From: Corylus avellana
Taxonomy: Eukaryota > Streptophyta > Magnoliopsida > Fagales > Betulaceae
Reading direction: 5' to 3'
NCBI RefSeq assembly: GCF_901000735.1
Contig: NC_081541.1
Span: 7,123,021 to 7,187,020 of the forward strand
DNA length: 64,000 bases
The translations under genes were made by a program, and so were the position numbers. The notes beneath the pieces are model-generated. The model made no database searches, was not told the origin of the DNA, and saw only the letters and a list, made by a program, of their open reading frames with translations. Numbering within the stretch: position 1 is the stretch's first letter; every line of letters begins with the position of its first letter. Positions 1-64,000 of this stretch are shown here, in pieces.

Positions 1-302
1 GCCAGCAGCGCTTGGGACCCACTCATGCCGGTCCCACTGGGGTTGATGGCCCACGCCACCCAGCCCTGGGGCTTGGCCGGCGAAGCCACGAAGGCCATCG
101 ACAGAGACGAATTGGACGCGTCGTTGTAGCTCCAGTGAAGGCACGCGCTCAGATGCGGAAGATCGGCGCGGTTGGGGTAAGCCTCCACCTCCTTGTTTGT
201 GAACTAGTGCCAATTACAGTTCAGAGACTCACCCGGTGCGACCAGCTGAGCCACTGCTAAGATCCCCACCACCCCTCCACATGTACAACAACGCTTACCC
301 AT
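1..302 (-). pseudogene. AIR12-like DOMON protein pseudogene fragment (N-terminal part)
   Basis: Minus-strand fragment whose start codon is at 300-302 and which runs off the left window edge. It is nearly identical to the fuller copy at 44617-45287. It encodes a secretory signal peptide followed by the start of a DOMON domain of the AIR12 type (auxin-induced in root cultures 12, an apoplastic haem-binding protein of the plasma membrane). An in-frame TAG at 204-206 lies right after the Asn-Trp near the mature N-terminus, where the other copy has a Lys codon. There is also a 3-base insertion near 120. Homology to the other copy stops at about 325, where it meets the 3' flank of the neighbouring receptor kinase. 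I call it a dead duplicate. The family is recognised from the sequence and not confirmed by search. Confidence 0.72.
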
Positions 303-863
303 TGTGTTCAATGTAACAGAAAGATTTTAAATAAAATCTATAGTCTTCAAAACTTCTTTTTTTCCCTTAATTCATTTAAATAATATAAGATTTTAATATT
401 CAGCAATATGAACTTGTAATAAAAATTATAATATTCAAGTATTTTTTTAATTAAATTTAATTATATAGTATAACGAACTTTCAGATCAATTTGCAAAATG
501 GTTACAAATTATAATGAGCTCCTATTAGTTCAACTAATTAGTTTCAAAAGTCAATTGCGGTGTTTGTCTCACCAACTAAGAAGATTATGGTTACTTTGAA
601 GTACATCTGAGATTGTGTAGTGGGCCTTTCCTCTTAGTTTTAAATTATTACACAAACATAATTTATAATGGGTATGTTGTTACGTATTTACCATGACTCA
701 CAATATTATAGATTCATGAAGGAAGCTATCACGACAGATATCATCTCATAGTTAAGGCAATCTAAAATGGTAATGTCTTTAATTATCATTTGCATCGAAA
801 AGCTAATCATTGATGCAGTTCACAAAAGATGCTAATTACTACTCTTAACATTAAAATTTCCTT
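303..863. other. AT-rich 3' flank of the first LRK10L gene, no gene seen
   Basis: AT-rich sequence with no coding signal. It is repeated almost unchanged downstream of the kinase exons at 20994 (about 20440-20990) and 46505 (about 45955-46500), and in opposite orientation after 32068. It is therefore a conserved 3' flank carried along with each kinase duplication. Confidence 0.6.
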
Positions 864-3800
864 TTAAAAAAAAGATGCATTTGAAGGCATTATAGAATCA
901 CACTGTGTTGACACCATTGTTGAAGAATCTTCCGGTGATCGTGATGGTGAAGACAAGTAAGGTTTGGGTGGTACTTGTAAGGATTCAAGACTCCCTTCTA
1001 ACATATTCACAACTGTGCTCATTGGTGGCCGACATAAAGGGTTAGTCTGTATGCACCACAAACTGACTATTATCATCTTCCTTGCACTTTTGTAATCGTC
1101 TTCATTCATAAGGCCCTGCAGTCCTAGATCTTCATTTTGTTCAAGACGCTTGTAAATCCAATGCGGAAAAAATATTTCACTAGTACGATCAATTTCAACA
1201 TCTATATTCCTTCTTCCTCCAACAATTTCAAAAACCATCATTCCGTAGCTATAAACATCTGCCTTGTGAGAAACCCCTCCAATATTTCTACAAAATACTT
1301 CTGGAGCTATATATCCCGCAGTTCCTCTCGCACCCAACATTGATATAATACTCTCTTCTCTTGTGCATATTTTTGCAAGGCCAAAATCAGAAATCTTTGG
1401 GCTGAAGTTCTCATCCAAAAGAATATTGTGAGGCTTTATATCGAAATGTAAGATCCTTGTGCTGCAACCTCTATGTAAGTACTCTAATCCTCGAGCAATG
1501 CCAATTGCAATGTTGTGTAATGTCTCCCATTCCAATCGTCGAGCAACCTTTGAAGGACTTTTGTTATGTATGAACTTCTCTAGAGATCCGTTGGGCATAA
1601 ACTCATAGATGAGGGCTCTTTTAGAACCCTCAAAGCAAAAGCCCATAAGACAGACAATGTTGACATGGGAGGTCCTACTAATGCTTGCAACCTCATTAAT
1701 GAATTCCTCTCCATTACCTCTAGATTCCTTCAAAACCTTAACTGCCACAAGACATCCATCTTTTAACTTTCCCTTATAGACACCACCAAAGCCCCCTTCG
1801 CCTAATTTATCTCTAAAGAAGTTGGTCATTTTCTTGATATCTGAATAACTGTATCTTTTAATAGCAAGATGTCCATGATTTCTTAGAAAGTCTTGGACAG
1901 TCTTATGGTTTAGACTTTTCTTTTTCCAAAAATAAATTATTTGATTGGATGAGAAGTTTCTCTTGATCAAGCAGCAGATTAGAACCATCACAACTCCAAT
2001 TCCAGGAAACAAAATGGCTGTAATCAAAGAATACACATTATGAAGTTATGTGGTGCATAAACAAGACTAATTAACTCAAACTACCCATTAAGAGTGTGAT
2101 GTAAACATTTTCATGTAGTGGCAGCAGACAAGAAATGAAGAAGTTTAGATTGCCTAACTCGGAGGAAAATCATGAACTATGAAAAATTTTGTACTATATG
2201 TCCAAAAGAAAAGAAAAAAATGCAACACGGAAGTTTGAATACTTGACAACTCTTGAAGTCTTCCAATGGATTCCATATGTACTACATCCTTAATTACAAC
2301 GATTAAAATGGAGAAAGTGGAGTCATTACCAAAACTGTTTGGAGAACCTTATATCATTAATTACATGCAATAATACTTCAAAGATTTCATAATTAGCCAT
2401 ACCCTCGAAGGAGTAATTATGTGTTGAAGATACAATAGATCACCACCAGACCAGATGAATAATATCGACAAAGAATATGAACATGGCAACAAATACCAAC
2501 AAGAAGAGAAATGCTACACAAATTCCAACTCTTACACTATAAATTAAGTGCATGCTCCCTCACGTAACATATTTTATTACCACTAGATTTTATATGGGTC
2601 ATTATTGAATTTTAGATCTAATAATAATTTCACTGTCACATTAAAGAGTGCGTACTTGAGAGTGTATAACATTTTTTCAACAAGAAATTTGATTGAAGAG
2701 ATGTCTCACCTAATCCTATCGCCAATTGCTTTGTGTGGTTCTCTGCAACAGAAGAGATCGACAAACATAAAAGATGTTAGTTTAAACAATGAGGAATGAA
2801 CTGAAGCAGCTAAATTGGCAGCCTTTGAATCCCTTAACAAGGTTAGTAAGAAAGAAATGTCAAAACCAGATCATATGTATCTGATATGGGTTTCATTGCA
2901 ACAGAGTTATTACTTTTACTCATAATCTAAATTTGACACTCATCCAAATCAGCTCTATCCCTTTATAGGAGGGGATTATGGCATGGAACAGAAATAGAGC
3001 AGCACATGTGTTAGGAATAAATACAACGTAAAAGGAAAAAGAAATTTGTATGCATTTTCATGAATGAATGTATATGTGTATCCCCAACTATTATTGTTAT
3101 TCTTATGTTTATACCTTTCTCCGCACCCAGACAATCAAGTTCCCCCTTGTCGTCGGGCTTACAATGACCTCCTCTAGTAAAACATCCGTAACATTCATCA
3201 GACACATACTATTTAAGGTCGAACTCAGCGGTTACCAGTTGAAACAGCTCATCTTCACCTGGCAACCGCTTCGGATTCTTTGGGAGCTGAATAATTGAAC
3301 ATCCAGAGAGAGAAGTGGGAAAACTATCGCTTGAACCATTATAGTAGACATCATGGTCAATGCAACTAATCTTTTTAAAATTTGTTGGGGGAGAATTATT
3401 GAGAGTGCGATTGCATTTAAAAAAGGTATTCATGGGCGCCTTGTTAAGAAAACAAGAATCATATCCATTAATCAACATTAGTCATAATTTGACAAGTCAA
3501 CTATGTCCTTAAAACAAGGGATTTGGATTCCTTACATCCCATGTCCAAGGAGGAGAGTTTGGAAAAATTGTACTAAAACTAGAGTAATGATATAAGGAGG
3601 ACTATAGTCCTTTTAGAGTGCTTCCAAATGTGAAGTGTCATTTAAAATTATCAATAGATCGAAATTCAATAATGACTATATCAAATTCAATAATAATTTT
3701 AAAAGTCACATCATAATTTGAAGGATTTTAAGAGGACTTTATATCATTACTTCTAAAACTATGCTCAAGCAAGTTGTTAGGACAAGAGGCCCCACTCACA

Positions 3801-5238
3801 ACGTTATTTGAAGAAAAGAGGTAATGCTAGATACTCAATTTCCATCCTACTTACATACAATTGGTTTGATGGGGCAATGTCCACAAGCCATTAGGTAAAC
3901 TTTTATTAAAAATGAAAAAAGTTTAAGGGTTGGTGGGCGCTGCCACATCAGCCCAATTATTTAAATACTTATCTTCAAAAAATTTTACTTGGTATATAAT
4001 TTAGTAAGATACAATAACTTAATTAAAAAAAAAAAATTAAATCCCATATTAGTTATAAATGTTGATATGATAAAATCTAGATTATTTAATTAAATAATAG
4101 TCAGGATTTAAAAAAAAAAAAATCACTATGGAATTAGCCTAAGATATCTAAAAGAGCTTATCTAAATAGCATTACACAATTTTGAATAATTTAATTAACT
4201 TTAAGAACTCCTTCAAAGAATTGCATTAGAAAATTTAAAAGATTTCAATCCTATATTGTCTCCTACTTATTAGACAAACAAAAACATCAATTAAAAAAAC
4301 AAAATAAATCAACGTGAAGGTGAAAGACAGAAATTTAATTATAGGAGTGGATTAGGGGGGCATGGAACAGAAATAATAGCATGCAGCACATGTATTAGCT
4401 AGCAGGAATAAATACAACCTAAAAAGCCAGAAATTTATATGCATGTTCAAGAATGTATGCGTGTAAATTAGAAAGAAAAAAAGAAATGTATGCGTGTATC
4501 CCCAAATATTTATTGTGTTATTCCTAGCTCTATACCTTTATCTGCACCGTCACAATAAAATTTTCTCTTGTCACGTGCCTTACATTGACCTCCTCTGTTA
4601 TGACATCTTGTACATTCATCGGAGACACGCACTCGAAGTTCGAAATCACCGCTTAAAAGTCCAAACAGGTTATCATCATCTGGCAACGAACCATGAGGTA
4701 GGTTTCTATTCTTTGGGAGCTGAATAATTGAACATCCAGAGAGAGAACTGGGAAAACTATCGCTTGAATTACTATAGTAGATATTATAGCCATTGCAGCT
4801 CATATTTTTAAAACCTGAAGGGGGAGAAATATCGAGGGTGTGTTTGCATTTGAAAAAGGTCTGCTTGGGGGAAAATTCAAAAGAGATGAACGAAGAGCTG
4901 GGAAAAGTCAAATTGGTCAAGGATTCGCATCTTTTGGATTTGAAGTGCTCCCCAAGCTGTGTGTCATTGATATATATGGTGTTATCCAGAGAGAGGCTTA
5001 TAACTTCATATTCTCTTCCACGGTCCTCCAGTTGGATCGTCGAATGCTTATCTTGACAATCTACTTTGAAAACACCGCATTCTGGCTTTGACTGATTGGT
5101 AAATGGGAAGTGAATCTGGCCCAGATGTCCACAGCGTAAGGGTGGACATTTTTGGGTGTATTTCACTGCTTCTTCAGCGGAGTTAAGCAGCAGGAGATAT
5201 GAGAGAACAAAGAAAACGAACAGAAAGACAGAAGCCAT
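864..5238 (-). CDS. LRK10L-type receptor-like kinase, copy 1 (three exons)
   Basis: Predicted plasma-membrane receptor kinase of 629 aa; proposed exons on the minus strand are 5238-4536, 2742-2710 and 2017-864. Exon 1 carries a signal peptide (about residues 1-21), a GUB_WAK-type cysteine-rich wall-binding domain (first Cys near 31 and 36) and a terminal Cys motif (CTRC..GGQC). It ends AAAG|GTATAG, phase 1. The 33-nt micro-exon lies between GCAG and GTGAGA and keeps phase. Exon 3 gives the membrane segment (about 247-263), P-loop GEGGFGGV (about 318), Lys339, HFD catalytic loop (Asp438; Phe in place of Arg, so non-RD), DFG (456) and APE (483-485). No stop or frameshift is seen. Intron 1 contains a decayed second ectodomain exon. 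Family members act in pathogen or stress sensing; the ligand here is unknown. The splice model is inferred. Confidence 0.8.
3115..3478 (-). pseudogene. Decayed, 5'-truncated ectodomain exon inside intron 1 of LRK10L copy 1
   Basis: This segment encodes the C-terminal half of an LRK10L ectodomain (TFFKCNRTL onward to GAEKG) and ends with the same AAAG|GTATA donor as live exons. It lies about 370 bases before the micro-exon, the same spacing as the intact ectodomain exon of the 46505-49673 gene. The signal peptide and first half are missing, and a TAG at 3209-3211 replaces the Gln codon seen in the 23.3 kb copy. It therefore looks like the original first exon, superseded by the one at 4536-5238. 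Confidence 0.7.
3584..3750. mobile_element. Short palindromic MITE (GTAATGATATA termini)
   Basis: A 167 bp sequence whose ends are inverted copies of each other (GTAATGATATAAGGAGGACT at the left, its near-complement at the right). Related copies lie at 23725-23891, 37226-37392 and 56277-56452. The first three sit at the same place in duplicated introns and so are one insertion copied with the gene; the fourth is independent. The superfamily was not determined. Confidence 0.6.
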
Positions 5239-5340
5239 ACCAGAATTCCCAATTCACCAGCAAAAACAAAGAACGCCACCAATGACTTGTCGCTCTAAAT
5301 TGAAATAATGTGTTTGAATAGACTCTTTCCTTATTTCTTC

Positions 5341-5350
5341 ACTATATAAC
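5341..5350 (-). promoter_or_regulatory. TATA box of LRK10L copy 1
   Basis: ACTATATAAC (minus strand GTTATATAGT) lies about 105 bases upstream of the start codon. The same motif at the same distance is found before the other cluster members (25449-25456, 28347-28353, 38940-38946, 49765-49772), which supports a shared core promoter. Confidence 0.6.
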
Positions 5351-6106
5351 ACTTAGTTTCTCAGTTTAACACGGTAGTTGACTTGGAAATTGAATATGGA
5401 AGACTTGCAATAATACAGGCTGAGAATTAATAGAGCAAGTCTGGGGTACCCATATGATAATAATTGGCCTTAATACCACACCCGAAGATGGTACTGAGGC
5501 GAGGGATTTTCCTACCCATCTTCCCTATTGACCCGCATTACAAAGACTTGACTCCTTGCCTCTTCAAAACCTCTGTACATTCAACAAAATTATTACTCTT
5601 GATAATGACTAGAACCAGAATGAAAAAGATCTCTCCTCACCCATGTCTTTCCTCTCTAATTCTCGTTTAAACATTCAATTATATTTATATTCCAGATTTT
5701 CTTTAATAGATTGACATGTAAAAGATACTTCATGTCAAGACTGAGGGATTATATTCTGGGAGTGACTCATTGAATTAATGTCTGTTTTCTAGGTTAATTA
5801 GGCTCATCCCTCCCGGGATGAGTCTATTCGGAGAGTCTCGTTATTTTAATATTACAGCCGAAAATGGTCATTAAAGTATTTGATTAAATAGTTAAATTTG
5901 TTTTTTTATTAACTTAAGCTTTTGAAAAAAGTGAGTATTTAATGTTAAAGTATAAATTAAATGATTAAATTTACTTATTCCTATTAACTTAAGCTTCTAG
6001 AATAAATAGTGATTTAACATGATATTAGAGCCAAAGGTTCTGAGATCGAATCTTGATTCCGTCAAATCACCCACTATTTAAATTAAATATTTCACAACAC
6101 GTGATG

Positions 6107-6138
<32 letters not shown>

Positions 6139-6863
6139 GTGTAAGTGATAAAGAAAATTAAAGTGTTAATTAAATGATTAAATTTATCTCATCATATCTG
6201 CGTGAGCAGAAATTTCCTACCTATCTTCCCCATTGACCCACGTTAGAAACGCAAAAAGATGTCTCATCACCCATGTATTGCCTCCCTAATTATCGTGCGA
6301 ACATTGAAAAAAGGTGAAGAAGATTAGAAGATTAGACCATGGCAGTGATAATTGTATAACGAGTCTCTTTAGTAATAAAACAAAACAAAAATTGATAAAT
6401 GGTCCACAAATCTTCGAAAAAGTTTGGGGCAGCGAGCCGTTTAAAGGCCAAAAGCATTTGGCGTCTTTGAAAAATCTTTAACGTGGTGGGTACCAAGTTG
6501 ATTTACGTTAATCACACTATAAATTAAGCTTTTCAGTAGCCAGCAGGAGATGGCCGGGTAAAAGAGAAATTATTGACAAGACAAGGGAAGATGTTATTTT
6601 CTAGTTCGTGGCCTTTCTCCGTTCTGCTAGACTGCCGCCATGGATTTGACGCAAAAGGGGAAGTAAGAATCAAGGAATTAACATGGATTGAGTAGCCATT
6701 TTACGGGCCTCTATATAAATGGTCAACACAAACCCACCCATTGGTGAATGGGTTCTTTTCGAGATAAAGCCCAATTAAGACGGATCGATTAGAAAGGGCT
6801 TGGTTTTGGGTTAAGGTTTTTAGCCCCTGAACCCAGAATCAGATTGACCCAAGCTGCAACTAA
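5351..6863. repeat. Duplicated 5' flank with TRIM-family LTR remnants, no gene
   Basis: No coding gene is visible. The block recurs at 25.4-26.2 kb, 49.8-51.3 kb and, inverted, at 26.65-28.3 kb. Within it 5868-5942 and 5943-6019 look like two tandem LTRs of the small retroelement family described at 14032-14314. They are followed by a primer-binding-site-like TGATATTAGAGCC and a truncated third LTR near 6162-6200. A long T tract lies near 6112-6138. Confidence 0.5.
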
Positions 6864-7363
6864 GGGCCCGTTTGGGAGTGCGATTTCAATAATTGCGTTT
6901 TTAAAAATTGCGTTTTTAAAATCGTACAGGCGTTTGGTAAAACATACTAAAAAGTACTTTTTTTATCAATTGAGTGTTTGGATAACATTAGCATATAATT
7001 ACGGTTTCTTGACCAAATTACCAATAAGAATGAACAAGACAGAGAGGACGAAGAAAAAAAAAAAAAAAAAAAAGAGAAAAGAAGGGTTTTAATATATTTT
7101 AGGTGGGTATTCTTGGTATTTTTTTCATTCTCATTCTAAAAAAGGTAATTATTGCGCAACATATCTTTTTAATAGAAATCGTGATTTTGTTTTAAATTCG
7201 TACTTTTTCAAATAAGCACTCTCTAATCAGTTTCTGGAAATCGCAGATTTTTTTGCGATTTTAAAATTTGCGTTTTTAAAATCGCAATCCCAAACACTCT
7301 AAAGTTGCGATTTAGTTTAAAATCGCAGATTATTTTTTTAAAAACGCACTGCCAAACACACCT
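6864..7363. mobile_element. PIF/Harbinger (Tourist)-like MITE, 500 bp, TAA target duplication
   Basis: The left end GGGCCCGTTTGGGAGTGCG and the complement of the right end AGGTGTGTTTGGCAGTGCG form imperfect terminal inverted repeats. The element is flanked by TAA on both sides (6861-6863, 7364-7366). Empty versions of the same site, with a single TAA, are present in the paralogous blocks near 51.36 kb, 39.47 kb and, inverted, near 26.88 kb. TIR and 3-bp duplication match the PIF/Harbinger group. Confidence 0.75.
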
Positions 7364-7844
7364 TAACTTGACTTGCCCGCGCATGCCATCCTTGTGCACA
7401 TTCTCCTTTTATGTCATTTGAGATTGTATCACACTATATGCATCTCACAAACTTCAATGAAACTTTTGATGTAGAAAAATTTTTAAAGAAAAAAGGATTG
7501 AAAGTTAATGGACTTAAAATCTGGTTTCCTAAAAATTCTATTTATAACATTACTCCTATTAGACTTATGAAGCAAGTGTTGATTTAACATGAAACATTGA
7601 CATTTGCAACTTCACTAATAATTTGCTTCTAACCTATCATTTCAATAACAAGTAGACATCCTAGGTCGAATCAAGATACTGTAAAATCTAATATTTTTAC
7701 TAAGAGCATCTCTAGCATGAAAATAAATTTTATAGGAAGTTGGCATAAATCAACTCTTTTGTAAAATCTTTAGTGTCTATTTTCTACTATTTTCCCTATT
7801 TATTTATTTTAATATTAATTTCTTCAATCTCGAGAGAGAAAACT
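7364..7844. other. Duplicated non-coding segment between repeats
   Basis: AT-rich sequence shared with 51.36-51.76 kb and, inverted, 26.65-26.88 kb. It contains a partial repeat starting AAGAGCATCTCTAGC near 7705 (MITE-end-like). No gene is seen. Confidence 0.4.
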
Positions 7845-9295
7845 GACCAGGAATTTGACAGCCCACGTAATGAGGTTGATCATCGGCGTAGAAGCACTGG
7901 AAACGGTAGTTCCGGTTGTTGTTGAACGTGGTCCCACAAAACCCTCCAGTACTACGCACGCAAATGCTGCAGTCGTTGGCCTTCCATTTCAGCCAAAACC
8001 CATTTTCCAGGGCCCCTCTAATCTCAACGTGGAGTTGAGATTTTCGGCTGCCTTAAGCGTCAGACACATTCCTTTTTTTTTTTTTTTTTTTAATAATTTG
8101 TTTTTTAAATTGAAGAAGATAAATATTAAAGAGAAATTCAAATTTGAGGTATTATCACTAAATTTAGGATGATAAAATTCTTTTTAAGTGATACCGTCCC
8201 TAAGAGCATTCCCAATGGAAGAGCCAAATGTTACTTTTATCTAGAATAGTTCTTAAAATGTTCAAAAAACCTCCCACATTGGATGAGCCAAAAATATATG
8301 TAAAATAGATATTTGATTAGAAGAGCTAAAAAAAAAGTTAAATGTAGCAGCACTTTTTAAGGAAGCCATTTTATTTTTTAGTGTTTCTCTCTCCTGCTTT
8401 ATCTTTTTCCCAAATCTTTTCTTATCTTTTTTTTAGAAATATAGCTAATCGGATGTGGAGACACTTAAAAATGGCTTAGCTAAACTAGATAAAAATGAGT
8501 TTTGAAGAGCCATTTTACATAAAAATATGGCTCTTCCATTGGGAATGCTCTTAGGGTTAACCTTCCACCCTTAAGTTTTAGTTTTAAATCTAAAAATAAA
8601 TTTTGAGGCATTAGAAACTAAATATTAACTCATACAAAATTTTTTTTTTTTCTTTTTTAATAAAATCACATCAGACTGTGGCAGACATTTGTCTAACTCT
8701 TGACAGCCTGATAGCAGAACTCCTCAATGTGATTCTCACCCCCATAAGCAGCTTGAACCGGTGCTACCACCCGAGTTTTGCACTCGTTTGACACGTTTGC
8801 CAGCTTCGGGTCGCCTTGAGACAGGGCCAGAACCTTTTCCCCATAACAACCGTCATAAAACTGTAAATCACCTGGAAGCGCCGAAGAGTTGCTGCAATTA
8901 TAAAGCAGAAGTAGATTGCTCTGTTTTGGTACTAGCTCAAATCGGATACCAGGAAGGGATATGTTTTTTGTTAAAGGAAAGCAATCGGTGTTTGAATTAG
9001 AAAAGTCAGTGTTTGAGACGCGAATGGTCTGGTTTTGGTAGAAAATTTGGCGGATGGTGTAGTTGATATCGGCTGTGGTGATAGTGGGTTGGCCATTGAT
9101 GTTGCAAGAGATCGGGAATCCAGGGTGGCCACAAGAGTGGTTTTCCGGCTGGGTACCTTGGATGAAGAAGGGGAATGTTATGTTTTGGCCATCACCTCAG
9201 TTTTGGGGAACACTGCACCTTAGGAACTGTGGGTCCACAGCACAGGATTTTCTAACTAGAAAGGAAAAGAAGAGGATGCACATGAGGCTTATCAT
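7845..9295 (-). pseudogene. LRK10L ectodomain exon of another subclass, interrupted
   Basis: Minus-strand exon starting at ATG 9293-9295 with a signal peptide (MISLMCILFFSF). A GUB_WAK domain follows (the NITFPFF motif, then GHPGFPISC and YNCS), continuing to about 8695. After roughly 640 bases of inserted DNA, including the MITE at 8198-8556, coding sequence resumes near 8045. There a WAK_assoc-type segment (WLKWKANDCSIC, then GGFCG) runs to CQIPG and a GTCAG donor near 7846. An in-frame TGA at 9197-9199 replaces a Cys codon expected in the conserved start of the domain. No kinase exon follows on the 3' side, so this is an orphan, non-functional exon. Its ectodomain is clearly different from the other cluster members. 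A second fragment lies at 51765-51940. Confidence 0.75.
8198..8556. mobile_element. MITE with 29-bp perfect terminal inverted repeats
   Basis: The bases 8198-8226 and 8528-8556 are exact inverted copies (CCCTAAGAGCATTCCCAATG and onward). The element lies inside the insertion that splits the ectodomain pseudogene at 7845-9295. No target-site duplication is evident. A degenerate relative is at 13226-13886. Confidence 0.7.
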
Positions 9296-9479
9296 TGGAG
9301 AAATGGGTGATACAAAGGTGCCCACGAACTTTGCCTCTTTCATTTCTGGATCTTCAAACTGTGGAGGGTCATAATCTGAGAAAAAGAGAAGAGAGGGAGA
9401 GGAGAAAGAGGAGTTGGAGGAAACGATAAAAGGGAGGGGAGGGAGATAAAGTACAGGAGTTAGGAAATTTTAGGGGGAC

Positions 9480-9900
9480 GCAATTTTGATTTGACTTCCA
9501 AAGTTGCATGGGACTCTTTTGTGTCTGGGCTAACTCATAAACTTTCTTCCACTGATGTGTTGTAGGAAGAACCTTTTATAACTCTTGTGGCTGTTCATTT
9601 AGCTGCCTCTTTGAGTCTGTGATGTCTATCTTTGAAATGATATGCGCTCCTAGTAGTGTTGGCCGTGAACAACGTGCCTCTTTTTTATTCTTGGTCTTTT
9701 GCTAATTCTATTTCGAATATTAGTTTAGCTTTATCTTATTTTCATAGTTTGAATGCTTTGAAAATTTCTCGATGTACCAATTATAGGGCACATGCTTTAG
9801 CTAAATGGGCCGCTTCCAATCATGTTTTTGGAAACATTCCCACGGGGTTCCCTATTCTCTCTTCCATTCGGATCAAGAATGATAAGGACCCTCCCCTGTA
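9480..9900 (+). mobile_element. LINE-type retroelement 3' fragment (RNase H-like C-terminus)
   Basis: Plus-strand reading frames here end in a segment with RNase H-like features of plant LINEs: a conserved NYRAHALAKWA motif followed by a DPPL terminus and a stop at 9899-9901. Upstream frames are broken. An A-rich tract follows near 9928. This is a short dead fragment; the assignment rests on the RNase H C-terminal motif. Confidence 0.5.
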
Positions 9901-9959
9901 ACCCTTTTTCCTCATCTAATTAGAGAGAAAAAAAAAGTGTGTTGCGATAATTTTCTAAA

Positions 9960-10429
9960 AGTTTGCATATGTTGTAAAAGAAAAAAAAATTATATTGATT
10001 TTGAGAACTAACTTTTATTTTAAAATGAATTTGATAAACAAATATAGATGAAATTTTAAAGTAAATAGGGCTCATGAAATGGTTGGACTGTTTTGCTTAT
10101 TGAACCGTGTTCTACTTACAATTTACAACATAAGTTTGTAGTTTCAAAAAAAATACACATCGATAGGTGTTACATAAAGGCATGGCCAAATCACCATAAC
10201 CACTCCAATAGGTGTGGCCAATCACCCCATTAGGGGTACGGGAGTGTCGGACCACCCTAGTGCCCTACAGCCTACTACCATGCACACGTGTTCGTATTTG
10301 GTGTTTCGCACTACACGCGCAAATGCATACACCCAAATGCAATGTGTATTGGGCCGTTTGAATGCCAACTTGAATTTCTCGGCCGGAGATTCAATTAATT
10401 TGTTCAAAAGTCTTCAATGTCTTCCATAT

Positions 10430-10460
<31 letters not shown>

Positions 10461-11440
10461 CGTTAAATGAGTAATAATAAAGAAAGTATGGAAGTGGACT
10501 CGGAAACAGAAAATGGAGCAAATGGCGCTTTGGCGTTGGGTTTGGTATTGGTAGAGACATATGAGCTCAGAAAAAAACAAGAAAAAAAAAAAAAAAAAAG
10601 GTACAAAAACGTTTTACGCAAGGTAAAATAGGGGTTTGTCTCAGACTTTACACAACCCCATTGACCCGGCCGGACTCGTCACTTTCAAAGGTGTCGCAAA
10701 GCTAAACATGATCACGGGGAGAGCAGCCCAGCTCCACACCTTGAGGCTTAAGGCTGAAGGGGAGGCTTGGATCAAGATATTTCCTAATTTAACCCCCAGA
10801 GAGCATATATATAGAGGCAGGTGATCATCTCCTTCTAATTAAGAGACGAAGCTTGGCCCCACGTGTACTGACCGTACGTGGGCGACATTCGCCTTTGTAT
10901 TTCCTAATTAAGGGCCAAGGAGGAAGAATGGCTATGAATTATGGAATTCCCTGTTAGGAGAGTTTGATTTGACTTGGTTTTCATGATCCTTAAATTGTCT
11001 GAAATTTCCTGTTAGGACTTGTATTTTCTCACTCAATTTTATCAGCAATAAACCGGCCGTTAATAATATTTTTTATATGACTTTCATAAATAAGAAATTC
11101 TCATAAAAGTTCTCAAAAATAAGTCAATCGATTGAAAATTATGCTTTATAAAATAAATGTTACTAAAATTTTGAAAAAAAGAAAAGAGAGAAGAGAGAGA
11201 AGAGTTGTTATCTAGAGTTAAAAAAAAAAAATTATAAACCCAACCCGGGTGGTCATGTCAGCAGCTGTTTTCTTTTTAAATTTTAATTTATAACACAATG
11301 ATTGAATCGCCAAATTTGAATTCATCCAAAGAGAATTCTTCCAGCTTTTCAACAACGTTAACATATATAGTGACAACTAAAAAGCTGCAAATCTAGCTAA
11401 AACTTGCCTGTGACTTTAAAATAATACTTACATAACATTA
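9960..11440. other. Gene-free AT-rich region
   Basis: No convincing gene is visible. It contains a (TA)n microsatellite at about 10428-10446, several A-tracts (10578-10599, 11220-11230) and no conserved coding motif. Short open frames have biased composition or lack recognisable domains. Confidence 0.5.
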
Positions 11441-11444
11441 TCAC

Positions 11445-11684
11445 TATTAGAATAATAGAGAGATATAAAAGAGTGGAAGAATAATAAAGAGAGTGAAAGT
11501 ACACAATGGACTACATTGTATTAATATAAATTAATACGAAAGACTACATTGATCTCTATTTATAGATAGGTTATGAGTGACAAGCAAATAACCTAATAGA
11601 CAAAAAAAAAAAAAAAAAAAAAAACCCTAATAGATCTTGAACACATAAGAAAAATAAATAACCCTAAACATAATATTCTTAACA
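11445..11684 (-). mobile_element. Solo LTR-like element with 5-bp duplication ATCAC
   Basis: On the minus strand it begins TGTTAAGAAT and ends CTAATA (a CA terminus with one change). It is flanked by ATCAC at 11440-11444 and 11685-11689, and has an internal TATA motif (CTATAAATAG). The length of 240 bp fits a small LTR left after recombination. Confidence 0.5.
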
Positions 11685-11689
11685 ATCAC

Positions 11690-12443
11690 GTTAGCTCTAG
11701 TAATGCAATACAAAATGCAAACCAAAATTGACAATTAGATGTTTGTTAGTCCTATTAAACGGTAAGACCATGACTTCAAAAGCTAATAGATGATTATGGT
11801 GCATTGAGTCTGAAAATCAAAGCTCATAAACTTATAATACTATGGGCATGTATGTATATCTATATATTGTCATATCATTATCACCAAAATTCAATGATTC
11901 ATATCGAATTTCAAGTCGAAAGACTAACGTTATATATAAACTGCAACAATTTACTTATCGTGTTAAAAACTGATGTAACAGTTAATTATTTTCATACAAG
12001 ATGCAAATATCACGTGAATTTGTAAGAAATATGTAAAAAAGAAAATAGATAATTGTAAGTAAAATAATCCTGAATCCTAGGACAACGCACGGAGCCACGT
12101 GGGTTGTATGTCTTGTCCGCATTAATAATTTAATAGTGGGCATCCTCTGTATCCTCCATTATAAAATTTAGTCATCGATCGTTCACATAATTGGACCATT
12201 TTGTTGGGTCCAAGTGGTATTTCCACTCTTTTTTTGTTTTTTTTTTTTGGTATGGTATTTCCACTCTTGCGTTGTCTATCATAGTACGTAGTAATTCTAG
12301 ATATCTACACCTACCAAATATTGCTAAGATAAATGCGTAGAATACCTCCCTACTCGGATTTAAGTAGCGGCCACCACATCAACCAACACGAGTCACACAC
12401 TCTGAAGTCTCAACACTTACGAGATATTTTAAGTCAATGTGAA
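11690..12443. other. Gene-free AT-rich region
   Basis: No gene or clear repeat boundary is seen. A T tract lies at about 12231-12248. Confidence 0.4.
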
Positions 12444-12446
12444 TTA

Positions 12447-12643
12447 GGGCCTATTTGAAATTGTTTTTTGAGGGTCTTAAAAGTACATTTAATATTCAAA
12501 AAGTTTGTTTAATAAAAAATACTTGTTTGGTTAAAAAATTAAAAGCACTTAAAAAAATCTAAATAGCCTAAAAATGGTTTAAACGCATTTTTGACTTTTT
12601 AACTTAAAAGCTTTATTTCTCAAACATAATCCCAAACAAGCTC
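12447..12643. mobile_element. PIF/Harbinger-like MITE, 197 bp, TTA target duplication
   Basis: The left end GGGCCTATTTGAAATT and the right end (complement GAGCTTGTTTGGGATT) are imperfect inverted repeats. TTA flanks both sides (12444-12446, 12644-12646). TIR style and duplication match Tourist-like elements. Confidence 0.65.
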
Positions 12644-12649
12644 TTATAC

Positions 12650-13225
12650 TACGTATTCATCTTTAGGAAAAAATGAAAAATTAGTCTATATGATTATATC
12701 AATTTATTAAGATATGTAAGCTCTTTGTACTATAAACATGTTATGAAAACTTCTTATCTTAATATTCTAGTTCAGCACCTGAAAATAACAAATAGGTTTC
12801 TCCACCTAATTTTGTCTTCTTTTTTTTAACATAAACCATTAAATACCATGTTACTGTTAGTACCACTCAAATTATGACACCATAATAAAAACAAGCGATG
12901 AATGCATTTTTGGTTCTTTGGTTTGAGATTTTAAAAAGTGATTCATCACTCATTAGGGCAAGCGGAAAAAAAGTTGATTCATACCGTTAGAAAAGTTAAC
13001 AGAATCCATTAATGTATTACATCAGCATTAATCATAGTGTGATATGTGTCACTTACAATACAAAAAAAATATTTAAAAATATAAAATATGAAAAAATTAA
13101 AATATAAAATATAAAAGGAATCCTAAATTCTCTCTTTTTAAAAACAATCGTATTCAAACTCAAAAACATCTGCTTCACCTTTTGCTTTTTGGCTAGACTG
13201 TAATGAGCCTGAACACGATTCTCTC
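12650..13225. other. Gene-free AT-rich region
   Basis: No gene, RNA gene or clear repeat is seen in this stretch. Confidence 0.4.
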
Positions 13226-13886
13226 AGAACATTTCCAATGGATGAGCTAAATGGTACTTTTATCTAAAATAACTTATTAGATTTGTAAAAAACCCTTCAC
13301 ATTGGATTAGCAAAAAAAAAAATGCAAAATGGATATTTAATTGGATTAGCAAAAAAAAAAAAAAAAAAAAAGCAATGTAGCACTTTTCAAGAGGAACCAT
13401 TTTATTTGGTTTTTCTTATTTTCTCTTTTTTCCACTTGGGATCATTATAAGAATATTCTTTCACAATTTTTAATAAAAAGATATTTCATAAATATCATTG
13501 GCATTACTATGAGAATATGGTTTTCATACTTAATGTTGGCAAATACGACATTTGAAAAATAAAACCGTTGAAAATATAATTATTATAAAATACAACCGTT
13601 TCAAAAATATTATAGTTACAAAAATGATTATTTGAAAAATAATAATCATTGAAAAATTATTGTGCTAAACGAATTACTATTGAAAAAATAAAGAATGAAA
13701 TACGAATTTTAGAAAAGAAATAAAGATAGAATTAATAGAGTAAAAAAATAATATTTAAATGATATAGATAAAAATATAGCTAATCGGATATAGGAGGCCT
13801 TTAAAAATTCATTAGCTAAACTAAATAAAGTGAGTTTTAAGGAGCTATTTTGTATAAAAATTTGGCTCCTCTATTGGGAATACTCT
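13226..13886. mobile_element. Degenerate MITE related to 8198-8556, with extra internal sequence
   Basis: The ends AGAACATTTCCAATGGATGA and (complement) AGAGTATTCCCAATAGAGGA are diverged versions of the termini at 8198 and 8556, and subterminal sequence also matches. About 300 bases of AT-rich sequence near 13440-13745 are absent from the shorter relative, so it may carry a nested insertion. Confidence 0.5.
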
Positions 13887-14031
13887 AAGCTTCGGGCCTA
13901 TTTCTCCTAATATTATCATGAACAAAAGAATTGTGGTTATCTGAAACAGCAGCATATACATCATCTCTAGATAGCAATTGTTCTCTTCAAATAGTAAATA
14001 CTCCAATTGCTAACACTACCAAGTTACTCAC

Positions 14032-14314
14032 TGTTAAAATAATGGTTAAGTGATTAAATTTACATCTTCCTATCAGTTTAAGCTTTTGGGATAACTGGTA
14101 ATTTAACATGGTATTAAAGCCAAAAAGTCCTGGGATTGAACCTTGATTCCATCAAATCACTTCTCATTTAAATTAAATATTCCACATGTTGAACCTCACA
14201 TATTAAAATGGAGTTTGAACTCATACGTGAGGGAAAATGTTAAAGTAATGGTTAAGTGATTAAATTTAGCTCATCCTATCAGCTTAAACTTTTGAAATAA
14301 CTGGTAATTTAACA
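14032..14314. mobile_element. Complete TRIM (miniature LTR retrotransposon), 283 bp
   Basis: Two 77-bp direct repeats (14032-14108 and 14238-14314), both starting TGTTAAA and ending AATTTAACA, enclose a 129-bp interior. The interior begins with TGGTATTAAAGCC, close to the initiator-Met tRNA primer-binding site TGGTATCAGAGC. It ends with a purine tract (GTGAGGGAAAA). The 5-bp duplication CTCAC flanks it (14027-14031, 14315-14319). There is no coding capacity, as expected of a TRIM. Related LTRs recur near 5.9-6.2, 19.3-19.7, 26.0-26.2, 27.6-27.8 and 50.5-50.8 kb. Confidence 0.85.
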
Positions 14315-14319
14315 CTCAC

Positions 14320-15060
14320 TCCAACACCCTTTCTCCCCTTCCCTCCCACCCCCTTAAAAAAGGGTATAGAAGAAAAGCCAAAAAGAAAAAAATTATTAAA
14401 TAATATTATTCATTATGTAAATTACATTTTTATCTAACAATTATCATATAAAGGTGATGGGACAGTCCCAACTACTCCTGGGACTAATCCTTGGACTTTT
14501 GTTTTTTTAACAAGTACTAATCTAATAGTTGAGTTTGTCACGTTAATATTGTAAAATAAAAATATAATTTCTAACATTATTTGAAAGAATAAATATACGA
14601 TAAAAAAGAAAATAATATGTAAGGAAGATTCTCCCCATTAATGATTCGTCAGACCATAGTGCAGCAGTTTTTTTAAAAAATATATTAACTTCATCCTCTA
14701 AAGCCAATTAGATTAGAATTGTAGTATGAGACTTGTGTCGGATTTTGGCACTGCACAATATTTAGTACAAGAGGCCAATGCATTTAACTATGGGATGGCC
14801 GATTTGTTTCAACTAACTTTTTTGTGCTATTAGTAGTAACTATAATGTTGTCTCCACCAGTGCTATCAATTAACTTCTAATTCAAACACTGACCATGTCT
14901 GGTTCTAGAATCTGTACCAGTACTATTGATCATTCAATATGGGAATGGACATTCTGTTGTTTGAATTAGTGCAATGCTAATTTTTTCTAATTGGTACTTG
15001 CATCACAAAGTTGTTGGCAGCACCAAGTGTGAGAGCAAATAACGAAGAAATAAGGAAACA
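14320..15060. other. Gene-free AT-rich region
   Basis: No gene is seen. AT-rich sequence only. Confidence 0.4.
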
Positions 15061-16172
15061 GGGGCCATCCTAAATCAGAAACTAGTAAGACTGAAACAAT
15101 GAAGATCTCTCATCTCTTAAATACTTCGTTTTCTCCCGCTACGCTTGTTGACTTGGAAAATATGCTCAAAAGACTTGCGGACACAATGAGGAAGTACGCC
15201 TTCTTTGAATTGGTCAGCCAAAGGACTCCAAAGAGGGAGTTTCATCCACACCTTCCCGGATAGTCCAAGAAAGACTTCTATGAGTCTTCTCTCTCCTACT
15301 TGCAAGAAAGACTACTCGGTGGAAGTTTGCAGCTTGCTTGAAACGTTAAGATAATGGGAGAAAGATGCATGAGAAACGCTCATCCACCCAGTAGTACTGG
15401 TGGAGCCCTGGATTTCTCCATCGTGAGGGCCCCGGTATTTATTTATTTATTTTTAAATGTTTAGCATTATTATTTAAGATTAATTCCTTGTTTCAGGGCC
15501 TAGTTAGTTTTGGCTAATTAATAAATGGGTTGATAAAAGTAGTGCGATTAAAGGAACTTTGCATGAAGAATACCCAACAGAGATGAGTAAGTGCTTGAAA
15601 TTGAAGGCTGCAGAAGCTTAGAGGGCGCCCGGGTCTTGGATTTAAACTATTGATAGATCTCTTATAACGGTAACTTCAACAGGTGACCTAGCTAGTCATC
15701 TGGTTGATGAGCTCTTGAACAGATAACATAGCTATTAGTTTCATTATTGATATCATCCGTACCAAAATATCATTACTCCACGATGCATAATCTTTAAAAA
15801 GTTAAGAAGTCATAGAAAAAAAGAAATAAGTAACCACACGAAGCCCAGTTGACAGGTTCTACATGAAAATTTCTGTTGAGATGATTCTATTTCTATTCCA
15901 TCTGATTTTTATTTCACGGAGTTATTGTATGAACTCATGGAAAAGAGATCTTCCAAGTACCCAAATACAAGAAACCATACTACTCTCTTTCCTTCTTTTT
16001 CTTTTTCTTTCTTCGTCTTTCAATGGTCTTTTATGGAATAGCCATATCTCGTGAAATCGTTTTTTTTTTTGGTGCCTCCAGATCATTGTATGCATAAATG
16101 ATTTTAAAATTTAAAGAATAAAGACCGACGATTTGCTTGAAAAGGATATGATTTTCATCCTGACTGGGATCT
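15061..16172. repeat. Left part of a segmental duplication shared with 58.4-59.5 kb and 63.2-64 kb
   Basis: 15080-15350 matches 58395-58830, and 15850-16170 matches 63225-63480 and 59440-59545, in the same orientation. It is the 3'-side flank of LRK10L-type kinase exons in each case. No gene of its own is visible; short open frames occur in both strands of the duplicate without recognisable domains. Confidence 0.55.
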
Positions 16173-16810
16173 CATGCCGGCAATCAGTATGAAAATCAAA
16201 AGAAAAAAAGGAAAAAAAAAGGCCAAAGATGTCTACAAAAAGAGGCCCAAGTTGCCCACCAAAAGAGGCCAAAGATGCCATTCTTGTGCGAACATGTCAA
16301 AAAAAAAAAAAAAAAAAAAGCCCAAAGATGCCCACAAAAAGAGGCCTAAGTTGCCCATTTTCTCCCTCTTGGCCCTTTGTTGGCCCATTTTCTTTTCTTC
16401 ATGGCCCTTTGTTGGCCGATTATTTGACATTTGCGATATTGTTTCAAACCCATGCTCATTTCAGCCCATTGTTGGCTTGTTGGCCCATAGTTGACCCCAT
16501 GTATTTCGGCTTTTGTGGTATTGTTTAAAACTCAGTACGGGCCTTTGTGGTATTGTTTCAAACCCAAGCCCATTTCAGCCCATTGTTAGCTTTCATATTT
16601 GGCCATTGGCCCATTATTTGTAATTTGGCATTTGTGGTATTGCCCATGCCCATTTTAACCCATAGTTGGCTTTCATGTAAGGCACATAGTTGGCCTATTC
16701 CGGCCAAAAGTTGCCAATGTTCAAAAGTCGCTGATGATCTTGGCCTCCGTCACCGATCAAAAAACACAAACTCAAGATTTCACAAGTCTTCACGTTGAGT
16801 TTGAGGGAGA

Positions 16811-17084
16811 GTGTTAGAGAAGAGCAATGTGGGTTGTCCCACATTGCTCATATATGAGAGTCCCTCTCCCCTTGTTTCCGAAATAAGTGGGGTTTATCTC
16901 ACATTGTTAAAATACAAGGAGCTCTTCTCCTTTGGCTTCTATATAATGAGGTCCTTTATGTATAATATATTCACTCAATAAATGCAAGATGCAGCTTATA
17001 GGGCTTTAGTGTGTAGATATTGGTATATTGCCGAACTACTTTAAATCTTGTATCTCTTTATTATTATTTCTGCATTATGATTTC
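16811..17084 (+). mobile_element. Probable solo or 3' LTR of a retrotransposon
   Basis: A purine tract (TTTGAGGGAGAG) is followed by TGTTAGAGAAGAGC and an inverted repeat, GAGCAATGTGGG/CCCACATTGCTC. Then come a TATA motif (CTATATAATG) and AATAAA (16977-16982), with a probable end at TTTCTGCA. It interrupts a duplicated segment that is continuous at 59545-59600. The preceding 16173-16800 has degenerate AAAAAGAGGCCCAAG and TTGGCCCATTTT repeats, which may be the remains of the interior. Exact ends are uncertain. Confidence 0.5.
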
Positions 17085-17603
17085 TTTCGGTATGCACCAT
17101 CTTAGTGTTGGATTAATCTCTGATTCTGGCAGCAGGGACAGGAATGGAGAAACAATCAAATCAAGGTAGCAATTTGGCAACGTCCGTATGAATTTGTTTA
17201 TCTCCTTATTTGGCCAAAATCAAAAGGAAAAAAAAAAATTGCTCTGTTCCGAGTAAGGTCTTCATAGAAACTTCTATTTCCTGTGCAATCTTTTCAGCTA
17301 ATAGTGTAGCAAGTCTTGAGGCTTTACATATAATTTCTTTAGACTCTGTAGTGAGTTCCAAATAGCTCAACTATGCTTTAGCTAGTATGGGCACTTAAAT
17401 AAAGACTCGATTGAAAATCGATGGAACTCACAACATTATAAATTCTTGATGAAAGTTATCATGGCAGATTTCATTCCATAGTTAAGGTAATAGTTAAGTC
17501 GGTAACTATAAAACGCATCCACAAGCTAATAATTGATGCAATTCACAAAAGATGCTACTTACTGCTCAAACACTAAAATTTTCATTTAAACAAAAGATGC
17601 ATT

Positions 17604-19081
17604 TTAGGGCATTACGGAATCATACTGTAGTGAACTCATTGTTGTCGAAGAATCTTCTGGTGATCTTGATGGTGAGGACAGGAAAGGCTTGGGTGGTACT
17701 TTCAAGGATTCAAGACTCCCATCTAACATATTCACAACTATACTCATCGATGGCCGATTTGATGGATCAGTTTGTATGCACCATAAACTCACTATTATCA
17801 TTTTCCTTGCACTTTCACGATCCTCTTCATTCATAAGGTCCTGCAGTCCTAGATCATCTTGTTCAAGACGATTATAAATCCAATGCGAAAAAAATATTTC
17901 ATTGGTATGATCATTCTCGACATCTATATTCCTTCTTCCCTCAACCATTTCAAACCATCATTCCATAGCTATAAACATCTGACTTGTGAGAGACCTCTCC
18001 AAAATTTGTACAAAATACTTCTGGAGCTATATATCTTGCTGTACCCCTCGCACCCAACATTGATATGATGCTTACTTCTCTACTGCATATTTTTACAAGG
18101 CCAAAATTAGAAATCTTTGGGCAGAAGTTTTCATCCAAAAGAATGTTGTGAGGCTTTATGTCAAAATGCACGATTCATGTGTTGCAACCTCTATGTAAGT
18201 ATTCTAATCCTTGAGCAATGCCAAGTGCAATCTTGTATAATGTCTCCCATTCCAATCGTCGCTCATCGCTGTGAGGGACTTTTTTTATATATGAACTTCT
18301 CGAAAGATCCGTTAGGCATAAATTCATAGATGATAGCTCTTTTAGAACCCTCAAAGCAAAAGCACATAAGAGAGACATGTTGACGTGGGAGGTCCTACTA
18401 ATGCTTGCAACTTCGTTAATGAATTCCTCTCCATTACCTCTTGATTCTTTCAAGACCTTCACTGTCAGAAGACATTCATCTTTTAACTTTCTCTTGTAAA
18501 TACCACCATAGCCCCCTTTGCCTAATTTATCTCTAAGGAGGTTAGTCATTTTCTTGATATCTGAATAACGGTATCTGTTAATAGCAATAGGTCTATGGTT
18601 CTTAAGAAAGACCTCGACAGTCTGATGGTTTAGACTTTCTTTCTTCAAAAAATTAATAATTTTATTGGATGAGAACTTTCTCCTGAAGCAGTAGATTATA
18701 ACCAGCACAACTCCAATTCCAGCAGATATAATGCCTGCAATCAAAGAGTAGAAATTACGAAATTATGCGGTGCATAAACCAAAGTAACTTGAACTACCAA
18801 TTAATTAAGAGTGTCCTTAACCTCGCTAAATTTGCATTTTCTTTACATGAAGTAATACCCCCAAAGATTTGATAATTAGCGATACTCTTTGAAAGGAGTG
18901 AAAAAGGAGTTGCAATTTATGTGTTGTAGATACAAATATACAATAGATTACCCCAGATGCAATAATTTGAGTTATGTCAGCTGACCAATATTTAGCAAAC
19001 ATTTGAATACTAATATCAACAAGAAATTTGATTGAAGTGGTATCTCACCTATTCCTATCGCCAGATTCTTTTTGTTACGCT
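17604..19081 (-). pseudogene. LRK10L-type kinase pseudogene (micro-exon plus kinase exon)
   Basis: The kinase exon spans about 18734-17604 and the 33-nt micro-exon 19081-19049, with matching phases; no ectodomain exon follows upstream. The kinase frame is broken by several lesions: a 1-base deletion near 18375 compensated by a 1-base insertion near 18265, an in-frame TGA at 18175-18177 after the HRGCNT motif, and a 2-base deletion near 17949. The P-loop is GKGGYGG and the DFG is changed to NFG, so it would be inactive even if repaired. Residues such as SNKII and NHRP resemble the kinases of the two chimeras at 53-62 kb more than the other cluster kinases. Its 3' flank is duplicated next to the 60162-62186 gene, so it is the nearest relative of the kinase used there. 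Confidence 0.8.
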
Positions 19082-19099
19082 CTGCATCTGAAGATAGAA

Positions 19100-19980
19100 A
19101 CATAAAAGATGTTACTTAAACAATGAAGATTGAAGTGAGGCAGCTAAAATATTGGCAGCCTTTGAAACTTTAACAGGGTTAGTAAGAAAGAAATATCAAA
19201 ACCTTCGCGAAGTTTGTAGAGTTTTAGTTGAGTGCCTTGAGGCGATTTGCTTTTCAAACTTCTTAAAACCATTTGATCAAAACCTGTAATTCTTGTTAAA
19301 ATGTTAACTAATTAATTGAATTATTTTATTTTATTAACTTAAAATTTTGAGATAAATGATGATTTAATATGATATTTAGGTAAATGTATTGAGTTTGAAT
19401 CTTGTCTTTATCATCATTTAGTTTTCATTTAATTAAATATTCTACTTGATCTAGACATAAGTGTTAAAATATTACACGAGTGAAAGTATTAAAATTTTAA
19501 CTAAATCATCTACATAATTTATCATGGAATCTTAAAATATAAATTAAATGATTAAATTTATTTTAATTAAATATTTTGTATGTTAGGTCTCACTTATTAA
19601 GAGTGAGTTTGAGTCCACACATAAATATATCATTTCTTCCAATCCACTTAAACTTATGGAACAAGTGGTGATTTAACATGAAACAATGGTCATTGCAACT
19701 TCACCAATAATTCGTTTCTAACCTATCATTCCATGAACAAGTAGACATCCTAAGTCGAATCAAGAACTAAGTAGACATTCTCGACATGTCAAAAAAATAA
19801 AAATTATGGTAAAATGCCAACAGAAGACTCCCAGTTTTGTTGGCCTGAGGTTGTTGTGTTGTTCTTGCCCATTGAGAGCTCAAAATCATAGTTTATGAGA
19901 AATTAATCAATATAAACAGAAGAAATCGCACCAAGACAGCAATGCTAAGTGAAAATAAACCCTTCTATTTGAGAATAGAT

Positions 19981-20012
<32 letters not shown>

Positions 20013-20993
20013 CATTTACTTTTTGTTGTTATTCTTCATGCATGGAAGAGGGGGTACATAAATGACAAAATCCCTTAGCCAAATCTTCTTTTCTCAACAT
20101 ATGCCTTCTTTTATTATGACACAGCATTTGATAAGTAATGTTAGAGAAAAAATTTAAGAAATATAGCATATATTTTCCATATCTATTTTATAATATAATT
20201 GAGATAAATAAATATAGTAATCAAATCAATTTCAACCCTAGAGATGAGAAATTATTCCACGTCCAGTAGCTTTTATTTGTTTCCCTACGTAGCAGGAAAA
20301 ATAAAAAATAAAAAAATAACATTTAATTAGGGCTCCAAACGTTATTTCGTCAATTAGCTAGTTCTACAAGAAACAAGAATACAATAGATTCCTGTGGACC
20401 TACTAATCTAAAATGCAGCACTGCCTGTTTTCTTTTGAAAGTAATATCTTTTTAAATAAAATCTATAGTCTTTAAATAATATAAGATTTTAATATTCAGT
20501 AATATGAACTTGTAATAAAAATTATAATATTCAAGCATTTTTTTAATTAAATTTAATTATCTAGTATTACGTACGAACTTTCAGATCAATTTGCAAAATG
20601 GTTACAAATTATAATGAGCTCCTATTAGTTCGACTAAGCTCCAGAAGTCAATTGCGGTGTTTGTCTCACCAAGTAAGAAGAGTCTGGTTACTTTGAAGTG
20701 CTTCTATGATTGTGTAGTGAGCATTTCCTCTTAATTTTAAATTATTATACAAACATATTTTATAATGGGTATGTGGTTATATATTTACCAGGACTCACAG
20801 CATTATAGATTCATGAAAGAAGCTATCATAGAAGATATCACCCCATAATTAAGGCAATAAAAAATGGTAATGTCTTTAATTCTAATTCGCATCAACAAGC
20901 TAATCATTGATGCAGTTCACAAAAGATGTTAGTTACCACTCTTAACATTAAAATTTCCTCTCTTCAAAAAAAGAAAAACATTAAAATTTCCTT
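19100..20993. other. Intergenic: intron remnant, diverged LTR repeats, 3' flank of LRK10L copy 2
   Basis: 19100-19210 resembles LRK10L intron sequence. 19300-19700 is a diverged member of the TRIM LTR family. 19850-20990 matches 45650-46500, the 3' flank of the 46505-49673 gene. A (TAA)n tract is at about 19980-20000. No gene is seen. Confidence 0.5.
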
Positions 20994-23900
20994 TTAAAGA
21001 AAAGATGCATTTGAAGGCATTATAGAATCACACTGTGTTGACACCATTGTTGAAGAATCTTCCGGTGATCGTGATGGTGAAGACAAGTAAGGTTTGGGTG
21101 GTACTTGTAAGGATTCAAGACTCCCTTCTAACATGTTCACAACTGTGCTCATTGGTGGCCGGATTAAAGGGTCAGTCTGTATGCACCACAAACTCAATAT
21201 TATCATCTTCCTTGCACTTTTGTAATCCTCTTCATTCATCAGGCCCTGCAGCCCTAGATCTTCATTTTGTTCAAGACGCTTGTAAATCCAATGCGGAAAA
21301 AATATTTCACTGGTACGATCAATTTTGACATCTATATTCCTTCTTCCTCCAACAATTTCAAAAACCATCATTCCGTAGCTATAAACATCTGCCTTGTGAG
21401 AGACCCCTCCAATATTTCTACAAAATACTTCTGGAGCTATATATCCCGCAGTTCCTCTCGTACCCAACGTTGATATAATACTCTCTTCTCTTGTGCATAT
21501 TTTTGCAAGGCCAAAATCAGAAATCTTTGGGCTGAAGTTCTCATCCAAAAGAATATTGTGAGGCTTTATATCTAAATGTAAGATCCTTGTGCTGCAACCT
21601 CTATGTAAGTACTCTAATCCTCGAGCAATGCCAATTGCAATGTTGTATAATGTCTCCCATTCCAATCGACGAGCAACCTTTGAAGGACTTTTGTTATATA
21701 TGAACTTCTCTAGAGATCCGTTGGGCATAAACTCATAGATGAGGGCTCTTTTAGAACCTTCAAAGCAAAAGCCCATAAGAGAGACAATGTTGACATGGGA
21801 GGTCCTACTAATGCTTGCAACCTCATTAATGAATTCCTCTCCATTACCTCTAGATTCCTTCAAAACCTTAACTGCCACAAGACATCCATCTTTTAACTTT
21901 CCCTTATAGACACCACCAAAGCCCCCTTCGCCTAATTTATCTCTAAAGAAGTTGGTCATTTTCTTGATATCTGAATAACTGTATCTTTTAATAGCAAGAT
22001 GTCCATGATTTCTTAGAAAGTCTTGGACAGTCTTATGGTTTAGACTTTTCTTTTTCCAAAAATAAATTATTTGATTGGATGAGAAGTTTCTCTTGATCAA
22101 GCAGCAGATTAGAACCATCACAACTCCAATTCCAGGAAACAAAATGGCTGTAATCAAAGAATACACATTATGAAGTTATGTGGTGCATAAACAAGACTAA
22201 TTAACTCAAACTACCCATTAAGAGCGTGATGTAAACATTTTCATGTAGTGGCACCAGGCAAGAAATGAAGAAGTTTAGATTGCCTAACTGGGAGGAAAAT
22301 CATGAACTATGAAAAATTGTGTACTATATGTCCAAAAGAAAAGAAAAAAATGCAACGCGGAAGTTTGAATACTTGACAACAACTCTTGAAGTCTTCCAAT
22401 GGATTCCATATGTACTACATCCTTAATTACAACGATTAAAATGGAGAAAGTGGAGTCATTACCAAAACTGTTTGGAGAACCTTATATCATTAATTACATG
22501 CAATAATACTTCAAAGATTTCATAATTAGCCACACCCTCGGAAGGAGTAATTATGTGATGAAGATATATACAATATATCACCACCAGCCCAGATGAATAA
22601 TATTGACAAAGAATATGAACACAGCAACTAATACCAACAAGAAGAGAAATGCTACACAAGTTCCAACTCTTACACTATAAATTAATTGCATGCTCCCTGA
22701 CGTAACATATTTCATTACCACTAGATTTTAGATGGGTCATTTTTGAGTTTTAGATCTAATAATAATTTTACTGTCACATTAAAGAGTGCATACTTGAGAG
22801 TGTGTAACATTTTTCCAACAAGAAATTTGATTGAAGAGATGTCTCACCTAATCCTATCGCCAATTGCTTTGTGTGGCTCTCTGCAACAGAAGAGATTGAC
22901 AAACATAAAAGATCGATGTTAGTTTAAACAATGAGGAATGTAGTGAAGCAGCTAAATTGGCAGCCTTTGAATCCCTTAACAAGGTTAGTAAGAAAGAAAT
23001 GTCAAAACCAGATCATATGTATCTGATATGGGTTTCATTGCAACAGAGTTATTACTTTTACTCATAATCTAAATTTGACACTCATCCAAATCAGCTCTAT
23101 CCCTTTATAGGAGGGGATTATGGCATGGAACAGAAATAGAGCAGCACGTGTTAGGAATAAATACAACGTAAAAGGAAAAAGAAATTTGTATGCATTTTCA
23201 TGAATGAATGTATATGTGTATCCCCAAATATTGTTGTTATTCTTATGTTTATACCTTTCTCCGCACCCAGACAATCAAGTTCCCCCTTGTCGTCGGGCTT
23301 ACAATGACCTCCTCTAGTATAACATCAGTAACATTCATCAGACACATACTGTTTAAGGTCGAACTCAGCGGTTACCAGTTGAAACAGCTCATCTTCACCT
23401 GGCAACCGCTTCGGATTCTTTGGGAGCTGAATAATTGAACATCCAGAGAGAGAAGTGCGAAAACTATTGCTTGAACCATTATAGTAGACATCATGGTCAA
23501 TGCAACTAATCTTTTTAAAATTTGTCGGGGGAGAATTATTGAGAGTGCGATTGCATTTAAAAAAGGTATTCATGGGCGCCATGTTAAGAAAACAAGAATC
23601 ATATCCATTAATCAACATTAGTCATAACTTGACAAGTCAACTATGTCCTTAAAACAAGGGATTTGGATCCCTTACAATCCCATGTCCAAGGAGGAGAGTT
23701 TGGAAAAATTGTACTAAAACTAGAGTAATGATATAAGGAAGACTATAGTCCTTTTAGAGTCCTACCAAATGTGAAATGTCATTTAAAATTACTAATAGAT
23801 TGAAATTCAATAATGACTATATCAAATTCAATGATAATTTTAAAAGTCACATCACAATTTGAAAGATTTTAGGAGGACTTTATATCATTACTTCTAAAAC

Positions 23901-25364
23901 CGATGCTCAAGCAAGTTGTTAGGACAAGAGGCCCCACTCATGACGTTATTTGAAGAAAAGAGGTAATGTTAGATACTCAATTAATTCCATCCTCTACTTA
24001 CATACAATTGGTTTGATGTGACAATGTCCACAAATCATTAGACCAACTCTTTTTAAAATTGAAAAAAAGTTTAAGGGTTGATGGGCACTGCCACATCAGC
24101 CCAATTATTTAAATACCTTTCTTCAAAAATATTTTACTTGGTATATAATTTAGTAAGATACAATTACTTAATTTTTTTTTTTTTAAAAAAAAATTAAGAT
24201 CCCATATTAGTGATAAATGTTGATATGATAAAATCTAGATTATTTAATTAAATAATAGTTAGGATTTTTTTTTTTAAAAAAAAAAAAATCACGGTAGAAT
24301 TAGCCTAATTAAGATATCTAAAAAGAGCTTATCTAAATAGCATTACACAATTTTGAATAATTGAATTAACTTTAAGAACTCCTTCAAAGAGTTGCATTAG
24401 AAAATTTAAAAGATTTCAATCCTATATTGTCTCCTACTTATTAGACAAACAAAAACATCAATTAAAAAACAAAATAAATCAACGTGAAGGTGAAAGACAG
24501 AAATTTATAGGAGTGGATTAGGGGGGCATGGAACAGAAATATAATAGCATGCAGCACATGTATTAGCTAGGAATAAATACAACCTAAAAAGCCAGAAATT
24601 TATATGCATGTTCAAGAATGTATGCGTGTATCCCCAAATATTTATTGTGTTATTCCTAGGTCTATACCTTTATCTGCACCGTCACAATCAAATTTTTCGT
24701 TGTCGCGTCCCTTACATTGACCTCCTCTGTTATGACATCTTGTACATTCATCGGAGACACGCACTCGAAGTTTGAAATCACCGCTTAAAAGTCCAAACAG
24801 GTTATCATCATCTGGCAACCGACCATTACGGGGGCTCTCCTTCTTTGGGAGCTGAATAATTGAACATCCAGAATGGTTTGAAATACTATAGTAGATACTA
24901 TGGTTATTGCAGCTCTTTTTTGTAAAATGTTTTGGGGGAGGAATATCGAGGGTGCGGTTGCATTTAAAAAAGGTCTGATTGGGTCCGGCTATTTCAAAAG
25001 AGATGAAGGAATAGCTGGAAGAAGTCAAATTGGTCAAGGATTCGCATCTTTTGGATTTGAAGTCCTTCCGAAGCTGTGTGTCATTGATAAATATGGTGTT
25101 ATCCTGAGAGATGCTTATAACTTCATATTCTCTTCCACCGTCCTCTAGTCGGATCGTTGAAGGCTTATCATGATGATCTGGACAATGTACTTTGAAAACA
25201 CCGCATTCTGGCTTTGATTGAGTGGTAAATGGGAAGTGAATCTCGCCCAGATGTCCACAGCGTAAGGGTGGACATTTTTGGGTGTATCTCACTTCTTCTT
25301 CAGCGGAGTTACGCAGCAGAAGATATGAGAGAAGAAAGAAAACGAATAGAAAGACAGAAGCCAT
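20994..25364 (-). CDS. LRK10L-type receptor-like kinase, copy 2 (three exons)
   Basis: Same design as copy 1 and very similar to it; predicted 627 aa. Proposed minus-strand exons are 25364-24668 (signal peptide and cysteine-rich GUB_WAK ectodomain, ending AAAG|GTATAG), 22880-22848 (33-nt micro-exon) and 22147-20994 (membrane segment plus kinase). Phases are compatible and no lesion is seen. Kinase landmarks are the P-loop GEGGFGGV, the VAVK lysine, a catalytic loop reading HLDIKPHN (non-RD, with Leu where most copies have Phe), DFG and APE. The C-terminal Ser-rich tail is kept. A decayed ectodomain exon lies in intron 1. The TATA motif is at 25449-25456. The gene is head-to-head with the plus-strand copy starting at 28448. 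Expression and ligand are unknown. Confidence 0.8.
23255..23618 (-). pseudogene. Decayed ectodomain exon inside intron 1 of LRK10L copy 2
   Basis: Counterpart of 3115-3478: the same truncated start and the same donor, about 375 bases from the micro-exon. It has a different lesion, TGA at 23325-23327 in place of the Gly codon found in the 36.8 kb copy (ECY-stop-CYTRGG). Copy 1 carries its own TAG elsewhere. Independent lesions indicate that the exon has not been used since the copies separated. Confidence 0.7.
23725..23891. mobile_element. Short palindromic MITE, copy within LRK10L copy 2 intron
   Basis: Orthologous position and sequence to 3584-3750; carried by gene duplication. Confidence 0.55.
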
Positions 25365-25448
25365 ACCAGAATTCCCAATTCACCAGCAAAAGCCAAAGAA
25401 CGCCACCAACAAGTTGTTGCTTGAATAATCTCTTTCCTTATTTCTTCA

Positions 25449-25456
25449 CTATATAA
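25449..25456 (-). promoter_or_regulatory. TATA box of LRK10L copy 2
   Basis: CTATATAA on the plus strand, about 90 bases upstream of the ATG at 25364, in the same context as in copy 1. Confidence 0.55.
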
Positions 25457-26247
25457 GACTTAGTTTCTCAGTTTAACACGGTAGTTGACTTGGAAATTGA
25501 ATATGGAAGACTTGCAATACAGGCTGAGAATTAATAGAGCAAGTCCGGGGTACCCATATGATAATAATTGGCCTTAATACCACACCCGAAGATGGTACTG
25601 AGGCGAGGGATTTTCCTACCCATCTTCCCCATTGACCCGCATTACAAAGACTTGACTCCTTGCCTCTTCAAATCCTCTGTACATTCAACAAAATTATTAC
25701 TCTTGATAATGACTAGAACCAGAATGAAAAAGATCTCTCCTCACCCATGTCTTTCCTCTCTAATTCTCGTTTAAACATTCAATTATATTTATTCCAGATT
25801 TTCTTTAATAGATTGACATGTAAAAAATATTTCATGTCAAGACTGGGGGATTATATTTTGGGAGTGACCCATTGAATGTCTATTTCTTAGGTTAATTAGG
25901 CTCATCCCTCCCGGGATGAGTCAATTCTGAGAGTTTCATTATCTTAATATTACAACCGAAGATGATTATTAAAGTATTTGATTAAATAATTAATTTTTTT
26001 TTATTAACTTAAACTTTTGAAAAAAGTGATTATTTAATGTTAAAGTATAAATTAAATGATTAAATTTACTTATTCTTATTAACTTAAGCTTCTAGAATAA
26101 ATAGTGATTTAACATGGCATTAGTGCTAAAGATCCTGAGATCGAATCTTAACTCTGTCAAATCACCCACTATTTAAATTAAATATTTCACAACACGTGAT
26201 GAAGATTTTTTTTTTTTTTTTTTTGTAAGTAAGTGATGAAGAAAATT
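25457..26247. repeat. Duplicated 5' flank (same block as 5.35-6.1 kb)
   Basis: No gene is seen. Matches the flank upstream of LRK10L copy 1, including two TRIM-type LTRs near 25970-26120, and runs into the assembly gap. Confidence 0.5.
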
Positions 26248-26347
26248 NNNNNNNNNNNNNNNNNNNNNNNNNNNNNNNNNNNNNNNNNNNNNNNNNNNNN
26301 NNNNNNNNNNNNNNNNNNNNNNNNNNNNNNNNNNNNNNNNNNNNNNN
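26248..26347. other. Assembly gap (100 N)
   Basis: Exactly 100 N, so a scaffold join of unknown real length. Confidence 0.98.
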
Positions 26348-26639
26348 GGTGACTTAATCAGCCATATGACCAATGGGTGATTCGACTATTCTCAAAACAG
26401 TCAAAGGGGTGATCAACCAACTCCACTAGTGTAGTGAGAGATTGGTAGTGGTAAATGGTAATGCTATAGTTAGCTTGGTGAGGTTTGGTCAGCAGCAGTT
26501 GGGAAGAGAGACAGATTTAAGTTTTTAATGATGCAGCATAATATGGGCCTCATTCATTTAAAATAAATATTTCATATTAGATGTATTGCACTTAAATTAC
26601 CACCGGATCTCCATCCGCCATGACAGTAAGGCTGATAGA

Positions 26640-28330
26640 GCCGCTTTGCTATAAGCTCTTTTTTTTTATTGATTTAGCTCCTACAACAGGAGTACTATTA
26701 TAAATAGAATTTTTAGGAAACCTGATTTTAAGTCCAGTAACTTTCAATCCTTTTTTCTTTAAAATAGTTTCCACAACAAAAGTTTCTTTGAAGTTTGAGA
26801 GATGCATACAGTGTGATACAATCTCAAATGACATAAAAGGAGAATGTGCACAAGGATGGCATGTGCGGGCAAGTCAAGTTAGTTTCAGCTTGGGTCAATC
26901 TGATTCTGGGTTCAGGGGCTAAAAACCTTAACCCAAAACCAAGCCCTTTCTAATCGATCCGTCTCAATTGGGCTTTATCTCGAAAAGAACCCATTCACCA
27001 AAGGGTGGGCTTGTGTTGACCATTTATATAGAGAGGCCCATAAAATGGCTACTCAACCCATGTTAATTCCTTGATTCTTACTTCCCCTTTTGCGTCAAAA
27101 TCCATGGCGGCAGTCTAGCAGAACGGAGAAAGACCATGAACTAGAAAATAACATCTTCCCTTGTCTTGTCAATAATTTCTCTTTTACCCGGCCATCTCCT
27201 ACTGGCTACTGTAAAGCTTAATTCACCACTTTAAAGATTTTTCAAAGACGCCAAATGTTTTTCGCCTTTAAACGGCTTTCACGCCGCCCCAAACTTTTCC
27301 AAAGATTTGTGGATCATATATCAATTTTTTTTTTTTTTTTTAATTTATTACTAGAAAGACTCGTTGTACAATTATCATTGCCATGGTCTAATCTTCTTCA
27401 CCTTTTTTCAATGTTCGCACCATAATTAGGGAGGCAATACATGGGTGATGAGACATCTTTTTGCGTTTCAAACGTGGGTCAATGGGGAGGATAGGTAGGA
27501 AAATTTCGTTCACGCAGATAGGATGAAGTAAATTTAATCATTTAATTAACACTCTAATTTTCTTCATCACTTACTTACAAAAAAAAAAAATTCTTCATCA
27601 CGTGTTGTGAAATATTTAATTTAAATAGTGGGTGATTTGACAGAGTTAAGATTCGATCTCAGGATCTTTGGCTCTAATACAATGTTAAATTACTATTTAT
27701 TCTAGAAACTTAAGTTAATAGGAATAAATAAATTTAATCATTTAATTTATATTTTAACATTAAATAATCACTTTTTTCAAAAGCTTAAGTTAATAAGAAA
27801 AAATAAATTTAATTATTTAATCAAATACTTTAATAACCATCTTCGGCTGTAATATTAAGATAACGAGACTCTTGGAATTGACTCATCTCGGGAGGGATGG
27901 GCCTAATTAACCTAGGAAACAAATATTCAATGGGTCACTCCAAGAATATAATCCTTCGGTCTTGAGATGAAGTATTTTTTACATGTCAATCTATTAAAGA
28001 AAATCTGGAATATAAATATAATTGAATGTTTAAACGAGAATTAGAGAGGAAAGACATGGGTGAGGAGAGATCTTTTTCATTCTGGTTCTAGTCATTACCA
28101 AGAGTAATAATTTTGTTGAATGTACAGAGGTTTCGAAGAGTCAAGGAGTTTAAGTCTTTGGAATGCGGGTCAATAAGGAAGATGGGTAGGAAAATCCCTC
28201 AACTCAGTACCATCTTCGGCTGTGGTATTAAGAAATTTCCGAAAGCACAGACCAATTATCACTTACTCTAATCTCAGCCTTGTATTACAAGTCTTCCATA
28301 TCCATTTTCCAAGTCAACTACCGTGTTAAA
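26640..28330. repeat. Inverted copy of the LRK10L 5'-flank block
   Basis: 26640-27300 is the reverse complement of about 6420-7560 without the MITE at 6864-7363. 27360-28330 is the reverse complement of about 5270-6365. With 25457-26247 it forms a large inverted repeat around the gap at 26248-26347. No gene is seen. Confidence 0.65.
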
Positions 28331-28346
28331 CTGATTAACTAAATGT

Positions 28347-28353
28347 TATATAG
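28347..28353 (+). promoter_or_regulatory. TATA box of the plus-strand LRK10L pseudogene
   Basis: TATATAG about 95 bases before ATG 28448, in the same context as the other cluster promoters. Confidence 0.5.
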
Positions 28354-28447
28354 TGAAGAAACAAGGAAAGAAGTTATTTCAATTTAGAGCAACAAGTTGG
28401 TGGTGTTGTTTGTTTTCTCCGGTACTGAAGTGGGAATTCTGGTATAT

Positions 28448-31400
28448 ATGGCTTCTGTCTTTCTGTTCGTTTTCTTTCTTCTCTCACATCTCCTGCTGCT
28501 TTTCTCCGCTGAAGCAGAAGTGAGATACACCAAAAAATGTCCACTCTTTCCCTGTGGAAATCTGAGCTCGATTGGCTTTCCATTCACCAAGGAGGAAAAC
28601 CCAGAATGCGGTGTTTTCACAATAGAGTGCCGGGATGATGCGTCTCCGATAATCAAACTGGAGGGTGGAAGGCAATATGAAGTTCTAAGTATCCATCCGG
28701 ATAACACCAACATACATATCAGAGAAGAATGGCTTGGGGAGCTGCACCCTGCAACCCCTGCTCCCGTTGAATGTGAATTCTTACATAATCTGACTTTTCC
28801 CAGCTCTTCGTTCATCTCTTTTGAATTTTCCCCCAACCAGACCTTTTTCAAATGCAAACACACCCTCGATATTTCTCCCCTTACAGATTTTAAAAATATG
28901 AGCTGCAATGGCGATAATATCTACTATAGTATTTCAAACCATAGTTTTCCCACTTCTCTCTCTGGATGTTCAATTATTCAGCTCCCAAAGAATCCGAACC
29001 CAGAGGAGTTTGGACTTTTAGCCGTTGAGTTCGACCTTAAACTGCATGTCCCTGATGCATGTTACAAATGTTATCAAAGAGGAGGTAACTGTAAGCCCGA
29101 CGACCAGGGGGAACTTTATTGTCTGGGTGCGGAGAAAGGTATAAACATAAGAATAACAACAATATTTGGGGATACACATATACATTCATTCATGAAAATG
29201 CATACAAATTTCTTTTTCCTTTTACGCTGAATTTATTCCTAACACGTGCTGCTCTATTTCTGTTCCATGCCATAATCCCCTCCTATAAAGCGATAGCTTT
29301 AGCTGATTTGGATGAGTGTCAAATTTAGATTATGAGTAATAGTAATAATTAACTCTGTTGCAATGAAACCCATTTCTCTCTTACTAACCCTGTTAGGGAT
29401 TCAATGGCTGCCAATTTAGCTGCTTCACTCATTCCTCATTGTTTAAACTAACATCTTTTATATATGTTTGTCTCTTCTGTGGCAGAGAATCACATAAAGC
29501 AACTGGAGATAGGATTAGGTGAGATACCTTTTCGATCAATTTTTTTTTTTTGGAAAAATGTTATACACACTCTCACTCTCACACTGTTAATTAGTACTTT
29601 CCTTAACATGACAGTGAAATCACCATTAGATTCAAAATTTAATAATCATACATCCAAAATTTATTGGTAATGAAATATGTTACGCTAGGGAGTATGCACT
29701 TTGGACTGTGAGAGTGAGAGTTTGTGTAACATTTCTCTTATTGTTGATATTAGTTGTTACGTTCATATTCTTTGTCGATATTATTCCATCCGGTGGTGAT
29801 CTATTGTATCTTCAACACAAAATTTCTTTCGAGGGTGTGGCTAATTATGAAATCTTTCGAAATGATATAGCTAGGGTTCTCCAAACAGTTTTCGTAATGA
29901 CTCAACTTTCTCCATTTTAATCGTTCTAAGGATGTATTATTTATGGAATCCATTGGAAGACTTCTAAACTTGTTCTCAAGTATTCAAACTTCCGTGATGA
30001 ATTTTTTTTTTTTTTTTTTCAAATTTTAAACCTGTAATACACAATTTTTCATACCTCATGATTTTCCTCCTTGTCTCCTTCTCTGGAATCAATACTTCTT
30101 CATGTCTTCTCTGGTGTCACTACAAGAAAATATTTAGGACCACACTCTCAAGAGGTAGTTTGAGTTAATTAGTCTCGTTTATGCACCACATAACTTCGTA
30201 ATGTGTACTCTTTGATTACAGCCACTTTATTTGCAGGAATTGGAGTTGTGATGGTTCTAATCTACTGCTTGATCAAGAGAAAGTTCTCATCCAGTCAAAT
30301 TATTTATTTTTGGAAAAAGAAAAGTTTAAACCATAAGACTGTCCATGACTTTCTAAGAAATCATGGACTTCTAATTACTATTAAAAGATACAGTTATTCA
30401 AATATCAAGAAAATGACCAACTTCTTGTTGATTTTTTATTTCTTTATTTTGGCTTAATTTCTTGTTGATATTATTCCATCTGAGGTGATCTATTATATCT
30501 TCAAAACATAAATTGCAACTCCTTTTTTACTCCTTCCGACGGTGTGCCTCATTTTTTCATGTAATGCTGTGCGGTTCCCCAATCAGTTTTAGTAATGGCT
30601 CCACTTTCTCCATTTTTATCATTCTTAAGGATGTACTATCTATAATCTATGGAATCCATTGGACGACTTCTAGAGTTGTTGTCAAGTATTCAAACTTCTG
30701 CGTTGATTTTTTTTTTTTCTTCGTTTGGACCTATAATAGGCAATTTTTCATTGTTCACGATTTCCCTCCGAGGCTCCCTCTCTCGGAATCAATTATTTTC
30801 TTGTTTGGTGTGACTACAATAAAATGTTTAGGATCACACTCTCAATGGGTGGTTCATGTTAGTCTTGTTTATGCACCACATAACTTCGTAATCTCTATTC
30901 CTTGATTACAGGCACTTTACCTATTGGAATTGGAGTTGAGATTGCTATAATTTGCTGTTTAAGGAGAGAGTTCTCATCCAATAGATTCATTTATTTTTGG
31001 AAGAAGGAAAGTTTAACCGATCAGACTATCCAGGCCTTTCTAGGGAACTATGGACCTCTTGCTGTTAGAAGATACCATTATTCAGATATCAAAAAAATGA
31101 CTAACCTTTTTAGAAATAAATTAGGTGTAGGGGGCTTTGGTAGTGTGTACAAGGGAAAGTTAAAAAAGATGAATGTCTTGTGGCAGTGAAGGTTTTGAAG
31201 GAATCTAGAGGTAATGGAGAGGAATTCATTAATGAGGTTGCAAGCATTAGTAGGACCTCTCATGTCAACATTGTCTCTCTTATGAGTTTTTGCTTTGAGG
31301 GTTCTAAAAGAGCCATCATCTATGAGTTTATGCCCAACGGATCTCTAGAGAAGTTCATATATAACAAAAGTCCTTCAAAGGTTGCTCGACGATTGGAATG

Positions 31401-32068
31401 GGAGACATTATACAACATTGCAATTGGCATTGCTCAAGGATTAGAGTACTTACATAGAGGTTGCAACACAAGGATCTTACATTTCGATATAAAGCCTCAC
31501 AATATTCTTTTGGATGAGAACTTCAACCCAAAGATTTCTGATTTTGGCCTTGCAAAAATATGCACAAGAGAAGAGAGTATTATATCAATGTTGGGTGCGA
31601 GAGGAACTGCGGGATATATAGCTCCAGAAGTATTTTGTAGAAATATTGGAGGGGTCTCGATCTCACAAGACAGATGTTTATAGCTACGGAATGATGGTTT
31701 TTGAAATTGTTGGAGGAAGAAGGAATATAGATGTCGAAATTGATCGTACCAGTGAAATATTTTTTCCGCATTGGATTTACAAGCGTCTTGAACAAAATGA
31801 AGATTTAGGACTACAGGGCCTTATGAATGAAGAGGATTACAAAAGTGCAAGGAAGATAATAATAGTCAGTTTGTGGTGCATACAGACTGACCCTTTAAGC
31901 CGGCCACCAATGAGCACAGTTGTGAATATGTTAGAAGGGAGTCTTGAACCCTTACAAGTACCACCCAAACCTTACCTGTCTTCACCATCACGATCACCGG
32001 AAGATTCTTCAGCAATAGTGTCAACACAGTGTGATTCTATAATGCCATCAAATGCATCTTTTCTTTAA
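28448..32068 (+). pseudogene. LRK10L-type receptor-like kinase, plus-strand copy, frameshifted
   Basis: Compact structure like the 46505-49673 gene. Exon 1 is 28448-29138 (230 codons plus one base; signal peptide, GUB_WAK domain, CYKC..GGNC motif; ends AAAG|GTATAA). The micro-exon is 29486-29518 (33 nt). The kinase region is damaged. A first exon start at 30222 breaks off near 30427 after the membrane and juxtamembrane part. About 480 bases of repeated intron follow, then a second, complete kinase exon start at 30912. That second exon has a frameshift in the A-run at 31162-31167 (two extra A or one missing) and a 4-base insertion near 31657-31660, which restores the frame to the stop at 32066-32068. 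Either lesion could be an assembly error, but the tandem exon start points to real rearrangement. The catalytic loop HFDIKPHN and DFG are present. Confidence 0.75.
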
Positions 32069-32089
32069 AAGGAAATTTTAATGTTAAGA

Positions 32090-32656
32090 GTAGTAATTAG
32101 CATCTTTTGTAAACTGCATCAATGATTAGCCTTTTGATGCAAATGATAATTAAAGACATTACCATTTTAGATTCCCTTAACTATGAGATGATATCTGCCG
32201 TGATAGCTTCCTTCATGAATCTATAATATTGTGAGTCTATTTCAAAAAAAAAATATAATATTGTGAGTCATGGTAAATATATAACTACATACCCATTTTA
32301 AATTATGTTTGTATAATAATTTAAAACTAAGAGAAAAGGCCCACTACACAATCTCGGAGGCACTTCAAAGTAACCAGACTCTTCTTACTTGGTGAGACAA
32401 ACACCGCAATTGACTTTTGAAGCTAATTAGTTGAACTAATAGGAGCTCATTATAATTTGTGACCATTTTGCAAATTGATCTGAAAGTTCGTAATACTAGA
32501 TAATTAAATTTAATTAAAAAAATACTTGAATATTATAATTTTTATTACAAGTTCATATTACTGAATATTAAAATCTTATATTATTTAAATGAATTAAGGG
32601 GAAAAAAAAAAAGTTTTAAAGACTATAGATTTTATTTAAAAAGATATTACTTTCAA
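32090..32656. other. 3' flank of the plus-strand LRK10L copy
   Basis: Reverse complement of the conserved kinase 3' flank (as 303-860). No gene is seen. It ends in an assembly gap. Confidence 0.5.
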
Positions 32657-32756
32657 NNNNNNNNNNNNNNNNNNNNNNNNNNNNNNNNNNNNNNNNNNNN
32701 NNNNNNNNNNNNNNNNNNNNNNNNNNNNNNNNNNNNNNNNNNNNNNNNNNNNNNNN
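32657..32756. other. Assembly gap (100 N)
   Basis: Exactly 100 N. It removes the C-terminal lobe of the kinase exon at 32757-33421. Confidence 0.98.
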
Positions 32757-33421
32757 CTCTTCTCTTGTGCATATTTTTGCAAGACCAAAATCAGAAATTT
32801 TTGGGCTGAAGTTCTCATCCAAAAGAATATTGTGGGGCTTTATATCGAAATGTAAGATCCTTGTGCTGCAACCTCTATGTAAGTACTCTAATCCTCGAGC
32901 AATGCCAATTGCAATGTTGTATAATGTCTCCCATTCCAATCGTCGAGCAGACTTTGAAGGACTTTTGTTATATATGAACTTCTCTAGAGATCCGTTGGGC
33001 ATAAACTCATAGATGAGGGCTCTTTTAGAACCCTCAAAGCAAAAGCCCATAAGAGAGACAATGTTGACATGGGAGGTCCTACTAATGCTTGCAACCTCAT
33101 TAATGAATTCCTCTCCATTACCTCTAGATTCCTTCAAAACCTTCACTGCCACAAGACATCCATCTTTTAACTTTCCCTTGTAGACACCACCAAAGCCCCC
33201 TTCGCCTAATTTATCTCTAAAGAAGTTGGTTATTTTCTTGATATCTGAATAACTGTATCTTTTAATAGTAAGAGGTCCATGATTTCTTAGAAAGTCTTGG
33301 ACAGTCTTATGGTTTAGACTTTTCTTTTTCCAAAAATAAATAATTTGATTGGATGAGAACTTTCTCTTGATCAAGCAGTAGATTAGAACCATCACAACTC
33401 CAATTCCAGCAAATAAAGTGG
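32757..33421 (-). CDS. LRK10L-type kinase exon, partial (C-lobe lost in gap)
   Basis: The minus-strand exon begins at its 3' splice acceptor (ATTACAG before 33421) and reads without lesion through membrane segment, P-loop [12 protein letters not shown] lysine, HFDIKPHN catalytic loop and DFGLAK. It is then cut at the gap after KICTREE. The sequence is closest to the kinase of 46505-49673 (TATLFAGIG start). Intron homology upstream stops at about 33440, where a LINE fragment begins. It could be the third exon of the 36374-38855 ectodomain gene, separated by rearranged sequence and a gap. As assembled, that cannot be decided. Confidence 0.65.
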
Positions 33422-33444
33422 CTGTAATCAAAGAATAGACATTA

Positions 33445-34253
33445 ATAAGTTATGTCCAATTCCAGCCAATTTTGCCAACCAATGGGCTACTTCATTGCCA
33501 GATCTTTTCACATGTTGAACACTCCACATTCGACAGATCTCTAAGAGAATCTTAGCCTCATAATAAGGTGACTAAATTGTGCCCCACTATTTTCTTCACT
33601 ATGGAGAACCTGTACCACCGCAAGAGAGTCGCCTTCTAAAATGATGTCCGTGAGCCACAGCTGCCAAATAAGATCTGCTACTTTCCAAGCTGCTACTGCC
33701 TCAGCAATTTGAAGATCCTTTATGTAAGGTTTTAGAAAGCATTTGGCTACAATAACTTCTCCTTCATGGGTTTCGAAGACAATTCTTGCTGCCATCTTCC
33801 GTCCTCCTGCATCGACAACAACATCCCAATTACACTTTAGCATCCCTGTAGGTGGTGCCTTCCAGACTACTCGTGGTTTTGGTCCATACGTCTGCGTTGG
33901 TCGACGTATAGCTAGTTCCGCTTGTTCTGCTGCCTCCATCTAGTCCTTTGCTTGTTGAATCAACTTCATCGGTGAGGAAAGACACCTTCAAACACCATCA
34001 TATTCCTCCTCAGCCATATTTGCCTGACAACACACGCTACCAGGTTTATTTCATCCTCCTCCAGACGACCCAGCAGCTTCTCAAAAATGTTGAGAAAATC
34101 ATCATCTTCACTGGTTGTCTTCTGAATTCGTCTCATATAAGCTAACCAAACATCTTGTGATGCTGGGCAGCTCCACAAAGCATGCCCCATTGATACCACT
34201 TCAAGCTGGCATATTGGACATAAAGAGTCTGTCGTCACCTTTCGTTTGAACAA
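33445..34253 (-). mobile_element. LINE-derived fragment: zf-RVT plus RNase H-like domain
   Basis: On the minus strand a frame at 34253-33966 carries the reverse-transcriptase zinc-binding motif (CPICQLEVVSMGHALWSCP). A frame at 33939-33541 carries the plant RNase H-like (RVT_3) domain (WDVVVDAGGRK and LEGDSLAVVQVL). One frameshift near 33570 leads to its end (GNEVAHWLAKLAG). This is the order found at the 3' end of plant non-LTR retroelements. It is a truncated, dead fragment fused directly to LRK10L intron sequence on its 3' side. Confidence 0.75.
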
Positions 34254-35764
34254 ATTTTAAGGTCAAAATATCTTTTACACTTGGTTCGAATTAGTGAAGC
34301 CAAATGACTTATTTTCTTATTTAAATTTGAATAAATAGTGGATAACTATGCATATATGGGCAAAATTCTTAACTTACATTATTATTTTTCACTTTATCAT
34401 CTCTTGTACATAAATTATATATATTTATTAACCTATTGGATAAAAAATTTCAGTAATATAGATAAATTAGGCGAGATCCCATTAGATTGAAAAGCACATG
34501 ATCATCATCTTATCACAATTTCCCATTAATTCATTTAAAATTTTTACTGGTAAGATAGACACATGAGAATTTTGCCCAGGGCGAGAATTATGATAGAAGA
34601 TTTTTTTTTTTTTTTTTTTTTTGGGTAAACAAAGAAGATGTTAATTGTAAAATCAAGTAATTAAATCAAATTAAACGTAATAACTTTAAAACATTTGGTG
34701 AATTAATGTTAAATCCGAAAGATTAAGAAGATGATCAACCGTAAAGCTACACAAGTATCAAGAAAAAAAAGAGAAAGCATTCAATAGTCAATCTTGATGA
34801 CTCAGAATGCCGTAATGATCACGAAAGATATCCGGTCAAAAAGGAGGAAGGCAATCGGCATCAAAGGATATGCATGCATTATTATTATTATGATTTATGA
34901 ATATAAAATTATAAATAAAAGATAAGCACATGGAATTCACGAGGTAGGATGTACCGACCTATCTAATCGTGTTATGCGATCTCTTAACAAAAGAAAAGAT
35001 ACTTAAATATGTATAATAATGTATTATCGGTAAAAACTTTCAAATTGTTTATCTCCCTAGCATGTATTTAATTTATATATATATTTTTTTCAAAGATAGT
35101 TGATTGTAACTAGATTTTAATTAATTGTGTGCTAAAATTAATGGCGCGCACGGCGATGATAAGCGATTGGAACTTATAACAATGATCAATTAAAATCAAC
35201 GACATATGATAATAAGTATAAAATATAAAAAATCAAATAAATAAATAATGATAGAACTAAGAAACAGAAGATTAGAAGTTATGAATGAAAATAAGAAGAA
35301 AAAAAATACAATTAATTAGACTTGTAATTTATGTGTTAACAATACAATAGTTCACCTCCAGATAGAATAAATTGAGTTCTATCAGCTGACCAATTACCCA
35401 ACATGAGAATACTACTAATCTCAACAAGAAATTTGATTGAAGTGATATCTCGTAAAATGCTATCGCCACTTTTTTTTTATTTTTTTTTTGATCTCTCTTT
35501 TTTGTACACTAATTTCTTTATGGGAAATCATATACAAAATCCTTAGGTCGACGCGCTTTTTTTAAAATCTCATTTGGTATTTTTTTTTGGAGATTTAGTC
35601 CCTGGGTAACTCGAAACTACAAAAAAACTCCCTACTGTCAATTTTTGTTAACTACCGTTAGTCCACTCAAAACTCACCGTTTTATCTTATTAAAATATTA
35701 ATTTTTTATTAATTTAATTTAAAAAAATTAAATCTTTAAAAAAAAAAAAAAAATTGAAGGATGG
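34254..35764. other. AT-rich rearranged region with an LRK10L intron remnant
   Basis: No gene is seen. 35325-35470 resembles the intron 2 and micro-exon region of the 17604-19081 pseudogene (TTTGATTGAAGTGATATCTC), but the micro-exon is degraded. So a further lost LRK10L copy contributed to this stretch. T tracts lie at about 34602-34622 and 35471-35489. Confidence 0.4.
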
Positions 35765-35864
35765 NNNNNNNNNNNNNNNNNNNNNNNNNNNNNNNNNNNN
35801 NNNNNNNNNNNNNNNNNNNNNNNNNNNNNNNNNNNNNNNNNNNNNNNNNNNNNNNNNNNNNNNN
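35765..35864. other. Assembly gap (100 N)
   Basis: Exactly 100 N. Intron 2 of the 36374-38855 gene is interrupted here. Confidence 0.98.
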
Positions 35865-36373
35865 AAAGAAAAGAAAAAAATGCAACACGGAAGTTTGAAT
35901 ACTTGACAACAACTCTTGAAGTCTTCCAATGGATTCCATATGTAATGCATCCTTAATTACAACGATTAAAATGGAGAAAGTGGAGTCATTACCAAAACTG
36001 TTTGGAGAACCTTATATCATTAATTACATGCAATAATACTTCAAAGATTTCATAATTAGCCACACCCTCGGAAGGAGTAATTATGTGTTGAAGATACAAT
36101 AGATCACCACCAGACCAGATGAATAATATCGGCAAAGAATATGAACATGGCAACAAATACCAACAAGAAGAGAAATGCTACACAAATTTCAACTCTTACA
36201 CTATAAATTAAGTGCATGCTCCCTGACGTAACATATTTCATTACCACTAGATTTTAGATGGGTCATTATTGAATTATAGATCTAATAATAATTTCACTGC
36301 CACATTAAAGAGTGCGTACTTGAGAGTGTGTAACATTTTTCCAACAAGAAATTTGATTGAAGAGATGTCTCAC

Positions 36374-38855
36374 CTAATCCTATCGCCAATTGCTTTGCGT
36401 GGTTCTCTGCAACAGAAGAGATAACATAAAAGATGTTAGTTTAAACAATGAGGAATGAAGTGAAGCAGCTAAATTAATTGGCAGCCTTTGAATCCCTTAA
36501 CAAGGTTAGTAAGAAAGAAAGGTCAAAACCAGATCATATGTATCTGATATGGGTTTCATTGCAACAGAGTTATTACTTATACTCATAATCTAAATTTGAC
36601 ACTCATCCAAATCAGCTCTATCCCTTTATAGGAGGGGATAATGGCATGGAACAGAAGTAGAGCTGCACATGTGTTAGGAATAAATACAACGTAAAAGGAA
36701 AAAGAAATTTGTATACATTTTCATGAATGAATGTATATGTGTATCCCCAAATATTGTTGTTATTCTTATGTTTATACCTTTCTCCGCACCCAGACAATCA
36801 AGTTTCCCCTTGTCGTCGGGCTTACAATGACCTCCTCTAGTATAACATCCGTAACATTCATCAGACACATACTGTTTAAGGTCGAACACAGCGGTTACCA
36901 GTTGAAACAGCTCATCTTCACCTGGCAACCGCTTCGGATTCTTTGGGAGCTGAATAATTGAACATCCAGAGAGAGAAGTGGGAAAACTATCGCTTGAACC
37001 ATGCAACTAATCTTTTTAAAATTTGTTGGGGGAGAATTATTGAGATTGCGATTGCATTTAAAAAAGGTATTCATGGGCGCCATGTTAAGAAAACAAGAAT
37101 CATATCCATTAATCAACATTAGTCATAATTTGACAAGTCAACTATGTCCTTAAAACAAGGGATTTGGATCCCTTACAATCCCATGTCCAAGGAGGAGAGT
37201 TTGGAAAAATTGTACTAAAACTAGAGTAATGATATAAGGAGGACTATAGTCATTTTAAAGTCCTTCAAAATGTGAAGTGTCATTTAAAATTATCAATAGG
37301 TCGAAATTCAATAATGACCATATCAAATTCAATAATAATTTTAAAAGTCACATCATAATTTGAAGGATTTTAAGAGGACTTTATATCATTACTTCTAAAA
37401 CTATGCTCAAGCAAGTTGTTAGGACAAGAGGCCCCACTCACAACGTTATTTGAAGAAAATAGGTAATGCTAGATACTCAATTTCCATCCTACTTACATAC
37501 AATTGGTTTGATGGGGCAATGTCCACAAGCCATTAGGTAAACTTTTATTAAAAATGAAAAAAGTTTAAGGGTTGGTGGGCACTGCCACATCAGCCCAATT
37601 ATTTAAATACTTATCTTCAAAAAATTTTACTTGGTATATAATTTAGTAAGATACAATAACTTAATTAAAAAAATAATAATTAAATCCCATATTAGTTATA
37701 AATGTTGATATGATAAAATCTAGATTATTTAATTAAATAATAGTCAGGATTTAAAAAAAAATTCACTATGGAATTAGCCTAAGATATCTAGCTAAAAAGA
37801 GCTTATCTAAATAGCATTACACAATTTTGAATAATTTAATTAACTTTAAGAACTCCTTCAAAGAGTTGCATTAGAAAATTTAAAAGATTTCAATCCTATA
37901 TTGTCTCCTACTTATTAGACAAACAAAAACATCAATTAAAAAACAAAATAAATCAACGTGAAGGTGAAAGACAGAAATTTATAGGAGTGGATTAGGGGGC
38001 ATGGAACAGAAATATAATAGCATGCAGCACATGTATTAGCTAGGAATAAATACAACCTAAAAAGCCAGAAATTTATATGCATGTTCAAGAATGTATGCGT
38101 GTATCCCCAAATATTTATTGTGTTATTCCTAGGTCTATACCTTTATCTGCACCGTCACAATCAAATTTTCCGTTGTCGCGTGCCTTACATTGACCTCCTC
38201 TGTTATGACATCTTGTACATTCATCGGAGACACGCACTCGAAGTTCGAAATCACCGCTTAAAAGTCCAAACAGGTTATCATCATCTGGCAACGGACCATT
38301 ACGGGGGCTCTCCTTCTTTGGGAGCTGAATAATTGAACATCCAGAGGGAGAACTGGGAAAACTATCGCTTGAATTACTATAGTAGATATTATAGCCATTG
38401 CAGCTCATATTTTTAAAATCTGTAGGGGGAGAAATATTGAGAGTGCGTTTGCATTTGAAAAAGGTCTGACTGAGTTTGGCTATTTCAAAAGAGATGAAGG
38501 AATAGCTGGAAGAAGTCAAATTGGTCAAGGATTCGCATTTTTTGGATTTGAAGTGCTCCCCAAGCTGTGTGTCATTGATAAATATGGTGTTATCCAGAGA
38601 GATGCTTCTAACTTCATATTCTCTTCCATCGTCCTCCAGTTGGATCGTTGAAGGCTTATCATGATCATCTTGACAATCTACTTTGAAAACACCGCATTCT
38701 GGCTTTGACTTACTGGTGAATGGAAAGTGAATATTGCCCAGAAGTCCACAGTGAAAGGGTGGACATTTTTGGGTGTATTTCACTGCTTCTTCAGCGGAGT
38801 TGAGCAGCAGGAGATATGAGAGAACAAAGAAAACGAATAGAAAGACAGAAGCCAT
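36374..38855 (-). CDS. LRK10L-type receptor, copy with ectodomain exon and micro-exon (kinase exon displaced)
   Basis: Exon 1 (38855-38141, minus strand, 238 codons plus one base) is intact. It has a signal peptide, GUB_WAK cysteine-rich domain, CTRC..GGQC motif and AAAG|GTATAG donor. The 33-nt micro-exon is at 36406-36374 with GCAG and GTGAGA borders. A decayed ectodomain exon (36778-37119) and a MITE (37226-37392) lie in intron 1, as in copies 1 and 2. Intron 2 homology continues to the gap at 35864, after which no kinase exon is found until 32757-33421, beyond LINE debris. If those join, intron 2 is about 2.9 kb plus the gap. Otherwise the gene has lost its kinase. TATA motif at 38940-38946. 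Confidence 0.65.
36778..37119 (-). pseudogene. Decayed ectodomain exon in intron 1 of the 36.4-38.9 kb gene
   Basis: Third copy of the truncated proximal ectodomain exon. It lacks the stop codons of the other two but has a 22-base deletion near 37001 that shifts the frame. Confidence 0.7.
37226..37392. mobile_element. Short palindromic MITE, third intron copy
   Basis: Same position and sequence as 3584-3750 and 23725-23891. Confidence 0.55.
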
Positions 38856-38939
38856 ACCAGAATTCCCAATTCACCAGCAAAAGCCAAAGAACGCCACCAA
38901 CAAGTTGTTGCTTGAATAATCTCTTTCCTTATTTCTTCA

Positions 38940-38946
38940 CTATATA
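38940..38946 (-). promoter_or_regulatory. TATA box of the 36.4-38.9 kb LRK10L gene
   Basis: CTATATA on the plus strand, about 85 bases upstream of the ATG at 38855. Confidence 0.5.
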
Positions 38947-39141
38947 AGACTTAGTTTCTCAGTTTAACACGGTAGTTGACTTGGAAATTGAATATGGAAG
39001 ACTTGCAATACAGCCTGAGAATTAATAGAGCAAGTCCGGGGTACCCATATGATAATAATTGGCCTTAATACCACACCCGAAGATGGTACTGAGGCGAGGG
39101 ATTTTCCTACCCATCTTCCCCATTGACCCGCATTACAAAGA

Positions 39142-39241
39142 NNNNNNNNNNNNNNNNNNNNNNNNNNNNNNNNNNNNNNNNNNNNNNNNNNNNNNNNNNN
39201 NNNNNNNNNNNNNNNNNNNNNNNNNNNNNNNNNNNNNNNNN
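39142..39241. other. Assembly gap (100 N)
   Basis: Exactly 100 N within the duplicated 5' flank. Confidence 0.98.
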
Positions 39242-40062
39242 TCCGTTCTGCTAGACTGCCATGTATTTGACGCAGAAGGGGACGGAAGAATCAAGGAATT
39301 AACATGGGTGGGTAGCCATTTTCCTGGCCTCTATATAAATGGTCAACACAAGCCTACTCATTGTTGAATGGGTTCTTTTCGATGTAAAGCCCAATTGAGT
39401 CGGATCCTTTAGAAAGGGCTTGGTTTTGGGTTAAAGTTAATTTTTAGCCCCTGAACCCAGATTGACCCAAGCTGCACCTAACTTCACTTGCCAGTATGCC
39501 ATCCTTGTCCACATTCTTCTTTTGTGTCATTTGAGATTGTATCACACTATATGTATCTCACAAACTTCAAAGAAACTTTTGATTTAAAAAAAAAAAAAAA
39601 AAAAAAAAGGATTGAAAGTTATTGGACTTCAAATCTACGCTTCTTGGCGTTTTCTAGAACTTGGTTCCAAATGACTTTTATCCCTAGGAGACGTGGCTTT
39701 CAAAAGAGAAATGATTCCCGTCAATCCCTAACAGGGACAATAAAGAAGAAATATCAAAACTAGCTCACATGTGCCTGATATTACTATTACTCATAATCTA
39801 ACTTTGACACTAATCCAAATCAGCTTGGCAAGGAACAGAAAAAGTAGCAGCACATGTATTAGGAATAAATACAACAAAAAAGGAAAAAGAAATTTGTGTG
39901 CATTTTCATGAATGTGTATGTGTCCCTCCAAATATTGTTGTGTTATTCCTATGTTTACACCTTTCTTTGCAATGCCACAACGCCATAATTATTATACAAA
40001 CATAATTTAAAATTAATGGGTAGTTACATAAAAACTCTGCTACATATTTACTAGAACTCACA
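39242..40062. other. Duplicated flank and tail of a lost LRK10L ectodomain exon
   Basis: 39242-39560 matches 6610-7450 without its MITE. 39820-39985 matches the 3' end and donor region of an ectodomain exon (TTACACCTTTCTTTGCA on the plus strand), cut off after about 15 coding bases. 39990-40062 is kinase 3'-flank sequence. No functional gene is seen. Confidence 0.45.
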
Positions 40063-40369
40063 CAGGGCCGGCTCAACATATTTTGGGGCCTTAGGCAAAA
40101 CTTTGAAATTGGGCCTAATTTTTTTTTTTTTTTTTAAGTAACAAAAATTTTTTTTTTTAAATTCAATTTTTTTTAAGTAATATATATATAAAATATTTGT
40201 AGCAATAGATTTAAATACATCAATAACATTTTCATTATCTTCTAATTCTTTTTGATGAGTTTCTTGTTCATTTATGAGTTTTTCACCTAAATTATCCTCA
40301 ATATTTTGTTTACGGCTAATAACAAATTTATTTAGAGCTCCTCTTTGAGATTCAATCAATTTGTCTACT

Positions 40370-40400
<31 letters not shown>

Positions 40401-41190
40401 TCATATCCAGTTGCATATTTTCTAGTAGACATGTTTAATTAAAAATACTAACAAATTAAACAAACACGATTTATCAAAAAAAAAATTATGACTATAATAA
40501 AATAAATGACAAAAATAGAACAATAAAACTTGATTTGGCAAAGGAATTATGAAGCAGTTCTTGGAGATAGGACAAGAGACTTAGTCACTCGGAGTCGGAG
40601 AGGAAGAGAAAATGATGAGATAGGCAGAGAAGAAAAACTCAGAAAAGAGCAAGCAAAGAGAATAGGTAAAGTGGCAAATATAGAGACTGATATTTAAAAT
40701 GCCCATGGTTGACAGCAGTTTATATTTTTGGCTCTTGGCTTTCCCTAGATAGCTAAATAATAAATAGAAAATAAATGGTAATATTTTATTTCTAACGTTT
40801 ATATTTTCTCATCAAAAACAAAAAATTTCTAGAAAGAGGCCAAGAGGATGAGTGAATCATGTAGGCATGTACTGTAGCATCAGGAGCTCTAGGGAATTGG
40901 CGTAATGATGTATAAGGCTTTAATGCTTTGTCCTTTTTTAATTTATTTTTAAAATTTATAGTGGGCTTATTAATTGAGGTCTTATTAAATTGAGGCCTTA
41001 AATTTTGATAAAAAAAAAAAATTTTAGGCCCTATTAAAAAAAATTTGGGCCTTCAATTTTTTTTTTTGTCCAAAATAAATTTTTTTTTTTTTTTTTAATT
41101 TCTTTTAACTCAAAAAATTTTTTTTTAGGCCTTATTAAATTGGGGGCCCTAGGCGAAGGCCTAACTCGCCTAGGGCCTGAGCCGGCCCTG
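40063..41190 (-). mobile_element. hAT-superfamily DNA transposon, non-autonomous, 1128 bp
   Basis: Terminal inverted repeats CAGGGCCGGCTCA / TGAGCCGGCCCTG and an 8-bp target duplication AACTCACA (40055-40062, 41191-41198) define the element. A minus-strand frame near 40416-40051 has a KLIESQRGALNKFV-like segment resembling the N-terminus of plant hAT transposases of the TTF/zf-BED type. No catalytic or dimerisation domain remains, so it cannot move itself. Confidence 0.85.
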
Positions 41191-42689
41191 AACTCACATC
41201 ATTATAGATTCATCATTCATGATGGAAGCCATCACAGCAGATATCATCCCATAGTTTAGGCAATCAAAGTTGGTAAAGTCTTTAAGTGTAATACGCATCC
41301 ACAAGCTAATCCTTGATGGAGTTCAAAAAAGATGCTAGTTACTACTCAACATTAAAATTTCCTTTAAAAGAAAATGATGCATTTTAGGGCATTATAGAAT
41401 CATATCACAGTGACACCGTTGTTGAAGAATCTTCTGGCGATCTCTTTGGCAAAGACAAGAAAGGCTTGGGCGGTACTTGCAAGGATTCGAGACTCCCTTC
41501 CAATAAATTCATAACTTTACTCATTGGTGGTTGGCTTGAAGAGTCAGTCTGTATGCACCACAAACTAACTATTATCTTCTTTCTTGCACTTTCATGATCA
41601 TCTTCATTTAGAAGGTTCTGCAGTCTTAGATCTTCATCTTGTTCAAGACGCATGTAAATCTAATGTGGAAAAAATATTTCACTGGTACGATCAATCTCCG
41701 CATCTATATTCCTTCTTCCCTCAACCATTTCAAAAATCATCATTTCGTAACTATAAACATTTGACTTGTGAGAAACCCTTCCAAAACTTCTACAACATAC
41801 TTCTGGAGCTATATATCATGCGGTCCTTCTCTCACCCAACATTGTTATGATACTCTTTTCTCTATGGCATATTTTTGCAAGACCAAAATTAGAAACCTTT
41901 GGGCAGAAAGTCTCATCCAAAACAATATTGTGAGGCTTTATATCAAAATGCAAGATTTTTGTGTTGCAACCTCTATGTAAGTACTCTAATCTTCTAGCAA
42001 TGCAAAGTGCAATGTTGTATAATGTGTCCCATTTCAATCGATGATCAACATTGGAGGAACTTTTGTTATATATGAACTTGTCGAGAGATCTGTTAGGCAC
42101 AAACCCATAGATGAGTGCTCTTTTAGAACCCTCAAAGCAAAAGCCCATAAGAGAGACAATGTTGACATGGAATGTCCTACTAATGCTTGCAACCTCGTTA
42201 ATGAATTCCTCTTCGTTACCCCTTGATTCTTTCAAAACCTTCACTGCCACAAGATGTCCATCTTTTAACTTTCCCTTATAGACACTTCCATAACCCCCTT
42301 CACCTAATTTATCTCTAAAGAAGTTGATCATTTTCTTGATATCTAAATAACTGTATCTTCTAAAAGTAAGAGATCCTTGGTTCCTTAAAAAGGCTTGGAT
42401 AACTTGATGGGTTAAATTTTCCTTCTTTGAAGAATAAATGAAGCGTATTACAACCATCACGAGTCCAATTCCAGCAAATAAAGTGGCTGTATTAATCAAG
42501 GAATAGATATTACGAAGAGTTATGTGGTGAGTAAAGGTCCGTTTGAGTTTGTAATTTGAAAAAGTGTGATTTAAAAATGTGAGATTTAAAAATGTGATTT
42601 TTAAAAATACAACTAAGCGTTTAGCCCTTAAAATCGCAGTTTAGCATTTAAAATCTTGCATTTTCAAATCGCAATTTTTTAAAAACGTA

Positions 42690-44229
42690 GGCTCTGTTTA
42701 TTTCGACGTAAAATGGTTTCCTTCGTAAAATATTTTCAGGAAAGCCATTTTCCCTGAAAATATTTTCCGTCCAAAACATTTTATGGCGTTTACCTTGCAC
42801 ACGGAAAATAATTTTTTTTAATATCTTTTTTTTTATATATATATATTTTTTCCAATAAGGTCCCCGCAAGGAACAACATGGGACTTGTTCGAGACACCGT
42901 AGGGACCTGCCCGAGACCCAGCGGAACTTAACCGGGACCTCACCGGGACTTGACCGGGACCTGCCCAGGACTTGACTGGGACCCGCACAGGACTTGACTG
43001 GGACCTGACCGGGACTTGCTCGGGACCTACCCAAGACTTGACTGAGACCTTACTGGGACTTGACCAGAACTCGCCCGGGACCCTCTCGAGACTTGACCGG
43101 AACCCGCCCAGGACCCGCCAAGACTTGACCGGGACCCGCCCAGGACTTGCTCGGGACCTCGTCGGGACCTGCTCGGGACCCCCACGAGACTTGACCGGAA
43201 CCCACCCGGGACCCAACCAGGCAAGTCACGGGCAGGTCTTGGGCAAGTCCGGTCATGTCTCGGGCGTGTCCCGACAAGGTCCCAAACAAGTCCTGGGCGG
43301 GTCTCAGTCAAGTCCCGGGCAGGTTCGGTCAAGTCCCGGGAAGATCCCGGTCAAGTCCTGGGTGGGTCCCGATCAGGTCCCGCTGGGGTCCGGGGCAAGT
43401 CTTGGGCGGGTCTCGGTCAAGTCCAGGGCGGGTTCTGGTCAAGTCTCGAGCAGGTCCCGAGCGGGTCCCGGTCAAATCTCAGGCAGGTCCCGGGCAAGTC
43501 CCTGGCAGGTCCCTCTGGGGTCCCGAACAAGTCCCAGGCGGGTCCTAGTCAAGTCTAGAGCAGGTCCTGGTCAAGTCTCGGGTAGGTCCCGGTCAAGTCC
43601 CGAGCGAGTCCCGGGCAAGTCCCAGTTAGGTCCTGGGCGGGTCCCGGTCAAGTTCAGGGAGGGTCCCGGTCAGGTCCCGAGCAAGTCCAGGGCAGGTCCC
43701 GATCAAGTCTCGAGGGGGTCCCAGGCAAGTCCTAGTTAGGTCCTCGTCAAGTCCCGAATGGGTCCCGGGCAGGTCCCGGGCGGGTGTTTGTCAAGTCCCG
43801 GGAGGGTCTTAGTCAGGTCCCGATCAAGTATTGGGTAGGTCCCGGTCAAGTACTGAGCGGGTCCCGGGCATGTCCCGGGCGGGTCCTGGTCAAGTCCCGG
43901 TCAGGTCCTGGGCAAGTCTTGGGCGAGTCCTGGGCTGGTCTCGGTCAAGTCCCGGTTAGGTCCCGAGCGGGTCCAGGGCAAGTCCCGGTTAGGTCCCGGG
44001 CGGGTCCCGGTCGATTCTTGGCAAGGTCCATCGATTTAAGAATAAGATGCTCATAGTCGGAAAATGGTTTACGGTTTTCAAAACCGTAAACCATTTTCCT
44101 AAAATTAAAGAAGAATTTTCGGTCAAAAGGAAAATATTTTCTGTTGACCACTATTTTACATTGAAGTAAACACCGTAAAATATGGAAATCATTTTTTGAA
44201 AACCATTTTACGTCGAAGTAAACGGAGCC
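42690..44229. mobile_element. Foldback-like element with minisatellite arms, nested
   Basis: The ends are inverted repeats of about 30 bp: GGCTCTGTTTATTTCGACGT at the left, and the complement of the right end GGCTCCGTTTACTTCGACGT. GTA occurs on both outer sides (42687-42689, 44230-44232). The interior is a GC-rich tandem array of 11-bp units that switches orientation, so the whole element can fold on itself. There is no transposase. The organisation is like foldback elements; the superfamily is uncertain. Confidence 0.7.
42880..44030. repeat. 11-bp minisatellite, inverted at about 43210
   Basis: About 100 units of RGTCCCGGKCR. From about 42880 to 43210 the units read as the complement (GGGACTTGACC); from about 43216 to 44030 they read forward (GGTCCCGGTCA). 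Because 11 is not a multiple of 3, all frames stay open, giving spurious Gly/Pro/Arg/Ser-rich frames on both strands. Confidence 0.85.
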
Positions 44230-44616
44230 GTAATCTCAAACAATTCATTTTCTGCGATACAAAATTATACTTTTTGTTTATAAAATTGCAATGTCAAATG
44301 CACCCTAAATCGAACTAATTGAAAGTGTGATCCTAAACATTTTCTTGCAGTGACACCAGAGAAGAAATGAACAAGTTTTGATTGCCAGAGAAGGAAAATA
44401 ATGAACCATGAAAAATTGTCTATTATAGGTCCACAAGAAATTTGCTTAAAGATGTAAATATTACCTGTTATTGCTACTATCATCACTTTGAATCTCTGAC
44501 TCCCTGCATCAAAAGTAGCAAAAAATATTAGTTTTGGTAGAAATAATAAAACGTGTATTAGGAATATATATATTAATTTTTTGGTGAATCACTAAAGAGA
44601 CCCACATCGAGTCCCC

Positions 44617-45287
44617 CTATAACTGTTGAAGCCCCACTGGCAGGTGAAATACTACTGAAATAGCAGAGCCAGAGGGTACAGAAGCAGGGGTGATAGCCGT
44701 AGCCTCTTGGGTGACCAACTGCGGGGTCCCTTTGGCCATCAAATTCTCTTCCTGAAAGTCGTGTAGCATCGGGTAGCCTTGTGTGCTCACTGCCCAACCC
44801 ACCTGCCAAACCAGGTTTACCTTCTCCGTGTTCACCGGCAGCTTCCATTTCCCGAAGATCTTGATGGTCCCGTTGGAGTCCTCGGTGCAATGTCCCACAC
44901 CTCGTAAACCAGCTTCGCACTCGACTCGCTTAAAATGTAGGAGCGGATTTTGTAGGTCTGGATGGTCATGAGGCCGTTGGATTGGAAGGCCAGCAGCGCT
45001 TGGGACCCACTCATGCCGGTCCCACTGGGGTTGATGGCCCACGCCACCCAGCCCTGGGGCTTGGCCGGCGGAGCCACGAAGGCCATCGACAGAGACGAAT
45101 TGGACGCGTTGTAGCTCCAGTGAAGGCACGCGCTCAGATGCGGGAGATCGGCGCAGTTGGGGTACACTTCCACCTCCTTGTTTGTGAACTTCTGCCAATT
45201 GCAGTTCAGAGACTCACCCAGTGCGACCAGCAGAGCCACTGCTAAGATCCCCACAACTGCTCCACATGTACAACAACGCCTACCCAT
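44617..45287 (-). pseudogene. AIR12-like DOMON protein, frameshifted
   Basis: Starts at ATG 45285-45287 with MGRRCCTCGAVVG, a signal peptide of about 25 residues, then a DOMON domain with the family pattern (NCNWQKF, SGSQALLAF and LVYEVWDIA). A 1-base deletion at about 44884 breaks the frame. The domain continues in the next frame (EDSNGTIKIFGKWKLP, then VNLVWQVGWAV) to a stop at 44617-44619. AIR12 proteins are single-DOMON, haem-binding, GPI-anchored proteins acting in apoplastic redox and auxin responses. No clear GPI tail is visible here. It could be a functional gene with one sequencing error, but the second copy at 1-302 is also broken. It lies on the 3' side of the 46505-49673 receptor kinase. 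Confidence 0.7.
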
Positions 45288-46504
45288 TGTGTTCAATCTA
45301 ACAGAAAGAGATCCAATTCCAGGAATTATTTTGGTTTTGGAGGTGGAGCATATATATATAGTAAGGATCCTCATGCTTCCACGGTAAATCATGTAACTAA
45401 TTACAGTAGCCATGCCCTTTCTTCTCTCGAAAATCGATAAGTTGAAGTTGATGTCTCCAAGGTATAGTCAATCGGTAATGAATCAAGCTTTATGAAATAA
45501 GGGTTACTAGTTTAAATTTTCATTCTTTTATGTGAACATATCAAAAATAAATAAATAAATAAATAAATAAATTGAAGTTGATAGAAAGATTACATTTAAT
45601 TATGGTAAAATGCCAAGAGAAGACTTCCATTTCTTTTTTTTTTTTGGTTTGTGTTGTTCTTGCCCATTGAGGGCTCAAAATCATAGTTTATGATAAATTA
45701 ATCAATTTATAATATAATTAAGATAATTAAATCTAGTTATCAAATCAATTTCAACCCTAGAGATGAGAAATTATTCCACGTCCAGTAGCTTTTATTTGTT
45801 TCCCTACGTAGCAGGAAAAATAAAAAATAAAAAAATAACATTTAGGGCTCCAAACGTTATTTCGTCAATTAGCTAGTTGTACAAGAAACAAGAATACAAT
45901 AGATTCCTGTGGACCTACTAATCTAAAATGCAGCACTGCCTGTTTTCTTTTGAAAGTAACATCTTTTTAAATAAAATCTATAGTCTTTAAATAATATAAG
46001 ATTTTAATATTCAGTAATATGAACTTGTAATAAAAATTATAATATTCAAGCATTTTTTTAATTAAATTTAATTATCTAGTATTACGAACTTTCAGATCAA
46101 TTTGCAAAATGGTTACAAATTATAATGAGCTCCTATTAGTTCGACTAAGCTCCAGAAGTCAATTGCGGTGTTTGTCTCACCAAGTAAGAAGAGTCTGGTT
46201 ACTTTGAAGTGCTTCTATGATTGTGTAGTGAGCATTTCCTCTTAATTTTAAATTATTATACAAACATAATTTATAATGGGTATGTGGTTATATATTTACC
46301 AGGACTCACAGCATTATAGATTCATGAAAGAAGCTATCATAGAAGATATCACCCCATAATTAAGGCAATCAAAAATGGTAATGTCTTTAATTCTAATTCG
46401 CATCAACAAGCTAATCATTGATGCAGTTCACAAAGGATGTTAGTTACCACTCTTAACATTAAAATTTCCTCTCTTCCAAAAAAGAAAAACATTAAAATTT
46501 CCTT
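45288..46504. other. Intergenic 3' flank of LRK10L copy 5
   Basis: No gene is seen. 45650-46500 matches 19850-20990. An (ATAA)n tract lies at about 45545-45571. Confidence 0.5.
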
Positions 46505-49500
46505 TTAAAGAAAAGATGCATTTGAAGGCATTATAGAATCACATTGTGTTGACACCATTGTTGAAGAATCTTCCGGTGATCGTGATGGCGAAGACAAGTA
46601 AGGCTTAGGTGGTACTTGTAAGGATTCAAGACTCCCTTCTAACATATTCACAACTTTGCTCATTGGTGGCCGGCTTAAAGGGTCAGTCTGTATACACCAC
46701 AAACTCACTATTATCATCTTCCTTGCACTTTTGTAATCATCTTCATTCATAAGGCCCTGCAGTCCTAGATCTTCATTTTTTTCAAGACGCTTGTAAATCC
46801 AATGCGGAAAAAATATTTCACTGGTACGGTCAATCTCAACATTTATATTCCTTTTTCCTCCAACAATTTCAAAAACCATCATTCCGTAACTATAAACATC
46901 TGCTTTGTGAGAGACACCTCCAAAATTTCTACAAAATACTTCCGGAGCGATGTATCCCGCAGTTCCTCTCGCACCCAACATTGATATAATACTCTCTTCT
47001 CTTGTGCATATTTTTGCAAGCCCAAAATCAGAAATTTTTGGGCTGAAGTTCTCATCCAAAAGAATATTGTGAGGCTTTATATCGAAATGTAAGATCCTTG
47101 TGCTGCAACCTCTATGTAAGTACTCTAATCCTCGAGCAATGCCAATTGCAACGTTGTATAATGTCTCCCATTCCAATCGTCGAGCAAACTTTGAAGGACT
47201 TTTGTTATATATGAACTTTTCTAGAGATCCGTTGGGCATAAACTCATAGATGACGGCTCTTTTAGAACCCTCAAAGCAAAAGCCCATAAGAGAGACAATG
47301 TTGACATGGGAGGTCCTACTAATGCTTGCAACCTCATTAATGAATTCCTCTCCATTACCTCTAGATTCCTTCAAAACCTTCACTGCCACAAGACATCCAT
47401 CTTTTAACTTTCCCTTGTAGACACCACCAAAGCCCCCTTCGCCTAATTTATCTCTAAAGAAGTTGGTCATTTTCTTGATATCTGAATAACTGTATCTTTT
47501 AATAGTAAGAGGTCCATGATTTCTTAGAAAGTCTTGGACAGTCTTATGGTTTAGACTTTTCTTTTTCCAAAAATAAATAATTTGATTGGATGAGAACTTT
47601 CTCTTGATCAAGCAGTAGATTAGAACCATCACAACTCCAATTCCAGCAAATAAAGTGGCTGTAATCAAAGAATAGACATTAATAAGTTATGTGGTGCATA
47701 AACGAGACTAATTAACTCAAACTACCCCTTGAGAGTGTGATCCTAAATATTTTCTTGTAGTGACACCAGAGAAGACATGAAGAAGTATTGATTGCCAGAG
47801 AAGGAGACTAGGAGGAAAATCATGAGGTATGAAAAATTGTGTATTACAGGTCTAAAATTAAAAAAATGCAACACGGAAGTTTGAATAGAACTTGAGAACA
47901 AGTTTAGAAGTCTTCCAATGGATATAATACATTCTTAGAACGATTAAAATGGAGAAAGTGGAGTCATTATGAAAACTGTTTGGAGAACCTTATATCATTG
48001 CGAAAGATTCATAATTAGCCACACCCTCGGAAGAAATTATGTGTTGAAGATACAATAGATCACCACTAGATGGAATAATATCGACAAAGAATATGAACGT
48101 GACAACAAATATCCACAAGAAGAGAAATGTTACACAAACTCTTACTTTCACAGTCCAAAGTGCACATATACTCCCTGGCATAACATATATATATATATAA
48201 CTTATGGATGAGACTGGAAATTCGTGAGACTGAAAAATTTTCTATTGAAGGTCACAATAGAACTTATGCATGCAACACAGAAGTATGAAAAATTGACCTC
48301 TTCAGTACAAGTCTGGTGATAGGATCCTAATCATTCACTGTTTGCATGGCAGATAGAGAAGTTGCCGTTTCATGAAAATAACAAAATTAGTGCCCTAAAG
48401 CTTTGATAACTAGCCATACGCAGTGAAGGGGAAAATACTTAGATGTGATGAGTAACATAATATTACTTTAATATGGAATAATTTGAATCCCATAGGCTGT
48501 CCAATCACAAGTGAATATCAATTTTCAACAAGAAATTTGATTGAAGAGGTATCTCACCTAGTCCTATCGCCAGTACTGGCCTTGTGTGACTCTCTGCAAC
48601 AGACGAGACAAACATAAAAGATCGATGTTAGTTTAAACAAAGAGGAATGAAGTGAAGCAGCTAAATTGGCAGCCTTTGAATCCCTTAACAAGGTTAGCAA
48701 GCAAGAAATGTCAAAACCAGATCATATGTATCCGATATGGGTTTCATTGCAACAGAGTTATTACTTTTACTCATAATCTAAATTTGACACTCATCCAAAT
48801 CAGCTCTATCCCTTTATAGGAGGGGATTATGGCATGGAACAGAAATAGAGCAACGCGTGTTAGGAATAAATACAACGTAGAAGGAAAAAGAAATTTGTAT
48901 GCATTTTCATGAATGAATGTATATGTGTATCCCCAAATATTGTTGTTAATTCTCATGTTTATACCTTTCTCCGCACCACAATCAAGTTCCCCCTTGTCGT
49001 CGGGCTGACAATGACCTCCTCTTTGATAACAACTGTAACATGCATCAGAGACATGCGGTTTAAGGTCGAACTCAACGGCTAAAAGTCCAAACGGGTTATC
49101 ATCAACTGCCAGAGGATCTGGGTTCGGATTCTTTGGGAGCTGAATAATTGAACATTCAGAGAGAGAAGTGGGAAAACTATCGCTTGAACCATTATAGTAG
49201 ATAACATCTTCAGAGCAAGGAATACTTTCAAAGTTTATTGGGGGAGAAATATTGAGAGTGCGTTTGCATTTAAAAAAGGTCTGCTTGGGGGAAAATTCAA
49301 AAGAGATGAACGAAGAGCTGGTAATAGTCAGATTGGTTAAGGATTCGCATGCAAAGGATGCAGGGGCTGCAGGGTGCAGCCCCCCAAGCCATTCGTCTCT
49401 GATATGTATGGTGGTGTTATCCGGAAGGATACTTAGAACTTCATATTGTCTTCCACCCTCCAGTTTGATTATCGGAGACGCATCATCCCGGCACTCTATT

Positions 49501-49673
49501 GTGAAAACACCGCATTCTGGGTTTTCCTCCTTGGTGAATGGAAAGCCAATCGAGCTCAGATGTCCGCAGGGAAAGGGTGGACATTTTTTGGTGTATCTCA
49601 CTTCTGCTTCAGCGGAGTAAAGCAGCAGGAGATGTGAGAGAAGAAAGAAAACGAACAGAAAGACAGAAGCCAT
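46505..49673 (-). CDS. LRK10L-type receptor-like kinase, compact copy (three exons)
   Basis: Predicted 632 aa, intact. Minus-strand exons are 49673-48965 (signal peptide, cysteine-rich GUB_WAK ectodomain starting KCPPFPCG, CYSCYQRGGHC motif, AAAG|GTATAA donor), 48593-48558 (36-nt micro-exon) and 47658-46505 (membrane segment [17 protein letters not shown] and kinase). Kinase landmarks: [24 protein letters not shown] (non-RD), DFGLAK, APE, and a Ser/Pro-rich C-terminal tail. Intron 1 is only about 370 bases and has no second ectodomain exon, so this probably shows the original gene form, with one ectodomain exon close to the micro-exon. TATA motif at 49765-49772. This is the cleanest receptor of the cluster; ligand and expression are unknown. 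Confidence 0.85.
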
Positions 49674-49764
49674 ATATACCGGAATTCACAATTCACCGGA
49701 GAAAACAAACAACACCACCAACTTGTTGCTCTAAATTGAAATAACTTCTTTCCTTGTTTCTTCA

Positions 49765-49772
49765 CTATATAA
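49765..49772 (-). promoter_or_regulatory. TATA box of the compact LRK10L copy
   Basis: CTATATAA on the plus strand, about 95 bases upstream of the ATG at 49673, the same context as the other copies. Confidence 0.55.
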
Positions 49773-50089
49773 CATTTAGTTAATCAGTCTAACACAGTAG
49801 TTGGCTTGGAAAATGGATATGGAAGACTTGTAATACAAGGCTGAGATTAGAGCAAGTGATAATTGGTCTATGCTTTCGGAAATTTCTTAATACCACAGCC
49901 GAAGATGGTACTGAGTGGAGGGATTTTCCTACCCATCTTCCTTATTGACCCGCATTACAAAGACTTAAACTCCTTGACTCTTCAAAACCTCTGTACATTC
50001 AACAAGATTATTACTCTTGATAATGACTAGAACCAGAATGAAAAAGATCTCTCCTCACCCATGTCTTTCCTCTCTAATTCTCGTTTTTT

Positions 50090-50330
50090 TTTTTTCTTTT
50101 TTCTTTTTTTTTTCTAATTAAAAAAGTGGGAAGGGGCGACCAGTGTAGTTTCTCCCCTTGGGCGTTACTATCGGAGTTCCCACCCGCTGTGGAATGTCCG
50201 GTTTGAGCCATAACTATTGCTTGGGAAGGTGAGCCCGTCACTACAACCCCACAAAGGTGTGAGCCAATAGAACCCCTTCAAAGTAGCATCTGGTTCACGC
50301 ATCTACTACCGCAAGCGGAACAATATTCAA
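50090..50330 (-). mobile_element. SINE-like retroposon inserted in the 5' flank
   Basis: About 240 bases interrupt sequence that is continuous at 5650-5690 (TTCTCGTTTAAACATTC). It is GC-richer than its surroundings and ends in a long T/A-rich tract (poly-A on the minus strand). On the minus strand it has an A-box-like TAGTGACGGG and a B-box-like GGCTCAAACC. No exact duplication is identified, so the class is tentative. Confidence 0.4.
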
Positions 50331-51764
50331 TTATATTTATATTCTAGATTTTCTTTAATAGATTGACATGTAAAAAATACTTCATCTCAAGACTGAGGGA
50401 TTGTATTCTGGGAGTGACCCATTGAATGTCTGTTTTCTAGGTTAATTAGGCCCATCCCTCCCGGGGATGAGTCAATTCCGAGACTCTCGTTATCTTAATA
50501 TTACAGCCGAAAATGGTTATTAAAGTATTTGATTAAATAATTAAATTTATTTTTTCTTATTAACATAAGCTTTTGAAAAAAGTGCTTATTTAATGTTAAA
50601 GTATAAATTAAATGATTAAATTTATTTATTCATATTAACTTAAGCATCTAGAATAAATAGTGATTTAACATGGTATTAGAGCCAAAAGTCCTGAGATTGA
50701 ATCTTGACTCCGTCAAATCACTCACTATTTAAATTAAATATTTCACAACATGCATGTGATGAAGATTTTTTTTTGTAAGTGATAAAGAAAATTAAAGTGT
50801 TGATTAAATGATTAAATTTACCTCATCCTATCGGCGTGAGCGGAATTTTCCTACCTATCTTCCCCATTGACCCACGTTAGAAATGCAAAAAGATGTCTCA
50901 TCACCTATGTATTGCCTCCCTAATTATCGTGCGAACATTGAAAAAAGGTGAAGAAGATTAGACCACGGCAGTTATAATTGTATAACGAGTCTCTCTAGTA
51001 AAAAAAAAAATAAAATTGATATATGGTCCACAAATCTTCGGAAAAGTTTGGGGCGGCGGGAAAGCCGTTTGAAGGCGAAAAGCATTTGGAGTCTTTGAAA
51101 AATCTTTAAAGTGGTGGGTACCAAGTTGATTTATGGGCCTTTCTCCGTTCATGGCCTTTCTCCGTTCTGCTAGACTCCAATGGGTTGGGTAGCCATTTTA
51201 CGGGCCTCTATATAAATGGTCAACACAAGCCCACCCATTGGTGAATGGATTCTTTTCGAGATAAAGCCCAATTGAGACGGATCGATTAGAAAGGGCTTGG
51301 TTTTGGGTTAAGGTTTTTAGCCCCTGAATCCATAATCAGATTGACCCAAGCTGAAACTAACTTGACTTGCCCGCGCATGCCATCCTTGTGCACATTCTCC
51401 TTTTATGTCATTTGAGATTGTATCACACTATTTATAACAGGTTTCCTAAAAATCCTATTTATAACATTACTCCTATTAGACTTATGAAGCAAGTGTTGAT
51501 TTAACATGAAACATTGGCATTTGCAACTTCACTGATAATTTGCTTCTAACCCATCATTTCAATAACAAGTAGACATCCTAGGTCGAATCAAGATACCGTA
51601 AAATCTAATCTTTTTACTAAGAGCATTTCTAGCATGAGAATAAATTTTATAGGAAGTTGGCTAAATCAACTCTTTTGTAAAATCTTTTGTCTATTTTATA
51701 CTATTTTCCCTATTTATTTATTTTAATATTAATTTCTTCAGTCTCGTAAGAGAAAACTGACCAG
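50331..51764. repeat. Duplicated LRK10L 5' flank with TRIM-family LTRs
   Basis: Matches 5690-7850 without the MITE at 6864. TRIM-type LTR and primer-binding-like TGGTATTAGAGCC lie near 50595-50690. No gene is seen. Confidence 0.5.
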
Positions 51765-51940
51765 GAATTTGACAGCGCACATAATGAGGTTGATCATCGG
51801 CGCAGAAGCACTGGAAAAGGTAGTTCCGGTTGTTGTCGAACGTGGTCCCACAAAACCCTCCACTACGGACGCAAATGCTGCAGTCGTTGGCCTTCCATTT
51901 CAGCCAAAACCCATTTTCCAGGGCACCTCTAATCTCAACG
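51765..51940 (-). pseudogene. Fragment of the second LRK10L ectodomain subclass
   Basis: Encodes the WAK_assoc-type segment (FWLKWKANDCSIC, then GGFCGTTF) found at 7845-8045, on the minus strand. It is cut on its 5' side at about 51940 by unrelated sequence. Too short to function. Confidence 0.65.
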
Positions 51941-52213
51941 TGATTCTACACATTCATGTCATCTAGTTTTTAGAATTTCTATAACATTCATGTAATACAT
52001 TGATGTAGCATTTTGATTCATGTACTACCCTTTCATATTCCCCCTTTCATATTTCTCAACCTCCCATTATGATTTTATGTCTATAAAAGGGAGTATTGAG
52101 TAGTATGTAAAACACACAATAATAGAGAAAAATCATACATAATTCCTGAAAAACTAATTTCACATATTGCAATATTTTTATTTTGTCTTATCATTTTCTT
52201 TGATTTTACAACA
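51941..52213 (+). mobile_element. Possible LTR fragment
   Basis: Starts TGATTCTACA where exon homology breaks off, contains a TATA-type motif (CTATAAAAGGGAG near 52082) and ends TTTTACAACA. TG..CA ends and promoter-like content suggest an LTR, but no target duplication or primer site is seen. Confidence 0.3.
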
Positions 52214-52575
52214 GGTTGCTAGTTTTGAGAGCATTTTTTTTTTTTTAATATATTTTTTTCCTTGTTACAAGCTTATTACAACGTTTGTTGAGAAGCCAAT
52301 TTGACAAAAACTGAAATCCTGAAAACTAGTTACGACTTACGAGGGTTTCAATTAAATAAGATGCACCGGCTTTAAACTATTTATTTAAAACTCTGATTTG
52401 CGAAATAGTGGAATGCTATTTGTTCAAGTTTCAAAAAATTACCTATTTGAACCAAAATTTTGGTTCGGCCACTAAATTCATGAAGGAAGCTATCACATGA
52501 GATATCATCTCATAAATTAGGCAATCAAAGGTGGCAAAGTCTTTAACTATAATGTGCATCCACAAGCAAATCATT

Positions 52576-52965
52576 TGACGTCGGACAGAACAAAGATTAT
52601 TTTGACAGCATATAATAGCAACACGAATTAAGAATTGAATATTGAAAAGAGAATTTAGGAAGAAATAAAATAACAAATAGGAAAGAAAAAGTTCATAATT
52701 GTCCCAAATAAGAAAACAGAAAAATAATTTTGAAAGACTTGAATTTAATTGATAATATAAACTAAATTGAAAAATAACAAAGACTAAATGCCTTTATATA
52801 GACTAGGCACCTCCTTAATTAACAAGGAAAATGAAAACCAAACCTAATTGGAAAATGAAAACAAATTCTAATAGAAAATGGAAAACCCAATCCTTATTGA
52901 AAAAGAAAAATTAAAACACACATGCATAATTAAAATAAAAGTTATATTGAATTTCTCTTGCATCA
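52576..52965 (-). mobile_element. Solo LTR, 390 bp, TCATT target duplication
   Basis: Starts TGACGTCGGAC and ends TTGCATCA, flanked by TCATT (52571-52575, 52966-52970). It splits the conserved kinase 3' flank exactly between AATCATT and GATGCAG, which are adjacent in paralogues such as 806-818. A TATA motif (CTATATAAAGGC) is on the minus strand. Confidence 0.7.
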
Positions 52966-53038
52966 TCATTGATGCAGTTCACATAAGATGCTAGTTACCA
53001 CACAACATTAATATTTCTTATTAAAGAAAAGATGCATT

Positions 53039-55649
53039 TTAGGGCATTACAGAATCATATTGGAGTGACCCCATTATCGTCGAAGAATCTTCTGGTGATC
53101 TTGATGGCGAAGACAAGAAAGGCTTGGATGGTACTTGTAAGGATTCGAGACTCCCTTCTAGCATATTCACAACTCTACTCATTGATGGCCGACTTGAAGG
53201 GTCAGTTTGTATGCACCACAAACTCACTATTATCATCTTCTTTGCACATTCTTGATCATTTTCATTTATAAGGCCCTGCAGTCCTAGATCTTCATCTTGC
53301 TCAAGACGCTTGTAAATCCAATGCGGAAAAAATATTTCACTGGTACGATCAATCTCGGCATCTATATTCCTTCTTCCCCCAACCATTTCAAAAACCATCA
53401 TTCCGTAGCTATAAACATCTGACTTGTGAGAGACCCCTCCAAAATTTCTACAATAGACTTCTGGAGCTATATATCCTGCAGTCCCTCTCGCACCCAACAT
53501 TGATATAACACTCTTTTCTCGATGACATATTTTTGCAAGGCCAAAATCAGGAATCTTTGGGCAAAAGTTCTCATCCAAAAGAATGTTGTGAGGCTTTATG
53601 TCAAAATGCACGATTCGTGTGTTGCAACCCCTATGTAAATATTCTAATCCTCGAGCAATGCCTAGTGCAATATCGTATAATGTCATCCATTCCAATCGAC
53701 GGTCAACCATTGATGGATTTTCTTTATATATGAACTTCTCTAGAGATCCGTTAGGCATAAACTCGTACATTAGAGCTCTTTTAGAACCCTCAAAGCAAAA
53801 GCCCTTAAGAGAGACAATGTTGATATGAGAGGTTTCACTAATGCTTACAACCTCGTTAATGAATTCTTCTCCATTACCTCTCGATTCTTTGAGAACCTTT
53901 ACTGCCACAAGACATCCATCTTGTAACTTTCCTTTGTAGACACCACCATAGCCTCCTTCACCTAATTTATCTTTAAAGAAATTGGTCACTTTCTTGATAT
54001 CTGAATAACTATATCTTCTAATGGCAAGAGGTCTATAATTCCTTAAAAAGGTTTGGACAGTTTGATGGGCTGGACTTTTCTTCTTCCAAAAATAAATAAT
54101 TTGATTGGATGAGAACTTTCCCCCTGAAGCAGCATATTACAAGTACGATCACAACTCCAATTCCAGCAAATAAAGTAGCTATACCAGCAATCATACCGGG
54201 GGAGATGGAAGTACCACCCGACGTTGTTACGACCGGACTCCCACTAGGCGTTGTGCCATTCGAACTCGAGGATGTTCTTCCTCCATTTCCAGAGCTCGTC
54301 GTAGTCCTCACAAGCAACGGATTGCCGGTCGCATTGATCTTCACCGTCGATGTGAATTTGGGTATCGGCCCAGTAAGGTTATTGTTCGAAACGTCAAGAA
54401 GCTGCAGGTCCGGCAAGGTGGCCAAGCTATCCGGTATGGAACCGGTCAAATTATTGTCACTTAGAAACAAACTCCTCAACGATGTGAGATTCGCAATGGC
54501 TGGAGAGATCGTCCCCACAAAACCCAGTGTCCCGAAATTCACGATGGTAATCTTCTTCTGCGAATATTCGCAGGTAATGAAACTCCAATTGCACGCGTAG
54601 TTGCCTTGCCAGGAACTGGCTAGCTTGATCGGGTACCCCAACACCGCTGCGACCTCGAGCAATATTGTCACTTGCGAATCACAAGGCCCCGAGGTGGTCT
54701 TGCAGTAGCTATTGGTACCCTCATTGGCCGTGGTCACAGAGGACGGGAACGCCGGGAAAGGACCTTGGAGCTCATTGTTAGACAAAGAAATGTACTGCAA
54801 GCTGGGAAGTGACATCAATGAGTCTGGGACGAGGCCAGTGAACTGGTTGTCGAAGAGCTGAAGATCGAACAAGCTTGTGCATTTCGACAAATCTGGGATC
54901 GGACCTGTGAACTGGTTCTCATGCAGCCATACCTGTTCCAACCGGGTCATCGAAGACAACACGTCGATGGTACCCGACAAGCCATTTTGCTGGTGGTTGA
55001 GCCAGAGGTTCTGAATCCCAGATCCTCCCAGAGATTTAGGCAAATGGCCAGTGAGATTGTTGTATGAAAGCCGGAGATCCTTGAGACTCGCGAAGGAGTC
55101 GAAGATATCGGGTAAGGACCCAGCCACATTCGCACTGCCGGCGTAGAGGGCGACCAGTCTAGTGGCCTGAGTCAACTCGGTAGGGATAGTCCAGGGTGCA
55201 AGATTAAAGTTCCGACTCAAGGTCAAGGTCTGTAGGCTGGTGAGTCCTTGGAAGAAGCCGTCGGGGATGGAGGTGAAATTGTTGTTGTCAAGGTAGAGTT
55301 GTTGGAGCGAGGAGAGGTTGGCGAGGGAGGGTAGGGGCCCAGAGAAGGAGTTCTTTTGGAGGGAGAGAGATGTGAGCTGGGTGAGAGAGCCGAGATTGGA
55401 GGGAAGAGTCCCCGATAGACTCTGGGAAGCCAAGTTGATGGAGGTGACACGACTGTTTTCGCTGCAATTCACGTTTTTCCACTGACAGTGGGCTGTGCTG
55501 GCGGACCAACCGCTTGGGGCTTGGCTGAAGGCGGCGAGGAGCTCGGACATGACCGCGGCGTCATCAGCGGCAGTGAAGGATGAAAGAGCGAGGAGAGAGA
55601 GAGAGATAATGAAGTTAGAGAGACAAAGAAGGGTTCTCGAGTAACCCAT
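53039..55649 (-). pseudogene. Chimeric receptor kinase 1: TMK-type LRR ectodomain fused to LRK10L-type kinase, one frameshift
   Basis: The minus-strand frame from ATG 55649 encodes a signal peptide (about 1-27), an LRRNT cap, a first LRR block, the non-LRR cysteine island and second LRR block typical of TMK receptors (auxin/ABP1-linked family), and a Ser/Gly/Thr-rich stalk. SPGMIAGI then passes directly into LRK10L-type TLFAGIGVV. After CCFR a run of five C at 54120-54124 (plus strand) has one base more than the sister gene and shifts the frame. The kinase continues in the next frame to 53039 with P-loop [23 protein letters not shown] (preceded by Pro), APE and the Ser-rich tail. There is no intron between LRR and kinase. 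If the frameshift is an assembly error, the product would be about 865 aa. The LRR part is visibly GC-richer than the kinase part. Confidence 0.75.
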
Positions 55650-55800
55650 TTCCAGATAGAGAGATGGAGAGAGGCAGAGAGAGAGAGAGAGAGGGGTGGG
55701 AATTGAATTGGGATCTTTTGTGAAGACAGGGGAGGGGGTTGTTTCTACTGGAGTGGAGATGAGAGTAAATCATCAAGCTAACAAATATGTCAAAAACGTC
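55650..55800 (-). promoter_or_regulatory. GA-rich 5' leader of chimera 1
   Basis: GAGA repeats upstream of the ATG are shared with chimera 2 (62187-62250), with about 35 extra bases here. Homology between the two genes ends near 55768. No clear TATA box is seen for this copy. Confidence 0.4.
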
Positions 55801-56276
55801 ACATTTTTTTATATTCCTATAATATCTATATTCTTTTAAAAACTAAATAAAAAAAATTAAAATAAACTAAACTATTTTTTAAACAAAAAGAGAAAAAACC
55901 AAAGGGGCAAATAAATACAAATATATTTTTTGTAATAAAGAAAAAAATTAATCATTGTAGTTGGCTTGAATTACAAATTACTCGTACAATATAAAAATAT
56001 AAAAAAATGCAAAATCACCTATGGTTGGCCCAACTGCCACCCGTTTCCTTTTTTATTTTATTTTTTTATTTTAGTTTTTTAAAAAATAAGAGTATTATAG
56101 GAATATAAAAAAAATATGTGACATTTTTGACACACTTTGGTATTTTAATGAGCAATTTTAGCACATTTTGAACATCGTGGGATTATTTAAAAAACGGTTG
56201 TTAGTTTGTGAGGTTTTTATTATATTTTTCTCTAAAATAAAACAAAATAATGTTACGAGAGAAAAAGAAGCCTAGG

Positions 56277-56452
56277 AATGATATAAGAAGTACTAGACTC
56301 TTTTTAGAGTCATCTCATGTGTGATGTGGTATTTAAAATCATTAATAGATTAAAATTCAATAATGATTATCTTAAATTAAATGATGATTTTAAATACCAC
56401 ATCATATTTGAGATGACTCTAAGAGGATTCTAGTCCTTCTTATATCATTACT
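56277..56452. mobile_element. Short palindromic MITE, independent copy
   Basis: Nearly complete inverted repeat of about 176 bp with ends (G)AATGATATAAGAAG, the same family as 3584-3750 but in unrelated flanking DNA. Confidence 0.6.
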
Positions 56453-56776
56453 CAAAGAAGCCTAAAGCATTTTTATTAATTTTAGGTTTGTTGTGCTAAT
56501 TGTAGGAAATATTTATCGTGAAAATTAGTTTTAAATCAACAAGGGCTTGTAAAAAGAAAAAATTAAATTTTAATTTTCACTATTACATTTTCATAATTAT
56601 ATGAGAGTCGTTTGAGAGTACTAAATAGCATTATTCTTTATATTATAGTGAGTGGATTCAAGAAGGAATGGAACTAAAATATCTTAAATATTTTAACTAT
56701 ATATTTATATAGATATATTTTAATTACATATAAATTTATAACTAAAAGGGTCCTCGATGTATTTATAGGAAGTATA

Positions 56777-56902
56777 AAAGCATCTCCAGCAATATTAGGT
56801 AAAATACATAATCAAAAAGTACAATTCTCTATTTTATCTACTTATTTTTCAATACTCCAACAAATTCTTTATTACATTCTCTGTTTTCTTTAAATACTAT
56901 TA

Positions 56903-56939
<37 letters not shown>

Positions 56940-57720
56940 CCCCAGCAACCCCAAAAGTTCATCATCTTCATCTTCCCCAACAACTCAGTTTACAAACCAA
57001 TGTCCAGACTCCATATTAGGACCATCTCATTCCCTCTCTCCCAGCAATGCCATGACCAAAAGAAGCAAAAACTTCACTGTTCAAACCGAAGTCCTAAAAT
57101 TTCCAACACAAGTTTCTGAAATTGAAGAAAAAGCCCAAAAAAAATATCAAAAACAGATTAAAAGATGGGAGAGAGAGATGACGATGGCTCGCATGGAAGA
57201 TGACGACGATGGACGAGAGAGATGACGATGGCTAGCTCCCATGGAAGATGATTGGCGTGCGGTGACGATCAAAACCCCCACTACCAAGCCTAGATTCTTG
57301 CTCCCCATTGATGGACAATTGACCTCAAGGTTTCGGCCAAACCCATCTCTGATTCTTCGTCAACGGTCCAAATTTTATTTGGAAATAAACAATCACTAGC
57401 GATGGATCATGGAGAAGGCTAGTGTCTGCTGAAACTCGTTCCGGAAGGGGAAGATAAGAAATAAATGCAGAGAAGAAAAGGGTTCGAAGGAAAATGAGGA
57501 GAATACCCAAAGACAAAGAAAAAACAATATTGGAAATAATATTAAATAATATTATATTCAGTCTAGTGTGCTACAGTAAATAGTAACTATTCACCGTACC
57601 GGTTAAAGTATAATAACTACTATAAAGCTATTTTATTGGAGCAAAAAAAAAAAAAAAAATGGCAAAAATAGTTAAATATAGCTAATATCTTCATTTTAGC
57701 TATACTGCTGGAGATGCTCT
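56777..57720. mobile_element. MITE-like element with AGCATCTCCAGCA termini, about 940 bp
   Basis: Terminal inverted repeats AGCATCTCCAGCAATAT (56779 on) and the complement of 57701-57718. It contains a (TTA)n microsatellite at about 56898-56938 and short GATGACGATGG repeats near 57180-57225. No transposase frame is seen. Confidence 0.5.
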
Positions 57721-57724
57721 AACA

Positions 57725-60160
57725 TGGTAAACAAGAAAAGAGAGCTCCTTCTACTAGTATGTAGTGTAAAACTTTTTTTTTATAGCATTTACTAGAAATT
57801 TGACAAACCAGGTAAAAATATTAAATACAGTGAATATAAAAACATCGTATCTTTAATTCAAATCAATTTTATGGACTTTTTCTTTTGTTCGAACCCAACA
57901 CTTACCACTCACTTCCGAGCCATCAATACCGGAGTCTTCAAAACCAACTAAGATGGTGGCTCTGATGGTTTTATCCATGAATATTTTATCTCTGAAGCAT
58001 TTTGTCAAGAGAATAAAAATTATTTGGTATCAAGGGTTAATTATATATATATTTTTTTTTTGTATTTCAAGTTGAAGTTCCTATTGAATGGTACAAAACA
58101 CCAAGTTTATACCATGACTTAATTAATTGAAGTTATTCAAAAAATTTATTTTATTAATATTCAGATGAAAATTTGGGTTTATAGGCTGATAATGAATTTA
58201 AATGCCACATCATTTTTAAGAGGAATGGGAGATAAGAAGGGATAGGAATCTTGCAATATATATATAACATTACTAATTTTTTATTATTTGGGAAATATTA
58301 TAATTTTTTTGTAATTTGAAAGTAACATGTAATTTTTAATTTTGAAAAGAGATTATAAATTGGATGTTAATTTGAACGAGTATACTGTTTTCCAAATAAG
58401 ACTGAAATAATGAAGATCTCCACTAGCTGCCTCCCACTCTATATGCACGTTGACGTGGAAAATTTGCTCAAATTAAGACTTGCGAAAACAGACCGGAAAC
58501 AATGAGGAAGTACTCCTTCACTGAGTCATCTTTTTCAATTGGTCAGCCAACGAGGGAGTTTCATCCCCACCTTCCCCTCAGACCTGACCACCCAGTAGAC
58601 AGTCGTCTAAGGAAAACTAGCAGCTAATATTTTTAGACGGTGTTTTTGTTATTTATTTATTTATTTTTGATGCGATATAAAAGTGAGTATTTTTGTGTGT
58701 TTTATAAGTGTTTTGACGTTGTTGTTTGTTAATATTCTTGGCCAAAAAAAAAAAACAGTTTTAAAAAGGATTAATAAACGGCATCTAGAGGTTGCAAGAA
58801 GACTACTGCAAAAGTTTGCTGCTTGCTTGAAACGTTTTTATTGTGTTTATTTTTATTTGATATTGTCTTTATATTAATCCATATAAGAGTCTCGATCACT
58901 CATCAGCCTTAGTTTATATTTCAATAAGAGTCGATGCTCAGCCCTAAAAAATATTTAATTTGCCTACTTAAAGGTCATTATGTTACGAATAAAAAGAACA
59001 TAAAATTATTTCAAACCTTGAGTTTGAAAATATTTTACTTTTCCTTCAACAAATCTAAAGGGTTCGCTTAAAATCTAACCATCTATCCCAAGCAAGGGTA
59101 TTGTAATCCTCTGGCAATAGCAATGCAATACGGAGGTACCTATGTTTCCCACCACAATGAACTTGTGTCTTCAGGGTAATATTTTCTTATATGAACTACT
59201 CGCTCGCTTCAAAATCAATTCTTCCAGTAACTAATTCAGTTCACTCTCTTTCTTTCTTTGGGTTAAATTGTGCATGTCCAAAACAATTGTTGCTGTTTTG
59301 TCACATGGTGTCAGCTATTAGTTGCAATTGTAAGGGGGTTTTTTTTTTAAAAAAAATTAAAATATTTAGCATTAATAGAGGCAGCCCATTAAAGTGGGGT
59401 GTCTTCCTACGTCACATGCATCTTACTAATAGGATATTGCGAAGGATGAAGGTTATCATAAAGACTGACGATTTGCTTGAAAAATATAGGATTTTCATAG
59501 TAAAGCCATAAATCGGATGTACTGACTGGCTTCTCATGCCGGCAGTACCCCCTCCCCCTGCATAGCATCTCATTGCAGAAGTCTGGAGCTTCTGCTGTAT
59601 GCACCGTCTTAGTGTAGGATTAAAGTCTGATTCTGGCAGCAGGGACAGGAATGGAGACACAATCAAATCAAGGTAGAAATTTGGCAACGCCCGTATTAAT
59701 TTATTTATCTCCTTATTTGGCCAAAAATGAAAAGAAAAAAGAACAAAAAAAATTTACTCTGTTTCGAATGCATTCTTTTCAGCTAATAGAGCAGCAAGCC
59801 TTGACGCTTTACCTATAATTTCTTCAGATTCTGTAGTGAGTTCCAAATAGCTCAGCTATGCTTTAGTATGGGCATTTACATAATAAAGACTATTGAAAAT
59901 TGATCCAACTCACAACATTATAAATTCATGATGAAAGCTATCATGGCAGATATCATTCCACAGTTTAGGTAATCGAGATAATAGTTAAGTAAGTGTAATA
60001 CACATCCACAAGCTAATAATTAATACAATGCTACTTACTACTCAAACACTAGAATTTCCATTTAAAGAAAAGATGCATTTTAGGGCATTATGGAATCATA
60101 CTGCAGTGAACTCATTGTTGTTGAAGAATCTTTTGACAATCTTGATGGCAAAGACAGGAA
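57725..60160. other. Intergenic: segmental duplicate of the 15-17.6 kb region
   Basis: 58395-58830 matches 15080-15350 and 59430-60160 matches 16120-17600 without the retroelement insertion. 57725-58380 is AT-rich with nothing recognised. No gene is seen. Short frames near 59407-59687 lie in the duplicated flank and have no recognised domain. Confidence 0.5.
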
Positions 60161-60161
60161 A

Positions 60162-62186
60162 TTAAGGCTTGGGTGGTACTTGTAAGGATTCGAGACTCCC
60201 TTCCAACATATTTATAACTTTACTAATTGGTGGTCGGCTTGAAGGGTCAGTTTGTATGCACCACAAACTCACTATTATCATTTTTTTTGCACATTCTTGA
60301 TCATTTTCATTTATAAGGCCCTCCAGTCCTAGATCCTCATCTTGCTCAAGACACTTGTAAATCAAGTGCGGAAAAAATATTTCACTGGTACAATCAGTAT
60401 TCTCGATATCTGTATTCCTTTTTCCCCTAACCATTTCAAAAACCATCATTCCGTAACTATAAACATCTGACTTGTGAGAGACCCCTCCAAAATTTTTGTA
60501 ATATACTTCCGGAGCTATATATCCTGCAGATCCTCTAGTACCCGACATTGATATGCTACTCTTTTCTCGAGGGCATATTTTTGCAAGGCCAAAATCAGAA
60601 ATCTTTGGGCAAAAGTTCTCATCCAAAAGAATGTTGTGAGGCTTTATATCAAAATGCACGATTCGTGTGTTGCAACCCCTATGTAAATATTCTAATCCTC
60701 GAGCAATGCCTAGTGCAATCTCATATAATGCCATCCATTCCAATCCACGGTCAACCATTGATGGATTTTCTTTATGTATGAACTTCTCTAGAGATCCGTT
60801 AGGCATAAACTCGTACATTAGAGCTCTTTTAGAACCTTCAAAGCAAAAGCCCATAAGAGAGACAATGTTGATATGAGAGGTCTTACTAATGCTTTCAACC
60901 TCGTTAATGAATTCTTCTCCATCAGTACCTCTCGATTCTTTGAGAATCTTTACAGCCACAAGACATCCATCTTGTAACTTTCCCTTGTAGACACCACCAT
61001 AACCTCCTTCACCTAATTTATCCCTAAAAAAGTTGGTTATTTTCTTGATATCTGAATAACTATATCTTCTAAAAGCAAGAGGTCTATGATTCCTTAAAAA
61101 GGTTTGGACAGTTTGATGGGTTGGACTTTTCTTCTTCCAAAAAAAAATAATTTTATTGGACAAGAACTTTCTCCTGAAGCAGCATATTACAACTATCACA
61201 ACTCCAATTGCAGCAGATAAAGTAACTATAGCAGCAATCATACCGGGGGAGACGGAAGTTTCACCCGACGCTGTTCCTCCTCCATTTCCAGAGCTCGGAG
61301 TAGTCCTCCCAAGCAACGGATTGCCGGCAGCATTGAACGTGACCGTCGATGTGAATTTCGGTATCGACCCAGTAAGGTTATTGTTCGAAACGTCAAGAAG
61401 CTGCAGGTCCGGCAAGGTGGCCAAGCTATCCGGTATGGAACCGGTCAAATTATTGTCATTTAGATACACCTGTTTCAACTGGGTCATAGAAGACAACACG
61501 TCGATGGTACCCGACAAGCCATTTTTCTGGTTGTCGAGCCAGAGGATCTGAATTCCAGATCCTCCAAAAGATTTAGGCAAAGGGCCAGCGAAATTGTTGA
61601 ACGAAAGCTGGAGATCCTTCAGGCTCAGGAAGGAGTCGAAGATATCTGGTAAGGACCCAACCACATTCGCATTGCTGGCGTAGAGGGTGGCCAGGCTAGT
61701 GGCCTGAGTCAACTCGGTGGGGATAGTCCAGGGTGCAAGATTCGAGTTTTGACTCAAGATCAAGGTCTGGAGGCTGGTGAGTCCTTGGAAGAAGCCGTCG
61801 GGGATGGAGGAGAAATTGTTGTTGTCAAGGTAGAGTTGTTGGAGCGAGGAGAGGTTGGCAAGGGAGGGTAGGGGCCCATAGAAGGAGTTCCCTTGGAGAG
61901 AGAGAGAGGTGAGCTGGGTGAGAGAGCCGAGATTGGAGGGAAGAATCCCCGACAGATTCTTGGAAACCAAGTTGATGATGGTGACACGACTGTTGCCGTC
62001 GCAAGTCACGTTTTCCCACTCACAGTAGCTTGTGCTGGCGGACCAGCCGCTTGGAGTTGGGCTGACGGCGGTGAGGAGCTCGGACATGACCGCGGCGTCA
62101 TCAGCGGTGGTGAAGGATGAAAGAGCGAGGAGAGAGAGAGAGATAATGAAGGTAGAGAGACAAAGAAGGGTGCTGGAGTAACCCAT
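60162..62186 (-). CDS. Chimeric receptor kinase 2: TMK-type LRR ectodomain fused to LRK10L-type kinase, intact
   Basis: Single uninterrupted 674-codon frame. A signal peptide spans about 1-27, followed by the LRRNT cap (Cys55, Cys62), LRRs (about 70-275), a Ser/Gly-rich stalk (295-312) and a membrane segment (about 316-336). The LRK10L-type juxtamembrane and kinase follow: P-loop GEGGYGGV 392-399, Lys413, HFD 511-513 (non-RD), DFG 531-533, APE 558-560. Against chimera 1 the ectodomain lacks about 154 residues (the cysteine island and several LRRs), rejoined cleanly within an LRR. The stop after PPKP removes the usual 25-30 residue Ser-rich tail but leaves the kinase complete. The protein should sit in the plasma membrane with an extracellular LRR. 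Classical TMK kinases have a different catalytic loop, so this is not simply a TMK gene. The intronless fusion is seen directly; function is unknown. Confidence 0.88.
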   Translation of the reverse strand: MGYSSTLLCLSTFIISLSLLALSSFTTADDAAVMSELLTAVSPTPSGWSASTSYCEWENVTCDGNSRVTIINLVSKNLSGILPSNLGSLTQLTSLSLQGNSFYGPLPSLANLSSLQQLYLDNNNFSSIPDGFFQGLTSLQTLILSQNSNLAPWTIPTELTQATSLATLYASNANVVGSLPDIFDSFLSLKDLQLSFNNFAGPLPKSFGGSGIQILWLDNQKNGLSGTIDVLSSMTQLKQVYLNDNNLTGSIPDSLATLPDLQLLDVSNNNLTGSIPKFTSTVTFNAAGNPLLGRTTPSSGNGGGTASGETSVSPGMIAAIVTLSAAIGVVIVVICCFRRKFLSNKIIFFWKKKSPTHQTVQTFLRNHRPLAFRRYSYSDIKKITNFFRDKLGEGGYGGVYKGKLQDGCLVAVKILKESRGTDGEEFINEVESISKTSHINIVSLMGFCFEGSKRALMYEFMPNGSLEKFIHKENPSMVDRGLEWMALYEIALGIARGLEYLHRGCNTRIVHFDIKPHNILLDENFCPKISDFGLAKICPREKSSISMSGTRGSAGYIAPEVYYKNFGGVSHKSDVYSYGMMVFEMVRGKRNTDIENTDCTSEIFFPHLIYKCLEQDEDLGLEGLINENDQECAKKMIIVSLWCIQTDPSSRPPISKVINMLEGSLESLQVPPKP

Positions 62187-62300
62187 TTCCAGATAGAGAG
62201 ATGGAGAGAGGCAGAGAGAGAGAGGGAGAGAGAGAGAGAGGGGTGGGAATTGTTTCTGCTGGAGTGGAGCTCAGGTGAGGATACAATAGTCAGGGCTCAA

Positions 62301-62306
62301 TATATA
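62301..62306 (-). promoter_or_regulatory. TATA box of chimera 2
   Basis: TATATA about 115 bases upstream of the ATG, after a GAGA-rich leader (62187-62250). Confidence 0.45.
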
Positions 62307-62639
62307 GCTCATCGCAGACGGTGGGTTTATGGTGTTGAAAGATAAAATAAAATAAAATATTGTAATGAGAGAAAAAGAAGACTATAAAGCATTCCTTTTA
62401 TTAATCGTAGGAAATGTTCAATGTGGACTTTTATAAGAGCCAAGACTTTTGTGCAAAGAGCATGACAAATGCCTGGAACATCCTAACCAAAAAAATAAAA
62501 AAAACAAAAAACATAGACTTTTGTGCTAAGAGCACGACAAATGCCTGGAACATCCTAACAAAAAAAATCATAAATATCTAATTTATTCTCACCAAAACCT
62601 CTCATTAGTTAAAACAAAAAATCTTTTAGATTAAACTTT

Positions 62640-62800
62640 TTGAGATTTGAGAAAGCAAAGAGAACGATAAGAAAGACAGAAGCCATAACAAAATTCCCAA
62701 TTCCACTGCAAAAGCAAACACCACCAACAACAACTTGTTGCTCCAAATTGAAACAACGTGTGTGAACAACTTCTTTCAATCTTTCTTCACAATATAACAT
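62640..62800 (-). pseudogene. Stub of an LRK10L gene: promoter, leader and first signal-peptide codons
   Basis: The ATG at 62684-62686 opens MASVFLIVLFAFSN, the LRK10L signal peptide. It is preceded by the cluster's leader (CACCACCAAC and CAACTTGTTGCT) and a TATA-like AATATAAC at 62791-62798. Homology to the ectodomain ends after about 12 codons and the frame soon stops. It lies about 450 bases upstream of chimera 2 in the same orientation, where an intact LRK10L gene would have had its first exon. Confidence 0.7.
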
Positions 62801-63225
62801 TGACTTGAGTTAACCACTCTGACACGATAGTTGAGATTAGAGAAAGCCGGGGGTGGGTACCCATGTCATAATTAATTGGTCCCTGCTTTGGGAAATTTCT
62901 TAATACAGCTGAAAATTGTGATGCGGTGAGGTGTTTTCCTACCCATCTTCCTCAGTCCTCACCCCATATACCACGCTACATTAGAAAGACTCACATTCCT
63001 TGACTCTTCAAAACCTAACATTCAAAAATTTTAATGGAAATCAACGCGGTTGGTTTCGATGACTGAAGGTGGTTTGTATTTGTGATATCACAAACTGTAA
63101 TTTAAAAATAATGATTTTAAATGTCGAATTAGAAAATGAGATTTTTTTTAAATGCAGTTATTTATCTGATAAAATCACAGTTAAATATATGATAAAATCG
63201 CAGTTTACACTAAGCCAAGTTGACT
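62801..63225. other. LRK10L-type 5' flank, diverged
   Basis: Resembles the upstream flank of the other cluster genes (as 5351-5650). No gene is seen. Confidence 0.4.
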
Positions 63226-64000
63226 AGTAGTTCTACATGAAAATTTCCATTGAGATGATACCATTCCATCTGATATTTATTAGACGGAGTAATTGATCTC
63301 TCCTCTTGCATGAACTCATGGAAAAGAGCTCTTCCAAGTACCCAAAAACAAGAAACCAGAGTACTCTCTTTCCTTCTTTTTCTCTTTCTCTCTTCTTTTT
63401 TCAATGGTGTTTTCATGAAATCATTTTTGTCGGGTGCCTCCAGATCATTTCGATGCATACGTTTCTTTTTTCTTTTTCTTTTTCTTTTTTTAATTTAAAG
63501 CTCCCTAGCTAACTGAAATGGCTTAAATCTAATTGATTAATGACAAGAGGCAACCCATTAAAGGGGGACGTATACGTCAGAGGAATCTTACTGTTATCGG
63601 TGTTATTGATTTTTACTGGGTAAATGCTACGATCACCGTATCAATGTAGAGAGTAATTACAGTTGGTCATTCTTTCTTACTAAAAACAGAAAAAGAAAAA
63701 ATATATTGCGAAGGATGAAGGTTGTCATAAATTAAGACCAATGACTTGTTAGAAAAATGCTACTAGCGCCTTACGGCCCATTGCCACAAATACACACATG
63801 TGTACTTCTTTTAAATGACAATTACATTTTTTTCTTTTTCTTTTTTTCATATAAGACTCTTCATTCAATACTTTATGCCTTCTATTTAAAACATTACTAA
63901 ACCACAAAATAAATATATATACATATTAATTTTGAAAATTATTTAACATGACTTGCTTGAAAAAGATAGGATTTTCATACTAAAGCCATAAATCGGATGT
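63226..64000. repeat. Third copy of the kinase 3'-side flank, with a 199-bp insertion
   Basis: 63226-63520 matches 15850-16075, and 63700-64000 matches 59440-59520. The sequence 63749-63947 is an insertion flanked by the 8-bp repeat ATGACTTG (63741-63748, 63948-63955). In both other copies a minus-strand kinase lies just to the right of this flank. Confidence 0.55.

What the first reader, a model, noticed from the sequence alone, without database searches (positions are those of the whole stretch)
60162..62186. Intact single-exon chimera of a TMK-type LRR ectodomain with an LRK10L-type kinase
One continuous frame runs from an LRR receptor ectodomain of the TMK family into the membrane segment and non-RD kinase characteristic of the surrounding LRK10L cluster. 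The junction lies at the point where LRK10L genes have their last intron acceptor: SPGMIAAI is TMK-like and the following segment is LRK10L-like. I know of no described receptor class with this combination. It would couple an LRR, possibly apoplastic-auxin-related, sensor to a defence-type kinase output.
Basis: partly seen in the sequence, partly recalled or inferred. Interest (0 to 1): 0.9.

Follow-up and report, generated by a model that had tools for sequence, protein, structure and literature searches.

The report
TMK4 sensor fused to LRK10L kinase
A hazelnut gene joins the outer leucine-rich sensor of a TMK4-type receptor to the membrane segment and kinase of the LRK10L receptors around it; trees of both halves place the same pairing in other plant families apart from hazelnut's, so plants have likely plugged this sensor into a different, probably immune-type, output several separate times.

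Summary
In detail: 60162-62186(-) is one open 674-codon frame, a TMK4-type LRR ectodomain followed by an LRK10L membrane segment and non-RD kinase, joined at the predicted LRK10L last-exon acceptor. Three things change the picture. (1) It is one of a tandem pair. Gene B (53039-55649) has the same joint and a complete TMK ectodomain but a one-base frameshift. Gene A (the finding) lacks 462 bp of ectodomain, TMK island included, and the usual C-terminal tail, and changes faster than its nearest relative P0008. (2) It is not unique: 59 of 252 retrieved proteins, gene A included, share the architecture. (3) Both halves put the chimeras in several separate lineages, hazel's inside Betulaceae; one origin is rejected. 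So this is the hazel-family case of recurrent capture of TMK4 ectodomains by non-RD kinases. Fusion and separate origins are well supported, best for Betulaceae; membrane display, ligand and immune output are inferred. Gene A may be decaying. Nothing I saw in nine full-text searches describes this pairing.

The parts
60162..62186 (-). Gene A: complete open frame of the chimera, 674 aa (P0001)
61227..62186 (-). Gene A: TMK4-derived ectodomain and first residues of the membrane segment (residues 1-320)
61464..61465 (-). Gene A: point where 462 bp (154 codons) of the TMK ectodomain, island included, are missing relative to gene B; in frame and in LRR register (exact base depends on the alignment)
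   Evidence: predicted fold continuous across it
61225..61226 (-). Gene A: fusion joint; TATAG aligned with the TACAG predicted acceptor of LRK10L copies
61176..61241 (-). Gene A: transmembrane segment (residues 316-337; predicted helix 316-340)
60210..61022 (-). Gene A: protein kinase domain (residues 389-659), LRK10L type
60633..60656 (-). Gene A: HFDIKPHN catalytic loop, non-RD
60065..60172 (-). Gene A: LRK10L C-terminal tail left outside the frame
53039..55649 (-). Gene B: tandem sister chimera, broken by a one-base frameshift after the membrane segment
54180..55649 (-). Gene B: full TMK4-type ectodomain (residues 1-490)
54570..54704 (-). Gene B: TMK four-cysteine island, absent from gene A
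   Evidence: pattern as given in PMC4030839 (passage), searched with one spacing loosened by one residue
54178..54179 (-). Gene B: fusion joint at the same place as in gene A
54120..54124 (-). Gene B: G run where the frame shifts by one base relative to gene A
53039..54136 (-). Gene B: LRK10L-type kinase frame

Best explanation
Genes A and B are most likely tandem copies of one fusion that joined a TMK4-type ectodomain to an LRK10L membrane segment and kinase at the predicted LRK10L last-exon acceptor, and the product would act as a cell-surface receptor that reads with a TMK4-type LRR domain and signals through a non-RD kinase. Shown here: the architecture, the joint, the pair, the place of the kinase half inside Betulaceae LRK10L and of the ectodomain inside Betulaceae TMK4, and rejection of a common origin with the chimeras of other families. 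Inferred: the joint formed in DNA at a short match (TATAG/TACAG) after a TMK4 copy landed in the LRK10L cluster; unequal crossing-over made the pair; recombination between LRR units later removed 462 bp from gene A. Inferred and untested: display at the plasma membrane, that island-bearing forms (gene B's ectodomain, P0008) share TMK4 partners or report on molecules aimed at TMKs, and an immune-type output. Gene A itself is a shortened, fast-changing derivative whose signalling ability is doubtful.
For: One open frame. Ectodomain tree: A, B and P0008 inside the Betulaceae TMK4 clade, 100/100. Kinase tree: A+B+P0008 100/98, sister to the Corylus LRK10L P0070 (98/92) within Betulaceae LRK10L. 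AU tests: all chimeras as one clade rejected, ectodomain dlnL 385, p 5e-93; kinase dlnL 220, p 3e-7; Betulaceae with Cannabaceae rejected for both halves; Betulaceae with legumes, Gastrolobium, Rutidosis or Pterospermum rejected on the kinase, p below 5e-5 each. Joint at the predicted acceptor. Tandem spacing about 7.0 kb, changing to 6.5 kb across the 462-bp deletion. Kinase motifs present, non-RD. Predicted ectodomain solenoid, block-mean pLDDT 90 or more for residues 31-290. A/B kinase dN/dS 0.34.
Against: No transcript, protein or ligand data. Gene B is frameshifted; gene A has 16 unique kinase replacements against 3 in P0008 (p 0.004), departs from near-invariant W608 and T553 and has lost its tail by a frame break, so both local copies may be decaying. 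The ectodomain grouping of A+B+P0008 alone is weak (91/64). A/B ectodomain dN/dS is 0.79. The open frame has P 0.25, 0.06 or 0.004 under neutrality for a branch of a quarter, half or all of the A-B distance, so constraint is not proven. Outside Betulaceae separate origin is less certain: legume main clade with Pterospermum is not rejected on the kinase (p 0.16), solo LRK10L sampling is thin, and 4 of 15 lineage pairs were not tested on the kinase. The model's pTM is 0.49.
Confidence: 0.72

Rival explanations
1. Both hazel copies are decaying by-products of recombination in a receptor cluster, with no function now; gene A is merely still open. (Not exclusive of the fusion history above, only of a working receptor.)
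For: Gene B frameshift; gene A missing 154 ectodomain codons and its tail; more replacements in A than in P0008, 24 to 4 over both halves, p 0.0002; A/B ectodomain dN/dS 0.79; several neighbouring copies in the window are broken too.
Against: 674 open codons, kinase motifs kept, and the 462-bp and 48-bp gaps against gene B are multiples of three, though the tail was lost by a frame break; kinase dN/dS 0.34. P0008, a 614-aa fragment from another source, keeps the island and is open throughout; its two ends lie outside the fragment. Other families keep many open chimeras.
Confidence: 0.4
2. One ancient fusion, with each half later overwritten by gene conversion from local TMK4 and LRK10L genes, so that the lineages only look separate.
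For: Clustered receptor genes can convert each other; Medicago P0031 has a main-legume-type kinase but its ectodomain falls next to canonical TMK4 (90/73), as one conversion would give. Legume main clade plus Pterospermum is not rejected on the kinase (p 0.16).
Against: Needs both halves overwritten in most lineages; one clade is rejected for both halves. Joints differ by eye: hazel breaks inside the TMK membrane segment, Parasponia P0012 keeps a TMK-like membrane and juxtamembrane stretch before an LRK10L one, Gastrolobium P0019 seems to join two half-segments.
Confidence: 0.1
3. The chimeras in other families are gene-model errors that merge neighbouring genes, so only the hazel pair is real.
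For: I could not read the DNA of those genomes; annotation fusions are common in other groups (PMC12964723, search listing only).
Against: Cannabis gives models of 850-852 aa under four protein entries; 57 of the 59 chimeras come from named plants of nine legume genera, three Cannabaceae genera, Pterospermum and Rutidosis (species read); most joints printed run through a single membrane-like stretch, judged by eye.
Confidence: 0.12

Closest known systems
TMK family (LRR-RLK subgroup IX; TMK4 type)
   Same: Signal peptide, cysteine pair, LRR solenoid and linker; ectodomain identity to Corylus canonical TMK4 P0055 69% (gene A, 301 residues) and 80-83% (gene B)
   Different: Kinase and most of the membrane segment are not TMK; non-RD, against RD in 119 of 131 canonical TMKs (12 without a readable motif); gene A lacks the island and part of the second LRR block
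LRK10L-2 receptor kinases
   Same: Membrane segment and kinase, cluster location, non-RD catalytic loop
   Different: LRR ectodomain in place of GUB_WAK_bind/WAK_assoc; frame runs through the place of the predicted last acceptor
Chimeras of legumes, Cannabaceae, Pterospermum and Rutidosis, many annotated TMK4
   Same: Same domain order and the same two donor families
   Different: Separate origins by both trees; different joints by eye; some legume ones with enlarged ectodomains
Structural variants of LRR-RLKs, e.g. the maize gene with a converted kinase (PMC7318236, passages and section 18 seen)
   Same: Receptor whose two halves have different paralogues
   Different: There a conversion between two LRR-RLK genes in one species, truncated; here an LRR ectodomain on a kinase of a non-LRR receptor family, repeated across plant families

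Membership tests
TMK (LRR-IX) | TMK ectodomain by sequence | tested here: met
   Gene A with one large deletion, gene B in full
TMK (LRR-IX) | Four-cysteine island between two LRR blocks (pattern from PMC4030839, passage) | tested here: not met
   Absent in gene A; present in gene B, P0008, P0055
TMK (LRR-IX) | Kinase of the TMK clade, RD type | tested here: not met
   80% to LRK10L against 33% to TMK4; HFD loop
LRK10L-2 | Kinase grouping with LRK10L kinases, non-RD | tested here: met
LRK10L-2 | GUB_WAK_bind / WAK_assoc ectodomain | tested here: not met
   No such domain in P0001 or P0002
LRK10L-2 | Separate last exon for membrane segment and kinase | tested here: not met
   Continuous frame across the place of the predicted acceptor
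Auxin co-receptor function of TMKs | Auxin-dependent binding of ABP1/ABL proteins | not testable with these tools
   Reported for TMKs (review PMC12787603, passages seen); no binding data here
Immune receptor of LRK10L type | Defence output on activation | not testable with these tools
   Inferred from kinase type only

The most novel reading that the evidence does not exclude
Flowering plants have repeatedly and independently transplanted the ectodomain of the growth receptor TMK4 onto non-RD, immune-type kinases (LRK10L-2 in at least five lineages, another non-RD kinase in Caryophyllales), making cell-surface integrated decoys or auxin-complex watchers that turn interference with TMK-type sensing into a defence response.
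Probability: 0.3. Interest if true: 0.88.

Novelty: new variant of a known kind. Interest (0 to 1): 0.66.

Why it matters
Convergent capture of one ectodomain by kinases of another class is a natural domain-swap experiment. If the products signal, the same sensor is wired to growth in TMK4 and to an immune-type kinase in the chimera, within one plant; that makes it testable what TMK4 ectodomains sense and whether cell-surface receptors have integrated decoys as intracellular NLRs do. It also shows that a good number of database entries named TMK4 have a different kinase, which can mislead family surveys and function transfer.

Tried and rejected
Kinase half belongs to TMK: rejected. Finding as a one-off: rejected. 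One ancient fusion: rejected as a whole. By pairs of six lineages, 11 of 15 were tested on the kinase and 10 rejected (five of these gave no answer within and were run again); legume main clade with Pterospermum is not rejected (p 0.16); Rutidosis with legumes, Gastrolobium or Pterospermum, and Gastrolobium with Pterospermum, were not tested. On the ectodomain 4 of 15 pairs were tested and all rejected, legumes with Gastrolobium (p 0.018) and with Pterospermum (p 0.026) only weakly; P0031 was left out of the legume set there. Retrocopy or splicing at a donor in the TMK sequence: not favoured, because the joint keeps TATAG. Role in eastern filbert blight resistance: nothing seen for it; in PMC11152071 (passages) the mapped region is on chromosome 8, and the listing counts no LRK10L in that paper.

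Literature: nine searches, of which one search was on hazel and on TMK and auxin; each showed at most 30 papers, so the claim is only that nothing listed or opened described this pairing. TMK4 with LRK10L returned 0 papers. Passages only were seen of PMC9469530, PMC10834447, PMC7318236 (also section 18), PMC10152718, PMC5380761, PMC12787603, PMC11152071, PMC4030839, PMC11968617. Liu et al. 2024, Mol Plant (528 plant species, domain discovery), which might tabulate this architecture, and Yu et al. 2023 (ABLs and TMKs) are not held.

Sampling limits: only the best 120 hits per protein search are listed, out of thousands, and two of the three queries were chimeras, so 59 of 252 is neither a frequency nor a full list; some rows are near-copies. 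The ectodomain tree used 24 of 59 LRK-type chimeras plus gene B, 3 of 4 Caryophyllales rows and 56 of 131 canonical TMKs; the kinase tree used 24 of 59 chimeras plus gene B and Bidens P0090, 35 of 53 LRK-only proteins and three window frames. Rows were picked by hand for coverage and taxon spread. Solo LRK10L genes of Cannabaceae were not among the rows and those of legumes are two, so outside Betulaceae the kinase evidence is thinner. The six changes per tree count changes in either direction.

Full report
What is there. The window most likely lies in Corylus avellana: P0001 shares its contig length (50,950,907) with proteins P0070 and P0107, which bear that name. The reported frame is real: 60162-62186 on the minus strand, 674 codons from ATG to stop with no interruption. 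Pfam sees LRRs and a protein kinase, and none of the GUB_WAK_bind or WAK_assoc domains found in neighbouring LRK10L first-exon frames.

The ectodomain is TMK4 type. It matches the crystal chains of TMK1 (4hq1) and TMK3 (7brc), and is 69% identical to the first 301 residues of the canonical Corylus TMK4, P0055; gene B is 80% identical to P0055 over 497 residues. P0055 is recorded on a contig of another length (36,845,065) and the window holds no TMK-type kinase (the TMK4 kinase query finds only the LRK10L-type copies, at low identity), so the donor was probably not a neighbour. The kinase is 80% identical to a neighbouring LRK10L copy against 33% to the TMK4 kinase, and its catalytic loop HFDIKPHN is non-RD.

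The joint. Seven aligned LRK10L copies have TACAG (TGCAG in one) just before the shared stretch (for example CCACTTTATTTGCTGGAATTGG); gene B reads GCTGGTATAG then CTACTTTATTTGCTGGAATTGG, gene A GCTGCTATAG then TTACTTTATCTGCTGCAATTGG. TMK likeness ends and LRK10L likeness begins there. TATAG/TACAG is a short match at which a DNA joint could form; that step is inferred. The frame runs straight through, so the last intron predicted for LRK10L genes is absent here.

A tandem pair. Gene B has the complete TMK ectodomain with the four-cysteine island, but the frame shifts by one base just after the membrane segment; sequencing error in a G run cannot be excluded. Gene A has lost 462 bp, exactly 154 codons, between two LRR units, with the island. 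The structure prediction keeps one solenoid, block-mean pLDDT 90 or more from residue 31 to 290 (mean of the whole 81.4, pTM 0.49, so the halves are not placed against each other, 47-row alignment). In a Foldseek search the first ten matches are kinases, with TMK1 at rank 11 and TMK3 at rank 19 for the ectodomain. Gene A also ends at PPKP, with the usual tail out of frame.

Condition of gene A. P0008 is an environmental 614-aa fragment (N- and C-terminal parts missing) with the same joint and an island. With gene B as reference, gene A has 16 unique kinase replacements against 3 in P0008, and 8 against 1 in the shared ectodomain part (p 0.004 and 0.04). Gene A departs from near-invariant T553 and W608. 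A/B dN/dS is 0.34 in the kinase and 0.79 in the ectodomain. A neutral simulation gives P(open) 0.25, 0.06 and 0.004 for a quarter, half and all of the A-B distance. So gene A is open, perhaps constrained in its past, and now changing fast; decay is a serious rival.

Not unique. Of 252 proteins held after three capped searches, sorted by best BLAST score of each half, 131 have a TMK ectodomain with a TMK kinase, 59 a TMK ectodomain with an LRK10L kinase, 4 (Caryophyllales) a TMK ectodomain with a third kinase, 1 (Bidens) a different LRR ectodomain with an LRK10L kinase, 53 an LRK10L kinase only and 4 an ectodomain only, gene B's P0002 among the last (the split of its 64 LRK-like rows into 59, 4 and 1 is mine from that table). 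By source name the 59 are 46 legume, 5 Cannabis, 3 Humulus, 1 Parasponia, 1 Pterospermum, 1 Rutidosis, 1 unnamed (P0008) and gene A. Many of the named ones are called TMK4, TMK2 or TMK1; others are hypothetical or bear other names. The catalytic loop is non-RD in 57 of 59 (2 without a readable motif) and RD in 119 of 131 canonical TMKs (12 without), with no exception among the readable ones.

Separate origins. In the ectodomain tree (84 rows, 62 of 81 inner branches starred) the chimeras need 6 changes of state, all forced by starred branches: Betulaceae, Cannabaceae and Rutidosis sit with the canonical TMK4 of their own family, legumes in two or three places among legume TMK4, and Pterospermum (Malvales) beside Malpighiales (92/96, not starred). 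In the kinase tree (64 rows, Bidens P0090 counted as a chimera) they again need 6 changes, and the hazel pair and P0008 lie inside Betulaceae LRK10L beside P0070. Changes can be gains or losses. Holding all chimeras together costs 385 (ectodomain) and 220 (kinase) log-likelihood units. On the kinase 10 of 11 tested lineage pairs are rejected, Betulaceae with each of the five others among them; legume main clade with Pterospermum is not (p 0.16). On the ectodomain the 4 tested pairs are rejected, two of them weakly (p 0.018 and 0.026). Chimeras were defined before the trees, but the pairs were chosen after seeing them. Joints differ too, by eye: Parasponia P0012 carries a TMK-like membrane and juxtamembrane stretch before an LRK10L membrane segment, Gastrolobium P0019 two half-segments, Silene P0167 a TMK-like membrane segment before a different kinase. 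A conservative count is five LRK10L captures (Betulaceae, Cannabaceae, Gastrolobium, other legumes with or without Pterospermum, Rutidosis).

How it would work. If made, the protein would have a signal peptide, an LRR solenoid outside, one helix through the membrane and a kinase inside (helix and folds predicted). Ectodomains mostly set what a plant immune receptor recognises and the inner part the strength of the response (PMC6637901, abstract start in the listing); TMK ectodomains bind ABL auxin-binding proteins (review PMC12787603, passages); non-RD kinases are frequent among immune receptors (recalled). The likeliest reading is a receptor that shares the TMK4 view outside and has an immune-type output inside; whether it responds to auxin complexes, to TMK partners or to molecules aimed at TMKs is open. 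Gene A without its island probably no longer reads the same signal.

Known or new. Domain-shuffled LRR-RLKs are known, including a maize gene whose kinase was converted by another LRR-RLK (PMC7318236). Nothing listed or opened in nine searches names a TMK ectodomain on an LRK10L kinase, or its repeated origin; one large 528-species survey could not be read. I file it as a new variant of a known kind.

Noticed in passing
P0159, P0163, P0167, P0195 (Chenopodium, Silene, Spinacia): TMK4-type ectodomains on a third kinase, about 40-43% to LRK10L and 37-38% to TMK, also non-RD (HLDVKPQ/EN); it resembles SD-2b kinases from memory, not tested.
   Followed up: partly
P0090 (Bidens, 1013 aa): An LRK10L kinase, sister to the Rutidosis chimera kinase (100/99), under a different LRR ectodomain (31% to TMK): LRK10L kinases may take up other LRR ectodomains.
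   Followed up: partly
P0031 (Medicago): Kinase inside the main legume chimera clade but ectodomain beside canonical TMK4 of Canavalia, Cajanus and Vigna (90/73), as if the ectodomain had been replaced a second time.
   Followed up: no
window 864-5253 and 20994-25379: LRK10L last-exon and first-exon frames repeat at about 20.13 kb spacing: a segmental tandem duplication in the cluster.
   Followed up: no
window 42902-44010: G+C-rich minisatellite of 11/22-bp units under long frames on both strands that are probably spurious.
   Followed up: no
window 44832-45413 (-): Frame with a DUF568 domain (auxin-induced AIR12-like, recalled) between LRK10L copies.
   Followed up: no
window 17604-18762 (-), 41372-42475 (-), 30884-32068 (+), 32616-33449 (-): LRK10L kinase copies with frame breaks, an internal stop or a run of N, so decay seems common in this cluster.
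   Followed up: no
P0017, P0024, P0026, P0029 (Arachis, Stylosanthes, 1013-1051 aa): Legume chimeras longer than the rest, apparently with enlarged TMK-type ectodomains.
   Followed up: no
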